From Cytophagaceae bacterium (GTDB lineage Bacteria; Bacteroidota; Bacteroidia; Cytophagales; Spirosomataceae), in the NCBI GenBank assembly GCA_947460975.1, contig CANHGO010000007.1:1-53785 (forward strand): DNA of 53,785 nt, given 5' to 3'. The notes beneath the pieces are model-generated. The model worked only from the letters and a program-made list of their open reading frames with translations, was not told the DNA's origin and searched no databases. Shown here in pieces: positions 1 through 53,785 of the stretch; within the stretch, counting starts at the first letter, position 1, and every line of letters starts with the position of its first letter. Both the position numbers and the translations under genes were made by a program.

Positions 1-309
1 GCACCTGTATTGGCTTTAAGCGATGTGGGCATTGCAATGGGTGCAATGGGCAGCGATGCAGCCATAGAAACAGCCAATGTAGTGATACAAACAGACCAGC
101 CTTTAAAGATTGTAACCGCCATTAAAATAGGCAAAGCCACCCGTAGCATTGTTATTCAGAATATCATTTTAGCATTTGCAGTAAAAGCCATTGTATTGGT
201 ATTGGGTGCTGGCGGTTTAGCCACCATGTGGGAAGCTGTTTTTGCGGATGTTGGTGTGGCTCTGTTGGCAATTTTGAATGCGGTGAGAATACAAAGGATG
301 AAGTTTTAA
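1..309 (+). CDS. C-terminal end of a Zn/Cd/Pb-type P1B-ATPase (partial at window start)
   Basis: The reading frame is open from base 1, so only about the last 102 residues are in view. They include the end of the P domain (SDVGIAMGAMGSDAAIETAN, the hinge motif that follows the Mg-binding aspartates) and the last two membrane helices, ending in WEAVFADVGVALLAILNAVR. In the ZntA/CadA group this last helix carries a conserved Asp in exactly this context, so export of Zn, Cd or Pb is more likely than Cu. The catalytic DKTG site lies outside the window. It points rightward, opposite to the copper cassette that follows, so it is a separate transcription unit in the same island. Confidence 0.88.
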   Translation, partial: APVLALSDVGIAMGAMGSDAAIETANVVIQTDQPLKIVTAIKIGKATRSIVIQNIILAFAVKAIVLVLGAGGLATMWEAVFADVGVALLAILNAVRIQRMKF

Positions 310-388
310 ATTTGTAATATTCAAACAAAACAAAGTGAGGAACCAACCATCAATATAATTTATAAATAAACAACACAACAAGTAAGTT

Positions 389-772
389 ATGCAGCAGACA
401 CTTCAATTAAATATCATCCCATTTTCAGCCCCAGTGCAAGAGGCTGAATTTGCTTTTTATACTTCAAAGCAAGATGGGTATTGCCCAATACACAAAGACG
501 ATTTAAACGGAGCAATTGAAGGCATCATTGACGAAAGCGAACTGCATTATGGTAATTGGCTTTACACGGATTTTGCACCTGCCAAAGAAAATGCAATTCT
601 CATTTCAATAAATCTTACCGAATGTAAATACTTTGCCCAACATTATTACAGGCATCTTAACTTTATTTATACCCGCTCAAGTAGGTCAACGGATTTTCAA
701 TCATTTTGGGTTACTTCACCTTCTGAGCATTTTAACTATATATACTGTCCCAAAGGCTTGGTTTGCAATTAA
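389..772 (+). pseudogene. Chimeric remnant: N-terminus of an unrecognised protein running out of frame
   Basis: The first ~88 residues (from MQQTLQLNIIPFSAP to about CKYFAQHYYRHL) look like a genuine protein start: good composition, aromatic-rich, with a GNWLYTDF segment. I do not recognise the family. After about position 655 the frame becomes low quality (RSSRSTDFQSFW...), while a different frame over the same DNA begins to encode a DUF2306-like protein. The most economical reading is a deletion or recombination scar that joined the 5' end of one gene to the 3' end of another. The translated 127-residue product may or may not be made. ATG at 389 is the only sensible start. Confidence 0.5.
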
Positions 773-896
773 ACGAGGGGATATTAAAACACACAAAAAT
801 TCAATGATTAGGTTATATATCGGAGGTATTATCATTGCAGGAAGTTTTGCCATTCTTGCACCAGGTAGATATTTACATACTCTTTTCTTTAACTAA
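645..896 (+). pseudogene. 3' fragment of a DUF2306-type membrane protein
   Basis: About 83 residues match the C-terminal part of the DUF2306 family of predicted membrane proteins. Visible hallmarks are LFIPAQVG, FNHFGLLHLLSILTIYTVPKA, the basic loop KRGDIKTHKNSMI, and a last hydrophobic segment ending in LAPGRYLHTLFF. The N-terminal helices expected of the family are absent, because the DNA before about 645 encodes the unrelated protein start at 389. The only ATG in this frame (633) falls in the overlap and is probably accidental. Function is unknown even for the intact family; this copy is most likely dead. Confidence 0.6.
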
Positions 897-1014
897 AATA
901 TCAAAACCGCTAAAGAATTTATATATAGCATTCAGCCCTTTAATTTCCTGATAGTCACATACTCAATCATCGCATTATAGCTGCATCTTTCGTCTGTAAG
1001 GGGAGCAATTAGAA

Positions 1015-1040
1015 AAGTCATCAGAAATGGTGACTTTTTT
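1015..1040 (+). terminator. Hairpin terminator, left copy
   Basis: The stem AAGTCATCA pairs with TGGTGACTT (nine pairs including one T-G) across a GAAA loop and is followed by a run of T to 1040. It is the counterpart of the tRNA-Asn terminator at 7319-7345. Relative to that hairpin the stem differs at two adjacent pairs, yet pairing is kept. Confidence 0.75.
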
Positions 1041-1087
1041 CGTTTAAACTCTATCTCTATTTCCTTTATTCATCGATTTTCTTGGTT

Positions 1088-1116
1088 TAAGCCCAGTAGA
1101 GGGCTTAGTGTTTTTT
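1088..1116 (+). terminator. Second hairpin with T tract in the left copy
   Basis: TAAGCCC (1088-1094) and GGGCTTA (1101-1107) form a perfect 7-bp stem with a 6-nt loop, followed by GTG and six T. It occupies the place where the right copy has a tRNA T-arm-like sequence, so it may be a derived form of a tRNA 3' end rather than a designed terminator. Confidence 0.55.
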
Positions 1117-1412
1117 GACTATTTTAGTTGAGAGTTATACCTGTGGTTTTCAAATTGTGCCAAGAATGTGCCAAGAGTTGGTTTTAGTCAATCCGGTTTC
1201 AACTTTTTAAAGAGAGAAATCATCCTGTAAATTGGAGGAAGTAAATGTCGCTTTCCAATGATAAAAATTAATGATTTATCCCGCAAATCTCCTAATAGAT
1301 GAATTTTGGATTAGTTAATCAGCCATAGCCCTTGGGTGCTTTCTGACCAAGACTATTCATAGCAATACGGGTTAAATTAGTTGATTTCGCTCATTTCTTC
1401 CCCCAAAATCAT

Positions 1413-1973
1413 TTACTTATTTTTAAACGGAAACTCAACGCTCAAATACTCCCAGCTCAATTTTATTTTGCCTTCGTTAGCATTGGTCGGCATTACTTCA
1501 TACGTAAGGGCTTCAACTAATTTATCGCTTTTGAAGGGTTTTACCTTAATTCGGATGATGTCATTTTCTTCTTTATAATCGTCCGATAAGTGCATATCCC
1601 ACGTTTTACTCAAAATCAAAGTCCACGTTTCTCTATCAGGAATAGTAAAAAATCCATATTTACCTTTTGTAATAACTTTACCTTCAACCATTATATCATG
1701 ACCAAAATCTATCCAAGTAGCTTTGTGAGCTCCCGATGACCATACTTGATTGAAGGCAACTAAACCATTCCAAATATTCCGCCCTCTCACACTCGGTGAA
1801 CCGTATTCTATATGTACATGATTTGTGCCTACCATTGCCATTGCCGTCATTTTTGGACTTTTGGGCTTGACTGCTGTTTGACTGGTATCGACTTTGGGTT
1901 GATGGTTTTGGTGTTGGGCAAAAACGCCAATAGGTAATGTCAACAAGAGGTTTAAAACAATGTTTTTTTTCAT
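1413..1973 (-). CDS. DUF2911 family secreted protein
   Basis: The 186-residue protein has a signal peptide (MKKNIVLNLLLTLPIGVFAQ), a His/Lys-rich linker (HQNHQPK), then a DUF2911 domain. Visible hallmarks are EYGSPSVRGRNIWNGLV, VWSSGAHKATWIDF, and GKYGFFTIPDRETWTLIL. The family is common in Bacteroidota and presumed periplasmic or surface-associated; its biochemical role is not established. It is the last gene of the leftward copper cassette, 52 bp after the multicopper oxidase, so it is probably co-transcribed. A role in metal handling is inferred from position only. Confidence 0.85.
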   Translation of the reverse strand: MKKNIVLNLLLTLPIGVFAQHQNHQPKVDTSQTAVKPKSPKMTAMAMVGTNHVHIEYGSPSVRGRNIWNGLVAFNQVWSSGAHKATWIDFGHDIMVEGKVITKGKYGFFTIPDRETWTLILSKTWDMHLSDDYKEENDIIRIKVKPFKSDKLVEALTYEVMPTNANEGKIKLSWEYLSVEFPFKNK

Positions 1974-2025
1974 GATTTTGTTTTTTATTGAAGTTAAATT
2001 ATCTCAATAGACAATTAAAAAGTTT

Positions 2026-4254
2026 TTAGTAAGAAAAAGTTATTCCAGCACCCAATCCCATATCACTATCATAATGTGATGTAATGCCCATGTTTTTGTT
2101 TACGATGTAACGAAAACCTGCCATGTATTCCTTATCGGTGTTAAGCATAAAACTCACTCTAAGTCGTTTGGTAATAGGCATATCTTCTCTCATAAGTTGA
2201 AAACGAATATTTCCATCCTGATAGATTTCAGCTTGTCCAACAATGAGTAATGGCAACGTGTAATTTACGCCGACTGTAACAAGACTTCTTAGGTCCTTAC
2301 TATTTGATTGCCCAAATAGATTTGTTTCCTGTTCATCTATTCCAAACTTTCTATAACGCCAATCAAAGCCAATAAATGGCATTAACCACTGCATTTTCCC
2401 AACATATCTACCAATATGTGTTTCTACCTCATATCCGTGAAAATCATGATAGCCCAATCGCCATTCTGAACCAATGCTCCACCTCGTATTTTGTAACATG
2501 GCCATTCCATCATTACCGTTGGTTGCAAAATCATTCTCAGCCATAAAATGAAACTTGCGGTCGTCTGCAAACAGTTTCCGTTGCGCTAGTTTTGGATTAG
2601 GAATCAATGGATTGGGCATCTGATTTTCATAACTTAATACCCTACCCATTCCGCTCATCATATGGTACAAAATATGACAATGGAAAAACCAATCACCTTC
2701 AACATTGGCGTTAAATTCTAATGTATCCGTCTCCATCGGCATAACATCCACAATGTTTTTTAAAGGAGCATTTTGTCCTTGACCGTTAAGTAACCTAAAA
2801 TCATGCCCATGTAGGTGCATCGGATGGCGCATCATGGAACCATTGTAGAGAATAATTCTAACATTTTCTCCTTTTTTGATAAGGATTTTATCGGCTTCTG
2901 AAACGACCCTATTGTCTAAACTCCAAACATATCGATTCATATTACCGGAGAGTTTAAAGTACAATTCTTTTACTGGAGCATCCTTGGGCAATGCTGTTAT
3001 GCTAGGGGACTTCAGCATGGCATAATTCAGGGTAACAATGTCTCCCAGTGCATTGGCATTATAACGATTGGGGTCATTGTCATCTTGTTTTGGCTTAGCA
3101 TCGCCAGTTATTTCAGGATACATCACCACATTCATATCCATTTGATTTAAACTCATGGCCATACCCATATCATTCAATTCGCCATTCATCTTCATCATGT
3201 CATTCATCATCTTCATCCCTTCAAAATACTTTAATCGGGGTAAAGGTGATTTCAACTGTTTAATTCCATTTCCAATATAAATGGATGCTGAATTAGTCCG
3301 GTCTTCAGTCGTTGCTAAGAATTCATAGGCAGTCTTATCTGCTGGAATAGTAACAATAATATCATAGGTTTCTGAAACCGCAATAATTAATCTATCAACT
3401 TCAACCGGTTCCACATCGTTCCCATCATTTGCTACTACTGTAATTTTACCCCCGGCATAAGTCAGCCAAAAATAGGATGATGCACCCCCATTTGAAATTC
3501 TTAGTCTGACCTTGTCTCCACCTTTCAACTCATTTCCTGAGATACTTTTAAGCTCAGAACTTGGTTTACCATTCATGAATATTTTTTCATAATAGACATC
3601 GCTAACATCCATCGCTAACATCCGCTTCCATTCACTTAGCAACTTAGTTTTAAAATGACCTGCTGATATTGCTTCCCCATAACTTTGAACGGAGTTTTTT
3701 CTCAATGCGGGATAATCATTGGCATTATGAAGCATCCTGTGAATATTCTCGGGTTTGAGATTGGTCCACTCACTCAGTACAATAGGAAGCGTTGGTAAGT
3801 CATCGATTCCTTTCCTAAAAGAGTCGTCGTTCGGTCTTTTTAACATGACAAAATTCCCATACATTCCTATTTGTTCCTGCAACCCTGAGTGTGAGTGATA
3901 CCAGTGGGTACCATTTTGAATGATTGGGAAACGATAGATATGGGTTGTATTTGGCCGAATGGGCATTTGTGTAAGGTTGGGAACCCCATCTTCTTTATTG
4001 GGTAAAAATAGCCCGTGCCAATGTAAAGAGGTTTCCTCCTTAAGTAGGTTATGAACGTGTATTTCAGCCGTATCACCTTCGGTAAATGTTAAGGTTGGCA
4101 TTGGTATTTGACCATTAACTGCAATCGCTCTTTTTTCTTTGCCAGCAAAATGCACTAAAGTGTCTTTTACGTAAAGGTCATAGCGAACAACTTTTTGGGC
4201 GAAAACAGTTGTTGAAAACAGCACAAAAACGGCAATTATTGGTATCAATCTCAT
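2026..4254 (-). CDS. Multicopper oxidase (CopA/PcoA-like) with C-terminal beta-rich domain
   Basis: The 742-residue protein begins with a signal peptide ending near residue 20 (TTVFAQ). All four copper-ligand motifs are present: HWHG (78-81), HWYHSHSG (117-124), HPMHLHG (477-483) and HCHILYHMMSGMG (525 onward). A Met-rich stretch near the middle (MKMMNDMMKMNGELNDMGMAM) resembles the methionine-rich copper-binding segments of CopA/PcoA and CueO. It probably oxidises Cu(I) in the periplasm. After the last cupredoxin domain there are about 200 more residues (from ~545) with alternating beta strands and a C-terminal aromatic residue (GITFSY), resembling an outer-membrane barrel such as CopB. Start codon ATG at 4254, 2 bp after the HMA membrane gene. 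Confidence 0.92.
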   Translation of the reverse strand: MRLIPIIAVFVLFSTTVFAQKVVRYDLYVKDTLVHFAGKEKRAIAVNGQIPMPTLTFTEGDTAEIHVHNLLKEETSLHWHGLFLPNKEDGVPNLTQMPIRPNTTHIYRFPIIQNGTHWYHSHSGLQEQIGMYGNFVMLKRPNDDSFRKGIDDLPTLPIVLSEWTNLKPENIHRMLHNANDYPALRKNSVQSYGEAISAGHFKTKLLSEWKRMLAMDVSDVYYEKIFMNGKPSSELKSISGNELKGGDKVRLRISNGGASSYFWLTYAGGKITVVANDGNDVEPVEVDRLIIAVSETYDIIVTIPADKTAYEFLATTEDRTNSASIYIGNGIKQLKSPLPRLKYFEGMKMMNDMMKMNGELNDMGMAMSLNQMDMNVVMYPEITGDAKPKQDDNDPNRYNANALGDIVTLNYAMLKSPSITALPKDAPVKELYFKLSGNMNRYVWSLDNRVVSEADKILIKKGENVRIILYNGSMMRHPMHLHGHDFRLLNGQGQNAPLKNIVDVMPMETDTLEFNANVEGDWFFHCHILYHMMSGMGRVLSYENQMPNPLIPNPKLAQRKLFADDRKFHFMAENDFATNGNDGMAMLQNTRWSIGSEWRLGYHDFHGYEVETHIGRYVGKMQWLMPFIGFDWRYRKFGIDEQETNLFGQSNSKDLRSLVTVGVNYTLPLLIVGQAEIYQDGNIRFQLMREDMPITKRLRVSFMLNTDKEYMAGFRYIVNKNMGITSHYDSDMGLGAGITFSY

Positions 4255-4256
4255 GT

Positions 4257-4970
4257 TTAAAATAAATTTAAAATCATATATCCGCTCATTACAATCATCA
4301 ATGCATCTTCGATAATTGTCACAGTACTCATTGGCAAATTAAAAACTGCCCCCAAACAAGCACATTGTATTTTCTTATTATCAAATACTGACTGCAAAAC
4401 ACCTATTATACTTATACTCATGACCACAAACGTGCAGGCATTTGTTACTAAAGGATTGTAATTTAAAAGATAAGAAATACCCAAGCCAACCTCTACAAAA
4501 GCGTATGAATATGCCCAAAAGGAGAATTTTTTTGCTACCACATCATACATGACATAACTTTCGGCAAAACCTTTTAAATTTAACAATTTGAAAAATGAGA
4601 ACACTAAGAAGAACCCAGCCATAAAATGCTGCATCGCCTCCATTAAAATAATATGTCCGCTTTTCAGTTGTATCAATAAAGTAATAGTAGAGACATAGAG
4701 AAAAATCAGCAAAATTGGAGCATAAGTTTGAAACCACGATTTTGCTTGTTCCTCTAATTCAATGTTTTGTTTTGCAGAAATGGTATATTTTGCATCTAAT
4801 ACTTTCTGGAAATTTGACAAGTTGATGTGCCTATCCATTGAAATGGTAACCGAATCGTATTCCTTAGAAACCTCAACATTAGTTACATTTTCAACGCTCT
4901 CTAACAATGATTTTACTTTTGCTTCACAACTTGTGCAAGTCATTCCAGTTAATTGATATGTATGTGTCAT
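4257..4970 (-). CDS. HMA domain fused to a MauE/DoxX-like membrane domain
   Basis: 237 residues. Residues 1-70 form a heavy-metal-associated domain with the metal-binding GMTCTSC motif near residue 9. The rest is hydrophobic, with about four predicted transmembrane helices in a MauE/DoxX-like pattern, including FMAGFFLVFSFFKLLNLKGF and a Cys pair (IQCACLG) near the membrane surface. It may pass Cu(I) or Zn(II) between proteins at the inner membrane, or act in thiol redox. It lies directly upstream of the multicopper oxidase (2-bp gap), so the two are surely co-expressed. Family-level function is not established. Confidence 0.8.
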   Translation of the reverse strand: MTHTYQLTGMTCTSCEAKVKSLLESVENVTNVEVSKEYDSVTISMDRHINLSNFQKVLDAKYTISAKQNIELEEQAKSWFQTYAPILLIFLYVSTITLLIQLKSGHIILMEAMQHFMAGFFLVFSFFKLLNLKGFAESYVMYDVVAKKFSFWAYSYAFVEVGLGISYLLNYNPLVTNACTFVVMSISIIGVLQSVFDNKKIQCACLGAVFNLPMSTVTIIEDALMIVMSGYMILNLF

Positions 4971-5025
4971 ATTTGTGTTTTTAAATAGAGTTATATAAAA
5001 CGCAAATTTTCCAAATTAAAACCAT

Positions 5026-5037
5026 CGTGACGTTACG
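5026..5037. promoter_or_regulatory. Candidate operator: near-palindrome CGTGACGTTACG
   Basis: CGTGACGTTACG matches its own reverse complement at 10 of 12 positions. It lies in the only sizeable gap inside the cassette (4971-5070), between the AraC-type regulator and the HMA membrane gene. A related ACGT-centred palindrome precedes the HMA-DUF3347 gene (6502-6513). Regulatory role is inference. Confidence 0.3.
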
Positions 5038-5070
5038 TTATTTTTTAGAAATTATATAAGATTTCCTTTC

Positions 5071-5631
5071 TTATACACTGTCAATACCGGTTCTTTTACT
5101 TGATTTAAGTTGTTTAAAATAGGACGTTGTAAAACCTGTTTCCCTTTTAAATTGATTACTTAGATACGCAACACTACTGTAATTCAATTGGTATGCAATT
5201 TGGCTCAATGTTAATTCATCATACATGAGCAATTCTTTTACTTTTTCAATTTTTTGCTTGATAAAGAATTGTTCAATGGTTTGCTGTTCTACTACCGAAA
5301 AAAGGTTACTCAGAGATTTGTATTCGTGATTTAAGTGTTGAGATAAATAATTAGAAAGATTAACTCTTAAGTCATTGTTTTTGTGATGAACCAATTCAAT
5401 AATTAGATTTTTTACCTGTTCAATTGTTCTACCTTTTTTGTCATCAATTAATTCAAACCCAACAGACTTGAAGACACTGATTACATCCAATTTTATGGAA
5501 TCTATATTTTCTTCTTTTATTTCTACCTCACCTAACTCAATGTGAATTGGGTGAAGTCCAAGTTTTTCTAGCTCAGACTTCACGACCATTTTACATCGAT
5601 TACAAACCATGTTTTTAATGTATAGTTTCAT
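5071..5631 (-). CDS. AraC-type regulator with N-terminal HMA-like metal-binding domain
   Basis: 186 residues. The N-terminus (MKLYIKNMVCNRCKMVVKSEL) is an HMA-like fold with a CNRC (CxxC) motif and about 65 residues in total. A linker follows, then a C-terminal AraC/XylS double helix-turn-helix (~residues 85-180), with LTLSQIAYQLNYSSVAYLSN as the first recognition helix region and FKRETGFTTSYFK as the family signature. The arrangement suggests a one-component transcription factor that senses Cu(I) or a similar metal through its own CxxC. Its ATG overlaps the upstream gene's TAA (TAATG), implying translational coupling. DNA targets are probably the neighbouring metal genes. Confidence 0.85.
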   Translation of the reverse strand: MKLYIKNMVCNRCKMVVKSELEKLGLHPIHIELGEVEIKEENIDSIKLDVISVFKSVGFELIDDKKGRTIEQVKNLIIELVHHKNNDLRVNLSNYLSQHLNHEYKSLSNLFSVVEQQTIEQFFIKQKIEKVKELLMYDELTLSQIAYQLNYSSVAYLSNQFKRETGFTTSYFKQLKSSKRTGIDSV

Positions 5632-6491
5632 TAATTTAAGGTTTCAACAACTTTACCACATCCCAACATTTTAGTACCATAATAGGGGTTTTTAACGATG
5701 TTCTCTTTACTCAACCAATTTGCCCCTTTTCCTTTGTTAGCCATTGGACAAAATTGATAATATGTTGGGGTATCTTGTTTTGAGACTTTCATCACCGAAT
5801 ACATGTTTTTAGATAAAGATGTAAAGTGGTCTCTTTGATGTCCGGCATCTTTGGTTTCCGAAATATGTTCAGCATCAAAGACCAAATCTTTCATCACTTT
5901 CATCCATTCTACATGTTCTTCTTTTGTTAATGATTCCATTTTAACCGAATTAATAGAATTCAACAGGGATGCTGCTTTTGTTGCTGCCAGATTACCATCC
6001 GTTTTCACCAAAGCATCTTTCACAGCAAAATAGGAATCGAAGACTTCTTTGAGTTGCTCTTCTTGTATATTTGTTGCTAAAATGGGTGCGACAACTTTTT
6101 CTTCTACAGCAAGAATTACCGTTTTTGCATCTTCAACTTTTACAACAACTTTTCCTGTCCGTTCATATTGGCAACAAATTTCAAGTTTAGCATAAACATT
6201 GTCAGGAGCGAGAAATTTGTCGCTATCATAACCTGCCAAACCAATTCGTTTTAGAATTTCATCCTGATTTGTTTTCTTTTCATCATAGGTTAGGAAGGCC
6301 ATTTTTGTATCCTTATTCCATTCCACCTGAACAATATCCTTTACATTGGCCGCCGATTCGATGGTCTTTTTACAGATAGAACAATTTCCATAAATGTGAA
6401 CAGTTTCTACCTTGGCATTTTTAATTTCTGCAAAACATGTCGAGATGGATAGCAATAATGTTATTGCCATCAATAATTTTATTGATTTCAT
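5631..6491 (-). CDS. Secreted HMA domain protein with DUF3347
   Basis: 286 residues with a signal peptide (ending near TCFAE). An HMA-like domain follows, with a CSIC motif (HIYGNCSICKKTIE), then a second short region containing EICCQYERTG. The C-terminal half is DUF3347: a helical region with YFAVKDALVKTDG and the closing CPMANKGKGANWLS...NPYYGTKMLGCG signature. The latter has Cys and Met residues resembling those at the CusB C-terminal copper site, and DUF3347 is often found fused to CusB in Bacteroidota. It is probably a periplasmic copper chaperone. It overlaps the AraC gene by 1 base and is preceded by a perfect TTTTACGTAAAA palindrome. Confidence 0.85.
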   Translation of the reverse strand: MKSIKLLMAITLLLSISTCFAEIKNAKVETVHIYGNCSICKKTIESAANVKDIVQVEWNKDTKMAFLTYDEKKTNQDEILKRIGLAGYDSDKFLAPDNVYAKLEICCQYERTGKVVVKVEDAKTVILAVEEKVVAPILATNIQEEQLKEVFDSYFAVKDALVKTDGNLAATKAASLLNSINSVKMESLTKEEHVEWMKVMKDLVFDAEHISETKDAGHQRDHFTSLSKNMYSVMKVSKQDTPTYYQFCPMANKGKGANWLSKENIVKNPYYGTKMLGCGKVVETLN

Positions 6492-6501
6492 TTTTTAATA
6501 A

Positions 6502-6513
6502 TTTTACGTAAAA
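6502..6513. promoter_or_regulatory. Candidate operator: palindrome TTTTACGTAAAA
   Basis: A perfect 12-bp palindrome lies 10 bp upstream of the HMA-DUF3347 start codon, where a bound protein would block expression. It shares the ACGT centre with the site at 5026-5037. It is A/T-rich and could be chance. Confidence 0.3.
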
Positions 6514-6580
6514 AACAATTGATTTTTAAAGCAATACTTTGCTTCCGATAAGACAGACCAATGGCTGTCAAGGTAATAAA

Positions 6581-6964
6581 TTAACCTATATTGGGGGGTG
6601 TCCAAATGTAACCAAAACCTGATGAATGGTAAGTTTGGTTATAAAACGATTTTACTGAATTGCGAGCTGTGAATGTATTGATATTAAATTTTACTAAAAA
6701 ATCAGGTATTACCAATGTGGAGAAAGGTGATGGGCAACTGCACGTAGAATTATCACAATTCCCTCCACAACTGTTCCCTTCGTTTTGTCCGGTCATTTTG
6801 TGTTTTCCGCAACAATTATCTTTATTAGATTTCTCAGACGAGTCCTTTAAACAGCAGGATTTCTCCGCTTTCTTAGATTTTGCTCCACACGCATAGGATT
6901 TCACGGGCACGGTTAGGCAGCCAAGAAATGTAATTATGAGCAGTATGTGAAATTTTTGCAACAT
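6581..6964 (-). CDS. Small Cys-rich secreted protein, putative metal binder
   Basis: From the ATG at 6964 the product is 127 residues: a signal peptide (MLQKFHILLIITFLGCLTVPVKSYA), then a cysteine-rich segment with CCLKD, NCCGKHKM, CGGNCDNSTCSC, and a conserved-looking tail ending GYIWTPPNIG. The frame stays open upstream to a TTG at 7000, but the signal peptide fits the ATG. The CC...PP layout recalls the small HYC_CC_PP-type proteins often found in Bacteroidota metal clusters, though the HYC part is not seen. It is the first gene of the leftward cassette. Binding of copper or a similar metal is inferred from Cys, His and Met content. Confidence 0.7.
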   Translation of the reverse strand: MLQKFHILLIITFLGCLTVPVKSYACGAKSKKAEKSCCLKDSSEKSNKDNCCGKHKMTGQNEGNSCGGNCDNSTCSCPSPFSTLVIPDFLVKFNINTFTARNSVKSFYNQTYHSSGFGYIWTPPNIG

Positions 6965-7261
6965 ATTTCTTATAACGATAAAAGTACGAATTTGTTTCAA
7001 TTTTTAATGAATTAGCTCTAAATTTAAATACTTCCTTCAAATAAAGTGCTGTTATACTAATTTCACAATTAATGATAAAGCGCGCAATTTCTTACAATGA
7101 ATGAAAAAGTGATGAATGTCAAATACTACCTCCAATTTAGACAAAGTTAAAAGAAAAACACTTGTCGGATTTCCAATATCCAAACCAACTCTTGGCATAT
7201 TCTTGGCACAAACAGAAAATCGCATGTAAAACACTTGATGAAATATGTCCAAAAAACACAT

Positions 7262-7286
7262 AACCCTCTCATGGGACTCGAACCAC
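7262..7286 (-). repeat. tRNA 3'-end fragment (T-arm-like), possible old attachment site
   Basis: On the minus strand this reads GTGGTTCGAGTCCCATG then AGAGGGTTA, closely following a tRNA T-loop (GGTTCGAGTCCC) and resembling the last 25 bases of tRNA-Asn 80 bp away. No D-arm or anticodon arm precedes it. A stranded tRNA 3' end beside an intact tRNA gene is what repeated integration or excision at a tRNA attachment site leaves. Confidence 0.6.
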
Positions 7287-7318
7287 AAAAATCGTTGAAT
7301 ATGGGTTGATTTTAAACG

Positions 7319-7345
7319 AAAAAAGTCACTATTTCTAGTGACTTT
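7319..7345 (-). terminator. Terminator of tRNA-Asn
   Basis: On the minus strand AAAGTCACTA pairs perfectly with TAGTGACTTT across a GAAA loop (10 bp) and runs into a T tract. It lies 9 bp beyond the tRNA 3' end, so it should end the tRNA transcript. Confidence 0.85.
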
Positions 7346-7353
7346 CTTGTTTG

Positions 7354-7427
7354 CTCCCTCTCCTGGGCTCGAACCAGGGACCCCATGATTAACAGTCATG
7401 TGCTCTAACCAACTGAGCTAAGAAGGA
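7354..7427 (-). tRNA. tRNA-Asn(GTT)
   Basis: On the minus strand a full cloverleaf can be folded. The acceptor 5' strand TCCTTCT pairs with AGAGGGA; the D-arm contains AGCTCAGTTGGTTAGAGC; the anticodon arm ATGACTGTTAATCAT has GTT in the loop; the T-arm reads CCTGGTTCGAGCCCAGG. The discriminator is G, as expected for Asn. CCA is not encoded. The 3' end faces the metal island, the usual orientation for integration into a tRNA. Confidence 0.96.
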
Positions 7428-7455
7428 GTTTGTCCTTAACGGGAATGCAAAAATA

Positions 7456-7488
7456 GGGGGCTAATTCCTTAAATGCAAGATAGCCCCC
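7456..7488. terminator. Bidirectional terminator between the efflux operon and tRNA-Asn
   Basis: GGGGGCTA (7456-7463) pairs with TAGCCCCC (7481-7488) across a 17-nt loop. Seven T follow on the plus strand (from 7491) and an A/T-rich TATTTTTG follows on the minus strand. It ends the leftward TolC-fusion protein transcript before the tRNA. Confidence 0.8.
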
Positions 7489-7501
7489 CGTTTTTTTCAA
7501 T

Positions 7502-8902
7502 TTATTTCTTGTCTGCGCTACGATCCGCCGACTTTATTTCCTTTTTCTTCACCTTGTCCCCTTCCTTCAACTTCTTCGCAACCGTTGCATACGGGCCAGA
7601 AATGATTTCTTGGCCTTCATTTAAGCCCGAGATAATCTCAATGTTATCAAAATCCGAAATGCCTGTCTTCACTTGTATTTGCTTCACTTGGCCCTTCTCC
7701 ATGATAAAAACAACCTCTTTCGTGTTTTCCTTCCTGCGCTTAGCCGTATTGGCGTCCTCCTGTGTAACAGCTGTCGCACCATTTTTGGCCATAGCATCCT
7801 CTTTTACCTCTTCTGTTTTAGCCCCAATCTCTCGGGTAGTAACCGCTGACAACGGAACCGTTAATATTTGATCTTTTCTATTCGTCAAAATCTCAACCGA
7901 TGCCGTCATCCCAGGTTTTAACGGATATGATAATTTGCCCTTAATTAAATCGCTATACGAGCTACGTAAAATACGAATCTTCACCTCAAACTCCGTCACC
8001 GCATCCGTAGACATAGATGCCGCACCTGATGAATTTGCCGAACTCGCTATCTCATACACCAAACCCTTAAACTTGCGCTCCGAGGAAGAAAATGCATCCA
8101 CGTCAATCATCACCGTATCACCCAAACTTACCCTCGTAATATCATTCTCATTCACATTAACCCGAACCTCCATGTTATTCAAATTCGCAATCCGCAACAT
8201 CTCCGTTCCCGCCATCTGCGACGTTCCCACCACACGTTCGCCCAATTCCACGTTCAACTTCGAAATGATGCCGCTCTGTGGCGCATAAATCGTCGTCTTT
8301 GTTAAATTAGTCCGCGCCTCCTTTAGCGCCGCCTCCGAACTCTTTACATTAAAATTTGCCGCTTTCACATTCGCCTTTGCCGCCTCTAAATCCTGCTTGG
8401 CCACTAAGTATGCCGACTGGAACTGATCAAAGTCCGCATCCGAAATCACCTTATCATTATGCAATTTTACATTTCGGTCAAAATCAATTTTTGACTTACT
8501 TAATCTTGCTTCACTTTGTGCCAATACCGCCTTGCTTTGCTCCGTACTTGCCTTCATCGCATTGACCTGCGCCTCCGCACGAGCCAATAAACTCACATAG
8601 TTATCCGGACGTATCTTCAAAATTTCTTGGCCCACCACCACAGAATCGCCCTCTGCCACATTCAAAGACACAATCTCCCCCGACACATCCGGTGAAACTT
8701 TCACCTCCACCTCAGGCTGTATCTTTCCCGAAGCCGAAACTTTTTCAATAATTGTTGCTTTAGCCGCCTTTGTTAATTCCACCTCCGTAGGCTCCACCTT
8801 TCCGATCCATTCCATCTTCTTGGCCAACCCTAAGCCTCCCAAAATTACTACGACCGCCACTGCGATGATAATCCACGTTTTTTTACTATTCTTTGTTGCC
8901 AT
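7502..8902 (-). CDS. Periplasmic membrane fusion protein of a tripartite efflux pump (MacA/HlyD type)
   Basis: 466 residues from the ATG at 8902; in-frame ATGs at 8917 and 8947 are alternatives, but MATKNSKKTWIIIAVAVVVI gives the usual short cytoplasmic start plus one membrane anchor. Domains follow in order: lipoyl-like half (VSPDVSGEIVSLNVAEGDSV), long helical hairpin rich in Ala/Lys/Gln (~110-200), second lipoyl half (IYAPQSGIISKLNVELGERV), beta-barrel, and membrane-proximal domain with an unusual Ala/Lys-rich insertion (AKNGATAVTQEDANTAKRR) near 375. It would link an inner-membrane transporter to TolC. It is downstream of the tolC-like gene, but no MacB-type permease is encoded in view. 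Confidence 0.88.
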   Translation of the reverse strand: MATKNSKKTWIIIAVAVVVILGGLGLAKKMEWIGKVEPTEVELTKAAKATIIEKVSASGKIQPEVEVKVSPDVSGEIVSLNVAEGDSVVVGQEILKIRPDNYVSLLARAEAQVNAMKASTEQSKAVLAQSEARLSKSKIDFDRNVKLHNDKVISDADFDQFQSAYLVAKQDLEAAKANVKAANFNVKSSEAALKEARTNLTKTTIYAPQSGIISKLNVELGERVVGTSQMAGTEMLRIANLNNMEVRVNVNENDITRVSLGDTVMIDVDAFSSSERKFKGLVYEIASSANSSGAASMSTDAVTEFEVKIRILRSSYSDLIKGKLSYPLKPGMTASVEILTNRKDQILTVPLSAVTTREIGAKTEEVKEDAMAKNGATAVTQEDANTAKRRKENTKEVVFIMEKGQVKQIQVKTGISDFDNIEIISGLNEGQEIISGPYATVAKKLKEGDKVKKKEIKSADRSADKK

Positions 8903-8956
8903 AATTTTTTGATTCATAGAAAGCCACTTTACGCGCCAGCCTACCATTTTATATTT

Positions 8957-9018
8957 TAAACCTATTATTTATTACCTATTACTTTTTACCTATTACCTAA
9001 ACCCTATTTACCTATTGC
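8957..9018. repeat. AT-rich intergenic repeat, ACCTATTA units
   Basis: The octamer ACCTATTA occurs at 8960, 8974 and 8988 (14-bp period), with a variant ACCTATTG at 9010, between the tolC-like gene and the fusion-protein gene. These are short imperfect tandem repeats. In the transcript (minus strand) they read TAATAGGT. No hairpin is obvious. Confidence 0.6.
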
Positions 9019-10476
9019 CTAAAATGTCAAACTCTTTCCTTGGTAAAAATCCAAAATCTTCGTCCTAAACACAAAATCATATTTGGCCTGAATCAAACTC
9101 AATTTCGCCTTGTCCAAATTTGTTTTCTGCAAATTATAACTTACAAAGTCAATCGTGCCTGCATTAAAGCGACTTTCCGAAGCCCTAAAAGATTCTTCTA
9201 ACGCAAATACTTGTACGTTCCCCGCCTCATATCTCTTCGCCGCATTTAACATATTTACATATGCCTGCTCTATATTTTGACGCAATGTTAATCGTGCGCG
9301 TTCCGCCTCTATCTCCAAATTCATGCGCTGTAAATTAGCCTGCGAAACCCGTGTCTTATTTAAATTTTTGGCAAAAATAGGAATGTTTAAATTCAACGAG
9401 ATGACCTTGTTTTGCGTATTATTCAATTGATCAAAATAACCAACCGTCGTGCCCTCCCCAAACTTCATCTGAGTCGTTGTGATTGGGTAATTTTGTCCCC
9501 CTATAGCTACATTACCTAAATTAACCGTCTGAGGGCCTAAAACTTCTATTGTTTTTAATGCGTTGGACTGATTCGCAGACCAGCTACCATTCAAGGAAAT
9601 ACTCGGCAAACGGAATGCTTTTGCTACTTCAATGCTTTTCGCCGCACCCTGAACACGGAAATCTGCTGCCCGAATTAATGGTTGGGACGATAACGCTTTC
9701 GTATATATATCGGCAATACTGACATCATAAGCCTTAGAACTTGGCACCGGAACCTGAATACGCTCCAGCTCAAATTGCTGAATACTAGAATCATTTAACA
9801 ACTGTAACAGCGTTAATTTATTAATATCCAAATTACTTTGAAACGTCACCAAGTTCGACTCCTCGTTGGCCAACTGCGCCTTCAAATCCAATAAGCTCGA
9901 ATTTGCTAATGACCCTGCACGCACTAACTTCTCTGTTCTTTCAATCTGTAATTTCGTAATATCCGTTTGAGTTTTAGCAATGCTCAATTGGTCTTCCGCA
10001 TTTAAAATAGACAAATACGACAGTGCCACCTGCAACGAAATATTTTCGCGAATAGACACCAAATCCTCCCTTGTCGCCTTTAAATTAAAATCACTCTGAG
10101 ATACACTGTTTTTTAATTGGCCCCCATTAAACAACAATACGTTGGCATTCAAGCCGACATTGTAATAATTGATGTTTCGCGAATCATACCCATTCGTGTA
10201 GGGATTAATCGAACGACCAAAACTCGCCGCCTGATTCATATTTCCATTCAAAGAAGGCAACTGATTATATTTCGCTTGTTGGTACGACAACTCCGCATTT
10301 TGCAAATTAACCTCATAGGACCTTACATTTAGATTATGCTGCAAGGCCGTCTCCACCGCCTGAGTTAATGTAAGTTTGGTTATTTTAGCATTTCCTTGAA
10401 TGGCCGTTTGGCTATTGCCAACAAATGGAACAGTTCCCATTAGGAAAAACAATATGGCTAATTTTTTTGTATTCAT
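9019..10476 (-). CDS. TolC-family outer membrane efflux protein
   Basis: 485 residues from the ATG at 10476; a TTG 9 bp upstream is less likely. There is a signal peptide (MNTKKLAILFFLMGTVPFVGNSQ), then two tandem OEP repeats with the long amphipathic helices of TolC: LTLTQAVETALQHNLNVRSYEVNLQNAEL at the start of repeat 1, and IYTKALSSQPLIRAADFRVQGAAKSIEVAK at the start of repeat 2. PSLNGNMNQAASFGRSINPYTNGY is the first barrel strand region. Length is typical. It forms the outer channel for the fusion protein encoded just downstream; both are read leftward as one operon. Confidence 0.92.
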   Translation of the reverse strand: MNTKKLAILFFLMGTVPFVGNSQTAIQGNAKITKLTLTQAVETALQHNLNVRSYEVNLQNAELSYQQAKYNQLPSLNGNMNQAASFGRSINPYTNGYDSRNINYYNVGLNANVLLFNGGQLKNSVSQSDFNLKATREDLVSIRENISLQVALSYLSILNAEDQLSIAKTQTDITKLQIERTEKLVRAGSLANSSLLDLKAQLANEESNLVTFQSNLDINKLTLLQLLNDSSIQQFELERIQVPVPSSKAYDVSIADIYTKALSSQPLIRAADFRVQGAAKSIEVAKAFRLPSISLNGSWSANQSNALKTIEVLGPQTVNLGNVAIGGQNYPITTTQMKFGEGTTVGYFDQLNNTQNKVISLNLNIPIFAKNLNKTRVSQANLQRMNLEIEAERARLTLRQNIEQAYVNMLNAAKRYEAGNVQVFALEESFRASESRFNAGTIDFVSYNLQKTNLDKAKLSLIQAKYDFVFRTKILDFYQGKSLTF

Positions 10477-10570
10477 CTCTTTCAATATATTTCTGCAATG
10501 TTACGAATTTTGACGTGCTCAAAAACTGATTTTTGGATAAACGGCAAGCAATCAGGATAAAAAGCCCTAT

Positions 10571-11257
10571 TTATTGAACTACTTGGTATCGCCTTTTGGC
10601 CTCTGCGCGTGAAAACGCATTAAAGTGCCACCATTCATATTCGATTGGCATAAATCCTGCAGCCTTCATTGCATTTCTTAGTATAAGCCGATTTTCGTAC
10701 GCCTTTTTTGACAATTTGTTGTTTGCCAAAAGCTCCTGCTCTTTGGAAGGATAAGCTAATTCACCAAAAAAATCAAACGTAGTTCCCATATCTAAAGCCT
10801 TTCCCTTTTCATCCGCCACGGTTAAATCAATCGCGCTACCATAATTATGAATGGAATGTTCCCGTGGATCAGCCACATAGTTTTTCCGGATATTAGGCGG
10901 ATATTGAGTCAAAGTATTCCATAAAATCCATTGGATCGATAAAGGTCTAGCCGCATCATAAATCAATAAATGATAGCCGGGCTTGTTGGCCTCCAATGAT
11001 TTTTGTGCCTTTTTCAGCATATCCACCACTTCTTTCTGTAAATATCCATGCTGCAAACAGCCATACACATCGCGTTTCATAAAATTATCTTGCGTCGCAT
11101 ATTTTAATTCGACCTTTACGCCAGGAGCTGCTTGGCTAACTTCCACTAATCCTTGCTTTCGCATCGCCGCTTCATACGAACAGTTTTGGGCCCGCGCTAT
11201 ATACGTCGCAGTCAAAGCAAAAAGAATAAATACAGGTAAGTTTGTCAATCGAATCAT
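10571..11257 (-). CDS. D-alanyl-D-alanine dipeptidase, VanX/DdpX type (peptidase M15D)
   Basis: 228 residues from ATG 11257; a TTG at 11290 would add 11 residues before the signal peptide and is rejected. A signal peptide (ending near ARAQ) is followed by the M15D domain. Visible zinc and catalytic motifs are SIHNYGSAIDLT (first His and Asp ligands) and YEWWHF (catalytic Glu and third ligand, His). The AARP motif is also present (YDAARPLSIQWILW). It cleaves D-Ala-D-Ala or similar muropeptide fragments, probably in the periplasm for wall recycling. It is divergent from the SpmAB fusion gene, with 55 bp between starts. Confidence 0.9.
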   Translation of the reverse strand: MIRLTNLPVFILFALTATYIARAQNCSYEAAMRKQGLVEVSQAAPGVKVELKYATQDNFMKRDVYGCLQHGYLQKEVVDMLKKAQKSLEANKPGYHLLIYDAARPLSIQWILWNTLTQYPPNIRKNYVADPREHSIHNYGSAIDLTVADEKGKALDMGTTFDFFGELAYPSKEQELLANNKLSKKAYENRLILRNAMKAAGFMPIEYEWWHFNAFSRAEAKRRYQVVQ

Positions 11258-11312
11258 CAGAAAATGTAGAATTTCCCTAAATTTAGCCAAAATTTATTAT
11301 TCCCTTTTTCAC

Positions 11313-12548
11313 ATGGCTTTAAATTGGATTTGGTTTTTGTTTTTTGGCGTCGCTTTTTTCGTAGCTATCATCCAATTTATATTTTTTGGTAACGCCGATA
11401 TTTTCAAAATTCTGGTCGACGGCATGTTTGATTCTGCCGAAATGGCTGTGATGAAAATCGCCCTACCTCTCGCCGGAGTCATGACTTTCTTTATGGGCAT
11501 TTTACAAATAGGGGAAAAAGCGGGAGCCATCCATTTTTTAGCCCGCCGAATTAAGCCCTTCTTTACCCGACTATTTCCTGAAATACCACAAGATCATCCC
11601 GTTCATGGCCAAATGATCATGAATTTTTCGGCTAATTTATTGGGCCTCGATAATGCCGCGACACCCTTTGGACTTAAGGCCATGCAAGGGCTGCAAGAAA
11701 TAAATCCCGTGAAAGATACGGCATCCAATGCCCAAATTATGTTTTTAGTTTTGCATAGCGCGGGACCCGTTTTAATCCCCTTGAGCATCATGGCGCAACG
11801 TGCCATTTATGGTGCTCAGGATGCTTCTGATGTGTTTATTCCCTGTTTGATGGCGACCTATGCCACCACCATGACGGGTTTGATTGTTGTTTCCATCAAG
11901 CAAAAAATTAAGCTTTTTGAACCCGTGCTTTTTGCTTGGATCTCCGGCCTAACTTTATTTTTGGGAGGGATATTGTGGTACTTTAGCCAGTTGCCAAAAG
12001 AGTCCATCGAGATTCAATCCAAAGTCTTTAGCAATGGGATTTTATTTCTATTAATCTTTTCTTTTATCGCGGCCGCCTTTCGGAAAAAGATAGACATTTT
12101 TGGAACCTTTGTCGAGGGCGCCAAAGGCGGATTCGAAACCTCCGTTAAAATCATTCCTTACCTAGTGGGGATGTTGGTCGCCATCTCCTGCCTCCGCAAC
12201 TCGGGCGCACTCGGATTTGTCGTGGATGGAATGAAGTGGCTTGTCGCACAAACGAGCTTAGATAATCGATTTACCGACGCGATGCCCACGGCTCTTTTGC
12301 ATCCCATTAGTGGAAGTGGATCCCGCGCCATGATGATCGACACGATGAAAACCTTCGGGCCCGATTCGTTTGTGGGAAGGCTTGCCTGTGTATTTCAAGG
12401 ATCCGCTGAGACTATTTTGTATGTGGTGGCACTTTATTTCGGCTCAGTACAAGTAAAAAATATTCGCTACACGTTGTGGGCAGGTTTGTTTGCAGACCTC
12501 GTGGGAATCATTACAGCTGTAGGTGTGAGTTACCTGTTTTTTGGGTAA
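11313..12548 (+). CDS. Fused SpmA-SpmB nucleoside-recognition (Gate) membrane protein
   Basis: 411 residues starting at MALNWIWFLFFGVAFFVAI. The frame is open much further upstream, but that part overlaps the dipeptidase gene on the other strand. Residues 1-~205 correspond to SpmA (NFSANLLGLDNAATPFGLKAMQ, a strong family signature). Residues ~230-411 correspond to SpmB (GAKGGFETSVKIIPYLVGMLVAISCLRNSGA; HPISGSGSRAMMID). There are about ten predicted membrane helices. In Bacillus the separate SpmA and SpmB act in spore core dehydration; in non-sporulating bacteria the role is unknown. It converges with wzi (3-bp gap). Confidence 0.9.
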   Translation: MALNWIWFLFFGVAFFVAIIQFIFFGNADIFKILVDGMFDSAEMAVMKIALPLAGVMTFFMGILQIGEKAGAIHFLARRIKPFFTRLFPEIPQDHPVHGQMIMNFSANLLGLDNAATPFGLKAMQGLQEINPVKDTASNAQIMFLVLHSAGPVLIPLSIMAQRAIYGAQDASDVFIPCLMATYATTMTGLIVVSIKQKIKLFEPVLFAWISGLTLFLGGILWYFSQLPKESIEIQSKVFSNGILFLLIFSFIAAAFRKKIDIFGTFVEGAKGGFETSVKIIPYLVGMLVAISCLRNSGALGFVVDGMKWLVAQTSLDNRFTDAMPTALLHPISGSGSRAMMIDTMKTFGPDSFVGRLACVFQGSAETILYVVALYFGSVQVKNIRYTLWAGLFADLVGIITAVGVSYLFFG

Positions 12549-12551
12549 TGA

Positions 12552-14015
12552 TTATTGAATCGGAAGTGATAGAGTGAAATTTCCCCCCACTAAATCTTTT
12601 TTCCAAGAACCCATATCGGCGCCAATATTAGCAGATAAAAATGCGTCTTGTCCAAAGACAAAAATTTGGCGTTGCCACTGAAGCCCAACGGCCAATTGCT
12701 TTTTAACAGGTACATATTCAGAATAAAAATTTCCATGCGAATTGGTCAAACTTCCCCTAAATACGAGGCGATTTTCTCCAATCATGGCTTCGGCTCCTAC
12801 ATAAAAAGTTTCAACCCGATTATTATCAAAAAATACATCTTTAGATGCGTTTAAATCCGTTTCAGAATCTAAGGTCATTAATGGCGTTCCCATGCCCTTG
12901 CCTAAATAAGTCCAGCCCTCTCGGTAAACACCATTATTCTGATAATTATCAAATCCGCGAATATTATTTGTATAGCCAAAGGTCGTTCCTCCTTGCGAAG
13001 TAGAGTTAAAATATTCTAGGACTATTTTTAATAAGCCCCTTTTGCGCTTCGTATTATACGAAATACCATGTAAACCATCCGTTATATTGTTTCCATAATA
13101 TAAAGATCCGTCCTCATAATAACTTTGTCGATATAAAAAGAATTTGCCCAATCTTCCATCAATCTCCATGCCTACATCCAAAGTTCCTAGATGATTCCCC
13201 AATCGATTCCAGCCATCATTAACACCATATTTCGCAGTGTCACCTTCCGTTGCCATGGACCTAGCCAAAACAACATAGGCATAATCCCTTAAGCTCGAGG
13301 CAATCTTGCCATTGCGGGCCAACTGGTTCGTTGGGTCGGGGAATTTTAATGTTCCACCCCACTGAACTTGGTGTGTAAAGCCCCCATAAAATTTTATACT
13401 GGCATTTGGCTTACCGATACGGCCATAAAAAGACTTTTGATGCAAGTAAAAATTATCTACATCGGTACGTTTATTATCAAAAATACCATGAACATAGTTT
13501 CCCTTAAAGCCTAAATAACCTCCTAAAAAATCAGGATGCCAATATTCATTCACCACGATTTCAAGCTTTGGCATAGGCAACGCATTTCCAGAATAGACGA
13601 AAGAACCCGAACTTAAAGTCGAGTCCATCAAACCTTGAATGTACTTTTTTCTTCCTGCCGACAACTCAAATATGCCCCATTTTCCTTTCAAATACGCCTC
13701 TTGGACTAATAAATCCGCTTTCGTTTCCCCCAGGTTTAACCTCCCTGAAGCCCCAAAACCCCAATCCAACTTTTTCCCTTTTCGGTATTCTATGTACGTT
13801 GACCCACCCACGTTAACATAATTCTCTTCCGTAGGAACAGCGCCAAATTGATTCGCCCTAAGCCAAAAAGGGGTGTAATTGCTAGATGAAAAACCTCCGC
13901 CAAATGAGAAAATAGGCGCAGTGGCCCTTTGGCCAAAAACAGAAAAACTGAAAATACACAGGATCGCAAAAACACCCACAACCATCACCACATTACCTTT
14001 TGCTTTTTGAAACAT
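12552..14015 (-). CDS. wzi: Wzi-family capsule assembly outer membrane protein
   Basis: 487 residues with an N-terminal signal anchor (VFAILCIFSFSVFGQ), then an 18-strand-type barrel of the capsule_assem_Wzi family. Visible signals are TPFWLRANQFGAVPTEENYVN, the family opening, and repeated aromatic strands such as LGKFFLYRQSYYEDGSLYYGNN and GLHGISYNTKRKRGLLKIVLEYF. In E. coli Wzi binds capsule polymer at the surface. It is the last gene of the gmd-dehydrogenase-upxY-wzi set and ends 3 bp from the converging spmAB gene, so the operon ends here. Confidence 0.88.
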   Translation of the reverse strand: MFQKAKGNVVMVVGVFAILCIFSFSVFGQRATAPIFSFGGGFSSSNYTPFWLRANQFGAVPTEENYVNVGGSTYIEYRKGKKLDWGFGASGRLNLGETKADLLVQEAYLKGKWGIFELSAGRKKYIQGLMDSTLSSGSFVYSGNALPMPKLEIVVNEYWHPDFLGGYLGFKGNYVHGIFDNKRTDVDNFYLHQKSFYGRIGKPNASIKFYGGFTHQVQWGGTLKFPDPTNQLARNGKIASSLRDYAYVVLARSMATEGDTAKYGVNDGWNRLGNHLGTLDVGMEIDGRLGKFFLYRQSYYEDGSLYYGNNITDGLHGISYNTKRKRGLLKIVLEYFNSTSQGGTTFGYTNNIRGFDNYQNNGVYREGWTYLGKGMGTPLMTLDSETDLNASKDVFFDNNRVETFYVGAEAMIGENRLVFRGSLTNSHGNFYSEYVPVKKQLAVGLQWQRQIFVFGQDAFLSANIGADMGSWKKDLVGGNFTLSLPIQ

Positions 14016-14048
14016 CCTTTTTATTAAAAATCAAATATATAAAATTTA

Positions 14049-14525
14049 TCAATGACTTAAATTAGCCACCAATTCAAATCCCAAACTATCAATACGTAAA
14101 CGAACCTCGTTCTTGTTTTTTAATCCCATCACTTCCGCAGTCTGTCCTTTCAGTGGCCCTGTGTCAATCGTGATGAAATCACCTACTTTCACCGCGGTGT
14201 CGCCTATGACCGAGACCTCCATATGATCCGATAAAAATTGTTGGATCGCTAAAATTTCCGCATCCTGCACCACCGCAGGTTTGTGCAACCAATACACAAA
14301 ATTAACCACGCCAAAAGTTTTTCTCACCGTGGCCCCCTGTGTAACTAAATCGATGTTCACGAAGACATAGGAACGAAATAAAACCTCTTCCACAATCTTT
14401 TTCCGATCCGACCACTGTTTTTTGCGTTTGGTTACGGGGCAATAACTCTCTATTCCAGCTTCTTGCAATCTCAAAGAAACCTTTTTCTCCATCCGAGATT
14501 TTGTATATACCGCGTACCAAGCCAT
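14049..14525 (-). CDS. UpxY/RfaH-type transcription antiterminator (NusG paralogue)
   Basis: 158 residues. The NGN domain starts at MAWYAVYTKSRMEKKVSLRLQEAGIESYCPV and includes FRSYVFVNIDL; a C-terminal KOW motif follows (VKVGDFITIDTGPLKGQTAEVMGLK). In Bacteroides, UpxY proteins keep RNA polymerase from stopping early in long polysaccharide operons and usually sit at the operon start. Here it is third of four genes, 11 bp after the dehydrogenase. That suggests a rearranged or small locus, or action on a polysaccharide cluster elsewhere. Confidence 0.92.
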   Translation of the reverse strand: MAWYAVYTKSRMEKKVSLRLQEAGIESYCPVTKRKKQWSDRKKIVEEVLFRSYVFVNIDLVTQGATVRKTFGVVNFVYWLHKPAVVQDAEILAIQQFLSDHMEVSVIGDTAVKVGDFITIDTGPLKGQTAEVMGLKNKNEVRLRIDSLGFELVANLSH

Positions 14526-14536
14526 TCATTCTTAAT

Positions 14537-15790
14537 TTATAACCTTGCGTCAACCAAAGTTCTGTCCAATACTGATTTAATGTCAAAAATAATTCCATTT
14601 TCGGCCTTCAGGCTCGTATACGGCAAATTTAAAAACTCCTGGTGCGCCACCGTCAACACAATCGCATCATATTGGGCCCCCAAATCAGCAACCAAATCAA
14701 TGCCATGCTCTTTTTTCACTTCGGCTTTATTAGCCCACGGATCATATACGTCCACTTCCATTCCAAAATCGCTCAACTCGCGATATATATCAACTACCCG
14801 CGAATTCCGAATATCGGGACAGTTTTCTTTAAAGGTAATGCCCAGCATCAAGGTCTTTGCACCCCCAATTTTTTTTCCTTTTTGAATTAATAATTTGACC
14901 AATTTATTCGCCACAAAAAGTCCCATATTGTCATTTACCCTTCGGCCCGACAATATAACCTGCGGATAATAACCCAAACTTTCCGATTTATGAAGCAAAT
15001 AATATGGATCCACCCCTATGCAGTGTCCACCCACTAACCCGGGTTTAAAATTTAGAAAATTCCACTTGGTCCCCGCCGCCTCTAATACCTCTGAGGTGTC
15101 TATTCCCATGCGATCAAATATTAAGGCCAACTCATTCACAAAGGAAATATTGACATCGCGCTGTGCATTTTCAATCGCCTTGCTCGCTTCAGCCACTTTG
15201 ATGGACGAAGCCTTATGAGTTCCTGCGACAATAATCGATCGATATAACTGATCCACCCAATCCGCAATTTCAGGCGTAGATCCCGAGGTTACTTTTTTGA
15301 TTTTCGTTAATGTATTTATTTTGTCGCCCGGATTAATCCGCTCCGGCGAATAGCCACAAAAGAAATCTTCGTTAAATTTTAATCCCGAACGCTTCTCTAG
15401 CACCGGAACACAGTCTTCCTCGGTACAACCCGGATAGACCGTTGATTCATAAATGATCACATCGCCCTTTTTCAACACACTTCCTATCATCTCAGAAGCC
15501 TTTAATAATGGCCCCAAATCTGGTTTTTTGAAGTGGTCAATGGGCGTGGGGACGGTTACAATGAACGTATTGCAGGCCGATAAATCGTTTAATTCGGATG
15601 AAAATTTTAACTGAGAAGAGGCTTTTAATTGGGCATCACTCACCTCCTGTGTACGATCGTATCCCCGATTTAACTCGGAAATACGCGTAGCGTCGATATC
15701 AAAACCTAGTGTAGGATATTTTTTTCCAAACTCCACTGCTAACGGAAAGCCCACATAGCCCAAACCTATAATCGCAATGGATGGATTCAT
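14537..15790 (-). CDS. UDP-N-acetyl-hexosamine/UDP-sugar 6-dehydrogenase (WbpA/WecC/TviB type)
   Basis: 417 residues. The N-terminal Rossmann fold begins IAIIGLGYVGFPLAVEFGKKY. A central helical dimer domain follows, with the catalytic cysteine in GLVGGHCIGVDPYYL, then a C-terminal UDP-binding domain (LMLGITFKENCPDIRNSRV). The order matches TviB/WbpA-type enzymes that oxidise UDP-GlcNAc or UDP-GalNAc to uronic acids, rather than plain UDP-glucose dehydrogenase; exact substrate cannot be read. It supplies an acidic sugar for the surface polymer. It follows gmd by 2 bp, so it is in the same operon. Confidence 0.9.
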   Translation of the reverse strand: MNPSIAIIGLGYVGFPLAVEFGKKYPTLGFDIDATRISELNRGYDRTQEVSDAQLKASSQLKFSSELNDLSACNTFIVTVPTPIDHFKKPDLGPLLKASEMIGSVLKKGDVIIYESTVYPGCTEEDCVPVLEKRSGLKFNEDFFCGYSPERINPGDKINTLTKIKKVTSGSTPEIADWVDQLYRSIIVAGTHKASSIKVAEASKAIENAQRDVNISFVNELALIFDRMGIDTSEVLEAAGTKWNFLNFKPGLVGGHCIGVDPYYLLHKSESLGYYPQVILSGRRVNDNMGLFVANKLVKLLIQKGKKIGGAKTLMLGITFKENCPDIRNSRVVDIYRELSDFGMEVDVYDPWANKAEVKKEHGIDLVADLGAQYDAIVLTVAHQEFLNLPYTSLKAENGIIFDIKSVLDRTLVDARL

Positions 15791-15792
15791 CT

Positions 15793-16869
15793 CTATTTTG
15801 TAAATAATTTTACGTCCGAAGCCATCATGTCTTTCACTAATGCCGGTAGGTCATATTTTAGGGTCCAACCTAATTGCGTTTTCGCTTTTTTTGGATCTCC
15901 GATCAATAATTCCACTTCAGTAGGGCGGAAATAGCGTGGGTCAACAGCTACGACTTCTTTGCCAATGGCCACTTGGTACAGCGGGTTGTTGCACCTTGAA
16001 ACCTTCGCAATTTCATTCACACCTTCTCCACTAAATTCAACCTCTATGCCCACTTCCGCAAAAGCCATTTTGATAAAATCGCGAACCGTAGTCGTAATGC
16101 CTGTGGCAATGACAAAATCCTCTGGTTTCTCTTGCTGCAATATTAACCACATCGCCTCCACGTAATCTTTAGCATGGCCCCAATCCCGCTTAGCATCCAA
16201 ATTACCTAAGTAAATTTTATCTTGTTGGCCCAGCGCAATCTGAGAAACCCCTCGCGTAATTTTACGCGTCACAAAAGTCTCTCCGCGCAACGGCGACTCA
16301 TGATTAAATAATATTCCATTCACCGCAAACATATCATAGGCCTCTCGGTAATTGACCGTGATCCAATACCCATACATCTTCGCAACAGCATAGGGAGAAC
16401 GCGGATAAAACGGCGTTTTTTCCGACTGGGGAACCTCCTGTACCAAACCATATAATTCAGACGTAGACGCCTGATAAATTTTCGTCTTTTTCGTTAGGCC
16501 CAACAAACGAACGGCCTCTAAAATACGTAGCGTTCCTATGCCATCTACCTGAGCCGTATATTCTGGCTCGTCAAAAGAAACCTTAACATGAGACATCGCA
16601 CCCAAATTATAAATCTCATCGGGTTGCACATCTTGAATAATGCGGATGATATTGGTAGAATCACTCAAATCGCCATAATGCAAGTGAAAATTAGACGAAT
16701 CTACATGAGGGTCTTCATAAATATGATCAATTCGACCTGTATTGATCAAAGAGCTTCTCCGCTTTATCCCGTGAACCACATACCCTTTAGACAATAATAA
16801 TTCAGCTAAATAAGCGCCGTCTTGACCTGTAATACCAGTAACAAGCGCTATTTTTTGTTTTTGAGACAT
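15793..16869 (-). CDS. gmd: GDP-mannose 4,6-dehydratase
   Basis: 358 residues from ATG 16869 ([30 protein letters not shown]). The upstream TTG at 16926 falls inside the promoter and is rejected. Visible motifs are the NADP-binding GITGQDG, the SDR catalytic YxxxK in [31 protein letters not shown], and [20 protein letters not shown], all diagnostic of Gmd. It converts GDP-mannose to GDP-4-keto-6-deoxymannose, the precursor of GDP-fucose, rhamnose or perosamine. The next enzyme (fcl or rmd) is not in the window. A good promoter lies 55 bp upstream. Confidence 0.95.
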
Positions 16870-16923
16870 ATAATAAACTTTAAATGGAGGCCAAAAAATT
16901 AGTATGCCTCCCGATATAAAGGG

Positions 16924-16954
16924 CAAAATTACAAAAAATAGCAGAGCGACACAA
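16924..16954 (-). promoter_or_regulatory. Bacteroidota-type promoter for the gmd operon
   Basis: On the minus strand TTG (16952-16954) is followed after 20 bp by TAATTTTG (16924-16931), matching the Bacteroidota primary-sigma consensus TTG-N19-21-TAnnTTTG. The start site would fall near 16917, leaving about 48 nt of leader before the gmd ATG at 16869. Confidence 0.7.
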
Positions 16955-16978
16955 TCAAATTTATTTAATGGGTCGCTC
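16938..16978 (-). terminator. Terminator of the acyl-CoA synthetase gene
   Basis: On the minus strand GAGCGAC (16972-16978) pairs with GTCGCTC (16944-16950) across a 21-nt loop, followed by TGCTATTTTTTG. It lies just after the synthetase stop codon (16988) and overlaps the gmd promoter spacer. Confidence 0.65.
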
Positions 16979-16987
16979 CAAAGTATG

Positions 16988-18763
16988 CTATTTATATAAT
17001 TCTAAAATGGCCGCCTCATGCTTCGCATAAATTTGCTTCCGCTTTAATTTCAACGTAGGCGTAATCTCCCCATCTGAAATCGTAAACAAACGAGGCAATA
17101 AAACGAATTTCTTTACTTGCTCATATTTGGCCACCGAAGCCATCGTCATCAATACCTCTTCTTCCAATTTAGCAATGACTTTTTTATTAGCAATCATTTC
17201 TTCCGGCGAATTTGCATTGATTTCTTGTTGCTTACACCAAACGCCCAAAGCGGTAAATTCTGGAATAATCAACGCCGATGGAAATTTTTGTCCTTCGCCT
17301 GTCACCATGCATTGTTCAATAAAGGATGATTCCTTTAATTTATTTTCAACCAATTGCGGTGCCACGTATTTTCCACCCGATGTTTTGAAAATTTCTTTCT
17401 TACGATCCGTTATTTTTAAATATTTTCCATCCACAAAAATACCTATGTCTCCCGTATGGAACCAGCCGTCCTTGTCAATCGCCTCGGCTGTTGCCTCCGG
17501 ATTTTTATAATACCCAGGCATGATCGAATCTCCTTTGGCTAAAATCTCGCCATCTTCGGCAATTTTCACTTCCACACAATCCAAAACAGAACCTACGCAA
17601 CCCACCTGAAAATCTGGCGGATTTACCTTAGAGATCGATATAATGGGCGATGTTTCCGTTAAACCATATCCCTCCGAAATGGGGATTCCGGCTGCCCAAA
17701 ACACCCGAGATAAGCGCGGTTGTAAAGCGGCAGATCCTGAAGCGATTAATCTCACTCGGCCACCCAAGGCTTCTTTCCATTTGCTAAAAATCAATTTGCG
17801 GTAAAGTCCAAGCTTGAGCGAATCGATTAATCCCAATTTTTTCATCGGGTCATAGCTTAAGCCAAACTCAATCGCTCCAAAAAATAAGGTTCTTTTGATG
17901 CCCGTAAGCTCATTTCCCTTCGCCATGATTTTATCATAAATCTTTTCTAATAATCTTGGCACCGAAGTAAACATGGTTGGCTTAACTTCCCTGATATTAT
18001 CTGCGATGGTTTCCATGCTCTCGGCATAGTAGGTTGACGCGCAATAAAACAAATAAACATATATCGTTGTGCGCTCGTAAATATGGCATAAAGGCAAGAA
18101 ACTCAAGGTCCTGTCGCCATCCATTAATCCAAAATAATTTCCGCGATCCGTTGATTTTACGTTGCTAACAATATTGTGATGCGTCAACATAACGCCCTTT
18201 GGGCGCCCGGTTGTCCCAGAGGTATAAATTAAGGTCAACAAATCCTCCGGCTTCACCGCATCCATCAGTTTTTGTAAAACGGCTGCATCTTTTCCTTCGC
18301 CCTTTTCTTTCACGATGGACCAAGATTTCGCATCTTCTACAGGATCAAACGTAAAAATTTCTTTGACGCCTTTGATTTTCTTTGAGGCCTCTTTTGCTTT
18401 AAGGTACAAATCTTCACCCTCAACAAACACAAATTTTACATCTGCATTTTCAAAGATAAATTCGTAATCTTCGGTCGTGATTGTCGGATAAATGGGCACC
18501 GTTACTCCCCCTATAATTTGCGTGGCAAAATCTACAAAGTTCCAATGTGGCCTATTTCCCGAAATAATCGCGACTTTTTCTCCAGGTTTTAAACCTAGTT
18601 CCAACAAGCCCAAGGCAATCGATTGAATATTTTCAAGCGTCTCTGAGCTGGAGTACTTTCTCCATTCTCCATCTCGCTTTTGACAAAATAAATCAGGAAT
18701 TTGATGAGTTTCAAGGGGTTTTAACAAATCGAAAACCCGAGTAATGTTATGGCTTGTTGACAT
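16988..18763 (-). CDS. Long-chain fatty acid-CoA ligase (AMP-forming)
   Basis: 591 residues of the ANL superfamily, FadD15-like. Motifs in order: P-loop [18 protein letters not shown] near 190, [24 protein letters not shown] near 370, [10 protein letters not shown] near 440, and [19 protein letters not shown] with the hinge and the catalytic lysine region. The longer C-terminal region is typical of bacterial long-chain acyl-CoA synthetases acting on membrane-derived fatty acids. It is cytoplasmic and apparently monocistronic, with its own terminator downstream. CAAAGTTA at 18783-18790 (TAACTTTG on the minus strand) is a possible -7 element. Confidence 0.92.
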
Positions 18764-18824
18764 ATTTAAATAGATTATGAATCAAAGTTAATGGTTTGCG
18801 CCGAACCAAAATAGTACTATTAAA

Positions 18825-20339
18825 TTATTTTTTTGCATCGTTCAACAACGCCCTTACATCGCTTAGATGGAAACTACTTGGATATTGTTTGATAAATAAA
18901 AGAAATGGCTCGCTATCGGCCGGGTCGGCCAACGTTAAATAATAAAACAACGCGTCGTCGCCATAAATATCCTCTGGAAACTTTTTAAAAATTTCCCAAT
19001 ACATTTCTTTGGCAATTGCATTCTCCCCCTTTTGTCGCGCTCGGGTTGCCCTTAGATATAAAATATCGTCTTGTAAGCTTTCTTGTTTGTTCTGATTTGT
19101 CAAGAGAACCAACAAAGAATCCCCTTCCTCCCACCTTTTTTGATCATACATAAATCGGATATTGGCAAATTTTTTCAAGCCAACCTCCAGAGAATCTATT
19201 CCCGTATTATCCTCAATCAATAAGCTTAGTTCTAGCGCATCGTTGGCAATCTCTCTTTGGGTTCCCTGCTTTAAAATATCGGCAAGCTCTTTGGCTAATT
19301 CAAAATCACCCGTATAAAAATACAATTTGACCGTTTTGATTTTTGCTTCGTAGGCCAACGGGGAATCTTTGACTTGCTTTTCAACTTGAGCATATTCAAT
19401 TAAGGCATCATACTTTTTACCTTTATACGTTAAAATGTCTCCCAACTCCAATTTCATTTGGGCCTGCAAATCGAGATCATTTTGCGCCAAAAAAATTCCT
19501 TTATTTAATACTAAAACCGCTGAATCTAATTGCTTTAGTTGGTATGCATATAACTTCGCCTCTTGCCAGTATGAACTCATCGAGATGGCATTATCCCCTC
19601 GGTCACTTCTTAATTTCTGATAAGCGCTAATTAAATTCCTCACTTCGGCTATTTCCGGATTTTCTTTTCTCAAAACAACTTTTTCACGGGCGGCGATAGA
19701 CATTTGTTGCCAACGGGATTTTTGATTAGATCCAGGATAACTTTTAATCAAGTAATCAAATATCTTACTGGCCAAAGACCATTGCTGACTTTGAAAAATA
19801 TAGGAAGCAAATTCCAACAAGCGCTTTCCTTGCTCATTTTTAAATCGCATATCCAAAGCTCTTCGCTGATTCCAAGCCTTTTCCCAATCCCCATTAAAAA
19901 TATACGTACTCACTAACAACTCGATTAAATTAGCGTCATCCGGAAATTGTTGGATTTTCTGAATGAATAATCGCTCAATTTCTGAAAATGGTATTTGTTG
20001 TTCATATAATCCATAAGCAAATTGCTGCACCAAAGATAAATCTCCCGTTTTCAATAAGTTATCCACATTCTTTCCACATTGATCAAGCCATAATGATGCT
20101 AAATTATCTTCATTAAATAAATTATAGGCATAATTTGTAAATAAATCATCACTAATTACATGATTACTTACAAATTCATCTAGTAACTTATTTCGCTTTT
20201 TTTCATTTTTAATTAATTGAATGGATCTGAATTCAGATTTGAACTTTTGATTGGAAGTAGAATCTTGAACAATCAAATGATTATTTGAACCAAAGACTTG
20301 GTTTAAAATCAGACAGAAAAAGAAACACTTTATCCACAT
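18825..20339 (-). CDS. Secreted TPR-repeat protein of unknown function
   Basis: 504 residues with a short signal peptide (MWIKCFFFCLILNQVFGS), then helical repeats of TPR type throughout. Examples are NAYNLF, LVSTYIFNGDWEKAWNQRRALDM, LELGDILTYKGKKYDALIEYAQVE, and LYFYTGDFELAKELADILK. There is no catalytic domain. It is probably a periplasmic or outer-membrane-associated scaffold. Its start codon lies inside the DnaA-box region: TTATCCACA at 20330-20338 overlaps the ATG, so origin firing and its transcription could interfere. No family name can be given. Confidence 0.75.
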   Translation of the reverse strand: MWIKCFFFCLILNQVFGSNNHLIVQDSTSNQKFKSEFRSIQLIKNEKKRNKLLDEFVSNHVISDDLFTNYAYNLFNEDNLASLWLDQCGKNVDNLLKTGDLSLVQQFAYGLYEQQIPFSEIERLFIQKIQQFPDDANLIELLVSTYIFNGDWEKAWNQRRALDMRFKNEQGKRLLEFASYIFQSQQWSLASKIFDYLIKSYPGSNQKSRWQQMSIAAREKVVLRKENPEIAEVRNLISAYQKLRSDRGDNAISMSSYWQEAKLYAYQLKQLDSAVLVLNKGIFLAQNDLDLQAQMKLELGDILTYKGKKYDALIEYAQVEKQVKDSPLAYEAKIKTVKLYFYTGDFELAKELADILKQGTQREIANDALELSLLIEDNTGIDSLEVGLKKFANIRFMYDQKRWEEGDSLLVLLTNQNKQESLQDDILYLRATRARQKGENAIAKEMYWEIFKKFPEDIYGDDALFYYLTLADPADSEPFLLFIKQYPSSFHLSDVRALLNDAKK

Positions 20340-20634
20340 AGTATCATTAAAAGAAATAAAATTTTAAATACATTTTTTTTGTTCTTCATTATTGATGTCT
20401 GTGGATAAGTGGATAAGTCTAAAATAGCTTTTCAACTAGCAGATAATAAAACACTTATATTTTGCAATGCCATTATTGCTAAGTGGATAAGTTTTCATTT
20501 GGTTGTGGATAAGTAATTAGTTATCCACACGTACTTGGCTAAATTTTATTTATACACAATTGGCCTTCAGCTTTGTGGATAACATGTGTACAATTTTGGC
20601 ACTTATCCACATTAGTTTTGGGTACTTATCAACA
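20330..20634. other. Candidate chromosomal replication origin (oriC): DnaA-box cluster plus AT-rich region
   Basis: Perfect DnaA boxes (TTATCCACA or its complement TGTGGATAA) lie at 20330, 20400, 20504, 20521, 20574 and 20603. TTATACACA, also within the TTATNCACA consensus, is at 20550. One-mismatch boxes are at 20408, 20482 and 20626; another perfect box is at 20059 inside the TPR gene. The stretch 20341-20395 is almost pure A/T and could be the unwinding element. Context agrees: mnmG (gidA) 2.5 kb away, parS sites within 6 kb, and gene direction switching across 20-30 kb. GC skew was not computed. Confidence 0.82.
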
Positions 20635-22243
20635 AATCAGTTATTTGAAAATTAGCCTTTAATTTCACTTTCCCCTCTAAATAAAAGACGCTTTCCGGCT
20701 TTGTTTTTAATATAAAATTGCCAATATCTTTATATCCATTTTTATTTTTGTCTTCGATGGCCCTAATCATGTAGACGCCCGGTTCAACATGTAGAAAATT
20801 GAATTTTTGGCTGGTATTCTGTTCATACAAGACTTGCATGTTAGTGGCATTTAGAAGCTGTACTAAGTAGTTACTAGGCAGCTCACCGACCCTACCTTCT
20901 ATGCTTCCGTACTCCTCTAAATCTTGGAATTGATATGCTTGTTTTTGGACGTCAGTAGAATCATTTTCGACACTAACGAAAGCCCCCTTTTCTAGGTTGA
21001 GCTGGAATTTCTCTCTATACGGCAAAAACGATCGCTTAATGGTCAGCTGGTTGGAATATTTGTTCCACATGTACGCTTCGTCGGGAAGCGTAATGGTTTC
21101 GTTTTCTTCAGTTTTAAATTGTACACGTTTGCTATCCCATGAAACAACGGGCTTAGGAAAGGTAAGAACCAACGAATCCTCTGGCGAAACATATTTTCCC
21201 TGAGCCGGCAAATAACTTAATGTCAAGGGTGTTTGCGCAACTTTTTCTTTTTTATTTAGCTCCCTAAATTTTACTTTTAACGGGATCTTGATTTTTCTAT
21301 CTAGCGAGTCTGTCACGTTAGCACTCAGGAACAGCGTGTCTTTTGCCTCCTGGTTTTTCACATAAATTCGGATGTTTTTATTTCCTTCTATTTGGTAAAC
21401 GAGGTCTTTCTTGTTTTCTAATTCTAGGTCCTTAATTCCTCGGCTCATTTCATATAAAACCGTTTTGGCTGTGCTTGTTGTTTTGGTAATTTTTAAAGGA
21501 TCTAGATTTTGAAGCGCGATAGAAAAATTCTTGGTTTCATTTTTGTTTAGGGTGAAAAATGGCTCTGTCAAAAAATCAACCGGTTCTTTATTCGAGTTGT
21601 ATAAAAGGTTGTTGTTGCCATCGATAAATGCAGCCATATAATATTTGCCTTGTGCCAAATTTTCTAAGGTATAAATACCCGAGGTATCGGTTTTCGTGAA
21701 ATAATAAGGCTTGGCTTTATCGATTCGAAGGGTGTCACTATATGGATATAGGCCCACCAAAACATTTTCAAAAGCCTTGTTGAGGTCGACCAACTTTATT
21801 TTCCCTGTAATGCTTAATGAATCGATGGTGTTCGATGTGCTAAAAACAAGTTTGATATTTTTGCCAACATTTCTTTCTGAGATATCCTCGATTGCATTTC
21901 TAAAATTGAACGTATATGTTGTTTGATCTTTTAGGGTGCTATCTAACAATATGCTCAAGCCATTGGGCCGAATGCGAGTTTGGTACGTACCTATATTGGG
22001 GGTAATCAGTAATTCTTGATTTAGATTTCTAACGTTGACATATTCATTAAACGTTAGTTCTAATTTTTTTCCTTTGTAGTTTTTACTTTTATTGAGCGGA
22101 ACGGAGGTGACCAATTTCGGAGCAAGTGTATCTTTTTTTCCACCCGGAGGGCTTGCCATTTGAGCACAGCTTTGAATCATTAAAAAAGCCGTGATGAATA
22201 AAAAGAAAAGGAGAAGAACCTGTTTGCTTCGAAGATCAGACAT
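20612..22243 (-). CDS. Ig-like (Big_5/SbsA type) domain lipoprotein
   Basis: 543 residues from ATG 22243; the longer frame to 22285 precedes the signal and overlaps the upstream gene more. A lipobox follows the hydrophobic segment (FLMIQSC), predicting a lipoprotein. The mature start MASPPGGKKDTLAPKLVTSVPLNKSKNYKGKKLELTFNEYV is the typical opening of Bacteroidota Big_5 proteins. Later regions are beta-rich, with a carboxypeptidase-regulatory-like segment (LAQGKYYMAAFIDGNNN) and a second near the end (VEPGVYMIRAIEDKNKNGYKD). Function is unknown; cell-surface location is likely. Its start overlaps the methyltransferase stop by 8 bp. Confidence 0.82.
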   Translation of the reverse strand: MSDLRSKQVLLLFFLFITAFLMIQSCAQMASPPGGKKDTLAPKLVTSVPLNKSKNYKGKKLELTFNEYVNVRNLNQELLITPNIGTYQTRIRPNGLSILLDSTLKDQTTYTFNFRNAIEDISERNVGKNIKLVFSTSNTIDSLSITGKIKLVDLNKAFENVLVGLYPYSDTLRIDKAKPYYFTKTDTSGIYTLENLAQGKYYMAAFIDGNNNLLYNSNKEPVDFLTEPFFTLNKNETKNFSIALQNLDPLKITKTTSTAKTVLYEMSRGIKDLELENKKDLVYQIEGNKNIRIYVKNQEAKDTLFLSANVTDSLDRKIKIPLKVKFRELNKKEKVAQTPLTLSYLPAQGKYVSPEDSLVLTFPKPVVSWDSKRVQFKTEENETITLPDEAYMWNKYSNQLTIKRSFLPYREKFQLNLEKGAFVSVENDSTDVQKQAYQFQDLEEYGSIEGRVGELPSNYLVQLLNATNMQVLYEQNTSQKFNFLHVEPGVYMIRAIEDKNKNGYKDIGNFILKTKPESVFYLEGKVKLKANFQITDLLISTQN

Positions 22244-23123
22244 GCTCAAAAATATATAAATTACTTGAATAATTTCCCTTGCCAAAATAGGCGCTTAGGT
22301 TGGACCATAAGCCGACCATCAACGAGCGGATCAATTTCTTCTTGCCCGTTTTATATTCGTGACTGAGTAATGAGATATAAAAACTGTCAAAAATCTGCCC
22401 TCTTCTTGATTTTAATTTGAAGCCATGTTTTTTAGCCAAAGACTCTATCGTGCTTGGGTCGAAATGGTAGATATGTCTTGGGACATCATAGGCCGCCCAA
22501 TGCTCTTTAAAATGTTGCGCATCAAAACTTTTTGAATTAGGCAAGGCCAAAAGCAAGACCCCCTCTTTTGCGATTCTAGATTTGAAAAAGGCGAAATATT
22601 CCTCAAGTTCATACACGTGTTCCAATACATGCCAAAGGGATATCAATCTAAATTTTTCTTCTTCCGGAATCTCTTTGATCGAAGGATAAATATCGATGCC
22701 CAGCATAGTCTCGGCCCTCGCAGCGGTTACGGGGTCCAACTCCATTCCGCTAATTTTCCATCCGGCTTTTTGACATGCATGAAGAAAGTGTCCATTTCCA
22801 CAACCAACATCTAGCAGTTCAAGATTGCCTGTTTTCTCTTTTTCGATCCACTGCGTTTTTTGTTTTAAAGTAAAATTTCGAACTAAGTGGTAGAGCTTAT
22901 TGATGATCCCTTCTTGGGTGTCGCTATGTGAAATGTAATTTTCCGACTTATAATAAGGACCCGCCTCTGAGGCGGTTGGCCTAGGATTTGTAAACAGTAA
23001 TTCGCAGGCTTGGCAACGAGTGATCTCGAAATTTTCTTTGGAGACGGTATAGTCTTTTGCCGTTAAAAAGGGCAATATTTTAGTTTCATTGCAGGCAGGA
23101 CATGAGCTTAGTTTTTCCATCAT
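22236..23123 (-). CDS. SAM-dependent methyltransferase with N-terminal zinc ribbon
   Basis: 295 residues. An N-terminal four-Cys ribbon (SCPAC...RCQAC) is followed by a class I methyltransferase core with LELLDVGCGNGHFL as motif I, SGMELDP as motif II, and ISLWHVLEHVYELEEYF as the Methyltransf_11/23 signature. Substrate is unknown; relatives act on sugars, quinone intermediates or natural products. Its ATG overlaps the mnmG stop (TAATG), so it is translated together with mnmG. The downstream lipoprotein overlaps it in turn, giving a tight mnmG-methyltransferase-lipoprotein operon. Confidence 0.85.
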   Translation of the reverse strand: MMEKLSSCPACNETKILPFLTAKDYTVSKENFEITRCQACELLFTNPRPTASEAGPYYKSENYISHSDTQEGIINKLYHLVRNFTLKQKTQWIEKEKTGNLELLDVGCGNGHFLHACQKAGWKISGMELDPVTAARAETMLGIDIYPSIKEIPEEEKFRLISLWHVLEHVYELEEYFAFFKSRIAKEGVLLLALPNSKSFDAQHFKEHWAAYDVPRHIYHFDPSTIESLAKKHGFKLKSRRGQIFDSFYISLLSHEYKTGKKKLIRSLMVGLWSNLSAYFGKGNYSSNLYIFEHV

Positions 23124-24982
23124 TATCGACCCATAAACAAAAGTAAAATAGAAACATCGGAAGCCGAAACCCCGGAAATCCGACTCGCCTGACCTATGGT
23201 TTCAGGCCTAATGGCTTTTAGTTTTATTCTTGATTCTGTAGACAAAGTTTTGATTTTATCATAATCAAAGTTTGCGGGAATACTTAAGTCTTCCATGGTT
23301 TTCATTTTGTCAACCATCAGCCGTTCCTTCTCTATATAGCTCTCGTATTTAACAATGATTTCCACTTGCTCTAATTCCTCATTCGTATAGCCGTTTTTAA
23401 TTTCCTTGAAATGCTCGTTGGTCAGCAATGCCTCAAAACTTAAATCAGAACGCCTTAATAAATTGACCAATGGTGTGCCTTCTCGGATGGGAGAACTTTG
23501 ATTATTTTCAAGCCAATCGTTTATGTTTTCTGGGCGAATTTTAATCGTTTTTATTTCATTCATGAGAGCAGCCACATTCGATTTTTTCTGAACGAAGCGA
23601 TCCATTCTTTTTTGTGTGGCTAGGCCGAGTTTAAACCCTTTGTCGGTCAATCGCTCATCCGCATTGTCTTGTCTGAGCAAGGTTCTAAACTCCGCTCTCG
23701 ACGTAAACATGCGATAGGGCTCATCTGTTCCTTTGTTGATCAGGTCGTCAATCAAAACGCCTATATAGGCATCTGACCTCGACAAAGTAAAGGGATCCAA
23801 ATGATGTGTTTTTTGATGCGCATTAATTCCCGCCATTAATCCTTGGCAAGCCGCCTCTTCATATCCCGTCGTTCCATTAATTTGACCCGCAAAAAACAGA
23901 CCACTTATTCTTTTTGTTTCGAGCGTCGACTTTAATTGGGTCGGCGGAAAATAGTCATACTCAATCGCATAACCTGGCCTAAACATTTTGGCTTTTTCAA
24001 ATCCTGGAATTAATCGAATGGCCTCAAATTGTATTTCTTCTGGTAAAGATGTCGAAAAGCCATTGACATATATTTCTACGGTTCGCCAGCCTTCTGGTTC
24101 TACAAAGATTTGATGGCTATCTTTATCAGCAAAGCGATTTATTTTATCTTCTACGGATGGGCAATAACGAGGCCCCAATCCTTTTATTCTTCCCGCAAAC
24201 ATCGGCGATTTATCAAAGCCTTTTCTTAGTGCTTCGTGGACTTTTAAGTTGGTATGCGTGATCCAGCAAGAGCGCTGTTCCTTAATATGGGTCTCGCTTA
24301 AATATGAAAATGAGCTTGGGTTTTCATCTCCTTTCTGCTCTTCCATGGCAGCATAATCTAAGCTCCTTCCGTCTACTCTAGGCGGCGTGCCAGTCTTCAT
24401 TCTCCCCGATTCAAAACCCAACTCAAGCAATTGTTCTGTAAGCCCCATCGCCATCGGCTCTGCCATTCTCCCTCCCCCAAAATTCTTCTCGCCTATGTGA
24501 ATCAAACCATTTAAAAAAGTCCCATTCGTTAACACGACACTTGGCGCAAAATAGCTCATGCCCATGCGCGTTTTTACTCCTTTTACTTCGCCATTTTCTA
24601 GGATGATTTGTTGGACCGAGTCTTGCCAAAAATCAACATTCTTATTTTCTTCCAACGCCCAACGCCACTCCTCCGCAAATCTCATTCGGTCCGACTGACA
24701 CCTGGGCGACCACATTGCCGGACCCTTTGATCGATTCAGCATTCGAAATTGTATCATGGTTTTGTCGGAAATGATTCCAGACATCCCTCCTAGCGCATCG
24801 ATTTCTCGCACAATCTGCCCTTTGGCCACCCCGCCCATCGCCGGATTGCAGGACATTTGTGCAATGGTTTGCATGTTCATGGTAATCAGCAAAACGCGCG
24901 AACCCATTTGTGCCGCGGCATGTGCTGCTTCACAACCTGCGTGTCCCGCTCCTACTACTATGACGTCGTATGTATATTGCAT
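23123..24982 (-). CDS. mnmG: tRNA uridine 5-carboxymethylaminomethyl modification enzyme MnmG (GidA)
   Basis: 619 residues, full length. The N-terminal FAD-binding motif is [22 protein letters not shown]. Family signatures include [22 protein letters not shown] and [21 protein letters not shown], the NAD-binding middle region, [21 protein letters not shown], and a C-terminal helical MnmE-contact domain. With MnmE it modifies U34 of certain tRNAs. The gene lies near oriC in many bacteria, the origin of the old name gidA. It is first in a leftward operon; a parS site lies 15 bp upstream of its start. Confidence 0.98.
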
Positions 24983-24997
24983 GCAAATTTAATTGGG

Positions 24998-25013
24998 TGT
25001 TTCACGTGAAACA
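24998..25013. promoter_or_regulatory. parS centromere site (perfect ParB-binding palindrome)
   Basis: TGTTTCACGTGAAACA is identical to the canonical bacterial parS and extends to an 18-bp perfect palindrome GTGTTTCACGTGAAACAC (24997-25014). It lies in the 40-bp gap between mnmG and ybeY. ParB loads here for chromosome segregation; parS normally clusters near oriC. parA and parB themselves are not in the window. Confidence 0.95.
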
Positions 25014-25022
25014 CTTGGGGTA

Positions 25023-25433
25023 TTAATATGTTTTAAGGTGTTCGTTTTCCTTAATGGTCATCAATTCTTTTTGGGCTTTGTCCTTGTCTTTATAGCCAGC
25101 AAGGTGCAATAATCCATGTACCATCACTCTCTTTAATTCTGATTCGGCCGTGTCAAATTTTAACGCATTTTCACGAACCCTTTCAATGGAAATAAATATA
25201 TCTCCCTCAATCATTTTGGGGTCCTCTGAATTGTCGAATGTGACAATATCCGTTAATGTGTCGTGGCCCAAATATTTTTGATTGATGTCCAATAAATAGG
25301 CATCGGAACAAAAAATATAATTCAATTCTCCTATTTTAAAGCCTTCAGCTTTTGCCGCATCTTTTAGCCAAGCTTTATGTTTCAGCTTTTCTTTTAACTC
25401 AAATGTTATGTCTTCGCTTAAGAATGCAATCAT
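25023..25433 (-). CDS. ybeY: Endoribonuclease YbeY (rRNA maturation factor)
   Basis: 136 residues. The UPF0054 zinc motif appears as HGLLHLAGYKDKDKAQ. In most homologues it reads HGxLHLxGYDH; here the terminal DH is KD, so the third metal ligand is probably supplied by a shifted residue or lost. Other signatures are present: LNYIFCSDAYLLDINQKYLGHDTLTDIVTFDNS and GDIFISIERVRENA. It takes part in 16S rRNA 3' end maturation and ribosome quality control in the cytoplasm. Confidence 0.9.
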   Translation of the reverse strand: MIAFLSEDITFELKEKLKHKAWLKDAAKAEGFKIGELNYIFCSDAYLLDINQKYLGHDTLTDIVTFDNSEDPKMIEGDIFISIERVRENALKFDTAESELKRVMVHGLLHLAGYKDKDKAQKELMTIKENEHLKTY

Positions 25434-25455
25434 ATTTATTTTTCAAACTACGAAT

Positions 25456-25809
25456 TTACGAAAAAGCATCTTCGAAATGCTCAATTTTGATGGCCTGTGG
25501 GTAAAAATTAACTGAAATCGCATCAAAACGGATCTCTTGGTGCCAATTATTATCCATTTGATAGTCGTCTGCCGCTTGAAATAACATGTGTTTTTTATGT
25601 TTACCTATGCGATCCTCCGGATTTCCGTGAAACCTTTTTTGTAAAGACTTTACTTCAACAAAAACGAGGAAGGTTCCGGTCTGTGCAATAATGTCGACTT
25701 CTGCTCTGCCCGATCTATAATTTTTATCAAGGATTAGATATCCTATATTAGCTAAATATCGAGCCGCAAGCATTTCTGCTTTTTGGCCCTGCTTTAAATG
25801 TTTCGCCAT
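25456..25809 (-). CDS. UPF0102 (YraN) family protein, putative endonuclease-fold
   Basis: 117 residues. Restriction-endonuclease-like core: GQKAEMLAARYLANIGYLILDKNYR, then the conserved acidic set in AEVDIIAQTGTFLVFVEVKSLQ. That gives Glu, Asp and ExK, as in the YraN family. Biological role is not established; a role in DNA processing is inferred from the fold. It lies 22 bp upstream of ybeY and is divergent from lipB. Confidence 0.9.
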   Translation of the reverse strand: MAKHLKQGQKAEMLAARYLANIGYLILDKNYRSGRAEVDIIAQTGTFLVFVEVKSLQKRFHGNPEDRIGKHKKHMLFQAADDYQMDNNWHQEIRFDAISVNFYPQAIKIEHFEDAFS

Positions 25810-25850
25810 TCTCGTATATTTGTTTTGGCCAAATTACGAGCTTTGTTTTT

Positions 25851-26612
25851 ATGATTAGACGAATTGAGCCCAATATGTACCATCAGAATAAAAAAGTCCA
25901 AGTTGTTGATGTAAATCTTGTGCCGTACCAAGAAGCTTGGGATATGCAAGAAAAACTCATGGCGGAGATATCTGAAATTAAATTGGCTAATCGGGATCGC
26001 GCCCAAAGCGAAATAAACATAACGCCCAATTATCTTTTGTTCTGTCAACACCCCCATGTGTATACCTTAGGAAAGAGCGGCGATGCTTCACACCTTTTAA
26101 TGCGCGAAGAGTTTTTGCATACCATCAATGCGACGTTTTTCAAAACAAATCGAGGGGGCGACATCACCTACCACGGGCCTGGCCAACTCGTTGGCTATCC
26201 CATTTTTGACCTAGAGAATTTTTATACCGATATACACCTGTATTTAAGAATGCTCGAAGAGGCCATCATTCTTACCTGTCAAGATTACGGTTTGATTGCG
26301 GGCAGAATTAATGGACTAACCGGCGTTTGGGTCAATCACGAATCTGACCAAGCAAGAAAAATTTGTGCTTTTGGCGTAAAAGCATCCCGGTGGATTAGCA
26401 TGCACGGCTTTGCGTTTAATATCAATTCTGACCTATCTTACTTCTCCCACATTGTGCCCTGCGGAATTTCCGAAAAAGGAGTAACCTCTTTAAGCCATGA
26501 ATTAGGCGTTGGCGTCAATGAAATAGAAGTAAAAGAAGCAGTTTTAGGACACCTAAGTAACCTATTTGGATTTGAAATCATTCGCGTTCCACGTGAAACG
26601 ATATCCGCATAA
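25851..26612 (+). CDS. lipB: Octanoyl-[acyl-carrier-protein]:protein octanoyltransferase
   Basis: 253 residues from 25851; the second ATG at 25875 (MYHQNKKVQVVDVNLVPYQEAW) is perhaps the true start, giving 245. LipB signatures: PHVYTLGKSGDASHLL, RGGDITYHGPGQLVGYPIFDL with the catalytic lysine region, and the catalytic cysteine in SHIVPCGISEKGVTSL. It moves octanoyl groups from ACP onto lipoyl domains, the first step of lipoate synthesis; lipA is not in the window. Its last codons contain a parS-like palindrome (26585-26600). Confidence 0.95.
   Translation: MIRRIEPNMYHQNKKVQVVDVNLVPYQEAWDMQEKLMAEISEIKLANRDRAQSEINITPNYLLFCQHPHVYTLGKSGDASHLLMREEFLHTINATFFKTNRGGDITYHGPGQLVGYPIFDLENFYTDIHLYLRMLEEAIILTCQDYGLIAGRINGLTGVWVNHESDQARKICAFGVKASRWISMHGFAFNINSDLSYFSHIVPCGISEKGVTSLSHELGVGVNEIEVKEAVLGHLSNLFGFEIIRVPRETISA
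26585..26600. promoter_or_regulatory. Second parS-like site, inside the 3' end of lipB
   Basis: CGTTCCACGTGAAACG differs from the 14-bp parS core GTTTCACGTGAAAC by one base (T to C). It encodes RVPRET of LipB, so it sits within coding sequence, 1.6 kb from the perfect site. Confidence 0.75.
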
Positions 26613-26642
26613 ATTAATAAACTAGTTCCAAGTGAAAGAAAA

Positions 26643-27368
26643 ATGGAGACCATAAAAAACTTTAAGAATACATTATTCATCGATATCGAAACAGTAAGCG
26701 GATCCGAGAATTTTTCCTCGATTTCTGATAAAATGAAAGAATTCTGGGTAAAAAAAGCGAAGAATTTGGTTAATCCGGCCAATATTTCTTTGGAGGAAAT
26801 GTATTTTGAGCGGGCTGCTTTGTATGCTGAGTTTGGCAAAATCATTGTGGTTGGGATGGGTTTTTTGTTTGTCAATAAGCAGGGCGAGCTTTCGCTGAAG
26901 GTTAAGACTATTGCCAATGCAGATGAAAAAGGGCTGCTGCAAGAGTTCATTGCTTTCATCAATAAAACATATAAGTCTAGGGAGCTTACGCTGGTGGCTC
27001 ACAATGGAAAGGAATTTGACTTTCCGTATTTGTGCAGGAGAATGCTAACGAATGGGCTGGAAATTCCTAAATCATTGCAATTACAAGGCAAAAAGCCATG
27101 GGAGATTATACACCAAGACACAATGGAAATGTGGAAGTTTGGCGATCGGAGATCGTATAGTTCATTAGAGTTGTTGGCTGAATTAATGGGGATAGAAGGC
27201 GCAAAAATGGATCTTTCCGGCGATCGGGTAAATCACGTTTTTTATAAAGAAAATGGCTTAGAGCGAATAGCGGCTTATTGCGGAGACGATGTAATCATAG
27301 TGGCCCAACTATACCTAAGGTTTCATTTCCTAAGTATTGTTGAGCCACATAATATAGAAAAACTGTAA
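26643..27368 (+). CDS. 3'-5' exonuclease of the PolB-exonuclease-like type (DnaQ fold)
   Basis: 241 residues. Exo I motif LFIDIETVSG (DxE) near residue 12, Exo II in LVAHNGKEFDFPYLCRRML near 120, Exo III in AAYCGDDVIIVAQLYLRF near 215 (YCxxD). This matches the predicted PolB-related 3'-5' exonuclease family (DNA_pol_B_exo2). It probably proofreads or trims DNA ends; partner unknown. It follows lipB by 30 bp and converges with the acyltransferase (3-bp gap). Confidence 0.85.
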   Translation: METIKNFKNTLFIDIETVSGSENFSSISDKMKEFWVKKAKNLVNPANISLEEMYFERAALYAEFGKIIVVGMGFLFVNKQGELSLKVKTIANADEKGLLQEFIAFINKTYKSRELTLVAHNGKEFDFPYLCRRMLTNGLEIPKSLQLQGKKPWEIIHQDTMEMWKFGDRRSYSSLELLAELMGIEGAKMDLSGDRVNHVFYKENGLERIAAYCGDDVIIVAQLYLRFHFLSIVEPHNIEKL

Positions 27369-27371
27369 TTC

Positions 27372-28007
27372 TTATAGTATTTTAGCTGGATTTCCGAATA
27401 CTCTTTTGCCAGCAGGTATATTTTCTATCACTACGCTCCCCGCTCCTACGGTTGACCCTTTGCCAATAGTCAAACTTCCAACGACAGTAGAACCGATGCC
27501 AATAAATACATTTTTGTCAATTTTAGCACCTTTTCCTACCGTTGATCCTGCACCAATTTGAGAAAATTCTTCAACGATTACTCCTGTCTCTAGCGTTACT
27601 CCAGGGCCAATGATTACATTATCTGCTATCTTAGTTTCTGGTGAAATGATGGAACCTGCGCCAATATAAATTCCATAAGACAAACTCTTCACATTGGCGA
27701 TTAACGCATTTGGGTGAATAGCGTTTACCGGTTTTGTTTTTCGGTCTTCCTCGATAGTTTCAATCATTTTCTTTCTTTCTATGGGGTTTTCTAGCGCTAC
27801 AAATACGCCACAGGTTTTGCCAATTAAATCCCAATAGGTGTTCTCTTCTGTGTTTCCCAATACAGGAATTTCGCCTATTTCGGTTCCTTGCTTTTTGGGA
27901 TCATCGTCTAAGAATCCGTAAATGACTACGTTATTGATTTGTAATATGTGAGCCACTTCTATGGCAAATGGATTTACGCCTATAATAATTACGGGTAATG
28001 ATGTCAT
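27372..28007 (-). CDS. NeuD/PglD-type sugar O/N-acyltransferase
   Basis: 211 residues. An N-terminal PglD-like nucleotide-sugar binding domain (VIIIGVNPFAIEVAHILQIN...GFLDDDP) is followed by a left-handed parallel beta-helix of hexapeptide repeats from residue ~100 (YIGAGSIISPETKIADNVIIGPG), ending GKRVFGNPAKIL. Relatives acetylate sugars for glycans or sialic acids; the substrate here is unknown. It follows the M14 peptidase by 2 bp, in a three-gene leftward operon that starts with the ClC gene. Confidence 0.88.
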   Translation of the reverse strand: MTSLPVIIIGVNPFAIEVAHILQINNVVIYGFLDDDPKKQGTEIGEIPVLGNTEENTYWDLIGKTCGVFVALENPIERKKMIETIEEDRKTKPVNAIHPNALIANVKSLSYGIYIGAGSIISPETKIADNVIIGPGVTLETGVIVEEFSQIGAGSTVGKGAKIDKNVFIGIGSTVVGSLTIGKGSTVGAGSVVIENIPAGKRVFGNPAKIL

Positions 28008-28009
28008 CG

Positions 28010-29203
28010 TTATTTATTTATTTTATTTGTGTAATGTGTTAAATCGAAAGCCGTTTGATGGTTAATGGTCATTTGTAAGGAAGTATAATTTTTTCCTTTT
28101 TCAAGGTATTGAAGGTCGACTAATTGATAATCGCTTGCGTCAATTTCAGTTAATCCTGTGTAAATGCTAAGGTCTCCAATTTCCTCTAATGTCCAGGTAA
28201 ATATAATTTCACCATTGATATATTCTTCGCAGATGTTGAGTCCTATATCAGCCCTTACTGATTTTTCTTTATTATCAATAGGAGCATTTAAAAGCTTTAT
28301 GTCAAAGATATTTCTTTCATTGGTTAGCAAAGATTGATAGGTTGAAATCTCCTCCGTTTTCCATTCTTCGTTGGCTATGGCATAAAACGCATCTAGCAAT
28401 AAACAGGCATTCGTTTTTCGTAAGGATTGTTTTTCTAAATCCCAGCCAGCGCCTCCAGATTCTAATAAAATTAAGCCAAAGTTTTGGCCTTGAAAATAAT
28501 CACCAAAAGCCCTGGGGTTATATTCATCAGTCCATTTGGCAACTTTATTAGGATAAATTTCTTGGACAATTTGGGTTAGCCTGTTGGCCAATTTTCCCGC
28601 TCGCAAGCGCGATTCAGTCCACGTTCCCGCCTCATCCCCTGTCGTCGCAAGCAATGCGATGTGAGTTTGGTGTGGAGTATTTCCAACCGAATACAATCTA
28701 TGCTGATCATGTAAATTGAAGGAGAATAATGGATTTATTTGGTGTGCCCAATCGTGTAAAATTTTCGCCTCAGGAGAGTTTAATTTACTTGCATCTCGGT
28801 TCATGTCTATGCCTAATGCCGTTTCTCTTGTCCACCTTTCGGCCCCGTCAGCGTTTAATCTTGGAATAACAAATAATGTAATTTTTTGATGCAATTTTTC
28901 CCTTAAATCATGGAACGTATCCTCTTTCTGGGATAAAAAAAGAAAAATATCAGCTAATGCCATCGTAGCCGTTGCCTCATCTCCATGCATTTGCGACCAT
29001 GCACAAATATGGATGGGTCCTACGCCAAATTTTACTTGATGAATTGGTTTTCCTTCATACGTTTGGCCAATTTCTGAAACGTCTAATAAAGGGCTTTGCT
29101 TCCATTCATCTATTAAATTTAGCCACAGCTCATAGGAGAAAGCTCGTTCTTTAATTCGAGCATCCTTGAAGGAATCGTAAGAGTTTTCAATATTCTTATA
29201 CAT
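28010..29203 (-). CDS. M14-family zinc carboxypeptidase
   Basis: 397 residues without a clear signal peptide, hence probably cytoplasmic. Zinc motif HxxE in SQMHGDEATATMALADIF near 74, PRLNADGAERWTRETALGIDMNRD (substrate-binding Asn-Arg), third zinc ligand in FSFNLHDQHR, catalytic Glu in GLILLESGGAGWD. It resembles M14 enzymes that release C-terminal residues or cut muropeptides; specificity cannot be read. Its start codon overlaps the ClC stop (TAATG), so the two are translationally coupled. Confidence 0.85.
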   Translation of the reverse strand: MYKNIENSYDSFKDARIKERAFSYELWLNLIDEWKQSPLLDVSEIGQTYEGKPIHQVKFGVGPIHICAWSQMHGDEATATMALADIFLFLSQKEDTFHDLREKLHQKITLFVIPRLNADGAERWTRETALGIDMNRDASKLNSPEAKILHDWAHQINPLFSFNLHDQHRLYSVGNTPHQTHIALLATTGDEAGTWTESRLRAGKLANRLTQIVQEIYPNKVAKWTDEYNPRAFGDYFQGQNFGLILLESGGAGWDLEKQSLRKTNACLLLDAFYAIANEEWKTEEISTYQSLLTNERNIFDIKLLNAPIDNKEKSVRADIGLNICEEYINGEIIFTWTLEEIGDLSIYTGLTEIDASDYQLVDLQYLEKGKNYTSLQMTINHQTAFDLTHYTNKINK

Positions 29204-30432
29204 TATTGATAGGGTGTTTTGGGTATCCAGTTGGCGACCTTTTGAGATTTAAATAAACCCGTATTTCCAGATACGTACATAACCAAACAAGTTCCGATTA
29301 GGTAACAAGCCCACGCAGATGGACCAAAAAGTTCAATGCCTAAGCACAATCCAGTGATTGGCGTTTTGGTTAAACCGCAGTACAAAGATACAAATCCGAT
29401 GGCAGCTAAAAATGCATGGGGCAATTGGATCCATTCGGAAAGCGATGAAGTTGCATGAGAGCCAATTAAAAATAAAGGAGTTGCCTCGCCTCCCTTAAAA
29501 CCTAAGGCAAGACTTAGGGTCGTGGCTATTAATTTGGATCCAGCAAATTCTATATAGGAATACGTTTCTTGAAATGGTTGTAATAAGTATTCCGATCCTA
29601 AACCAATACTAGGTTTGAAAAAAGGAATTTGAAATAAGAAGAAGAGAATTAATCCCGAAATGAGTCCTTTGAGAATCGTTTGTCCGGGCAATTGGGCGAG
29701 CAGCTTTGAAATATTCGATTCTAATCGCTTATAAATTAGGCCTATTATACCTAAAAATAGGCCAATACTGATCAATTTAGCCCAAAATAGCATTGAAATT
29801 GTTGGTAAAAAAACAAGGGGATAAAATACATGTTTTGTGCTCCACACGTGTAAACTGATGAAATTCGCTAAAAAGGAAGTGGATATGCAGGCAATTAGAG
29901 AAGGCCAATGAATTTTTCCAACGGTTCCGATTTCGAGTCCAAAAAAACAACCGGCCATGGGAGTTCCAAATATGGATGAAAATCCAGCGGCCATTCCGGC
30001 TCGAATCCAAATGGATTTTTCTTGTGAAGAGCAGTTCAATTTTTGTAAAGCCATTTGGGCTACATTTCCTCCGAACAAAACCGCGGTTCCTTCTCGGCCT
30101 ACAGATGCGCCGACCAAATGACTTAACCAAGTACTGACAATGGCATAGATTCCCGAAATTCCTGCTTGAGGATTAATGCTTGATTTGTCTTCATTTATTT
30201 GAGTAACTAAATCATTGGCAGTCCCATTGGAAAAAGGAAAGTCGTATGTTTTAATGACATGGAAAAAGATTCCTACTAATGGAAGCCCATACAAAAGCCA
30301 CGGTGTTTCGTTTCGAATCCAAGCGATTTGTTCCAATCCCCAAAGAAAGAGAGATGACATGGATCCTATTAGAATGGAAATGCTTACTAAAATCCCCAAC
30401 CTTGTAATCAGATAGATAGGTTTTAATTCCAC
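29203..30432 (-). CDS. ClC-family anion channel/antiporter
   Basis: 409 residues with about ten hydrophobic segments. ClC signatures: GREGTAVLFGGNVAQM (with the gating glutamate in GREG), AGMAAGFSSIFGTPMAGCFFGLEI, and GFKGGEATPLFLIGSHA. The GSGIP selectivity motif is not seen; FSNGTANDL stands in its place, a pattern closer to the fluoride-exporting or YfeO-like branches than to chloride channels. GTG is the probable start (30432). It opens the operon with the M14 peptidase and the acyltransferase. Anion specificity is unproven. Confidence 0.85.
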   Translation of the reverse strand: MELKPIYLITRLGILVSISILIGSMSSLFLWGLEQIAWIRNETPWLLYGLPLVGIFFHVIKTYDFPFSNGTANDLVTQINEDKSSINPQAGISGIYAIVSTWLSHLVGASVGREGTAVLFGGNVAQMALQKLNCSSQEKSIWIRAGMAAGFSSIFGTPMAGCFFGLEIGTVGKIHWPSLIACISTSFLANFISLHVWSTKHVFYPLVFLPTISMLFWAKLISIGLFLGIIGLIYKRLESNISKLLAQLPGQTILKGLISGLILFFLFQIPFFKPSIGLGSEYLLQPFQETYSYIEFAGSKLIATTLSLALGFKGGEATPLFLIGSHATSSLSEWIQLPHAFLAAIGFVSLYCGLTKTPITGLCLGIELFGPSAWACYLIGTCLVMYVSGNTGLFKSQKVANWIPKTPYQ

Positions 30433-30472
30433 AGGGTAAAATTTGTTTCAAAGGTAAGAATATTATTTTCCC

Positions 30473-30480
30473 TACCTTTG
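30473..30480 (+). promoter_or_regulatory. -7 element TACCTTTG for the DEAD-box helicase gene
   Basis: TACCTTTG fits the Bacteroidota -7 consensus TAnnTTTG and lies 25 bp before the helicase ATG in the 72-bp gap from the ClC gene. No clear TTG is found 19-21 bp upstream, so the assignment is partial. Confidence 0.5.
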
Positions 30481-30504
30481 CAAAATTAAACAAAGCCAAT
30501 TCTT

Positions 30505-31971
30505 ATGAGTGAATTTTTACGTTTGGGATTGAATCCACAATTGCAACGCGCTTGCGATGTTGTTGGGTATTCTTTACCAACTCCCATTCAGGAGAAGGCA
30601 ATTCCTTTATTATTGCAGGGCCATGATGTGTTAGGAATAGCTCAAACGGGAACAGGCAAGACGGCGGCATATGCTTTGCCGATTTTAATGCGATGCAAAT
30701 ACATGCAGGGGAGCTTACCAAGGGCCCTTATTTTAGCCCCTACCCGCGAACTTGTCATGCAAATCCACGAAGTAATGGTGGGTTTGGCGCAGTTTACCGA
30801 CTTAAGAATATTAGCTCTTTATGGAGGCTTAGGTCCCAAAACCCAGATTCAAACCTTGGAAGCTGGTGTCGATATATTAGTTTCAACTCCCGGTCGCTTT
30901 TTAGAATTATACCGCAAAGAAGCCATTGGTACCAAAGATTTGAAGTACCTGATTTTAGATGAGGCGGACAAAATGATGGACATGGGTTTTATGCCTCAAA
31001 TCCGTCAAATTTTAGAGAAAATACCGTATAAAAAACGTCAAAATGGATTGTTTTCGGCAACTTTTCCGGAGAAAGTTGAGAACCTTTCCCATGAGTTTTT
31101 AGAGTTTCCGCATAAAATTGAAGTTACTCCGCAGGCTACTCCAGCAAGCCAAGTCACACAATATGTTTTTGAGGCGCAAAACGTTCAAACCAAATTAAAT
31201 GCACTTGCACATTTCTTGCAAAACCCTGTATTTGAGAGAGTTATGATATTTTGCAGGAGCAAGGATATTGTGAATCAAGTCGAGAAATATTTAAGTTTTA
31301 GAGTAGTTCCTGTGGATCAAATTCGAGTGATACATTCGAACAAAGGTCAAAACACGCGTATAAATGCGATGCAGCAATTTCGAGAAGGCAGCATTCGGGT
31401 TTTGGTTACGACAGATGTCGCTTCACGCGGGATTGATATTCCTAAGGTTTCCCATGTGATCAATTTTGATGTACCATTAATTTATGAAGATTATGTCCAT
31501 CGGATTGGTAGAACGGGTCGTGCGGAACAAGTGGGCGAGTCTATTACTTTTATTACTTTGGCTGAGACGTATCATTGGCATAAAATAGAAGAAATCATCC
31601 AGCAAAAAATAGAAATTACGGCATTGCCGGATGAAATAAAGGTGGAAGAGACGCCATTTTTAGAGCACCAAGATATGCTGAGGTCCGTGGACGAGCAGCG
31701 AAAAAGAGAGGATCCTGATTTTAAAGGAGCCTTTCATGATAAAAAATGGGTGATTAAGGCTAGGGCTAATGGAAATAAAGCTGCGCTTAAAGGATTAGGT
31801 AAAAAAGGATTAACACGTAGCGGAGCGGTGGCTCAGGGCGTTAAAACTGGGCCTAAGGCAAATGGAAAGACTGCGGGTAAGCCTGGACCGAAAGGACCAG
31901 ATCGAAATAATCGACCAGGAAGAAATTCAAAATATAAGACAGCTGCACCAGGAAATAAAAAGAAACGATAG
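30505..31971 (+). CDS. DEAD-box RNA helicase (RhlE-like)
   Basis: 488 residues. Q motif (GYSLPTPIQEKAIP), Walker A (AQTGTGKTAA), PTRELVMQ, TPGR, DEAD (LDEADKMMDMGF), SAT (FSATFP), then helicase domain 2 with VLVTTDVASRGIDI and HRIGRTGR. The C-terminal tail (~410-488) is Lys/Gly/Pro-rich (KTAGKPGPKGPDRNNRPGRN), a disordered RNA-binding tail common in RhlE-type proteins. It probably acts in ribosome assembly or RNA decay. Confidence 0.95.
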   Translation: MSEFLRLGLNPQLQRACDVVGYSLPTPIQEKAIPLLLQGHDVLGIAQTGTGKTAAYALPILMRCKYMQGSLPRALILAPTRELVMQIHEVMVGLAQFTDLRILALYGGLGPKTQIQTLEAGVDILVSTPGRFLELYRKEAIGTKDLKYLILDEADKMMDMGFMPQIRQILEKIPYKKRQNGLFSATFPEKVENLSHEFLEFPHKIEVTPQATPASQVTQYVFEAQNVQTKLNALAHFLQNPVFERVMIFCRSKDIVNQVEKYLSFRVVPVDQIRVIHSNKGQNTRINAMQQFREGSIRVLVTTDVASRGIDIPKVSHVINFDVPLIYEDYVHRIGRTGRAEQVGESITFITLAETYHWHKIEEIIQQKIEITALPDEIKVEETPFLEHQDMLRSVDEQRKREDPDFKGAFHDKKWVIKARANGNKAALKGLGKKGLTRSGAVAQGVKTGPKANGKTAGKPGPKGPDRNNRPGRNSKYKTAAPGNKKKR

Positions 31972-31980
31972 ATTTGTGAT

Positions 31981-32652
31981 ATGAAAATAGTAAAAGTTAT
32001 TACGTTGTTGATGTTTGTGTCAACCCTAACTTGGGCTCAAAAACCAGTTAAATACCAAGTATTGTTTGGAAATAAAGCGCTTCCGCAAAAAGATAAGTTG
32101 GAGTTAGACCAATTTATAACTAGTTGCGATGCAAGTTTTGCTTCCAGAAAAGAAGCCGCCAATTTCTTCGCTGAGCGTGCTTGGGAGTTTGTTGCCTCGG
32201 GCAAATTGGACACAGCGACTTATCGATTTAACTTGGTAAATGCGTTGGATACGTCAAGCATAGATGCTTTTTGGGGTTTAGGGGTTATTTCATTTCAGCG
32301 AAAGGATTATCCTTTGGCGAAACAATTATTGGCCAAAGGCTTAATTTCAGATCCAACCCAGGCACTCATGCGCGTGGACTATGCCATTGTACTTTTGAGT
32401 TGTTATTTAGAAGGTAAGGATTGTGGAACATTGGCGGAAGTGGACGCAGAGTTAGCCCAGTCTTTAAAAGACGAACCCAAGAATGCAAATGCCTGGATGA
32501 AGAGGAGCCAAGTGGCTTTTTATCAAGAAAAGTATGAGTTGGCATGGACCTATTTTCACGAATGTAGGACCTTAGATATATTGCAAATGGACTTGAATTT
32601 TGGTAGCCAATTGGCCGAAAAAATGCCAGATCCTAAAGGAGTTTTTAAATAA
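31981..32652 (+). CDS. Secreted small TPR protein, unknown function
   Basis: 223 residues. Signal peptide MKIVKVITLLMFVSTLTWAQ, then helical repeats with TPR character (FWGLGVISFQRKDYPLAKQLLAKGL; AWMKRSQVAFYQEKYELAWTYF). A cysteine pair (LSCYLEGKDC) could form a disulphide. No enzymatic motif. It starts 9 bp after the helicase stop and ends 6 bp before the GH3 gene, so it is probably in one transcript with both. Confidence 0.7.
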   Translation: MKIVKVITLLMFVSTLTWAQKPVKYQVLFGNKALPQKDKLELDQFITSCDASFASRKEAANFFAERAWEFVASGKLDTATYRFNLVNALDTSSIDAFWGLGVISFQRKDYPLAKQLLAKGLISDPTQALMRVDYAIVLLSCYLEGKDCGTLAEVDAELAQSLKDEPKNANAWMKRSQVAFYQEKYELAWTYFHECRTLDILQMDLNFGSQLAEKMPDPKGVFK

Positions 32653-32658
32653 GGATCG

Positions 32659-34146
32659 ATGGGATTCCGTTCTTTTTTTGCTAAACCATTTGCCAAACGT
32701 GTTGTAAAAAAACATCGTTTAAGTCATCAAAATGCCCTAGAGAGACAGGATTTTTGGCTTTCGCACCATTTAAAAAAAGCTGAAAATACGATATTTGGGC
32801 AGGCTTTTACCTTCGCCAAAATCAGAAATTATTTAGAGTTTAAATCCATTGTCCCAATCGCCGAATATGAGGATTTAAAATCGTATATCGACGAGATGGT
32901 CAAAGGGGCTGAAAATATTTTATGGCCAGGAAAGCCCGCATACTTTGGTAAAACATCGGGCACCACTTCTGGGGTAAAATACATTCCCATTTCAAAAGAG
33001 TCCATGCCCTTTCATATTCAAGGTGCGCGAGACGCGTTATTGCACTATGTTTTTTACAGTGGGAATGCGGCTTTTTTAGATCGAAAATTAATTTTTTTAT
33101 CAGGCTCTCCCGCTTTGGATATTAAAAATGGGATACCTACGGGCCGATTATCGGGCATTGTAAATCACCATGTTCCTAGTTATTTAAGGGCAAACCAATT
33201 GCCCACTTATCAGACGAATTGCATCGAAGATTGGGAGGAAAAATTGGCGGCGATAGTTCAGGAAACCTATACTCAACGGATGGGATTAATTTCAGGCATA
33301 CCTCCTTGGGTTCAGATGTATTTTGATCGATTGGAAGAGTTGACGGGTCAAAAAGTCGGCGATTTATTTCCCGATTTTCAGTTGTTTGTCACTGGAGGGG
33401 TCAACTTCGAACCTTATAGGCAAAAGTTAATGTCGTCGATAGGCCGAGAAGTGGATGTGCTTGAAACTTATCCGGCTTCTGAGGGTTTTATTGCTTTTCA
33501 GGATTCAAGCGGCGAGGAGGGTTTATTGCTTAATGTAGACGGAGGAATTTTTTATGAATTTGTGCCTACGGACACCTATTTTTCCGCACAGCCGAAGAGA
33601 TTGTGTTTGGCGGAAGTAGAGCTAGGCGTAAATTATGCCCTTTTATTAACTACGAATGCTGGTCTTTGGGCCTATTCCATCGGCGATACGGTTAAATTTG
33701 TATCCCTAAACCCGTATCGAATTATTGTCACCGGTAGGATTAAACATTTTATTTCTGCTTTTGGCGAACATGTTATTTCGGAGGAAGTAGAGAGGGCGAT
33801 GAAAGCAGCTTTGACGGCATGTCCGGAGGCTAATATTGTCGAGTTTACGCTAGCCCCCCAAATTAATCCTGCCCTAGGCGAGCTTCCTTATCATGAGTGG
33901 CTTGTTGAGTTTTCGAAGAAACCGAAAAACATTTCTATGTTTAAAGATGCCTTGGAAAAATCCATGCAGCAACAAAATATTTACTATAAAGACTTGATTG
34001 TTGGCGGCATTCTTCAGCCCCTCGTTTTAACCCCATTAAAGAAAAATGCCTTTATTAATTACATGAAATCGGAGGGGAAATTAGGAGGACAAAACAAGGT
34101 TCCTCGCTTATCCAATGATCGCCTTATCGCAGATAAATTAAGCTAA
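32659..34146 (+). CDS. GH3-family acyl-acid amido synthetase
   Basis: 495 residues, bacterial GH3 type of the ANL superfamily. Nucleotide-binding motif FGKTSGTTSGVKYIPIS near 95, ETYPASEGFIAFQ near 270, and AYSIGDTVKFVSLNPYRIIVTGR near 340 (the YxxGD motif). Plant homologues join jasmonate or auxin to amino acids; substrates of the bacterial enzymes are mostly unknown. It overlaps the converging acyltransferase gene by 9 bp at the 3' end. Confidence 0.9.
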   Translation: MGFRSFFAKPFAKRVVKKHRLSHQNALERQDFWLSHHLKKAENTIFGQAFTFAKIRNYLEFKSIVPIAEYEDLKSYIDEMVKGAENILWPGKPAYFGKTSGTTSGVKYIPISKESMPFHIQGARDALLHYVFYSGNAAFLDRKLIFLSGSPALDIKNGIPTGRLSGIVNHHVPSYLRANQLPTYQTNCIEDWEEKLAAIVQETYTQRMGLISGIPPWVQMYFDRLEELTGQKVGDLFPDFQLFVTGGVNFEPYRQKLMSSIGREVDVLETYPASEGFIAFQDSSGEEGLLLNVDGGIFYEFVPTDTYFSAQPKRLCLAEVELGVNYALLLTTNAGLWAYSIGDTVKFVSLNPYRIIVTGRIKHFISAFGEHVISEEVERAMKAALTACPEANIVEFTLAPQINPALGELPYHEWLVEFSKKPKNISMFKDALEKSMQQQNIYYKDLIVGGILQPLVLTPLKKNAFINYMKSEGKLGGQNKVPRLSNDRLIADKLS

Positions 34147-35016
34147 TTTTATGCTTTTTTGGCCCAATATTGGCATCAAAAATACAAGTATGCTGGCGAT
34201 GAACATCGGGATTCCCATCGTACCCAATAGGCTAATCCATAGAGCCAAGTAGATCGGGTAGGTAAATAATAATGCGGCAAAAAGTACGGAATCAAAAAAC
34301 ACGGTTTGCTTGAATTTCAGGTCAACGCAATATTCGATTATTCGATAATAGGGAAGATGGAAATAATAGGAAAATCCATGCGAAACGACTGTTTTTTCTA
34401 AAGGCAGATGTATGTTTTTCGTCATTTCTTCCATGGCACGCGCATTGAAAATTAGGCGGTCGCTAGATTCGATGATCGGTTTTATAGACCCTATTTCAGT
34501 GATGTCGATATTCACACTTTTGCCGATTCCTCTAAATGAATTATAGGCCATTCCGATGACATGAACTTTGGGAAAAACCTCAATCGCGTGGAGCGTTTCT
34601 AAAATTCTAGAGGCGCCTTTTTTAAAGGGTTGAATTTCATGTGTGTTTAAACAGATGCCTTCAATGAAGATTAAAACGGCACCGCCGTCTTTCATGATAT
34701 CAACGGACTCTTGAAATGTGTGGCTATTTCTGTGCAAATGTTCCTTTCCTTCTCTTGCTCTAAATACAGGAATCATACCAATGGATCGAAGTAAATATCC
34801 AAATATGGGATTTTGGAAAACATCTCCTCGGGCTAAAAAATGTATTTTTCTTTGATAAAATGCACCTATAATGACGGCATCTAAAAATGAATTAGGGTGG
34901 TTGGCCACGATTAAAAGGGGACCCTCGGAATTTAAATAATGAGGATTTGCGATGTTCACCTGGGGGCAAAATATCCTTAGTGCTAGCTTAACCCAAAATT
35001 TTAAAAAATATACCAC
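34138..35016 (-). CDS. PlsC-type lysophospholipid/glycerol-phosphate acyltransferase
   Basis: 292 residues. The acyltransferase signature NHxxxxD appears as VANHPNSFLDAV near 40, with block II around RGDVFQNPIFGYLLRSIGMIPVFR, and block III as FIEG in VLIFIEGICLN. Two hydrophobic helices close the C-terminus (~240-285), anchoring it to the inner membrane. GTG at 35016 is the likely start. It probably acylates lysophospholipid or a related lipid; the exact substrate is open. Read opposite to its neighbours. Confidence 0.85.
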   Translation of the reverse strand: MVYFLKFWVKLALRIFCPQVNIANPHYLNSEGPLLIVANHPNSFLDAVIIGAFYQRKIHFLARGDVFQNPIFGYLLRSIGMIPVFRAREGKEHLHRNSHTFQESVDIMKDGGAVLIFIEGICLNTHEIQPFKKGASRILETLHAIEVFPKVHVIGMAYNSFRGIGKSVNIDITEIGSIKPIIESSDRLIFNARAMEEMTKNIHLPLEKTVVSHGFSYYFHLPYYRIIEYCVDLKFKQTVFFDSVLFAALLFTYPIYLALWISLLGTMGIPMFIASILVFLMPILGQKSIKLA

Positions 35017-35104
35017 CCGATAAAATTTAAGTAAAATCTAATTATTAGTTACGCTTTGTGCAACATTCTTAATTAGCTTAAATTTATGGGAATATTTATA
35101 AATA

Positions 35105-35560
35105 ATGGAAAAAATTGTAAAACAGTTGGCTGAATTGTCAACATATATCCCTCAATCCGATAGGCAAAATGTAAGCGTTTCAAATGCCAACATTGGTTGG
35201 CAAATAGACCATTCTTTACGAGTAATGAATCAAGTTATTAAGGCTTTACTGAGTTCGAATCCAGCGGAATATAAGCCTAAATTTAATTGGCGCAAATCCT
35301 TCATATTTTTCACCAAGAAAATACCTAGGGGTAAAGTGCGCGCCCCTAAAGGCATTTTACCTACGGAAGAAATCACGGAATCGAGTTTAATTTCCAGCGT
35401 TGAACTAGCCCACAAAAACATTGGGTTATTAGAGAATTGTGCTCCCCATCACTTTTTTGTCCATCCCTTTTTTGGGCAGGTAAATGTTCGTGAAACATTT
35501 GTTTTTATAGAGGTGCACACGGAACATCATTTGAAAATAATAAGAGATATGTGCAAGTAG
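35105..35560 (+). CDS. DUF1569 (DinB-like four-helix) protein
   Basis: 151 residues, helical. NIGWQIDHSLRVMNQVIKALL and FVHPFFGQVNVRETFVFIEVHTEHHLKIIRDM carry the conserved histidines of the DinB-like metal-binding fold (His near 34 and the HTEHHLK set near 142). Family function is unknown, though some relatives are thiol transferases. Short monocistronic unit; not obviously linked to its neighbours. Confidence 0.8.
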   Translation: MEKIVKQLAELSTYIPQSDRQNVSVSNANIGWQIDHSLRVMNQVIKALLSSNPAEYKPKFNWRKSFIFFTKKIPRGKVRAPKGILPTEEITESSLISSVELAHKNIGLLENCAPHHFFVHPFFGQVNVRETFVFIEVHTEHHLKIIRDMCK

Positions 35561-35784
35561 TGCAACATAATATAATCGCTAAAACGTGACTGAACAGACA
35601 AATGCTGTAGTCGCAATTGCCGTAGCTAATGGCCATACTTAGGGGCTAAGATTTAGAGAAAACCAAATTGATTTTTCAATAGCGTCACGCCGTAGAATGA
35701 TTTTCTGATTTTGATCATGTTCATTTTATCTAGGAAGCCAAGGGAATAGAATTTTGTACCTTGTGAAATATTAACGCAATATTA

Positions 35785-37044
35785 ATGGCATCAATCACCT
35801 CAAAAATCCTGCGGTATTGGAAAATAATAGGACCTGGTTTAGTCACTGGTGCTAGCGACGATGACCCTTCAGGCATTGCGACTTATTCACAGGCCGGTGC
35901 TGCTTTTGGATTATCGACCCTTTGGACTTCCATTGTCGCATTTCCATTAATGGCCGCGATTCAAAAAATGTGTGCCCGAATAGGTTTGGTTACAAACCAA
36001 GGATTGACAGGCGCGCTTAAATCGCATTATCCGAGGCCAATTCTGTACATCATGTTAATTTTCAGCTTCCCCGCTATTGTCATGAATATAGGGGCCGACA
36101 TCGCCGGGATGGGGGCCGTTGGGAATTTGTTATTTCCTTCTATTGACGCTACTTTTTTCAGCGTATTTTTCACCATTTTACTTTTGGGATTAATCATTTA
36201 TTTGCCCTATACCCAAATAGCGTCCATTTTAAAATACCTGTGCATTGTTATTTTGGTCTATTTTATTGTCCCTTTTTTGTATAAACAAGATCTTGTCGAG
36301 ATTGCGAAATCTACCTTCATTCCAACCATAAAATGGGACAAAGATTTTATTGCCATTATTGTTGGGATTTTAGGCACAACCATTTCTCCTTATCTGTTTT
36401 TTTGGCAGGCGTCAGTTGAGGTGGAAGAAATGAAACACAAAAAGCGTCACGTGATGGTCAATAAAAAAATCATTGACGAAATGAATCAAGACGTTGATTT
36501 TGGGATGACCGTTTCGGGATTTGTGATGTACTTTATTATTTTAACGACTGGAACCGTTTTATATCAAGGCGGTATTCATCAAATAGATACTGTTGAGCAA
36601 GCGGCCATGGCCTTAAAACCCTTGGCCGGCAATCTGGCCTATCTGCTTTTTGCCGTCGGGGTTATAGGAACAGGCCTAATTGCCATTCCTGTTTTAAGCG
36701 GTTCGCTTTCTTATATTTTTACGGAGACATTTGGTTGGGAGCAAGGCCTAGACAAAAAATTCCATCAGGCAAAAGGCTTTTATTCCATCATTGCCATCTC
36801 GCTGCTTTTAGGGCTCTCGTTGAATTATGTGGGAATTTCACCTATGAAAGCCTTAATTTATACGGCTATTTTATATGGTTTAACCGCCCCGGTTTTGATA
36901 GGCATCATTTTGCATATCTCAAATAATAAGGAAATTATGGGCGAAAATGTGAATGGATTGACAGCCAATATTTTAGGATTTACGGCCTTAATCATCATGA
37001 CATTGGCAGCAGGAACCTTAATTTACATGCAAATTTTTGATTAG
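35785..37044 (+). CDS. NRAMP-related metal ion transporter
   Basis: 419 residues with about eleven helices. The usual NRAMP helix-1 motif DPGN is replaced by GASDDDPSGIATYSQAGAA, and the helix-6 methionine motif (MPH) is replaced by GTTISPYLFFWQASVEVEE. This matches the NRAMP-related clade that lacks the soft methionine ligand, in which at least one member transports Mg2+. Mn, Fe and Cd selection is thus unlikely; a hard divalent ion is my inference. A 224-bp upstream gap has no riboswitch that I recognise. Confidence 0.88.
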   Translation: MASITSKILRYWKIIGPGLVTGASDDDPSGIATYSQAGAAFGLSTLWTSIVAFPLMAAIQKMCARIGLVTNQGLTGALKSHYPRPILYIMLIFSFPAIVMNIGADIAGMGAVGNLLFPSIDATFFSVFFTILLLGLIIYLPYTQIASILKYLCIVILVYFIVPFLYKQDLVEIAKSTFIPTIKWDKDFIAIIVGILGTTISPYLFFWQASVEVEEMKHKKRHVMVNKKIIDEMNQDVDFGMTVSGFVMYFIILTTGTVLYQGGIHQIDTVEQAAMALKPLAGNLAYLLFAVGVIGTGLIAIPVLSGSLSYIFTETFGWEQGLDKKFHQAKGFYSIIAISLLLGLSLNYVGISPMKALIYTAILYGLTAPVLIGIILHISNNKEIMGENVNGLTANILGFTALIIMTLAAGTLIYMQIFD

Positions 37045-37052
37045 GACTAAGT

Positions 37053-37538
37053 CTAATGTTTAGCCTTAAATGTCCAATGCATATTGAATTCAGCAACGAC
37101 GATTCCCTCCGAATTTTTACCTACAGAAAGACAAGTGATTTTAGTGCTTTCCCCTGTTTTGATCGCTTCTTCTACCGCCAATTCAATTTCTTTTCCTTGA
37201 TCACAAGTAAATAATATGACCCCAGTTGCCTTTTTTAAAAACTTGGCTTCCATCCCTTCCACCAGCATGCTGACTTTGGGGGACCTTTGATATATTTGGG
37301 ATAAGGCCAGCATCCCGCTACACATTTCGGCCGCCATAGCTTCTACCGCAAAGTACATGGAGCGGAAAGGATTTTGATTAAACCATGAAAGCTTGATGCG
37401 AACGACACAAGTATCAGCATCAAAATGATGGATGCTCAAACCGGAAAAAAAGGCTGATGAAAGTTTTTGAAATAAAAAAAACTTCAATAGGATGGGACGC
37501 GTAATGATGGACTTGAATTTATGAAAAGAAGGGTTCAT
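37053..37538 (-). CDS. DUF4442 hotdog-fold thioesterase-like protein
   Basis: 161 residues. The family pattern is visible: an N-terminal helix, then CVVRIKLSWFNQNPFRSMYFAVEAMAAEMCSGMLAL, where the Asn and the following helix form the hotdog active-site region, and the strands that follow. DUF4442 proteins are predicted acyl-CoA thioesterases; substrate unknown. It converges with the NRAMP-related gene (8-bp gap). Confidence 0.85.
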   Translation of the reverse strand: MNPSFHKFKSIITRPILLKFFLFQKLSSAFFSGLSIHHFDADTCVVRIKLSWFNQNPFRSMYFAVEAMAAEMCSGMLALSQIYQRSPKVSMLVEGMEAKFLKKATGVILFTCDQGKEIELAVEEAIKTGESTKITCLSVGKNSEGIVVAEFNMHWTFKAKH

Positions 37539-37681
37539 ATAGATAAATACAAATTAATTTATAAGGGTTAAAAATTGGATTTTTATTCAGCGAATATAGC
37601 CAATTAATTTTCCTTCCACTCGATAATTTCGTAACCTTGCACTAGATTTAAGCAAATCTAAAATTACATCAATAAACGTAT

Positions 37682-39970
37682 ATGGCAGATAATAACACAT
37701 TAAAAGAAGAAGCCCTTCATTACCATGCGAAAGGTAGGCCAGGCAAAATTGAGGTAATTCCATCGAAAGAAACGGCGTCTCAAAAGGATTTGACTTTAGC
37801 ATATTCCCCCGGTGTCGCAGACCCTTGTTTAGAAATTGCGGCTAATCCAGAAGATATTTATAAGTACACGGCGAAAGGAAATTTGGTCGCCGTAATTTCC
37901 AACGGGACCGCGGTGTTAGGCCTTGGGGATATTGGACCCGGAGCGAGTAAACCTGTGATGGAAGGGAAGGGTTTGCTTTTTAAAATTTATGCGGATATCG
38001 ACGTGTTTGACCTTGAGTTGAACACCAAAAATGTGGACGAGTTTGTTCGAACGGTCAAAATTTTAGAGCCTACTTTTGGCGGGATTAATTTAGAGGACAT
38101 TTCGGCTCCGGAATGTTTTGAGATTGAGGAGCGATTAAAGGCCGAATTGGATATTCCGGTCATGCATGATGACCAACATGGTACCGCGATTATTAGTGCG
38201 GCGGCGCTTTTAAATGCATTAGAGATTGTTAAAAAAGATATTTCAAAAGTAAAAATTATTATCAATGGCGCCGGCGCTTCAGCGACTTCATGTACCCGGC
38301 TTTATTGTTCTTTAGGAGCGCAAAAACAAAACATTTTAATGTTTGATTCGAAGGGTTTGATACATCCCATTCGGACGAATTTAGACGGCCGGAAGGCTGA
38401 ATTTGCCAATGATCATTTTTCGCCTGAAACAACCTTGACAGAGGCTTTAGTTGGCGCAGATGTATTCGTCGGCCTCTCAAAAGGAGACATTCTTTCAGAA
38501 GAAATGATTAAGCCGATGGCCAAAGATTGCATCGTTTTTGCGATGGCAAATCCAACGCCCGAGATTGCTTATGACAAGGCATTGAATGCGCGCAAGGATA
38601 TTATTTTTGCAACAGGTCGGAGCGATTATCCAAACCAAGTGAATAACGTACTTGGTTTTCCATATATTTTTAGAGGGGCACTCGATGTGCGATCCAAAGT
38701 AATTAACGAAGAAATGAAATTAGCCGCCGTGTATGCGTTGGCTGATTTGGCGAAAAAGCCGGTTCCAGATATTGTTAATTTGGCGTATGGACAGGAAAAT
38801 ATTGTTTTTGGCCGGGAGTACATAATTCCTAAACCCGTAGATCCGAGGCTATTAATTACCGTTGCCCCAGCGGTGGCTTTGGCGGCAATGAAATCGGGTG
38901 TGGCCAAGCATCCCATTGAAAACTGGGAAGCCTATGAACTTCAATTGTCAAAGAGGTTAGGCCTGGATAATACGTTGATGAAAGTGATTATCAACAAGGC
39001 CAAAACCAAGCCAAAAAGAGTTGTTTTAGCAGACGCCGAAAACCTATCTGTTTTAAAAGCGGCCCAAGAAGTATTTCAGGAGAAAATTGCAACGCCCATT
39101 TTATTGGGGAATCGGGAGGTAATCCAACAAATTCTAGATGAAAATTCGATTAAGTTGCCAGGAGTTGAAATCATTGATCCCTATTTACCCGTAGCGGATG
39201 AGGATAAAGAACGTGCAAATCGCTACAGTGAATTATTATTTATTCGCCGACAAAGGCAAGGTTTAAACAAAGCGGAGGCACAAAAAATCATTCGAAGACG
39301 AAATTATTTTGGAAGTATGATGGTTAGTACTGGTGATGCGGATGCGATGATTGGCGGAATGAGCCGTAATTATCCAGATACTGTTCGGCCAGCTTTGCAG
39401 GCAATAGGTAGAAAAGAGGGTGTTCAAAAAGTGTCAGGAATGTATATTTTGATGACTCGTTTTGGCCCTTTATTTTTAGCGGACACTACGGTGAATTTTA
39501 ATCCAAGTGCGGAGGAAATCGTGGAGATCGCGGAGTTGTCGGCCAAGCAAGTGGAAAAGTTTAATATCAAACCTCGTATCGCTCTAATCACCTATTCAAA
39601 TTTTGGCAGCGCCGAAGGCGAGGATGCCAAAAAGATGAAAAGCGCAGTCCAGTTATTAAAACAAAGAAATCCCAGTATGATTGTTGACGGTGAAATTCAA
39701 GCCCACCTGCCCTTCAACATGGAGTTGTTAAAAGAGAATCACCCATTCAGCGAATTGGCTGAAAAAGGAGCTAATGTCTTGATTTTCCCCAATCTTTCCT
39801 CTTCTAACATCGCTTATAATTTGGTCAAAGAGATAGCCGGGATTGAAAAAATAGGACCTATTTTATTAGGACTTAAAAAGCCAGTGCACGTGTTGCAGCT
39901 TGGATCGTCCACACGTGAAATTGTCAATATGATAGCCATAGCGGTCGTAGATGCCCAAATGAGTAAATAA
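37682..39970 (+). CDS. maeB: NADP-dependent malic enzyme with phosphotransacetylase-like C-terminal domain
   Basis: 762 residues, the MaeB length. N-terminal malic domain: [15 protein letters not shown] and [20 protein letters not shown] (metal-binding Asp), followed by the NAD(P)-binding Rossmann region ([14 protein letters not shown]). Residues ~430-762 form a phosphotransacetylase-like domain ([33 protein letters not shown]) that is regulatory rather than catalytic in characterised homologues. It decarboxylates malate to pyruvate and CO2, making NADPH. TAACCTTG (37632-37639) may be its -7 element. Confidence 0.96.
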
Positions 39971-40001
39971 TGATACAAGTAGAAACACAAATTCAGGATT
40001 T

Positions 40002-40874
40002 ATGAGGCTTTTAATCTATTTCGTTTTTCTTGTTTCATTCGCATCTTTTTCACAAGGAAGCGAATACGAAAAGGAAATAATGGCATTCCGTAAAATACGT
40101 ATTGATAGCTTACAACATGAAAATGGTTACCTTAATTTATCTGGCTTATTTTGGTTAAAAGAAGGTGAAAATACGATTGGCGCCGACCCCAAAAATGATT
40201 TTGTTTTTCCTGCTGAGCATTCCGATTCTTTTTTAGGTAAAATTATTTTGAATAATGGAGTTGTAAGATTTAAATCAAGCCAAGCGAACCAAGTGTTTTC
40301 ATCGGGCCAAGCGGTAAGCGAAATGATCATTTTTCAAGATAAAAAAGTTGTTGTCTTGGAACACAAATCGCTTCGTTGGTTTATCATTAAACGTGGGGAA
40401 AAATATGCGCTCAGGCTTCGTGATTTAGAAGGAGAATATGTTCGGAATTTTAAAGGAATTGACTATTTCTCTATTGATTCTTCTTGGCGAATTAAAGCAA
40501 AATTTGTGCCTACATACGGCAAAAAACTAAATATTACAGACATTACTGGGCGCAATTATTTGGAGGATTCACCCGGGGAGCTGCATTTCTCCATAAAAGG
40601 GAAGAAATACACATTAGAAGCGGGCGGAACTACAGATGAATTTTTCATTGTGTTTGGCGATTTGACGAACAAAAAAACGACTTATGGTGGAGGCAGATTT
40701 TTATATGCTAGTGCTCCGGATAAGAAGGGAAATGTTATTTTAGATTTCAATAAATCGCTTAATCCACCTTGTGAGTTTACTCCATTTGCGACCTGTCCAT
40801 TGCCCACTAAAAAGAATCGAATGAATTTGGAAATTACGGCAGGCGAAAAATCAAAAGGTATTTTGAGTCATTGA
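40002..40874 (+). CDS. DUF1684 secreted protein
   Basis: 290 residues with a signal peptide (MRLLIYFVFLVSFASFSQG). DUF1684 signatures are LSGLFWLKEGENTIGADPKNDF near 45 and the closing LDFNKSLNPPCEFTPFATCPLPTKKNRM. The closing motif resembles a small Cys-containing site. Family function is not established. It lies 31 bp after maeB, probably in the same transcript. Confidence 0.85.
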   Translation: MRLLIYFVFLVSFASFSQGSEYEKEIMAFRKIRIDSLQHENGYLNLSGLFWLKEGENTIGADPKNDFVFPAEHSDSFLGKIILNNGVVRFKSSQANQVFSSGQAVSEMIIFQDKKVVVLEHKSLRWFIIKRGEKYALRLRDLEGEYVRNFKGIDYFSIDSSWRIKAKFVPTYGKKLNITDITGRNYLEDSPGELHFSIKGKKYTLEAGGTTDEFFIVFGDLTNKKTTYGGGRFLYASAPDKKGNVILDFNKSLNPPCEFTPFATCPLPTKKNRMNLEITAGEKSKGILSH

Positions 40875-40923
40875 AAAACAGGAAATTTTTTCATTAGTTT
40901 ATTTAATTTAGTATTTTAATTCA

Positions 40924-41811
40924 ATGCATATTTCAACTAAAGTAGACATAGCGATTAATGTTTATGGAAAGCCTTATCAAACGGCATTAGCTATTCGTTC
41001 CTTATTGAAATATTCTGGGGATCATGTGGGCAGAGTTTTTATCAATTTAGAAAAAAAGCAACCTTTTGGTTTTGATGAAAATCAATTGAAAGATTTATTG
41101 CAAGATCTGGATATCGTTTATTTTAAACCATCTCTGTTTTTGGGATGGTGGCAAATTCAAAAAAGAAATTGGGTAAATAAATTACTTTTTAAAATTCCAA
41201 TGTTCAGATACTCCATTCGGTATCAATATCCTTGGGAGAAAACGGAAGCAAATTATCTTTTATTAGCTCATAATGACATGGTTTTTCATGGGGATATTTT
41301 AGCTAACTACTTAAGTAAAATCGGAGATAATATCGCCATAGGACATATAGGGCAATGTTGGAATTGTCCTGCCCATAAAATTCATTGCGATGGAAGTCGA
41401 TATTGGGATTATAGGCCTACCATGGATGAACTTTCCACGTTGTATGAAAATTGGCCTGTTGACCGAGCCGTCACTTGGGGACTTATTCAGCCCGAGAAAG
41501 CGAGTTGGCCGCTTCCGGAGTGTCGTTTGAACGAACATGCGGCATTGATTAATATGCAATTTGCTCGTAAGCTAACTGCCCCGAAGGGCTCATTTGCGCC
41601 CATCGGTTTAATGACGATGGATATAGGCATTAAATGGTTTCAAGACGCTGCAAATGCCGGATATAAAGTCGTTCATGACTCATTTTTTCAATATGCCAAA
41701 CACGGGATGTTTAATGAAGCGGGTTCAGGTCATGGAGCTTTATTTGACGAGAACCTTTATAACAAGGAAGAATTATTAGCCAAAGAAATGCTGGAGTCTA
41801 AATCTTTTTAG
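40924..41811 (+). CDS. Glycosyltransferase-like protein of unknown family
   Basis: 295 residues without signal peptide. The opening VDIAINVYGKPYQTALAIRSLLKYSGDHVGRVFINLEK resembles a GT-A nucleotide-sugar fold, and ANYLLLAHNDMVFHGDILANYL looks like the acceptor or metal region (HND in place of DxD). A Cys/His cluster follows: HIGQCWNCPAHKIHCDGS. An unusual Trp/Tyr-rich middle (FLGWWQIQKRNW) suggests a membrane-surface contact. I cannot name the family; sugar transfer to a cell-envelope glycan is a guess. Confidence 0.55.
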   Translation: MHISTKVDIAINVYGKPYQTALAIRSLLKYSGDHVGRVFINLEKKQPFGFDENQLKDLLQDLDIVYFKPSLFLGWWQIQKRNWVNKLLFKIPMFRYSIRYQYPWEKTEANYLLLAHNDMVFHGDILANYLSKIGDNIAIGHIGQCWNCPAHKIHCDGSRYWDYRPTMDELSTLYENWPVDRAVTWGLIQPEKASWPLPECRLNEHAALINMQFARKLTAPKGSFAPIGLMTMDIGIKWFQDAANAGYKVVHDSFFQYAKHGMFNEAGSGHGALFDENLYNKEELLAKEMLESKSF

Positions 41812-41813
41812 TT

Positions 41814-42323
41814 CTACTCAAACCAAGCAGCATAATCGATATAATTCATCGCGGTTCGCATGAATATTTCCGCCGCTTCCGGGCTTACAGGCTTGAGTAA
41901 TTTGGCCGGATTCCCCGCATAAATACTACCAGATGGCACTCGCGTATTTTGAGTGACAATGGCCCCGGCGGCAATGATACTTCCCGTTTCAATATAGGCT
42001 CCATCCATGATGATGGCCCCCATACCCACTAGAACAGAATCTTCAATCGTACATCCATGGACAATGGCATTATGTGCGATAGAAACATAGTTGCCAATCG
42101 TTGTTTCTGTTTTTTGATACGTACAATGAATGACGGCTCCGTCCTGTATATTGGAATGATGGCCAATCCGGATCTTATTTACATCACCTCTTATCACAGC
42201 ATTAAACCATATAGTGCAATAATCTCCTAATTGGACATCGCCTACGATCGTCGCATTGGGCGCTTGCCAATTATGATTTCCAAACTGTGGTGAGACTCCT
42301 TTTACCGGTAAGATTAGTGCCAT
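41814..42323 (-). CDS. Gamma-class carbonic anhydrase family protein
   Basis: 169 residues forming a left-handed beta-helix of hexapeptide repeats (VGDVQLGDYCTIWFNAVIRGDVNKIRIGHHSNIQDGAVIH), with the metal-site histidines in VIHC, SIAHNAIVHG. A C-terminal helix packs alongside. It is similar to the YrdA/PaaY group; CO2 hydration is possible but often undetected in this group, so acyl or other activity is not excluded. It converges with the glycosyltransferase-like gene (2-bp gap). Confidence 0.9.
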   Translation of the reverse strand: MALILPVKGVSPQFGNHNWQAPNATIVGDVQLGDYCTIWFNAVIRGDVNKIRIGHHSNIQDGAVIHCTYQKTETTIGNYVSIAHNAIVHGCTIEDSVLVGMGAIIMDGAYIETGSIIAAGAIVTQNTRVPSGSIYAGNPAKLLKPVSPEAAEIFMRTAMNYIDYAAWFE

Positions 42324-42333
42324 GTGTTGGTAT

Positions 42334-42846
42334 TTATTCAGGCCATTTGCCTTGTAATTTCATCACTTTTTCGATCACATCTCGAACCGCGCCCTGTCCC
42401 CCTTTACATGGTGACACGTATTTTACCGCCGATTTAATTTCTGGAATCGCATCTGCTGGACAAGTACTGAGCAATTTGGGCCTTTTTAATATGTTTAAAT
42501 CAGGCGTGTCATCGCCCATATATAAAACTTGATCCTCCGAAATGCCTATTTTTTCAAGCCAAGAAAGGTAGGTGCTCAATTTATCCTGCCCACCTAAACT
42601 CATGTAAATATCTTGAAACTTTAAATTTTCTAGTCTTTTTTTAACGCCAAGATGTCCTCCGCCAGAAATGACACACAGCGAATATTCGGCCTCCCTTGCC
42701 TTTTCGATGGCATAGCCGTCTCGAATAAAAAAACTCCTGTAATGTTCCCCAGTCTCCAGCACATGTACTTGCCCATCCGTCATGACGCCATCTACATCAA
42801 AAACGAAGGCTTTTATACTAGAAAATAAAGAGAGTACGTTATTCAT
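42334..42846 (-). CDS. KdsC-type HAD phosphatase (KDO-8-phosphate phosphatase family)
   Basis: 170 residues from ATG 42846 (MNNVLSLFSSIKAFVFDVDGVMTDGQ); the frame extends to 42933 but has no cap or signal there. HAD motif I is FDVDGVMTDG, motif II is ISGGGHLGVKKR, motif III and IV include KLSTYLSWLEKIG and YMGDDTPDLNILK. KdsC makes Kdo for lipopolysaccharide core; the C1-uncapped fold is as expected. It lies 10 bp downstream of the gamma-carbonic anhydrase stop and is divergent from the giant protein gene. Confidence 0.9.
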   Translation of the reverse strand: MNNVLSLFSSIKAFVFDVDGVMTDGQVHVLETGEHYRSFFIRDGYAIEKAREAEYSLCVISGGGHLGVKKRLENLKFQDIYMSLGGQDKLSTYLSWLEKIGISEDQVLYMGDDTPDLNILKRPKLLSTCPADAIPEIKSAVKYVSPCKGGQGAVRDVIEKVMKLQGKWPE

Positions 42847-42912
42847 ATACAGGATTATAAGCCTCAAATATCCTAAATTTTTATGTATTTTTACCTTCTT
42901 TTGAGTTTGATT

Positions 42913-45900
42913 ATGCCAAATTTGTTGCGCCATATAAAGATTCTGTCTTATTTAATTTTTGCCTTTATTTATTCGTATAAAGGTCAAGCGCAATCCATTT
43001 CGGGTAACCCAGATCGGCTTCCTCAAGAAGTCAAGTCCTGGATATCAACCAGCAAATACAAGGATGCCCCCAAAATAGCGGATCAATTTATTAGCTTATG
43101 GTCTTCAAATACAGTAAGCGAAACGCATAAAAAGGAACTTCAGGCCATTTTGATTCAAATGCCTAAAGTGGGATTTCGAAGTCCTGTCTTGGCATATTTC
43201 TTTATACGAAACCTAGTCCAATTCCCAAATGAACCCGTATTGTTTTCGGATTTTGTGGAAGTCTGGAAAAAATTAGTAGCGCAAAAAGATTCAAAAACGG
43301 CCATGGTTTTGGCCGAACAATTGGACTCCTGGTTTTATAATAAGCAATTGACACAAACAGGAAATCTGACCATCAGCGTTCAAGGAAACTTACGAATTCT
43401 GTGGCCTACGATCCAAATAAAATTAATGGATACCTTACAATCCGCGGCTCAGAATGATGGTTGGGATACCGAATCGCCTCTATCAGATGTGCCTACCGCC
43501 GATTTTTATGACGAGCAGGCATCTTGGTTATTGCCTAGCAAAATTTCGGATGGTCCTAGGTTTACTTGGGAAAAATCTGAAGTTCGATTCAAAATAGGCA
43601 AGGATAGTCTTCGATTAGAAAGTAAGGAATTCTCATGGCTATTGAAGGATAAGTTTGGGATAGGTGCTGATGCGGATTTGGCGGGGGCCATTTGGGGAAT
43701 CCCAAATTCTAAAATGACATTACATGAATGGGAAATATTACCTCGGTCAGCAAGTCTTTTGGGAATTAAATCTACGTTAAGCATGGAGGGGAAGGCCAAC
43801 GAGGGAATGGCCAAAATTTCGTTAAAACGAAAAACGGGGGCGCCTAATTTTAATCTGGAATTTCGGTCAAATGACCCATTGAAAGAACCTATTGTAGGAG
43901 AATTTGGAAACGCAAAAGGCCGATTTTGGATTCAAGGAAATAAATTAGGCCTATTGGCTTCGCGTGAAGCAGCTCAACTCGAAATAGTCAAAAACAAAAA
44001 GATGATTGCCCGTGTTTTGGCACCCTCTTTTTGGATTTCGCCAGAAGGCTCCATTGATATACCTAAAGGTTCTTTTACTACTTATATAGGCGTGAAGGAC
44101 TCTTTGTATCATCCTTCCATTCGAGGCAATTGGTATGCAAAGGACCAGACTTTACATATTAAAAAGTTAGAAGGAATCGCCGAGGAAAGACTTTTGTTTG
44201 AAGATTCATATCATCAAATTAGAATTTCGGCCGACTTGGCCATTTTAAAAAGAAATGCAGATAAAATTGATTTTTACCGCATCTCTGGAAAGTCCCAAGT
44301 ACCCGCTTGGATAGAATCTTTTGATTATTATAGTCCCGATCGAATCGAAATGTTGCAAGGGACTTTGACGTTCAATCCAATGCGCGTTTTGTATAATTTC
44401 CTCATCGAGTCTAAACGTAATTGGGCCTATTTTGGAGATATTTTAGCGAAAAATAATAAGGAGTATAAAGCGCTGATGCCGGGTTTTAATACCTTTATTA
44501 AGGCAGGATACATTCATTATGATCCTAAAACGGATATCATTTCCTTCACTAAAATGGGAAGGCATTATGCCCAAGTACAATTTGCCAAAAAAGATTTTGA
44601 TAAATTTTTTGTGGCCTCCAATGCCAATCAAATTTCCCGCGATTCTGCCAATATATCCATTGACTTGGCCGCTCAAAAACTTATCGTCAGAGGGGTAAAA
44701 GAGGTTACGGTTTCAGACTCCTTAAAAGCAAATTTTATCCCTTCAGACCGGCAAATCGTCTTTAGCAAAGGCAGAGATTTTGATTTTAAAGGAGAAATTA
44801 AAATTGGAAATTATCGGTTTAGAGGCCCCTTGTTTGATTTTAATTTTTCCAATTTCTCGGTCAATTTTAAAGAGATAGATTCCATCACATTTTTGCCCAA
44901 ATTGAAAGACGGCTCCTTGGGAAATAGAGAGTTGGGGGGCCAATTTAAATATGGGGCGGGGACCATTTTATTAAGCCCACCCAATAACAAATCGGGCCGA
45001 TTGGGCGTAGCCGAATATCCAAAACTCATTATTCCTACCGGGGTAATCTCTTATTTTAATGAGCCTTGGCGAGCCAAAGGCGTCTATGGCAAAGAGTTTT
45101 ATTTTAAAGTTCCCCGTATTGAATTGGATAGTTTGACCCAAAAGGAAATTACGTTTGAAGGGAGTTTTTATACCGACGGCCTCATTCCTACTTTGAAGGT
45201 TTCGCTAGTATTAATGCCCGACCAGTCTTTTGGGTTTAAATATATCAGCAAAGCCCCTTTGGATTTGTATAAAAAACAAGCCAAATACATCATGTCTGAG
45301 CCATTGCTGATGGATAAATTAGGTTTACATGCTTCCGGGACTTTGCAGATTTTAAGCCTTTCGTCTATTCAAAAGTCGACCTACTTTTACCCTGATTCTT
45401 TGATATCTTCTGCACTAGAAGGAAAAATGGCATCAAATTATCAAGGAAAAAACATATTTCCTGAGACCAAATGGGCTACTCATGAATTAAGTTGGCGCCC
45501 GAGTCAAGACAGTCTTTGGGTCAAACCCATAAAAAATCAGCTTGCATTTTATCAAAGCCAAGTTCGTTTAGACGGACAAATGGGCGTTCATAATAAAAAG
45601 GTTTTTGCCCGCGGAAAACTTGTCTTTGGGGATGGAGTTTTCATCTCCAATCATTTTAATTTAGGTTTTTCTTTGTGGCAAACCAATCAAAGTGAAATGC
45701 GCATTGGAAGACAGATGTCTTCATTTAAGCCTGCTATTTTCACCAAAGCAATTACAGCGGAGGCCAATTTATTGACCCAAAAAGTTTCGATCAAACCGAG
45801 TGTAGAAACGCTTTCGAGCCAAGAAGAGAGCCCGATTATTTTTCCATACATTGCTTATCAAAGTATTTTGACGGAAGCACTTTGGGATCTGAAAGCAGAA

Positions 45901-47652
45901 CGGTTTAAGATGTTTGGGAAATCTGGTTTCGAGCTATCTCGTTGGCTTGAAGACAGCACCAGCAATCCTTCGGATAGCACTTTGATGACTTTGAAAAATC
46001 GAAATGTAGCCAGTGCAGACCAAGAAACACAGGGGTCAATTAAGGCTTTTTCGGCTGAATACGATTTAAAAGCGCAGTTTTTACAATTAGGAGGCGTTCA
46101 GCACGTGGCCATAGGTGCCGCTTTTGTATTTCCGGCGAAAGGCTTATTTGCGATTCAAAAGGATGGCCAATTTAAACCATTTTCCGGGGCAAGAGCCTTG
46201 TTGGATCCTTTGAATAATCTCCATAAATTATCGGATTTACGTGTCATTGAAGCTAATTCAGATGCCTGGAAAGGAGAGGCTAATTATCTGTTGCCCCGAA
46301 GCGATGGGGATACGGTGGCCATACCCATTAAAAACTTTGAATTCTTAAAAATTGAGAAACCCGCTCCTGCTTCAATTAAAACTAAATCAACGAACTCTGA
46401 ACCTTTGCAATGGGTTCAGGCGGAGGGTTTAATTCCTGAAAAAACACCTATTTTGTTGAGTGAACATCAGCAATATAAAGGAGAGGTTAATGTGGTTTCG
46501 AAAATGCCATTCTTAAAATTAAAGGGATTTATTCGGCCTTTGATTGGCTTAAAAAATTTCCGTTCGGCATGGATTCCTTTTGAAAATGCGAAAGGCGAAT
46601 CGGCCAATTTACGTTTAGATGCTAATCTGCGAGATGAGGCGGGCAGACCTGTTACGGCGGGAATTTTTATCAATGCGGATAATAAATTGTACCCTACTTT
46701 TTTAGGGCCCTTTTCAGATGAATTAGATCCGGTTCTTTTTTCAGCGGAAGGAGAAGTGAATGAGGGAAAAGAATCCTATGAAGTCAAAGGCAAATCAAGC
46801 GAATTGAGGCTATTTATTGACCAGAAAAGGATGGAAGCCAATGGTCCTGTTCAGCTATTTACGGGAAATGAAGGGATTAAGTCTTTTGGTAAAATCAATT
46901 TATCTACCGATACGTTAAGCCCACGAATAGAGGCTTGGCTGAGCATCCAATACCCGATTCCCGCCACCGTTTTAAAAGTCATGGGAGACCGAATTGTCAA
47001 ATATAATTTGGACGAAGGCTACATTTCTACGTCGGCCGATGAGCCGGAGGATCGGGATGAATATTTAAAAAGAGTCGAGTTTTTATTGAAAAAACCGTTG
47101 GTCGACCCGACGCGAACAAAAATGGATCAGGCTCATTTGGCCTTAGATAAAGTCTCTCTTGAATTTGCCAAAAACATCAATTTCTCGAAGGTCCATTGGT
47201 CCTGGTCGGCAAATACAAGTTCATTTTATACCTTAGGTGGATTGCCTTTAGTGAATGTGGGGCCGGTGGACATTAACAGTACGATAAAAGGATATATGGA
47301 GGTTATAAAGAAGCCAAACAAGGAAGAGTTTTATGGGTATTGGGAATTATCGGAAGATCTTTGGTATTATTTTGCGTACTTTAATGGTGAATTAGGGGTG
47401 TTTTCTTCTGACAATCAATTTTTGGCAGCCATTCGTGAAGCCGTTAAAAATGAAAAAGGAGATAAAAAAGACAAAGATGTGGTGCGGGTTGTAGAAGCGG
47501 CGGCAGACGAAAAAGAGACTTTTTTGAAACGGTTTTTGTTGTATTACCGACAAGCAAGCGTAACGAAAAAAGCAGTGAATACCAAAAAGCAAGCCCCTGT
47601 TAAAGAAGCACCTAAGTCGACAAAACCGAAAACAAAACAAGGCGGATTTTAA
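42913..47652 (+). CDS. Giant secreted beta-rich protein of unknown function
   Basis: 1579 residues from ATG 42913, chosen because MPNLLRHIKILSYLIFAFIY then GQAQ makes a normal signal peptide; the frame reaches an ATG at 42883. The N-terminal ~150 residues are helical (KELQAILIQMPKVGFRSPVLAYFFI). Most of the rest is beta-strand-rich, with recurring short motifs of the type GxxxFxxG (RDFDFKGEIKIGNYRFRGPLFDF; SGRLGVAEYPKLIIPTGVISYF). The C-terminus is Lys-rich and probably disordered (KKAVNTKKQAPVKEAPKSTKPK). Extended repetitive beta structure recalls AsmA/TamB or LptA/OstA-type lipid-bridging proteins, but I see no family signature. Next comes a PlsC gene 9 bp downstream, so envelope or lipid work is inferred. 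Confidence 0.6.
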   Translation: MPNLLRHIKILSYLIFAFIYSYKGQAQSISGNPDRLPQEVKSWISTSKYKDAPKIADQFISLWSSNTVSETHKKELQAILIQMPKVGFRSPVLAYFFIRNLVQFPNEPVLFSDFVEVWKKLVAQKDSKTAMVLAEQLDSWFYNKQLTQTGNLTISVQGNLRILWPTIQIKLMDTLQSAAQNDGWDTESPLSDVPTADFYDEQASWLLPSKISDGPRFTWEKSEVRFKIGKDSLRLESKEFSWLLKDKFGIGADADLAGAIWGIPNSKMTLHEWEILPRSASLLGIKSTLSMEGKANEGMAKISLKRKTGAPNFNLEFRSNDPLKEPIVGEFGNAKGRFWIQGNKLGLLASREAAQLEIVKNKKMIARVLAPSFWISPEGSIDIPKGSFTTYIGVKDSLYHPSIRGNWYAKDQTLHIKKLEGIAEERLLFEDSYHQIRISADLAILKRNADKIDFYRISGKSQVPAWIESFDYYSPDRIEMLQGTLTFNPMRVLYNFLIESKRNWAYFGDILAKNNKEYKALMPGFNTFIKAGYIHYDPKTDIISFTKMGRHYAQVQFAKKDFDKFFVASNANQISRDSANISIDLAAQKLIVRGVKEVTVSDSLKANFIPSDRQIVFSKGRDFDFKGEIKIGNYRFRGPLFDFNFSNFSVNFKEIDSITFLPKLKDGSLGNRELGGQFKYGAGTILLSPPNNKSGRLGVAEYPKLIIPTGVISYFNEPWRAKGVYGKEFYFKVPRIELDSLTQKEITFEGSFYTDGLIPTLKVSLVLMPDQSFGFKYISKAPLDLYKKQAKYIMSEPLLMDKLGLHASGTLQILSLSSIQKSTYFYPDSLISSALEGKMASNYQGKNIFPETKWATHELSWRPSQDSLWVKPIKNQLAFYQSQVRLDGQMGVHNKKVFARGKLVFGDGVFISNHFNLGFSLWQTNQSEMRIGRQMSSFKPAIFTKAITAEANLLTQKVSIKPSVETLSSQEESPIIFPYIAYQSILTEALWDLKAERFKMFGKSGFELSRWLEDSTSNPSDSTLMTLKNRNVASADQETQGSIKAFSAEYDLKAQFLQLGGVQHVAIGAAFVFPAKGLFAIQKDGQFKPFSGARALLDPLNNLHKLSDLRVIEANSDAWKGEANYLLPRSDGDTVAIPIKNFEFLKIEKPAPASIKTKSTNSEPLQWVQAEGLIPEKTPILLSEHQQYKGEVNVVSKMPFLKLKGFIRPLIGLKNFRSAWIPFENAKGESANLRLDANLRDEAGRPVTAGIFINADNKLYPTFLGPFSDELDPVLFSAEGEVNEGKESYEVKGKSSELRLFIDQKRMEANGPVQLFTGNEGIKSFGKINLSTDTLSPRIEAWLSIQYPIPATVLKVMGDRIVKYNLDEGYISTSADEPEDRDEYLKRVEFLLKKPLVDPTRTKMDQAHLALDKVSLEFAKNINFSKVHWSWSANTSSFYTLGGLPLVNVGPVDINSTIKGYMEVIKKPNKEEFYGYWELSEDLWYYFAYFNGELGVFSSDNQFLAAIREAVKNEKGDKKDKDVVRVVEAAADEKETFLKRFLLYYRQASVTKKAVNTKKQAPVKEAPKSTKPKTKQGGF

Positions 47653-47661
47653 TCCATTATT

Positions 47662-48450
47662 ATGGCATCCAAACTGACAAGATTATTTCAATTTATGGAT
47701 ACGCTGGGCATAGGTGAAAGGGACCCTTTCGGCAATCCAATCGTATTTAAGCGCCTAACTATGATTGTTATGGGGTTTTTGACCTATAGCCGTTTGCGTT
47801 TTTATAATAAGACCATTATTAAGGGCACCGAATATTTAGACGAACTTCCCGAAAACGGAATTCTCTTTTTGCCCAACCACCAGACTTATTTCATGGATGT
47901 GATTTGTTTATACCACATCTTTTTTTCGGTCAAATGGGGCATTAAAAATTCCATCAATTACCCCATTTATTTATTGGCCCCCCGGTCTAATTTATTTTAT
48001 GTCGCAGCAGCCGAGACGATGAAAGAAGATGGCTTGTTGCCGAGAATTTTTGCACAAGCCGGTGCCATTTTAGTCAATCGTTCTTGGAGGGCAAAAGGCG
48101 AAGATGTTAAGCGGGAAGTGGATTTAGAGGCTGTTGCCAAAATAGGAAAAGGCTTAAAATGTGGTTGGGTTGTTAGTTTTCCACAAGGAACCACACGTGC
48201 TTTTGCTCCCCTTAGAAAAGGGACGGCTCATTTGATTAAGGGCGAAAATCCGTTGGTCGTACCTGTTCGAATTAATGGATTTAGAAGGGCCTTTGATAAA
48301 AAAGGCTTGCTGATGAAAAAGCGAAATACGAATTTAACGGTAGAATTTAGGGAGCCTATTCGGTTTAATCCGGAAGATTCTGTTGAAGATATCATGCAAA
48401 AATTAACCATGGAGTTGGGATTAGATTTGGACGATGATAACCAAGACTAA
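47662..48450 (+). CDS. PlsC-type 1-acyl-glycerol-phosphate acyltransferase family protein
   Basis: 262 residues. Signatures: NHQTYFMD (NHxxxxD) near 73 in GILFLPNHQTYFMDVICL, the block around APRSNLFYVAAAETMKEDG, and the third motif FPQGTTRAF (EGTR-like) near 175. It probably acylates a lysophospholipid at the inner membrane. The gene follows the giant protein and overlaps recO by 17 bp, so it lies in the same transcript. Confidence 0.86.
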   Translation: MASKLTRLFQFMDTLGIGERDPFGNPIVFKRLTMIVMGFLTYSRLRFYNKTIIKGTEYLDELPENGILFLPNHQTYFMDVICLYHIFFSVKWGIKNSINYPIYLLAPRSNLFYVAAAETMKEDGLLPRIFAQAGAILVNRSWRAKGEDVKREVDLEAVAKIGKGLKCGWVVSFPQGTTRAFAPLRKGTAHLIKGENPLVVPVRINGFRRAFDKKGLLMKKRNTNLTVEFREPIRFNPEDSVEDIMQKLTMELGLDLDDDNQD

Positions 48451-49120
48451 GGGACTTGTTCTACATAATTTAAAGTACCGAGAAACATCTTTGTTGGTGA
48501 CAATTTACACCGCTGAGTTCGGCATTGCATCCTACATAGAAAATGGAGTACGATCGGCCAAGGCGAAGCATAAAATGGCACTGTTCCAACCCTTGACCTT
48601 GTTGGACCTGGAAGTTTTTCACAAACCAGGCCGCGGACTTCACCGAATTTCAGAAGCAAAATGCTATTTTCCGTATCGCCAAATTCCTTTTGACGTAGGC
48701 AAATCCAGCATCGCTTTATTTTTAAGTGAGATATTAGGTAAAGTTTTAAAAGAAGAAGAAGCGAATTTTCCATTGTATGATTTTCTAGAAGAATCGTTCC
48801 AATTTTTGGATGGCGCTCAAGGAAATTATGAAAATTTTCATATCCAATTTCTTTGGAATTTGGCCTCATTTTTAGGCTTTGCACCTGGGAATACGGAGGA
48901 GTTGATAGACCAATTAAAACAGTCTCAATTTTCGGGGGCAAATGTCATCGATGCTAAATTATTGAGCGAGCTTGTCATGGCAAATTATGGCGAGTCATTT
49001 ATAATTTCTCGATCTCAGCGCAAGGAATGTTTGTCCGGACTTTTGTATTTTTACCGCTTGCATATCGAGTCATTTGGAGAACTAAGGTCTTGGGAAATTT
49101 TGCAAGAAGTTATGGCATGA
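48434..49120 (+). CDS. recO: DNA repair protein RecO
   Basis: 228 residues, normal length. N-terminal OB fold begins MITKTKGLVLHNLKYRETSLLVTIYTAEFGIASYI with the family pattern GxxR(S/A)xK (GVRSAKAKHK); a helical C-terminal domain follows. It loads RecA onto SSB-coated gaps together with RecR. No zinc-binding cysteines are present, as in many Bacteroidota RecO. It overlaps the acyltransferase by 17 bp and the M61 gene by 4 bp (ATGA). Confidence 0.92.
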   Translation: MITKTKGLVLHNLKYRETSLLVTIYTAEFGIASYIENGVRSAKAKHKMALFQPLTLLDLEVFHKPGRGLHRISEAKCYFPYRQIPFDVGKSSIALFLSEILGKVLKEEEANFPLYDFLEESFQFLDGAQGNYENFHIQFLWNLASFLGFAPGNTEELIDQLKQSQFSGANVIDAKLLSELVMANYGESFIISRSQRKECLSGLLYFYRLHIESFGELRSWEILQEVMA

Positions 49121-50499
49121 AATATACGATATCCGCCGACAAGGAAAATTGGCTCCAAATAAGCTGTGAGTTTCAACCTAAGAAATTAGGGAGGTTGAAA
49201 ATAGGATTGCCTATTTGGCGCCCGGGCCGGTACCAAGTACAAAACTTTGCTAAAAATATACCGGAGATAAAATCCTTCCAAGGAGATCAACAGATTTCCA
49301 TAGACAAGATTGAATCTTCCGTTTGGGTTTTAAATTGTACGGAAATCGCTCCTATTACGTTGGTGTACACTTATTTTGCCGTTCAGCGAGATGCGGGAGG
49401 TTCGGTGGCTACTGCGGACATGTTGTACATTAATTTTGTCAATTGCCTCATTTGTCCCAGAGGGTTTGAAAATCAGGCATGCGAGGTGAGGATAAATTTT
49501 CCGGGCCAATGGCAATTTGCTACCTCTTTGACATTTAAAAATGATGCGTTTCAAGCGCGCACTTATCGGGAATTAGTAGATTCGCCTTTTCTTGCCGCCG
49601 CAGAAATATTTTCATATTCTTGGAAGGAAGCGGGGGCCCAATTTTTTATTCAGGGCATAGGTCCATCCACTGTTTTTTCAGACCCATTGATCGACGCGTA
49701 TCAGAAAATTGTTGCTTATCAATGCGCCTGGATGGGAGAATTACCGGTCAAGAAATATCATTTTTTACATTGGATTTGTCCTGAACCTTTTTATCACGGA
49801 GTGGAGCATACAAAATCCACAATGATGGTCATGGGGCCAGAAGATCGCGCATGTTACGATGATTTAATTGGCCTAGCATCGCATGAATTTTTTCATGTTT
49901 GGAATATTGCCACCATTAGGCCAAAGCCATTGTTGCCTTATCGCTATGGCGAAATTACATATTTCGAAACGGCCTGGATTGTGGAAGGCGTGACGACCTA
50001 TTTGGGGGATTGGTTTTTAAAAGCGTCTGGCGTCATTCATGAAGAGGAATATTTGAATTTGCTTTTGGGGAATTTGAAATTACATTTTGACCGAGACCGT
50101 TATTCGGTTCAGTCGCTCACCCAGAGTTCGATGGATTTATGGTTGGACGGTTACGGCTCCTCCACCCCCGGAAAGCGAGTTTCCATTTATTTTAAAGGGG
50201 CGATTGTCGCCTTGGGATTAGACTTATTAATCCAACAAAAATTTGGCGGCGCCAAGTCCATTCGAGAGGTAATGCAACAGATGAATGCACGTTTTGGAAA
50301 TCTCAAAAAAGGATATGAACAAAGCGATTTTTTTAGGATCGCCGAAGAGGTGTATGAAGCGCCGCTAACCGAATTTTGGAATGTTTGGGTGCTAGGATCG
50401 GAGGACTTATTGGATCCATTGGCCACCATTTTACGAAATTCAGGACTAAATTTATCAGAAGATCTTACGGTGGGGCTTCAGCTCAACAAAATTTCCTAG
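49117..50499 (+). CDS. M61-family glycyl aminopeptidase-like metallopeptidase
   Basis: 460 residues from ATG 49117, overlapping the recO stop. Zinc motif HExxH in GLASHEFFHVWNIATIRP near 262, third ligand Glu in ETAWIVEGVTTYLGDW. The N-terminal domain (ISCEFQPKKLGRLKIGLPIWRPGRYQ) and closing helical region fit M61. Most M61 proteins carry a C-terminal PDZ domain and are near 600 residues; here the protein ends about where PDZ would begin. No signal peptide, so cytoplasmic location is likely. Substrate unknown. Confidence 0.85.
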   Translation: MKYTISADKENWLQISCEFQPKKLGRLKIGLPIWRPGRYQVQNFAKNIPEIKSFQGDQQISIDKIESSVWVLNCTEIAPITLVYTYFAVQRDAGGSVATADMLYINFVNCLICPRGFENQACEVRINFPGQWQFATSLTFKNDAFQARTYRELVDSPFLAAAEIFSYSWKEAGAQFFIQGIGPSTVFSDPLIDAYQKIVAYQCAWMGELPVKKYHFLHWICPEPFYHGVEHTKSTMMVMGPEDRACYDDLIGLASHEFFHVWNIATIRPKPLLPYRYGEITYFETAWIVEGVTTYLGDWFLKASGVIHEEEYLNLLLGNLKLHFDRDRYSVQSLTQSSMDLWLDGYGSSTPGKRVSIYFKGAIVALGLDLLIQQKFGGAKSIREVMQQMNARFGNLKKGYEQSDFFRIAEEVYEAPLTEFWNVWVLGSEDLLDPLATILRNSGLNLSEDLTVGLQLNKIS

Positions 50500-50659
50500 T
50501 ATTCAGACTCAATTTTCAGGAAAGAATATTTCATTTTAGGCTTGTCATTAGAGCCTATGTGCAAGAATTGAAATATAAGTTTACTTATTTTCTTTTCAGT
50601 ATATATTATGTCGGATAAGGGCGCTATCAATTTTCTAATTGTTTTGGAATTTTGTAGCT

Positions 50660-51004
50660 ATGAAAGACTTCGCCGCTCGAATTCGAAAAATTAGAAATGC
50701 CAAGGAATATAGCCAAGAGTATGTGTCTATGCAATTAGGCATAACCATGTCGGCCTATTCTAAAATTGAACGAGGAATCACTGACCCTTCCTTGTCAAGG
50801 ATGATCCAAATTGCTGCTATTTTGGAATTTGAATTAGCTGATTTTTCCCCATTTAGGGCTAGTAACGAAATGCCCAATTGGGAGGAAGAGTCAAAATTTC
50901 AAGAATATGGCTTTGTGACTCGGAAAGAGTTTGCCGAATATGTAAAGGTGGTCAGTGAATTACAGGCCAAATTGAACGAGATCCAGAACAAATTATCGCA
51001 ATAA
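50660..51004 (+). CDS. XRE-family helix-turn-helix regulator
   Basis: 114 residues from ATG 50660 (MKDFAARIRKIRNAKEYSQEY). Residues ~5-60 form the HTH_3 domain, with YSQEYVSMQLGITMSAYSKIERGITDPSLSRM as helix-turn-helix. The C-terminal third is a coiled coil (TRKEFAEYVKVVSELQAKLNEIQNKL), suggesting a dimer. Single gene upstream of hemB; targets unknown. The region before it (50500-50659) holds a weak hairpin TAGGCT/AGCCTA (50537-50557) but no T tract. Confidence 0.85.
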   Translation: MKDFAARIRKIRNAKEYSQEYVSMQLGITMSAYSKIERGITDPSLSRMIQIAAILEFELADFSPFRASNEMPNWEEESKFQEYGFVTRKEFAEYVKVVSELQAKLNEIQNKLSQ

Positions 51005-51016
51005 AATTATAATTTG

Positions 51017-51024
51017 TACCTTTG
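51017..51024 (+). promoter_or_regulatory. -7 element TACCTTTG for hemB
   Basis: TACCTTTG matches TAnnTTTG and lies 18 bp before the hemB ATG. No TTG is found at the expected upstream distance, so this is partial support. Confidence 0.45.
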
Positions 51025-51042
51025 TTTTCTAATTAAATTTCG

Positions 51043-52014
51043 ATGTTACAAAGGCCCCGTAGAAATCGTTCCAGTGCTGTAATTCGTTCCATGGTCGAGG
51101 AAACTAGACTTTCCGTGAAGGACATGTTATTTCCTTTATTTGTGATGGAGGGGAAAAATGTGAGCACCGAAATCAAATCCATGCCGGGCATTTATCGCTA
51201 CTCAACGGATTTATTACTCAAAGAAATTGAATCATGTGTTAATTTAGGCATTCAATCGTTTGCCTTATTTCCCCAAATAGCAGAATCAAAAAAGGATTCT
51301 ACCGCTTCAGAAAGTCATAAAAAAGGCTCCCTTTATTTGGAGAGTATTTATGAAGTAAGCAAAAGATTTCCTGAAATCAGTCTTTTGACGGATGTTGCGA
51401 TGGACCCATACAGTTCAGATGGGCATGACGGAATCGTTCAAGGAGGACAAATTTTAAATGATGAAACATTACCTGTTTTGGCTAAAATGGCGATTGCCCA
51501 AGCACAAGCAGGTTCTAAATTGATCGGCCCTTCAGACATGATGGATGGCCGCATCGGATATTTGCGCGAGTCATTGGACGACGCGGGCTTCTCACATGTG
51601 GGCATTATGGCCTATACAGCTAAATATGCCTCCGCATTTTATGGACCTTTTCGGGATGCACTTGAATCAGCGCCTAAATTTGGCGATAAAAAAACATATC
51701 AAATGAATCCGGCTAATCGCCGAGAAGCCTTAATAGAACTAGAATTAGATGAATCCGAGGGGGCCGATTTTTTAATGGTCAAACCAGCTTTGGCTTATTT
51801 GGATATCATCGCTTTGTTAAGAGAAAATTCGCATTTACCCATTGCCGCCTATAATGTTTCAGGGGAATATGCGATGATTAAAGCGGCGGGCCAACAAGGT
51901 TGGATCGATGGTGAAAAGGCGATGCTGGAATGTTTGCTGTCCATCAAACGAGCAGGAGCCCAAGTGATTTTAACCTATTTTGCCAAAGAGTTTGCTCAAT
52001 TAAAAATTTCATAA
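51043..52014 (+). CDS. hemB: Delta-aminolevulinic acid dehydratase (porphobilinogen synthase)
   Basis: 323 residues, full length. The metal-binding loop reads TDVAMDPYSSDGHDGI: the three zinc cysteines of the human and E. coli enzymes are absent and replaced by Ala, Asp and Asp, as in magnesium-dependent Pseudomonas-type enzymes. The two active-site lysines are in YTAKYASAFYGPFRDA and FLMVKPALAYLDII. It condenses two 5-aminolevulinate molecules to porphobilinogen for haem. Only hemB of the pathway is in the window; the purM-like gene follows by 3 bp. Confidence 0.97.
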   Translation: MLQRPRRNRSSAVIRSMVEETRLSVKDMLFPLFVMEGKNVSTEIKSMPGIYRYSTDLLLKEIESCVNLGIQSFALFPQIAESKKDSTASESHKKGSLYLESIYEVSKRFPEISLLTDVAMDPYSSDGHDGIVQGGQILNDETLPVLAKMAIAQAQAGSKLIGPSDMMDGRIGYLRESLDDAGFSHVGIMAYTAKYASAFYGPFRDALESAPKFGDKKTYQMNPANRREALIELELDESEGADFLMVKPALAYLDIIALLRENSHLPIAAYNVSGEYAMIKAAGQQGWIDGEKAMLECLLSIKRAGAQVILTYFAKEFAQLKIS

Positions 52015-52017
52015 AAT

Positions 52018-53187
52018 ATGTCGTCTGATCGCTATATGCAACGAGGGGTTTCTGCCTCAAAAGAAGATGTTCATCGGGCGATTGCCAATTTAGACAAGGG
52101 AGTTTTTCCAGGCGCTTTTTGTAAAATTTCACCCGATATTTTGGGAGGAGACCCAGCGTATTGCAACATCATGCATGCGGATGGTGCGGGAACAAAGTCT
52201 TCTTTGGCTTATTTATATTGGAAAGAAACAGGAGATATTTCGGTTTGGCGCGGCATTGCCCAGGACGCGGTGGTGATGAATACAGACGATTTAATCTGTG
52301 TGGGAGCTACTGACCAAATGCTTCTATCGTCTACGATAGGGCGAAATAAAAATTTAATTCCAGGGGAAGTAATTGCCGAGATTATCAATGGAACCGAGGA
52401 GGTATTGCAAATGCTACGCGATCACGGCGTGGGAATTTATAGCACAGGTGGAGAAACAGCAGATGTAGGGGATTTAGTGCGAACGATTATTGTGGATAGT
52501 ACGGTGATAGGCCGTATGAAACGTAGTGATGTGGTGTCAAATGCTAATATTCAGGCTGGAGATGTGATTGTTGGTTTGGCTTCTGATGGCCAAGCAACCT
52601 ATGAAAATAAATACAATGGGGGGATGGGAAGCAATGGCTTGACTTCTGCCCGGCATGATGTTTTGGCCAAGTATTTGGCCACAAAATATCCTGAAAGTTT
52701 TGATCCATCGGTTCCCGATTCATTGGTTTATTCAGGATCTAAGCAATTAACGGATGTCGTGGAAGGTACGGATTTGGATGTGGGCCAACTGATATTATCT
52801 CCCACCAGGACCTATGCGCCAGTGATTATGGCCATATTGAAGTCGATGAGATCGCAAATCCACGGCATGGTGCATTGCTCCGGCGGCGCACAAACCAAAA
52901 TTTTGCATTTTGTCAACGATGTACATGTGGTGAAAGATCATTTATTTCCAATTCCGCCACTTTTTGAATTAATCCAAAAAGAAAGCGGAACTGATTTTAA
53001 GGAAATGTATCAGGTATTTAACATGGGGCATCGCATGGAATTATATGTGTCCCCTGAACGCGTAGAAGAAATTATTCAAATCGCGGAATCATTCGGAATT
53101 CCAGCTCAAATAGTCGGTCATGTGGAGGCTTTTTCAGGTAAAAAGCTGACCATCAGAAGTTCTTTTGGGGAATTTATTTACGAATAA
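52018..53187 (+). CDS. purM: Phosphoribosylformylglycinamidine cyclo-ligase-type AIR synthase (PurM)
   Basis: 389 residues. AIR synthase N-domain: HADGAGTKSSLAYLYWKETGD, AQDAVVMNTDDLICVGA, and GETADVGDLVRTIIVDSTVIG. C-domain: GDVIVGLASDGQATYENKYNGGMGSNGLTSAR, MVHCSGGAQTKILHFV, VFNMGHRMELYV. This is the longer Bacteroidota variant and is not highly similar to E. coli PurM, so some annotation pipelines call it only AIR synthase related. It closes the imidazole ring in purine synthesis, probably as the only PurM here. It follows hemB by 3 bp. Confidence 0.85.
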   Translation: MSSDRYMQRGVSASKEDVHRAIANLDKGVFPGAFCKISPDILGGDPAYCNIMHADGAGTKSSLAYLYWKETGDISVWRGIAQDAVVMNTDDLICVGATDQMLLSSTIGRNKNLIPGEVIAEIINGTEEVLQMLRDHGVGIYSTGGETADVGDLVRTIIVDSTVIGRMKRSDVVSNANIQAGDVIVGLASDGQATYENKYNGGMGSNGLTSARHDVLAKYLATKYPESFDPSVPDSLVYSGSKQLTDVVEGTDLDVGQLILSPTRTYAPVIMAILKSMRSQIHGMVHCSGGAQTKILHFVNDVHVVKDHLFPIPPLFELIQKESGTDFKEMYQVFNMGHRMELYVSPERVEEIIQIAESFGIPAQIVGHVEAFSGKKLTIRSSFGEFIYE

Positions 53188-53199
53188 TTTATTCCTCAC

Positions 53200-53230
53200 T
53201 TGTAAATTTGAAAATATCTTTTTAGATTTG
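53200..53230 (+). promoter_or_regulatory. Promoter of the rplU-rpmA operon
   Basis: TTG (53200-53202) and TAGATTTG (53223-53230) are separated by 20 bp, a full match to the Bacteroidota TTG-N20-TAnnTTTG consensus. The start site would be near 53237, leaving a ~60-nt leader before rplU at 53300. Confidence 0.75.
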
Positions 53231-53299
53231 CACCCCCATTTAAAGGGCTTTTAAAGGTAAAGACCTGGCCTCGTGGGATTCACTTAAATACATAATATA

Positions 53300-53614
53300 A
53301 TGTACGCAATCGTAGAAATTGCCGGGCAGCAGTTTAAAGTAGAAAAAGACCGGACCGTATATACCCACCGTTTGGCGGGCGAGGAAGGCGCTGCACTGGT
53401 TTTCGACAAGGTATTACTTGTTGACAAAGGCGGAGATGTGACCGTAGGAGCACCCATAGTAGCGGGAGCCAAAATCACAGGAAAAATTGTTGCACACGTT
53501 CGTGGAGAAAAAGTTTTGGTCTTCAAAAAGAAACGTAGAAAGAGTTATCAAAAAATGAATGGTCACCGTCAAAACTTGACCAAAGTTTTAATTGAGTCAA
53601 TTACTTTAAAATAA
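53300..53614 (+). CDS. rplU: 50S ribosomal protein L21
   Basis: 104 residues, normal length. MYAIVEIAGQQFKVEKDRTVYTHR is the typical L21 opening (YAIVxxGGKQxKV), and the C-terminus has the family signature KKKRRKSYQKMNGHRQNLTKV. It binds 23S rRNA. It is followed 40 bp later by rpmA; the rplU-rpmA order is nearly universal. Confidence 0.98.
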   Translation: MYAIVEIAGQQFKVEKDRTVYTHRLAGEEGAALVFDKVLLVDKGGDVTVGAPIVAGAKITGKIVAHVRGEKVLVFKKKRRKSYQKMNGHRQNLTKVLIESITLK

Positions 53615-53654
53615 GTCTACAATTAGCGTTTTAAACGCATAAATTTATAAAAAA

Positions 53655-53785
53655 ATGGCACATAAGAAAGGCGCCGGATCATCCAAAAACGGGCGCGAAT
53701 CACATAGTAAACGATTAGGCGTTAAGTTGTTTGGAGGCCAAGCAGTTATTGCAGGAAATATTATTGTACGTCAAAGAGGTACAGC
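53655..53785 (+). CDS. rpmA: 50S ribosomal protein L27 (partial, cut by window end)
   Basis: The first 43 residues are visible: [20 protein letters not shown] then [20 protein letters not shown], a textbook L27 start. The stop codon is outside the window. The N-terminus begins directly with AHKKG, without the cleavable extension found in Firmicutes. Confidence 0.97.

Follow-up and report, generated by a model that had tools for sequence, protein, structure and literature searches.

We identify the region at positions 20330-20634 of the analysed window, judged from its sequence, as very probably the chromosomal origin of replication (oriC) of an uncultured Cytophagales bacterium. The window, of 53,785 bp, is an entire contig (C7) in an assembly of nine contigs, 1.50 Mb and 62.6% completeness. 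The reading of this region as oriC, put forward as a candidate in an earlier note on this DNA, draws on the density of its DnaA boxes, on the presence of a box cluster beside the same gene, encoding an Ig-like protein, at 30 of 30 genus loci against 0 of 30 at dnaA, on a GC-skew sign change in relatives, on a nearby parS, on a conserved core and on a change in gene direction. This would be an oriC of the ordinary bacterial kind that lies away from dnaA, with an opening segment that is slightly unusual.

A box search recovered, within these 305 bp, all ten DnaA boxes (at most one mismatch) that had been listed in the earlier note, and reproduced their division into six perfect boxes, one TTATACACA and three other one-mismatch boxes. 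The assertion that chance cannot explain such a cluster was upheld by simulation: when the densest 305-bp stretch was scored in each of 400 order-2 Markov sequences of the window, the maxima were 4 boxes and 1 perfect box, compared with 10 and 6 observed. The leftmost box, a perfect TTATCCACA on the plus strand (20330-20338), lies on the far side of an AT-rich tract and overlaps the first codons of a gene encoding a TPR-like protein. On the opposite side of the tract, and pointing into it, two overlapping tandem boxes occupy the minus strand at 20400-20416 (TTATCCACA at 20400-20408 and TTATCCACT at 20408-20416). They are followed by a one-mismatch box (20482-20490, minus strand), an inverted pair of perfect boxes (20504-20529, with 20504-20512 on the minus and 20521-20529 on the plus strand), the TTATACACA box (20550-20558, plus), a perfect box (20574-20582, minus), another perfect box that abuts the Ig-like stop codon (20603-20611, plus) and a one-mismatch box within the 3' end of the Ig-like gene (20626-20634, plus). 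An outlying eleventh box, also perfect, lies inside the TPR gene (20059-20067, plus), and perfect boxes on the same strand of the window are spaced by more than 40 bases. The cluster fills the 272 bp of intergenic DNA that separate the TPR start codon from the Ig-like stop codon, with its outermost boxes extending into both ORFs, and thus presents the dense intergenic array of DnaA boxes that is expected of a bacterial oriC. Across the 1.50-Mb assembly, perfect TTATCCACA sites number 24, seven of them here and 17 scattered, and a reversed control pattern occurs 23 times, indicating that the 9-mer is not in general excess. A denser cluster elsewhere would speak against the candidate, and no second cluster of perfect boxes was found in these 1.50 Mb (62.6% complete).

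The ORF map agrees with the stated neighbours of the boxes, a TPR gene on one side and an Ig-like lipoprotein gene on the other. The left neighbour (18825-20339, minus strand) encodes a TPR-like protein with a signal-like start, matching TPR_14 with an E-value of 3.7e-4, under the Pfam cut-off. The right neighbour (20612-22285, minus strand) encodes an Ig-like protein with a Pfam Big_5 match (2.5e-13) and a start that is lipobox-like by eye. Proceeding rightward, the Ig-like gene is followed by a gene for a SAM-dependent methyltransferase (22236-23123, minus strand; Pfam), mnmG (gidA; 23123-24982, minus strand; Pfam and NCBIfam), a perfect parS, ybeY and a UPF0102 gene, confirming that mnmG and parS are close by. 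mnmG sits 2.5 kb to the right of the cluster, two genes away, so that the cluster is found near mnmG and not dnaA, as in the mnmG-linked oriC of other Bacteroidota. The first DnaA box overlaps the TPR start codon (20330-20339), and DnaA binding could therefore affect expression of the TPR gene. Scans for promoters and terminators yielded nothing exceeding chance, and Rfam at the gathering threshold returned only a tRNA; a tRNA-Asn (GTT) lies at 7353-7427 on the minus strand. Further to the left, the leftward genes at 2026-10485 encode a multicopper oxidase, a MauE/HMA-domain protein, an AraC-type regulator, a DUF3347 protein and HlyD/CusB-like and OEP-type efflux parts, which together look like a metal-handling set.

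The association of the cluster with the Ig-like gene is conserved throughout the genus. The gene was found in 36 of the 38 genus genomes, including that of the window, and at each of the 30 loci examined it is adjoined by a box cluster, with 7-13 boxes per approximately 400 bp. The same count at dnaA, covering up to 1.5 kb beyond the DnaA domain, revealed a cluster at none of 30 genus loci; the richest of these carries two one-mismatch boxes and no perfect one. These relatives thus carry dnaA elsewhere, in keeping with the earlier statement that dnaA is not adjacent; in the window's own assembly (62.6% complete) dnaA was not found. One relative (G004) harbors, besides dnaA, two additional weak matches to the Bac_DnaA domain, on contigs C44 and C152.

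The Ig-like gene extends well beyond the genus, being present in 143 of the 145 genomes of the order that were searched, two of the 143 belonging to the window's genus. Among the 141 remaining matches, 68 were examined, comprising the 28 best-scoring loci, assessed by reading, and 40 chosen flanks leaning to long contigs, assessed by script; a cluster was called when it contained at least five boxes and exceeded the maximum of 20 shuffles. Under this definition, a box cluster lies beside the Ig-like gene at 18 of 28 and 16 of 40 loci, or 34 of 68, suggesting that this origin position is common to many genera of the order and not to all of them. The other 34 loci may reflect a relocated or diverged origin. 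Unusually dense arrays were observed beside the same Ig-like gene in a further family of the order, where two genomes of the same genus carry 17 (locus L248 of G101, starting near base 244) and 18 (locus L251 of G075, starting near base 185) perfect boxes in approximately 400 bp.

The parS-like palindrome to the right of mnmG, TGTTTCACGTGAAACA (24998-25013), is the sole perfect copy in the 1.50-Mb assembly; a second parS-like site, with two mismatches, lies at 26585-26600. Perfect parS sites are present in 30 of the 38 genus genomes, for a total of 44 sites. In 25 of these genomes parS lies on the same contig as the Ig-like gene, and there every site (38 in total) falls 2.7-4.4 kb from that gene; the remaining five genomes have the two on separate contigs. 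A parS site close by is a usual attribute of a bacterial oriC. The switch in gene direction reported in the earlier note is likewise apparent: genes are mostly leftward up to 25.8 kb, mixed to about 30.4 kb and mostly rightward thereafter, with exceptions that include a rightward Gate-domain gene (10983-12548) and a few leftward genes past about 30.4 kb.

The proposal that a GC-skew minimum should fall at the cluster held in part, with a sign change at or near the cluster in three of the five relatives sampled (G040, G021, G133, G007 and G020) and poor support in the other two. On the 766-kb contig G040:C11, 8 of 9 stretches to the left are negative and 11 of 11 to the right are positive, and the change is located in the 2.5-kb bin containing the cluster. 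On G021:C17 (779 kb) the sign also changes at the cluster, with 13 of 13 stretches negative to the left and 6 of 7 positive to the right. In G133, a single contig of 5.58 Mb from another genus of the family, the sign changes within about 40 kb of the cluster: skew is negative in 11 of 11 stretches with starts no farther along than 2.745 Mb, already positive in the one that ends at the locus, and positive in 7 of the 8 that follow, with small values throughout (mostly <0.04). The signal in G020 is weak (9 of 11 stretches negative to the left, 4 of 8 positive to the right). This counts against the oriC reading, as do two further skew observations. G007, a single 2.5-Mb contig beginning at dnaA, lacks a clean skew V: most stretches between 0.25 and 0.83 Mb are positive, where this arm should be negative, and the sign turns from minus to plus most clearly at about 0.23 Mb; our guess is that this profile reflects a large inversion or a misassembly or mis-join. 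Within the window itself, the cumulative skew minimum falls at 26,276, 5.7 kb to the right of the cluster, with a broad floor from about 21 to 31 kb, and therefore not exactly at 20.4 kb.

Beside the boxes, the AT-rich tract at 20339-20399, with its box-proximal half T-rich on the plus strand, constitutes the proposed duplex unwinding element (DUE), as expected of a bacterial oriC. It had been described as some 55 bp of almost pure A/T; the tract is indeed AT-rich, with 85.5% A+T over 20341-20395, which makes that wording slightly strong. Only 39 of 53,731 windows are less stable than this segment. The tract aligns across all 30 genus loci, and the most conserved part of these 30 sequences comprises the AT tract, a T-rich triplet segment (20378-20399, plus strand) and then TGTGGATAAGTGGATAAG, corresponding to the overlapping tandem pair. 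The 18-base core of this pair (hereafter, the core pair) is found with at most two mismatches in 30 of 30 genus loci, and in all of them, as at 20400-20416, the tandem boxes point into the DUE, as in origins with the basal unwinding system (BUS). The T-rich segment occupies the place expected of a DnaA-trio array and its GC-rich spacer. It contains TTGT (20379-20382) and TTATT (20389-20393), and across the genus TTGT is present in 29 of 30 and TT[A/G]TT in 30 of 30 loci, on the expected strand. The E. coli-type ssDUE pattern, with both motifs on one DUE strand, is therefore present, in T-rich DNA where such motifs are easily encountered. T is also invariant (30 of 30) at positions -8, -11, -14, -17 and -20 from the core pair. 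The genus sequences are related and do not amount to 30 independent observations.

The published BUS search rule (PMC8287927) calls for at least three 3'-NAN-5' triplets no more than 16 bp away from a box. A run of three such triplets on the 5'-tail strand was found at the core pair in none of the 30 genus loci. A canonical DnaA-trio had at first seemed present there and was rejected, because its A-centred triplets, in runs of 6-10 at all 30 loci, are on the wrong strand with respect to the published polarity. A permissive rule identifies short expected-strand runs beside two other boxes of the window, at 20521 (four triplets) and 20603 (three), and a trio may thus exist at a box outside the core pair. 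Elsewhere in the order, TAG stands 0-5 bases away from an AT-flanked tandem pair at 20 of the 34 cluster loci outside the genus, frequently in the form TTATTAG with a GC-rich spacer after it, and seven other triplets reach 4-9 of 34 in the same test. The corresponding figures are 7 of 30 for TAG and 20 of 30 for GTT in the genus, and 7 of 34 for TAG and 2-8 for other triplets in order loci without a called cluster. Since tandem pairs besides the core pair, including some whose boxes are poor, also qualify in this test, the contrast with the genus is drawn at the core pair itself (0 of 30). A looser count of trios across the order places them on the expected strand at 23 of 34 loci and on the opposite strand at 9, with 6 and 3 at eight further loci, a count biased by admitting any tandem pair and by preferring expected-strand runs. 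With TAG at 20 of 34 loci in the order and at 0 of 30 at the core pair, the canonical trio seems to be common in the order and absent from the core pair of this genus.

The authors of the BUS study suspected the existence of deviant DnaA-trios without the middle adenine (PMC8287927). We advance, as a hypothesis on the opening element and a rather doubtful one, that in this genus a conserved array of T-rich triplets, each with a middle T, might have taken the place of the canonical DnaA-trio (TAG/TAT triplets and their GC-rich spacer). If true, such a T-centred array would represent either a natural deviant DnaA-trio or a change to the E. coli manner of capturing a T-rich strand.

In E. coli, gidA lies near oriC and the R1 box points into the DUE, and an oriC plasmid has reportedly been made for Cytophaga hutchinsonii. 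Origins linked to mnmG and lying away from dnaA have been described before in the Flavobacteriaceae. In Mariniflexile litorale, Ori-Finder placed oriC beside mnmG and away from dnaA, reportedly in agreement with GC skew (PMC11278836), although the figure legend of the same article assigns mnmG to ter and leuB/dnaA to oriC, contradicting its own text; the same method gave the same arrangement, beside mnmG and away from dnaA, in the Flavobacteriaceae strain KMM 8389 (PMC12843772). The Flavobacteriaceae origins share with the Cytophagales cluster the linkage to mnmG and the separation from dnaA, and differ from it in that the latter lies two genes from mnmG, between the TPR and Ig-like genes. The B. 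subtilis BUS (PMC8287927, PMC6669920) resembles the genus arrangement in its tandem boxes, its AT-rich element and an adjoining element of 3-base periodicity, whereas the genus core pair lacks an expected-strand 3'-NAN-5' run (0 of 30) and conserves T as the middle base. E. coli oriC likewise has a DUE beside its boxes, with TTGT and TTATT in the DUE strand captured by DnaA (PMC10316083), and the genus is set apart by overlapping tandem boxes at the DUE edge. The oriC of Thermotoga maritima (PMC10316083) also has a DUE of mixed type, in which a TTATT motif is combined with trinucleotide modules next to box 1, but it depends on TAG repeats, none of which lie beside the genus core pair. Searches confined to open-licence PMC text brought up no title on a linkage between the Ig-like gene and oriC, which is weak evidence of its absence.

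The main alternative to an origin is that the cluster titrates DnaA or regulates its activity, in the manner of datA or DARS, or serves a DnaA-controlled TPR promoter. The box overlapping the TPR start codon is compatible with this explanation, as is the existence of a smaller cluster in relatives: ten genus members carry another group of 3-5 perfect DnaA boxes within a conserved ORF arrangement (L169:9963-10004 in G020:C3, L115:9696-9737 in G007:C1, and loci L003, L004, L005, L006, L007, L010, L013 and L016), an observation that counts against the oriC reading insofar as not every box cluster in the genus is an origin. At the two of these ten loci annotated with Pfam, the group lies between genes for an HTH_3 regulator and a PRA-PH-domain protein, and in L169 an OmpR-type regulator and a sensor kinase follow it. 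This second cluster, which was not seen in the window's own assembly (62.6% complete), is a candidate DnaA-titration or DnaA-regulated site. A titrating or regulatory role for the cluster at 20330-20634 is nonetheless very improbable, given the skew sign change at or near it in three of five relatives, the adjoining parS, and the conservation in 30 of 30 loci of the AT tract with its inward-pointing tandem pair.

Less probable still is a true origin beside dnaA, with the cluster at 20330-20634 as a secondary site. Origins linked to dnaA are the most familiar arrangement, and G007 shows negative skew around dnaA that becomes positive some 0.23 Mb from it; yet none of the 30 dnaA loci (up to 1.5 kb beyond the DnaA domain) bears a cluster, the first 20 kb of the G007 contig, from dnaA onward, contain no perfect box, and in one published Bacteroidota genome dnaA lies off the skew minimum and oriC is predicted at mnmG (PMC11278836). 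We assign a similarly negligible probability to the origin of an integrated plasmid or another mobile replicon. Iteron-like arrays of boxes occur in plasmid origins too, but the housekeeping genes mnmG and ybeY flank the cluster, no plasmid replicase family was detected among the window ORFs scanned, and the position of the cluster is maintained across the genus and at half of the loci examined in the rest of the order.

For the cluster as chromosomal oriC, the arrangement of these elements suggests how initiation could proceed. DnaA, encoded by a distant dnaA, would bind the boxes at 20330-20634, and the overlapping tandem pair at 20400-20416 would seed a DnaA oligomer into the AT tract (20339-20399), which would open, while the remaining boxes would form a platform for DnaA oligomerisation. 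The captured strand would probably be the T-rich plus strand with TTGT and TTATT; DnaA would hold it during helicase loading, after which a pair of forks would move off bidirectionally. The new origins would subsequently be segregated by ParB at the parS site 4.4 kb to the right.

Together, these results place the origin of a genus represented here mainly by draft genomes, and the box cluster, taken with the Ig-like gene, mnmG and parS, provides a marker with which to orient its chromosomes and to derive growth rates from sequencing coverage. That the canonical trio is apparently missing from the core pair of a single genus, in an order otherwise rich in it, offers a natural contrast for testing the BUS requirement, and would test how far a proposed broadly conserved unwinding system is truly needed.
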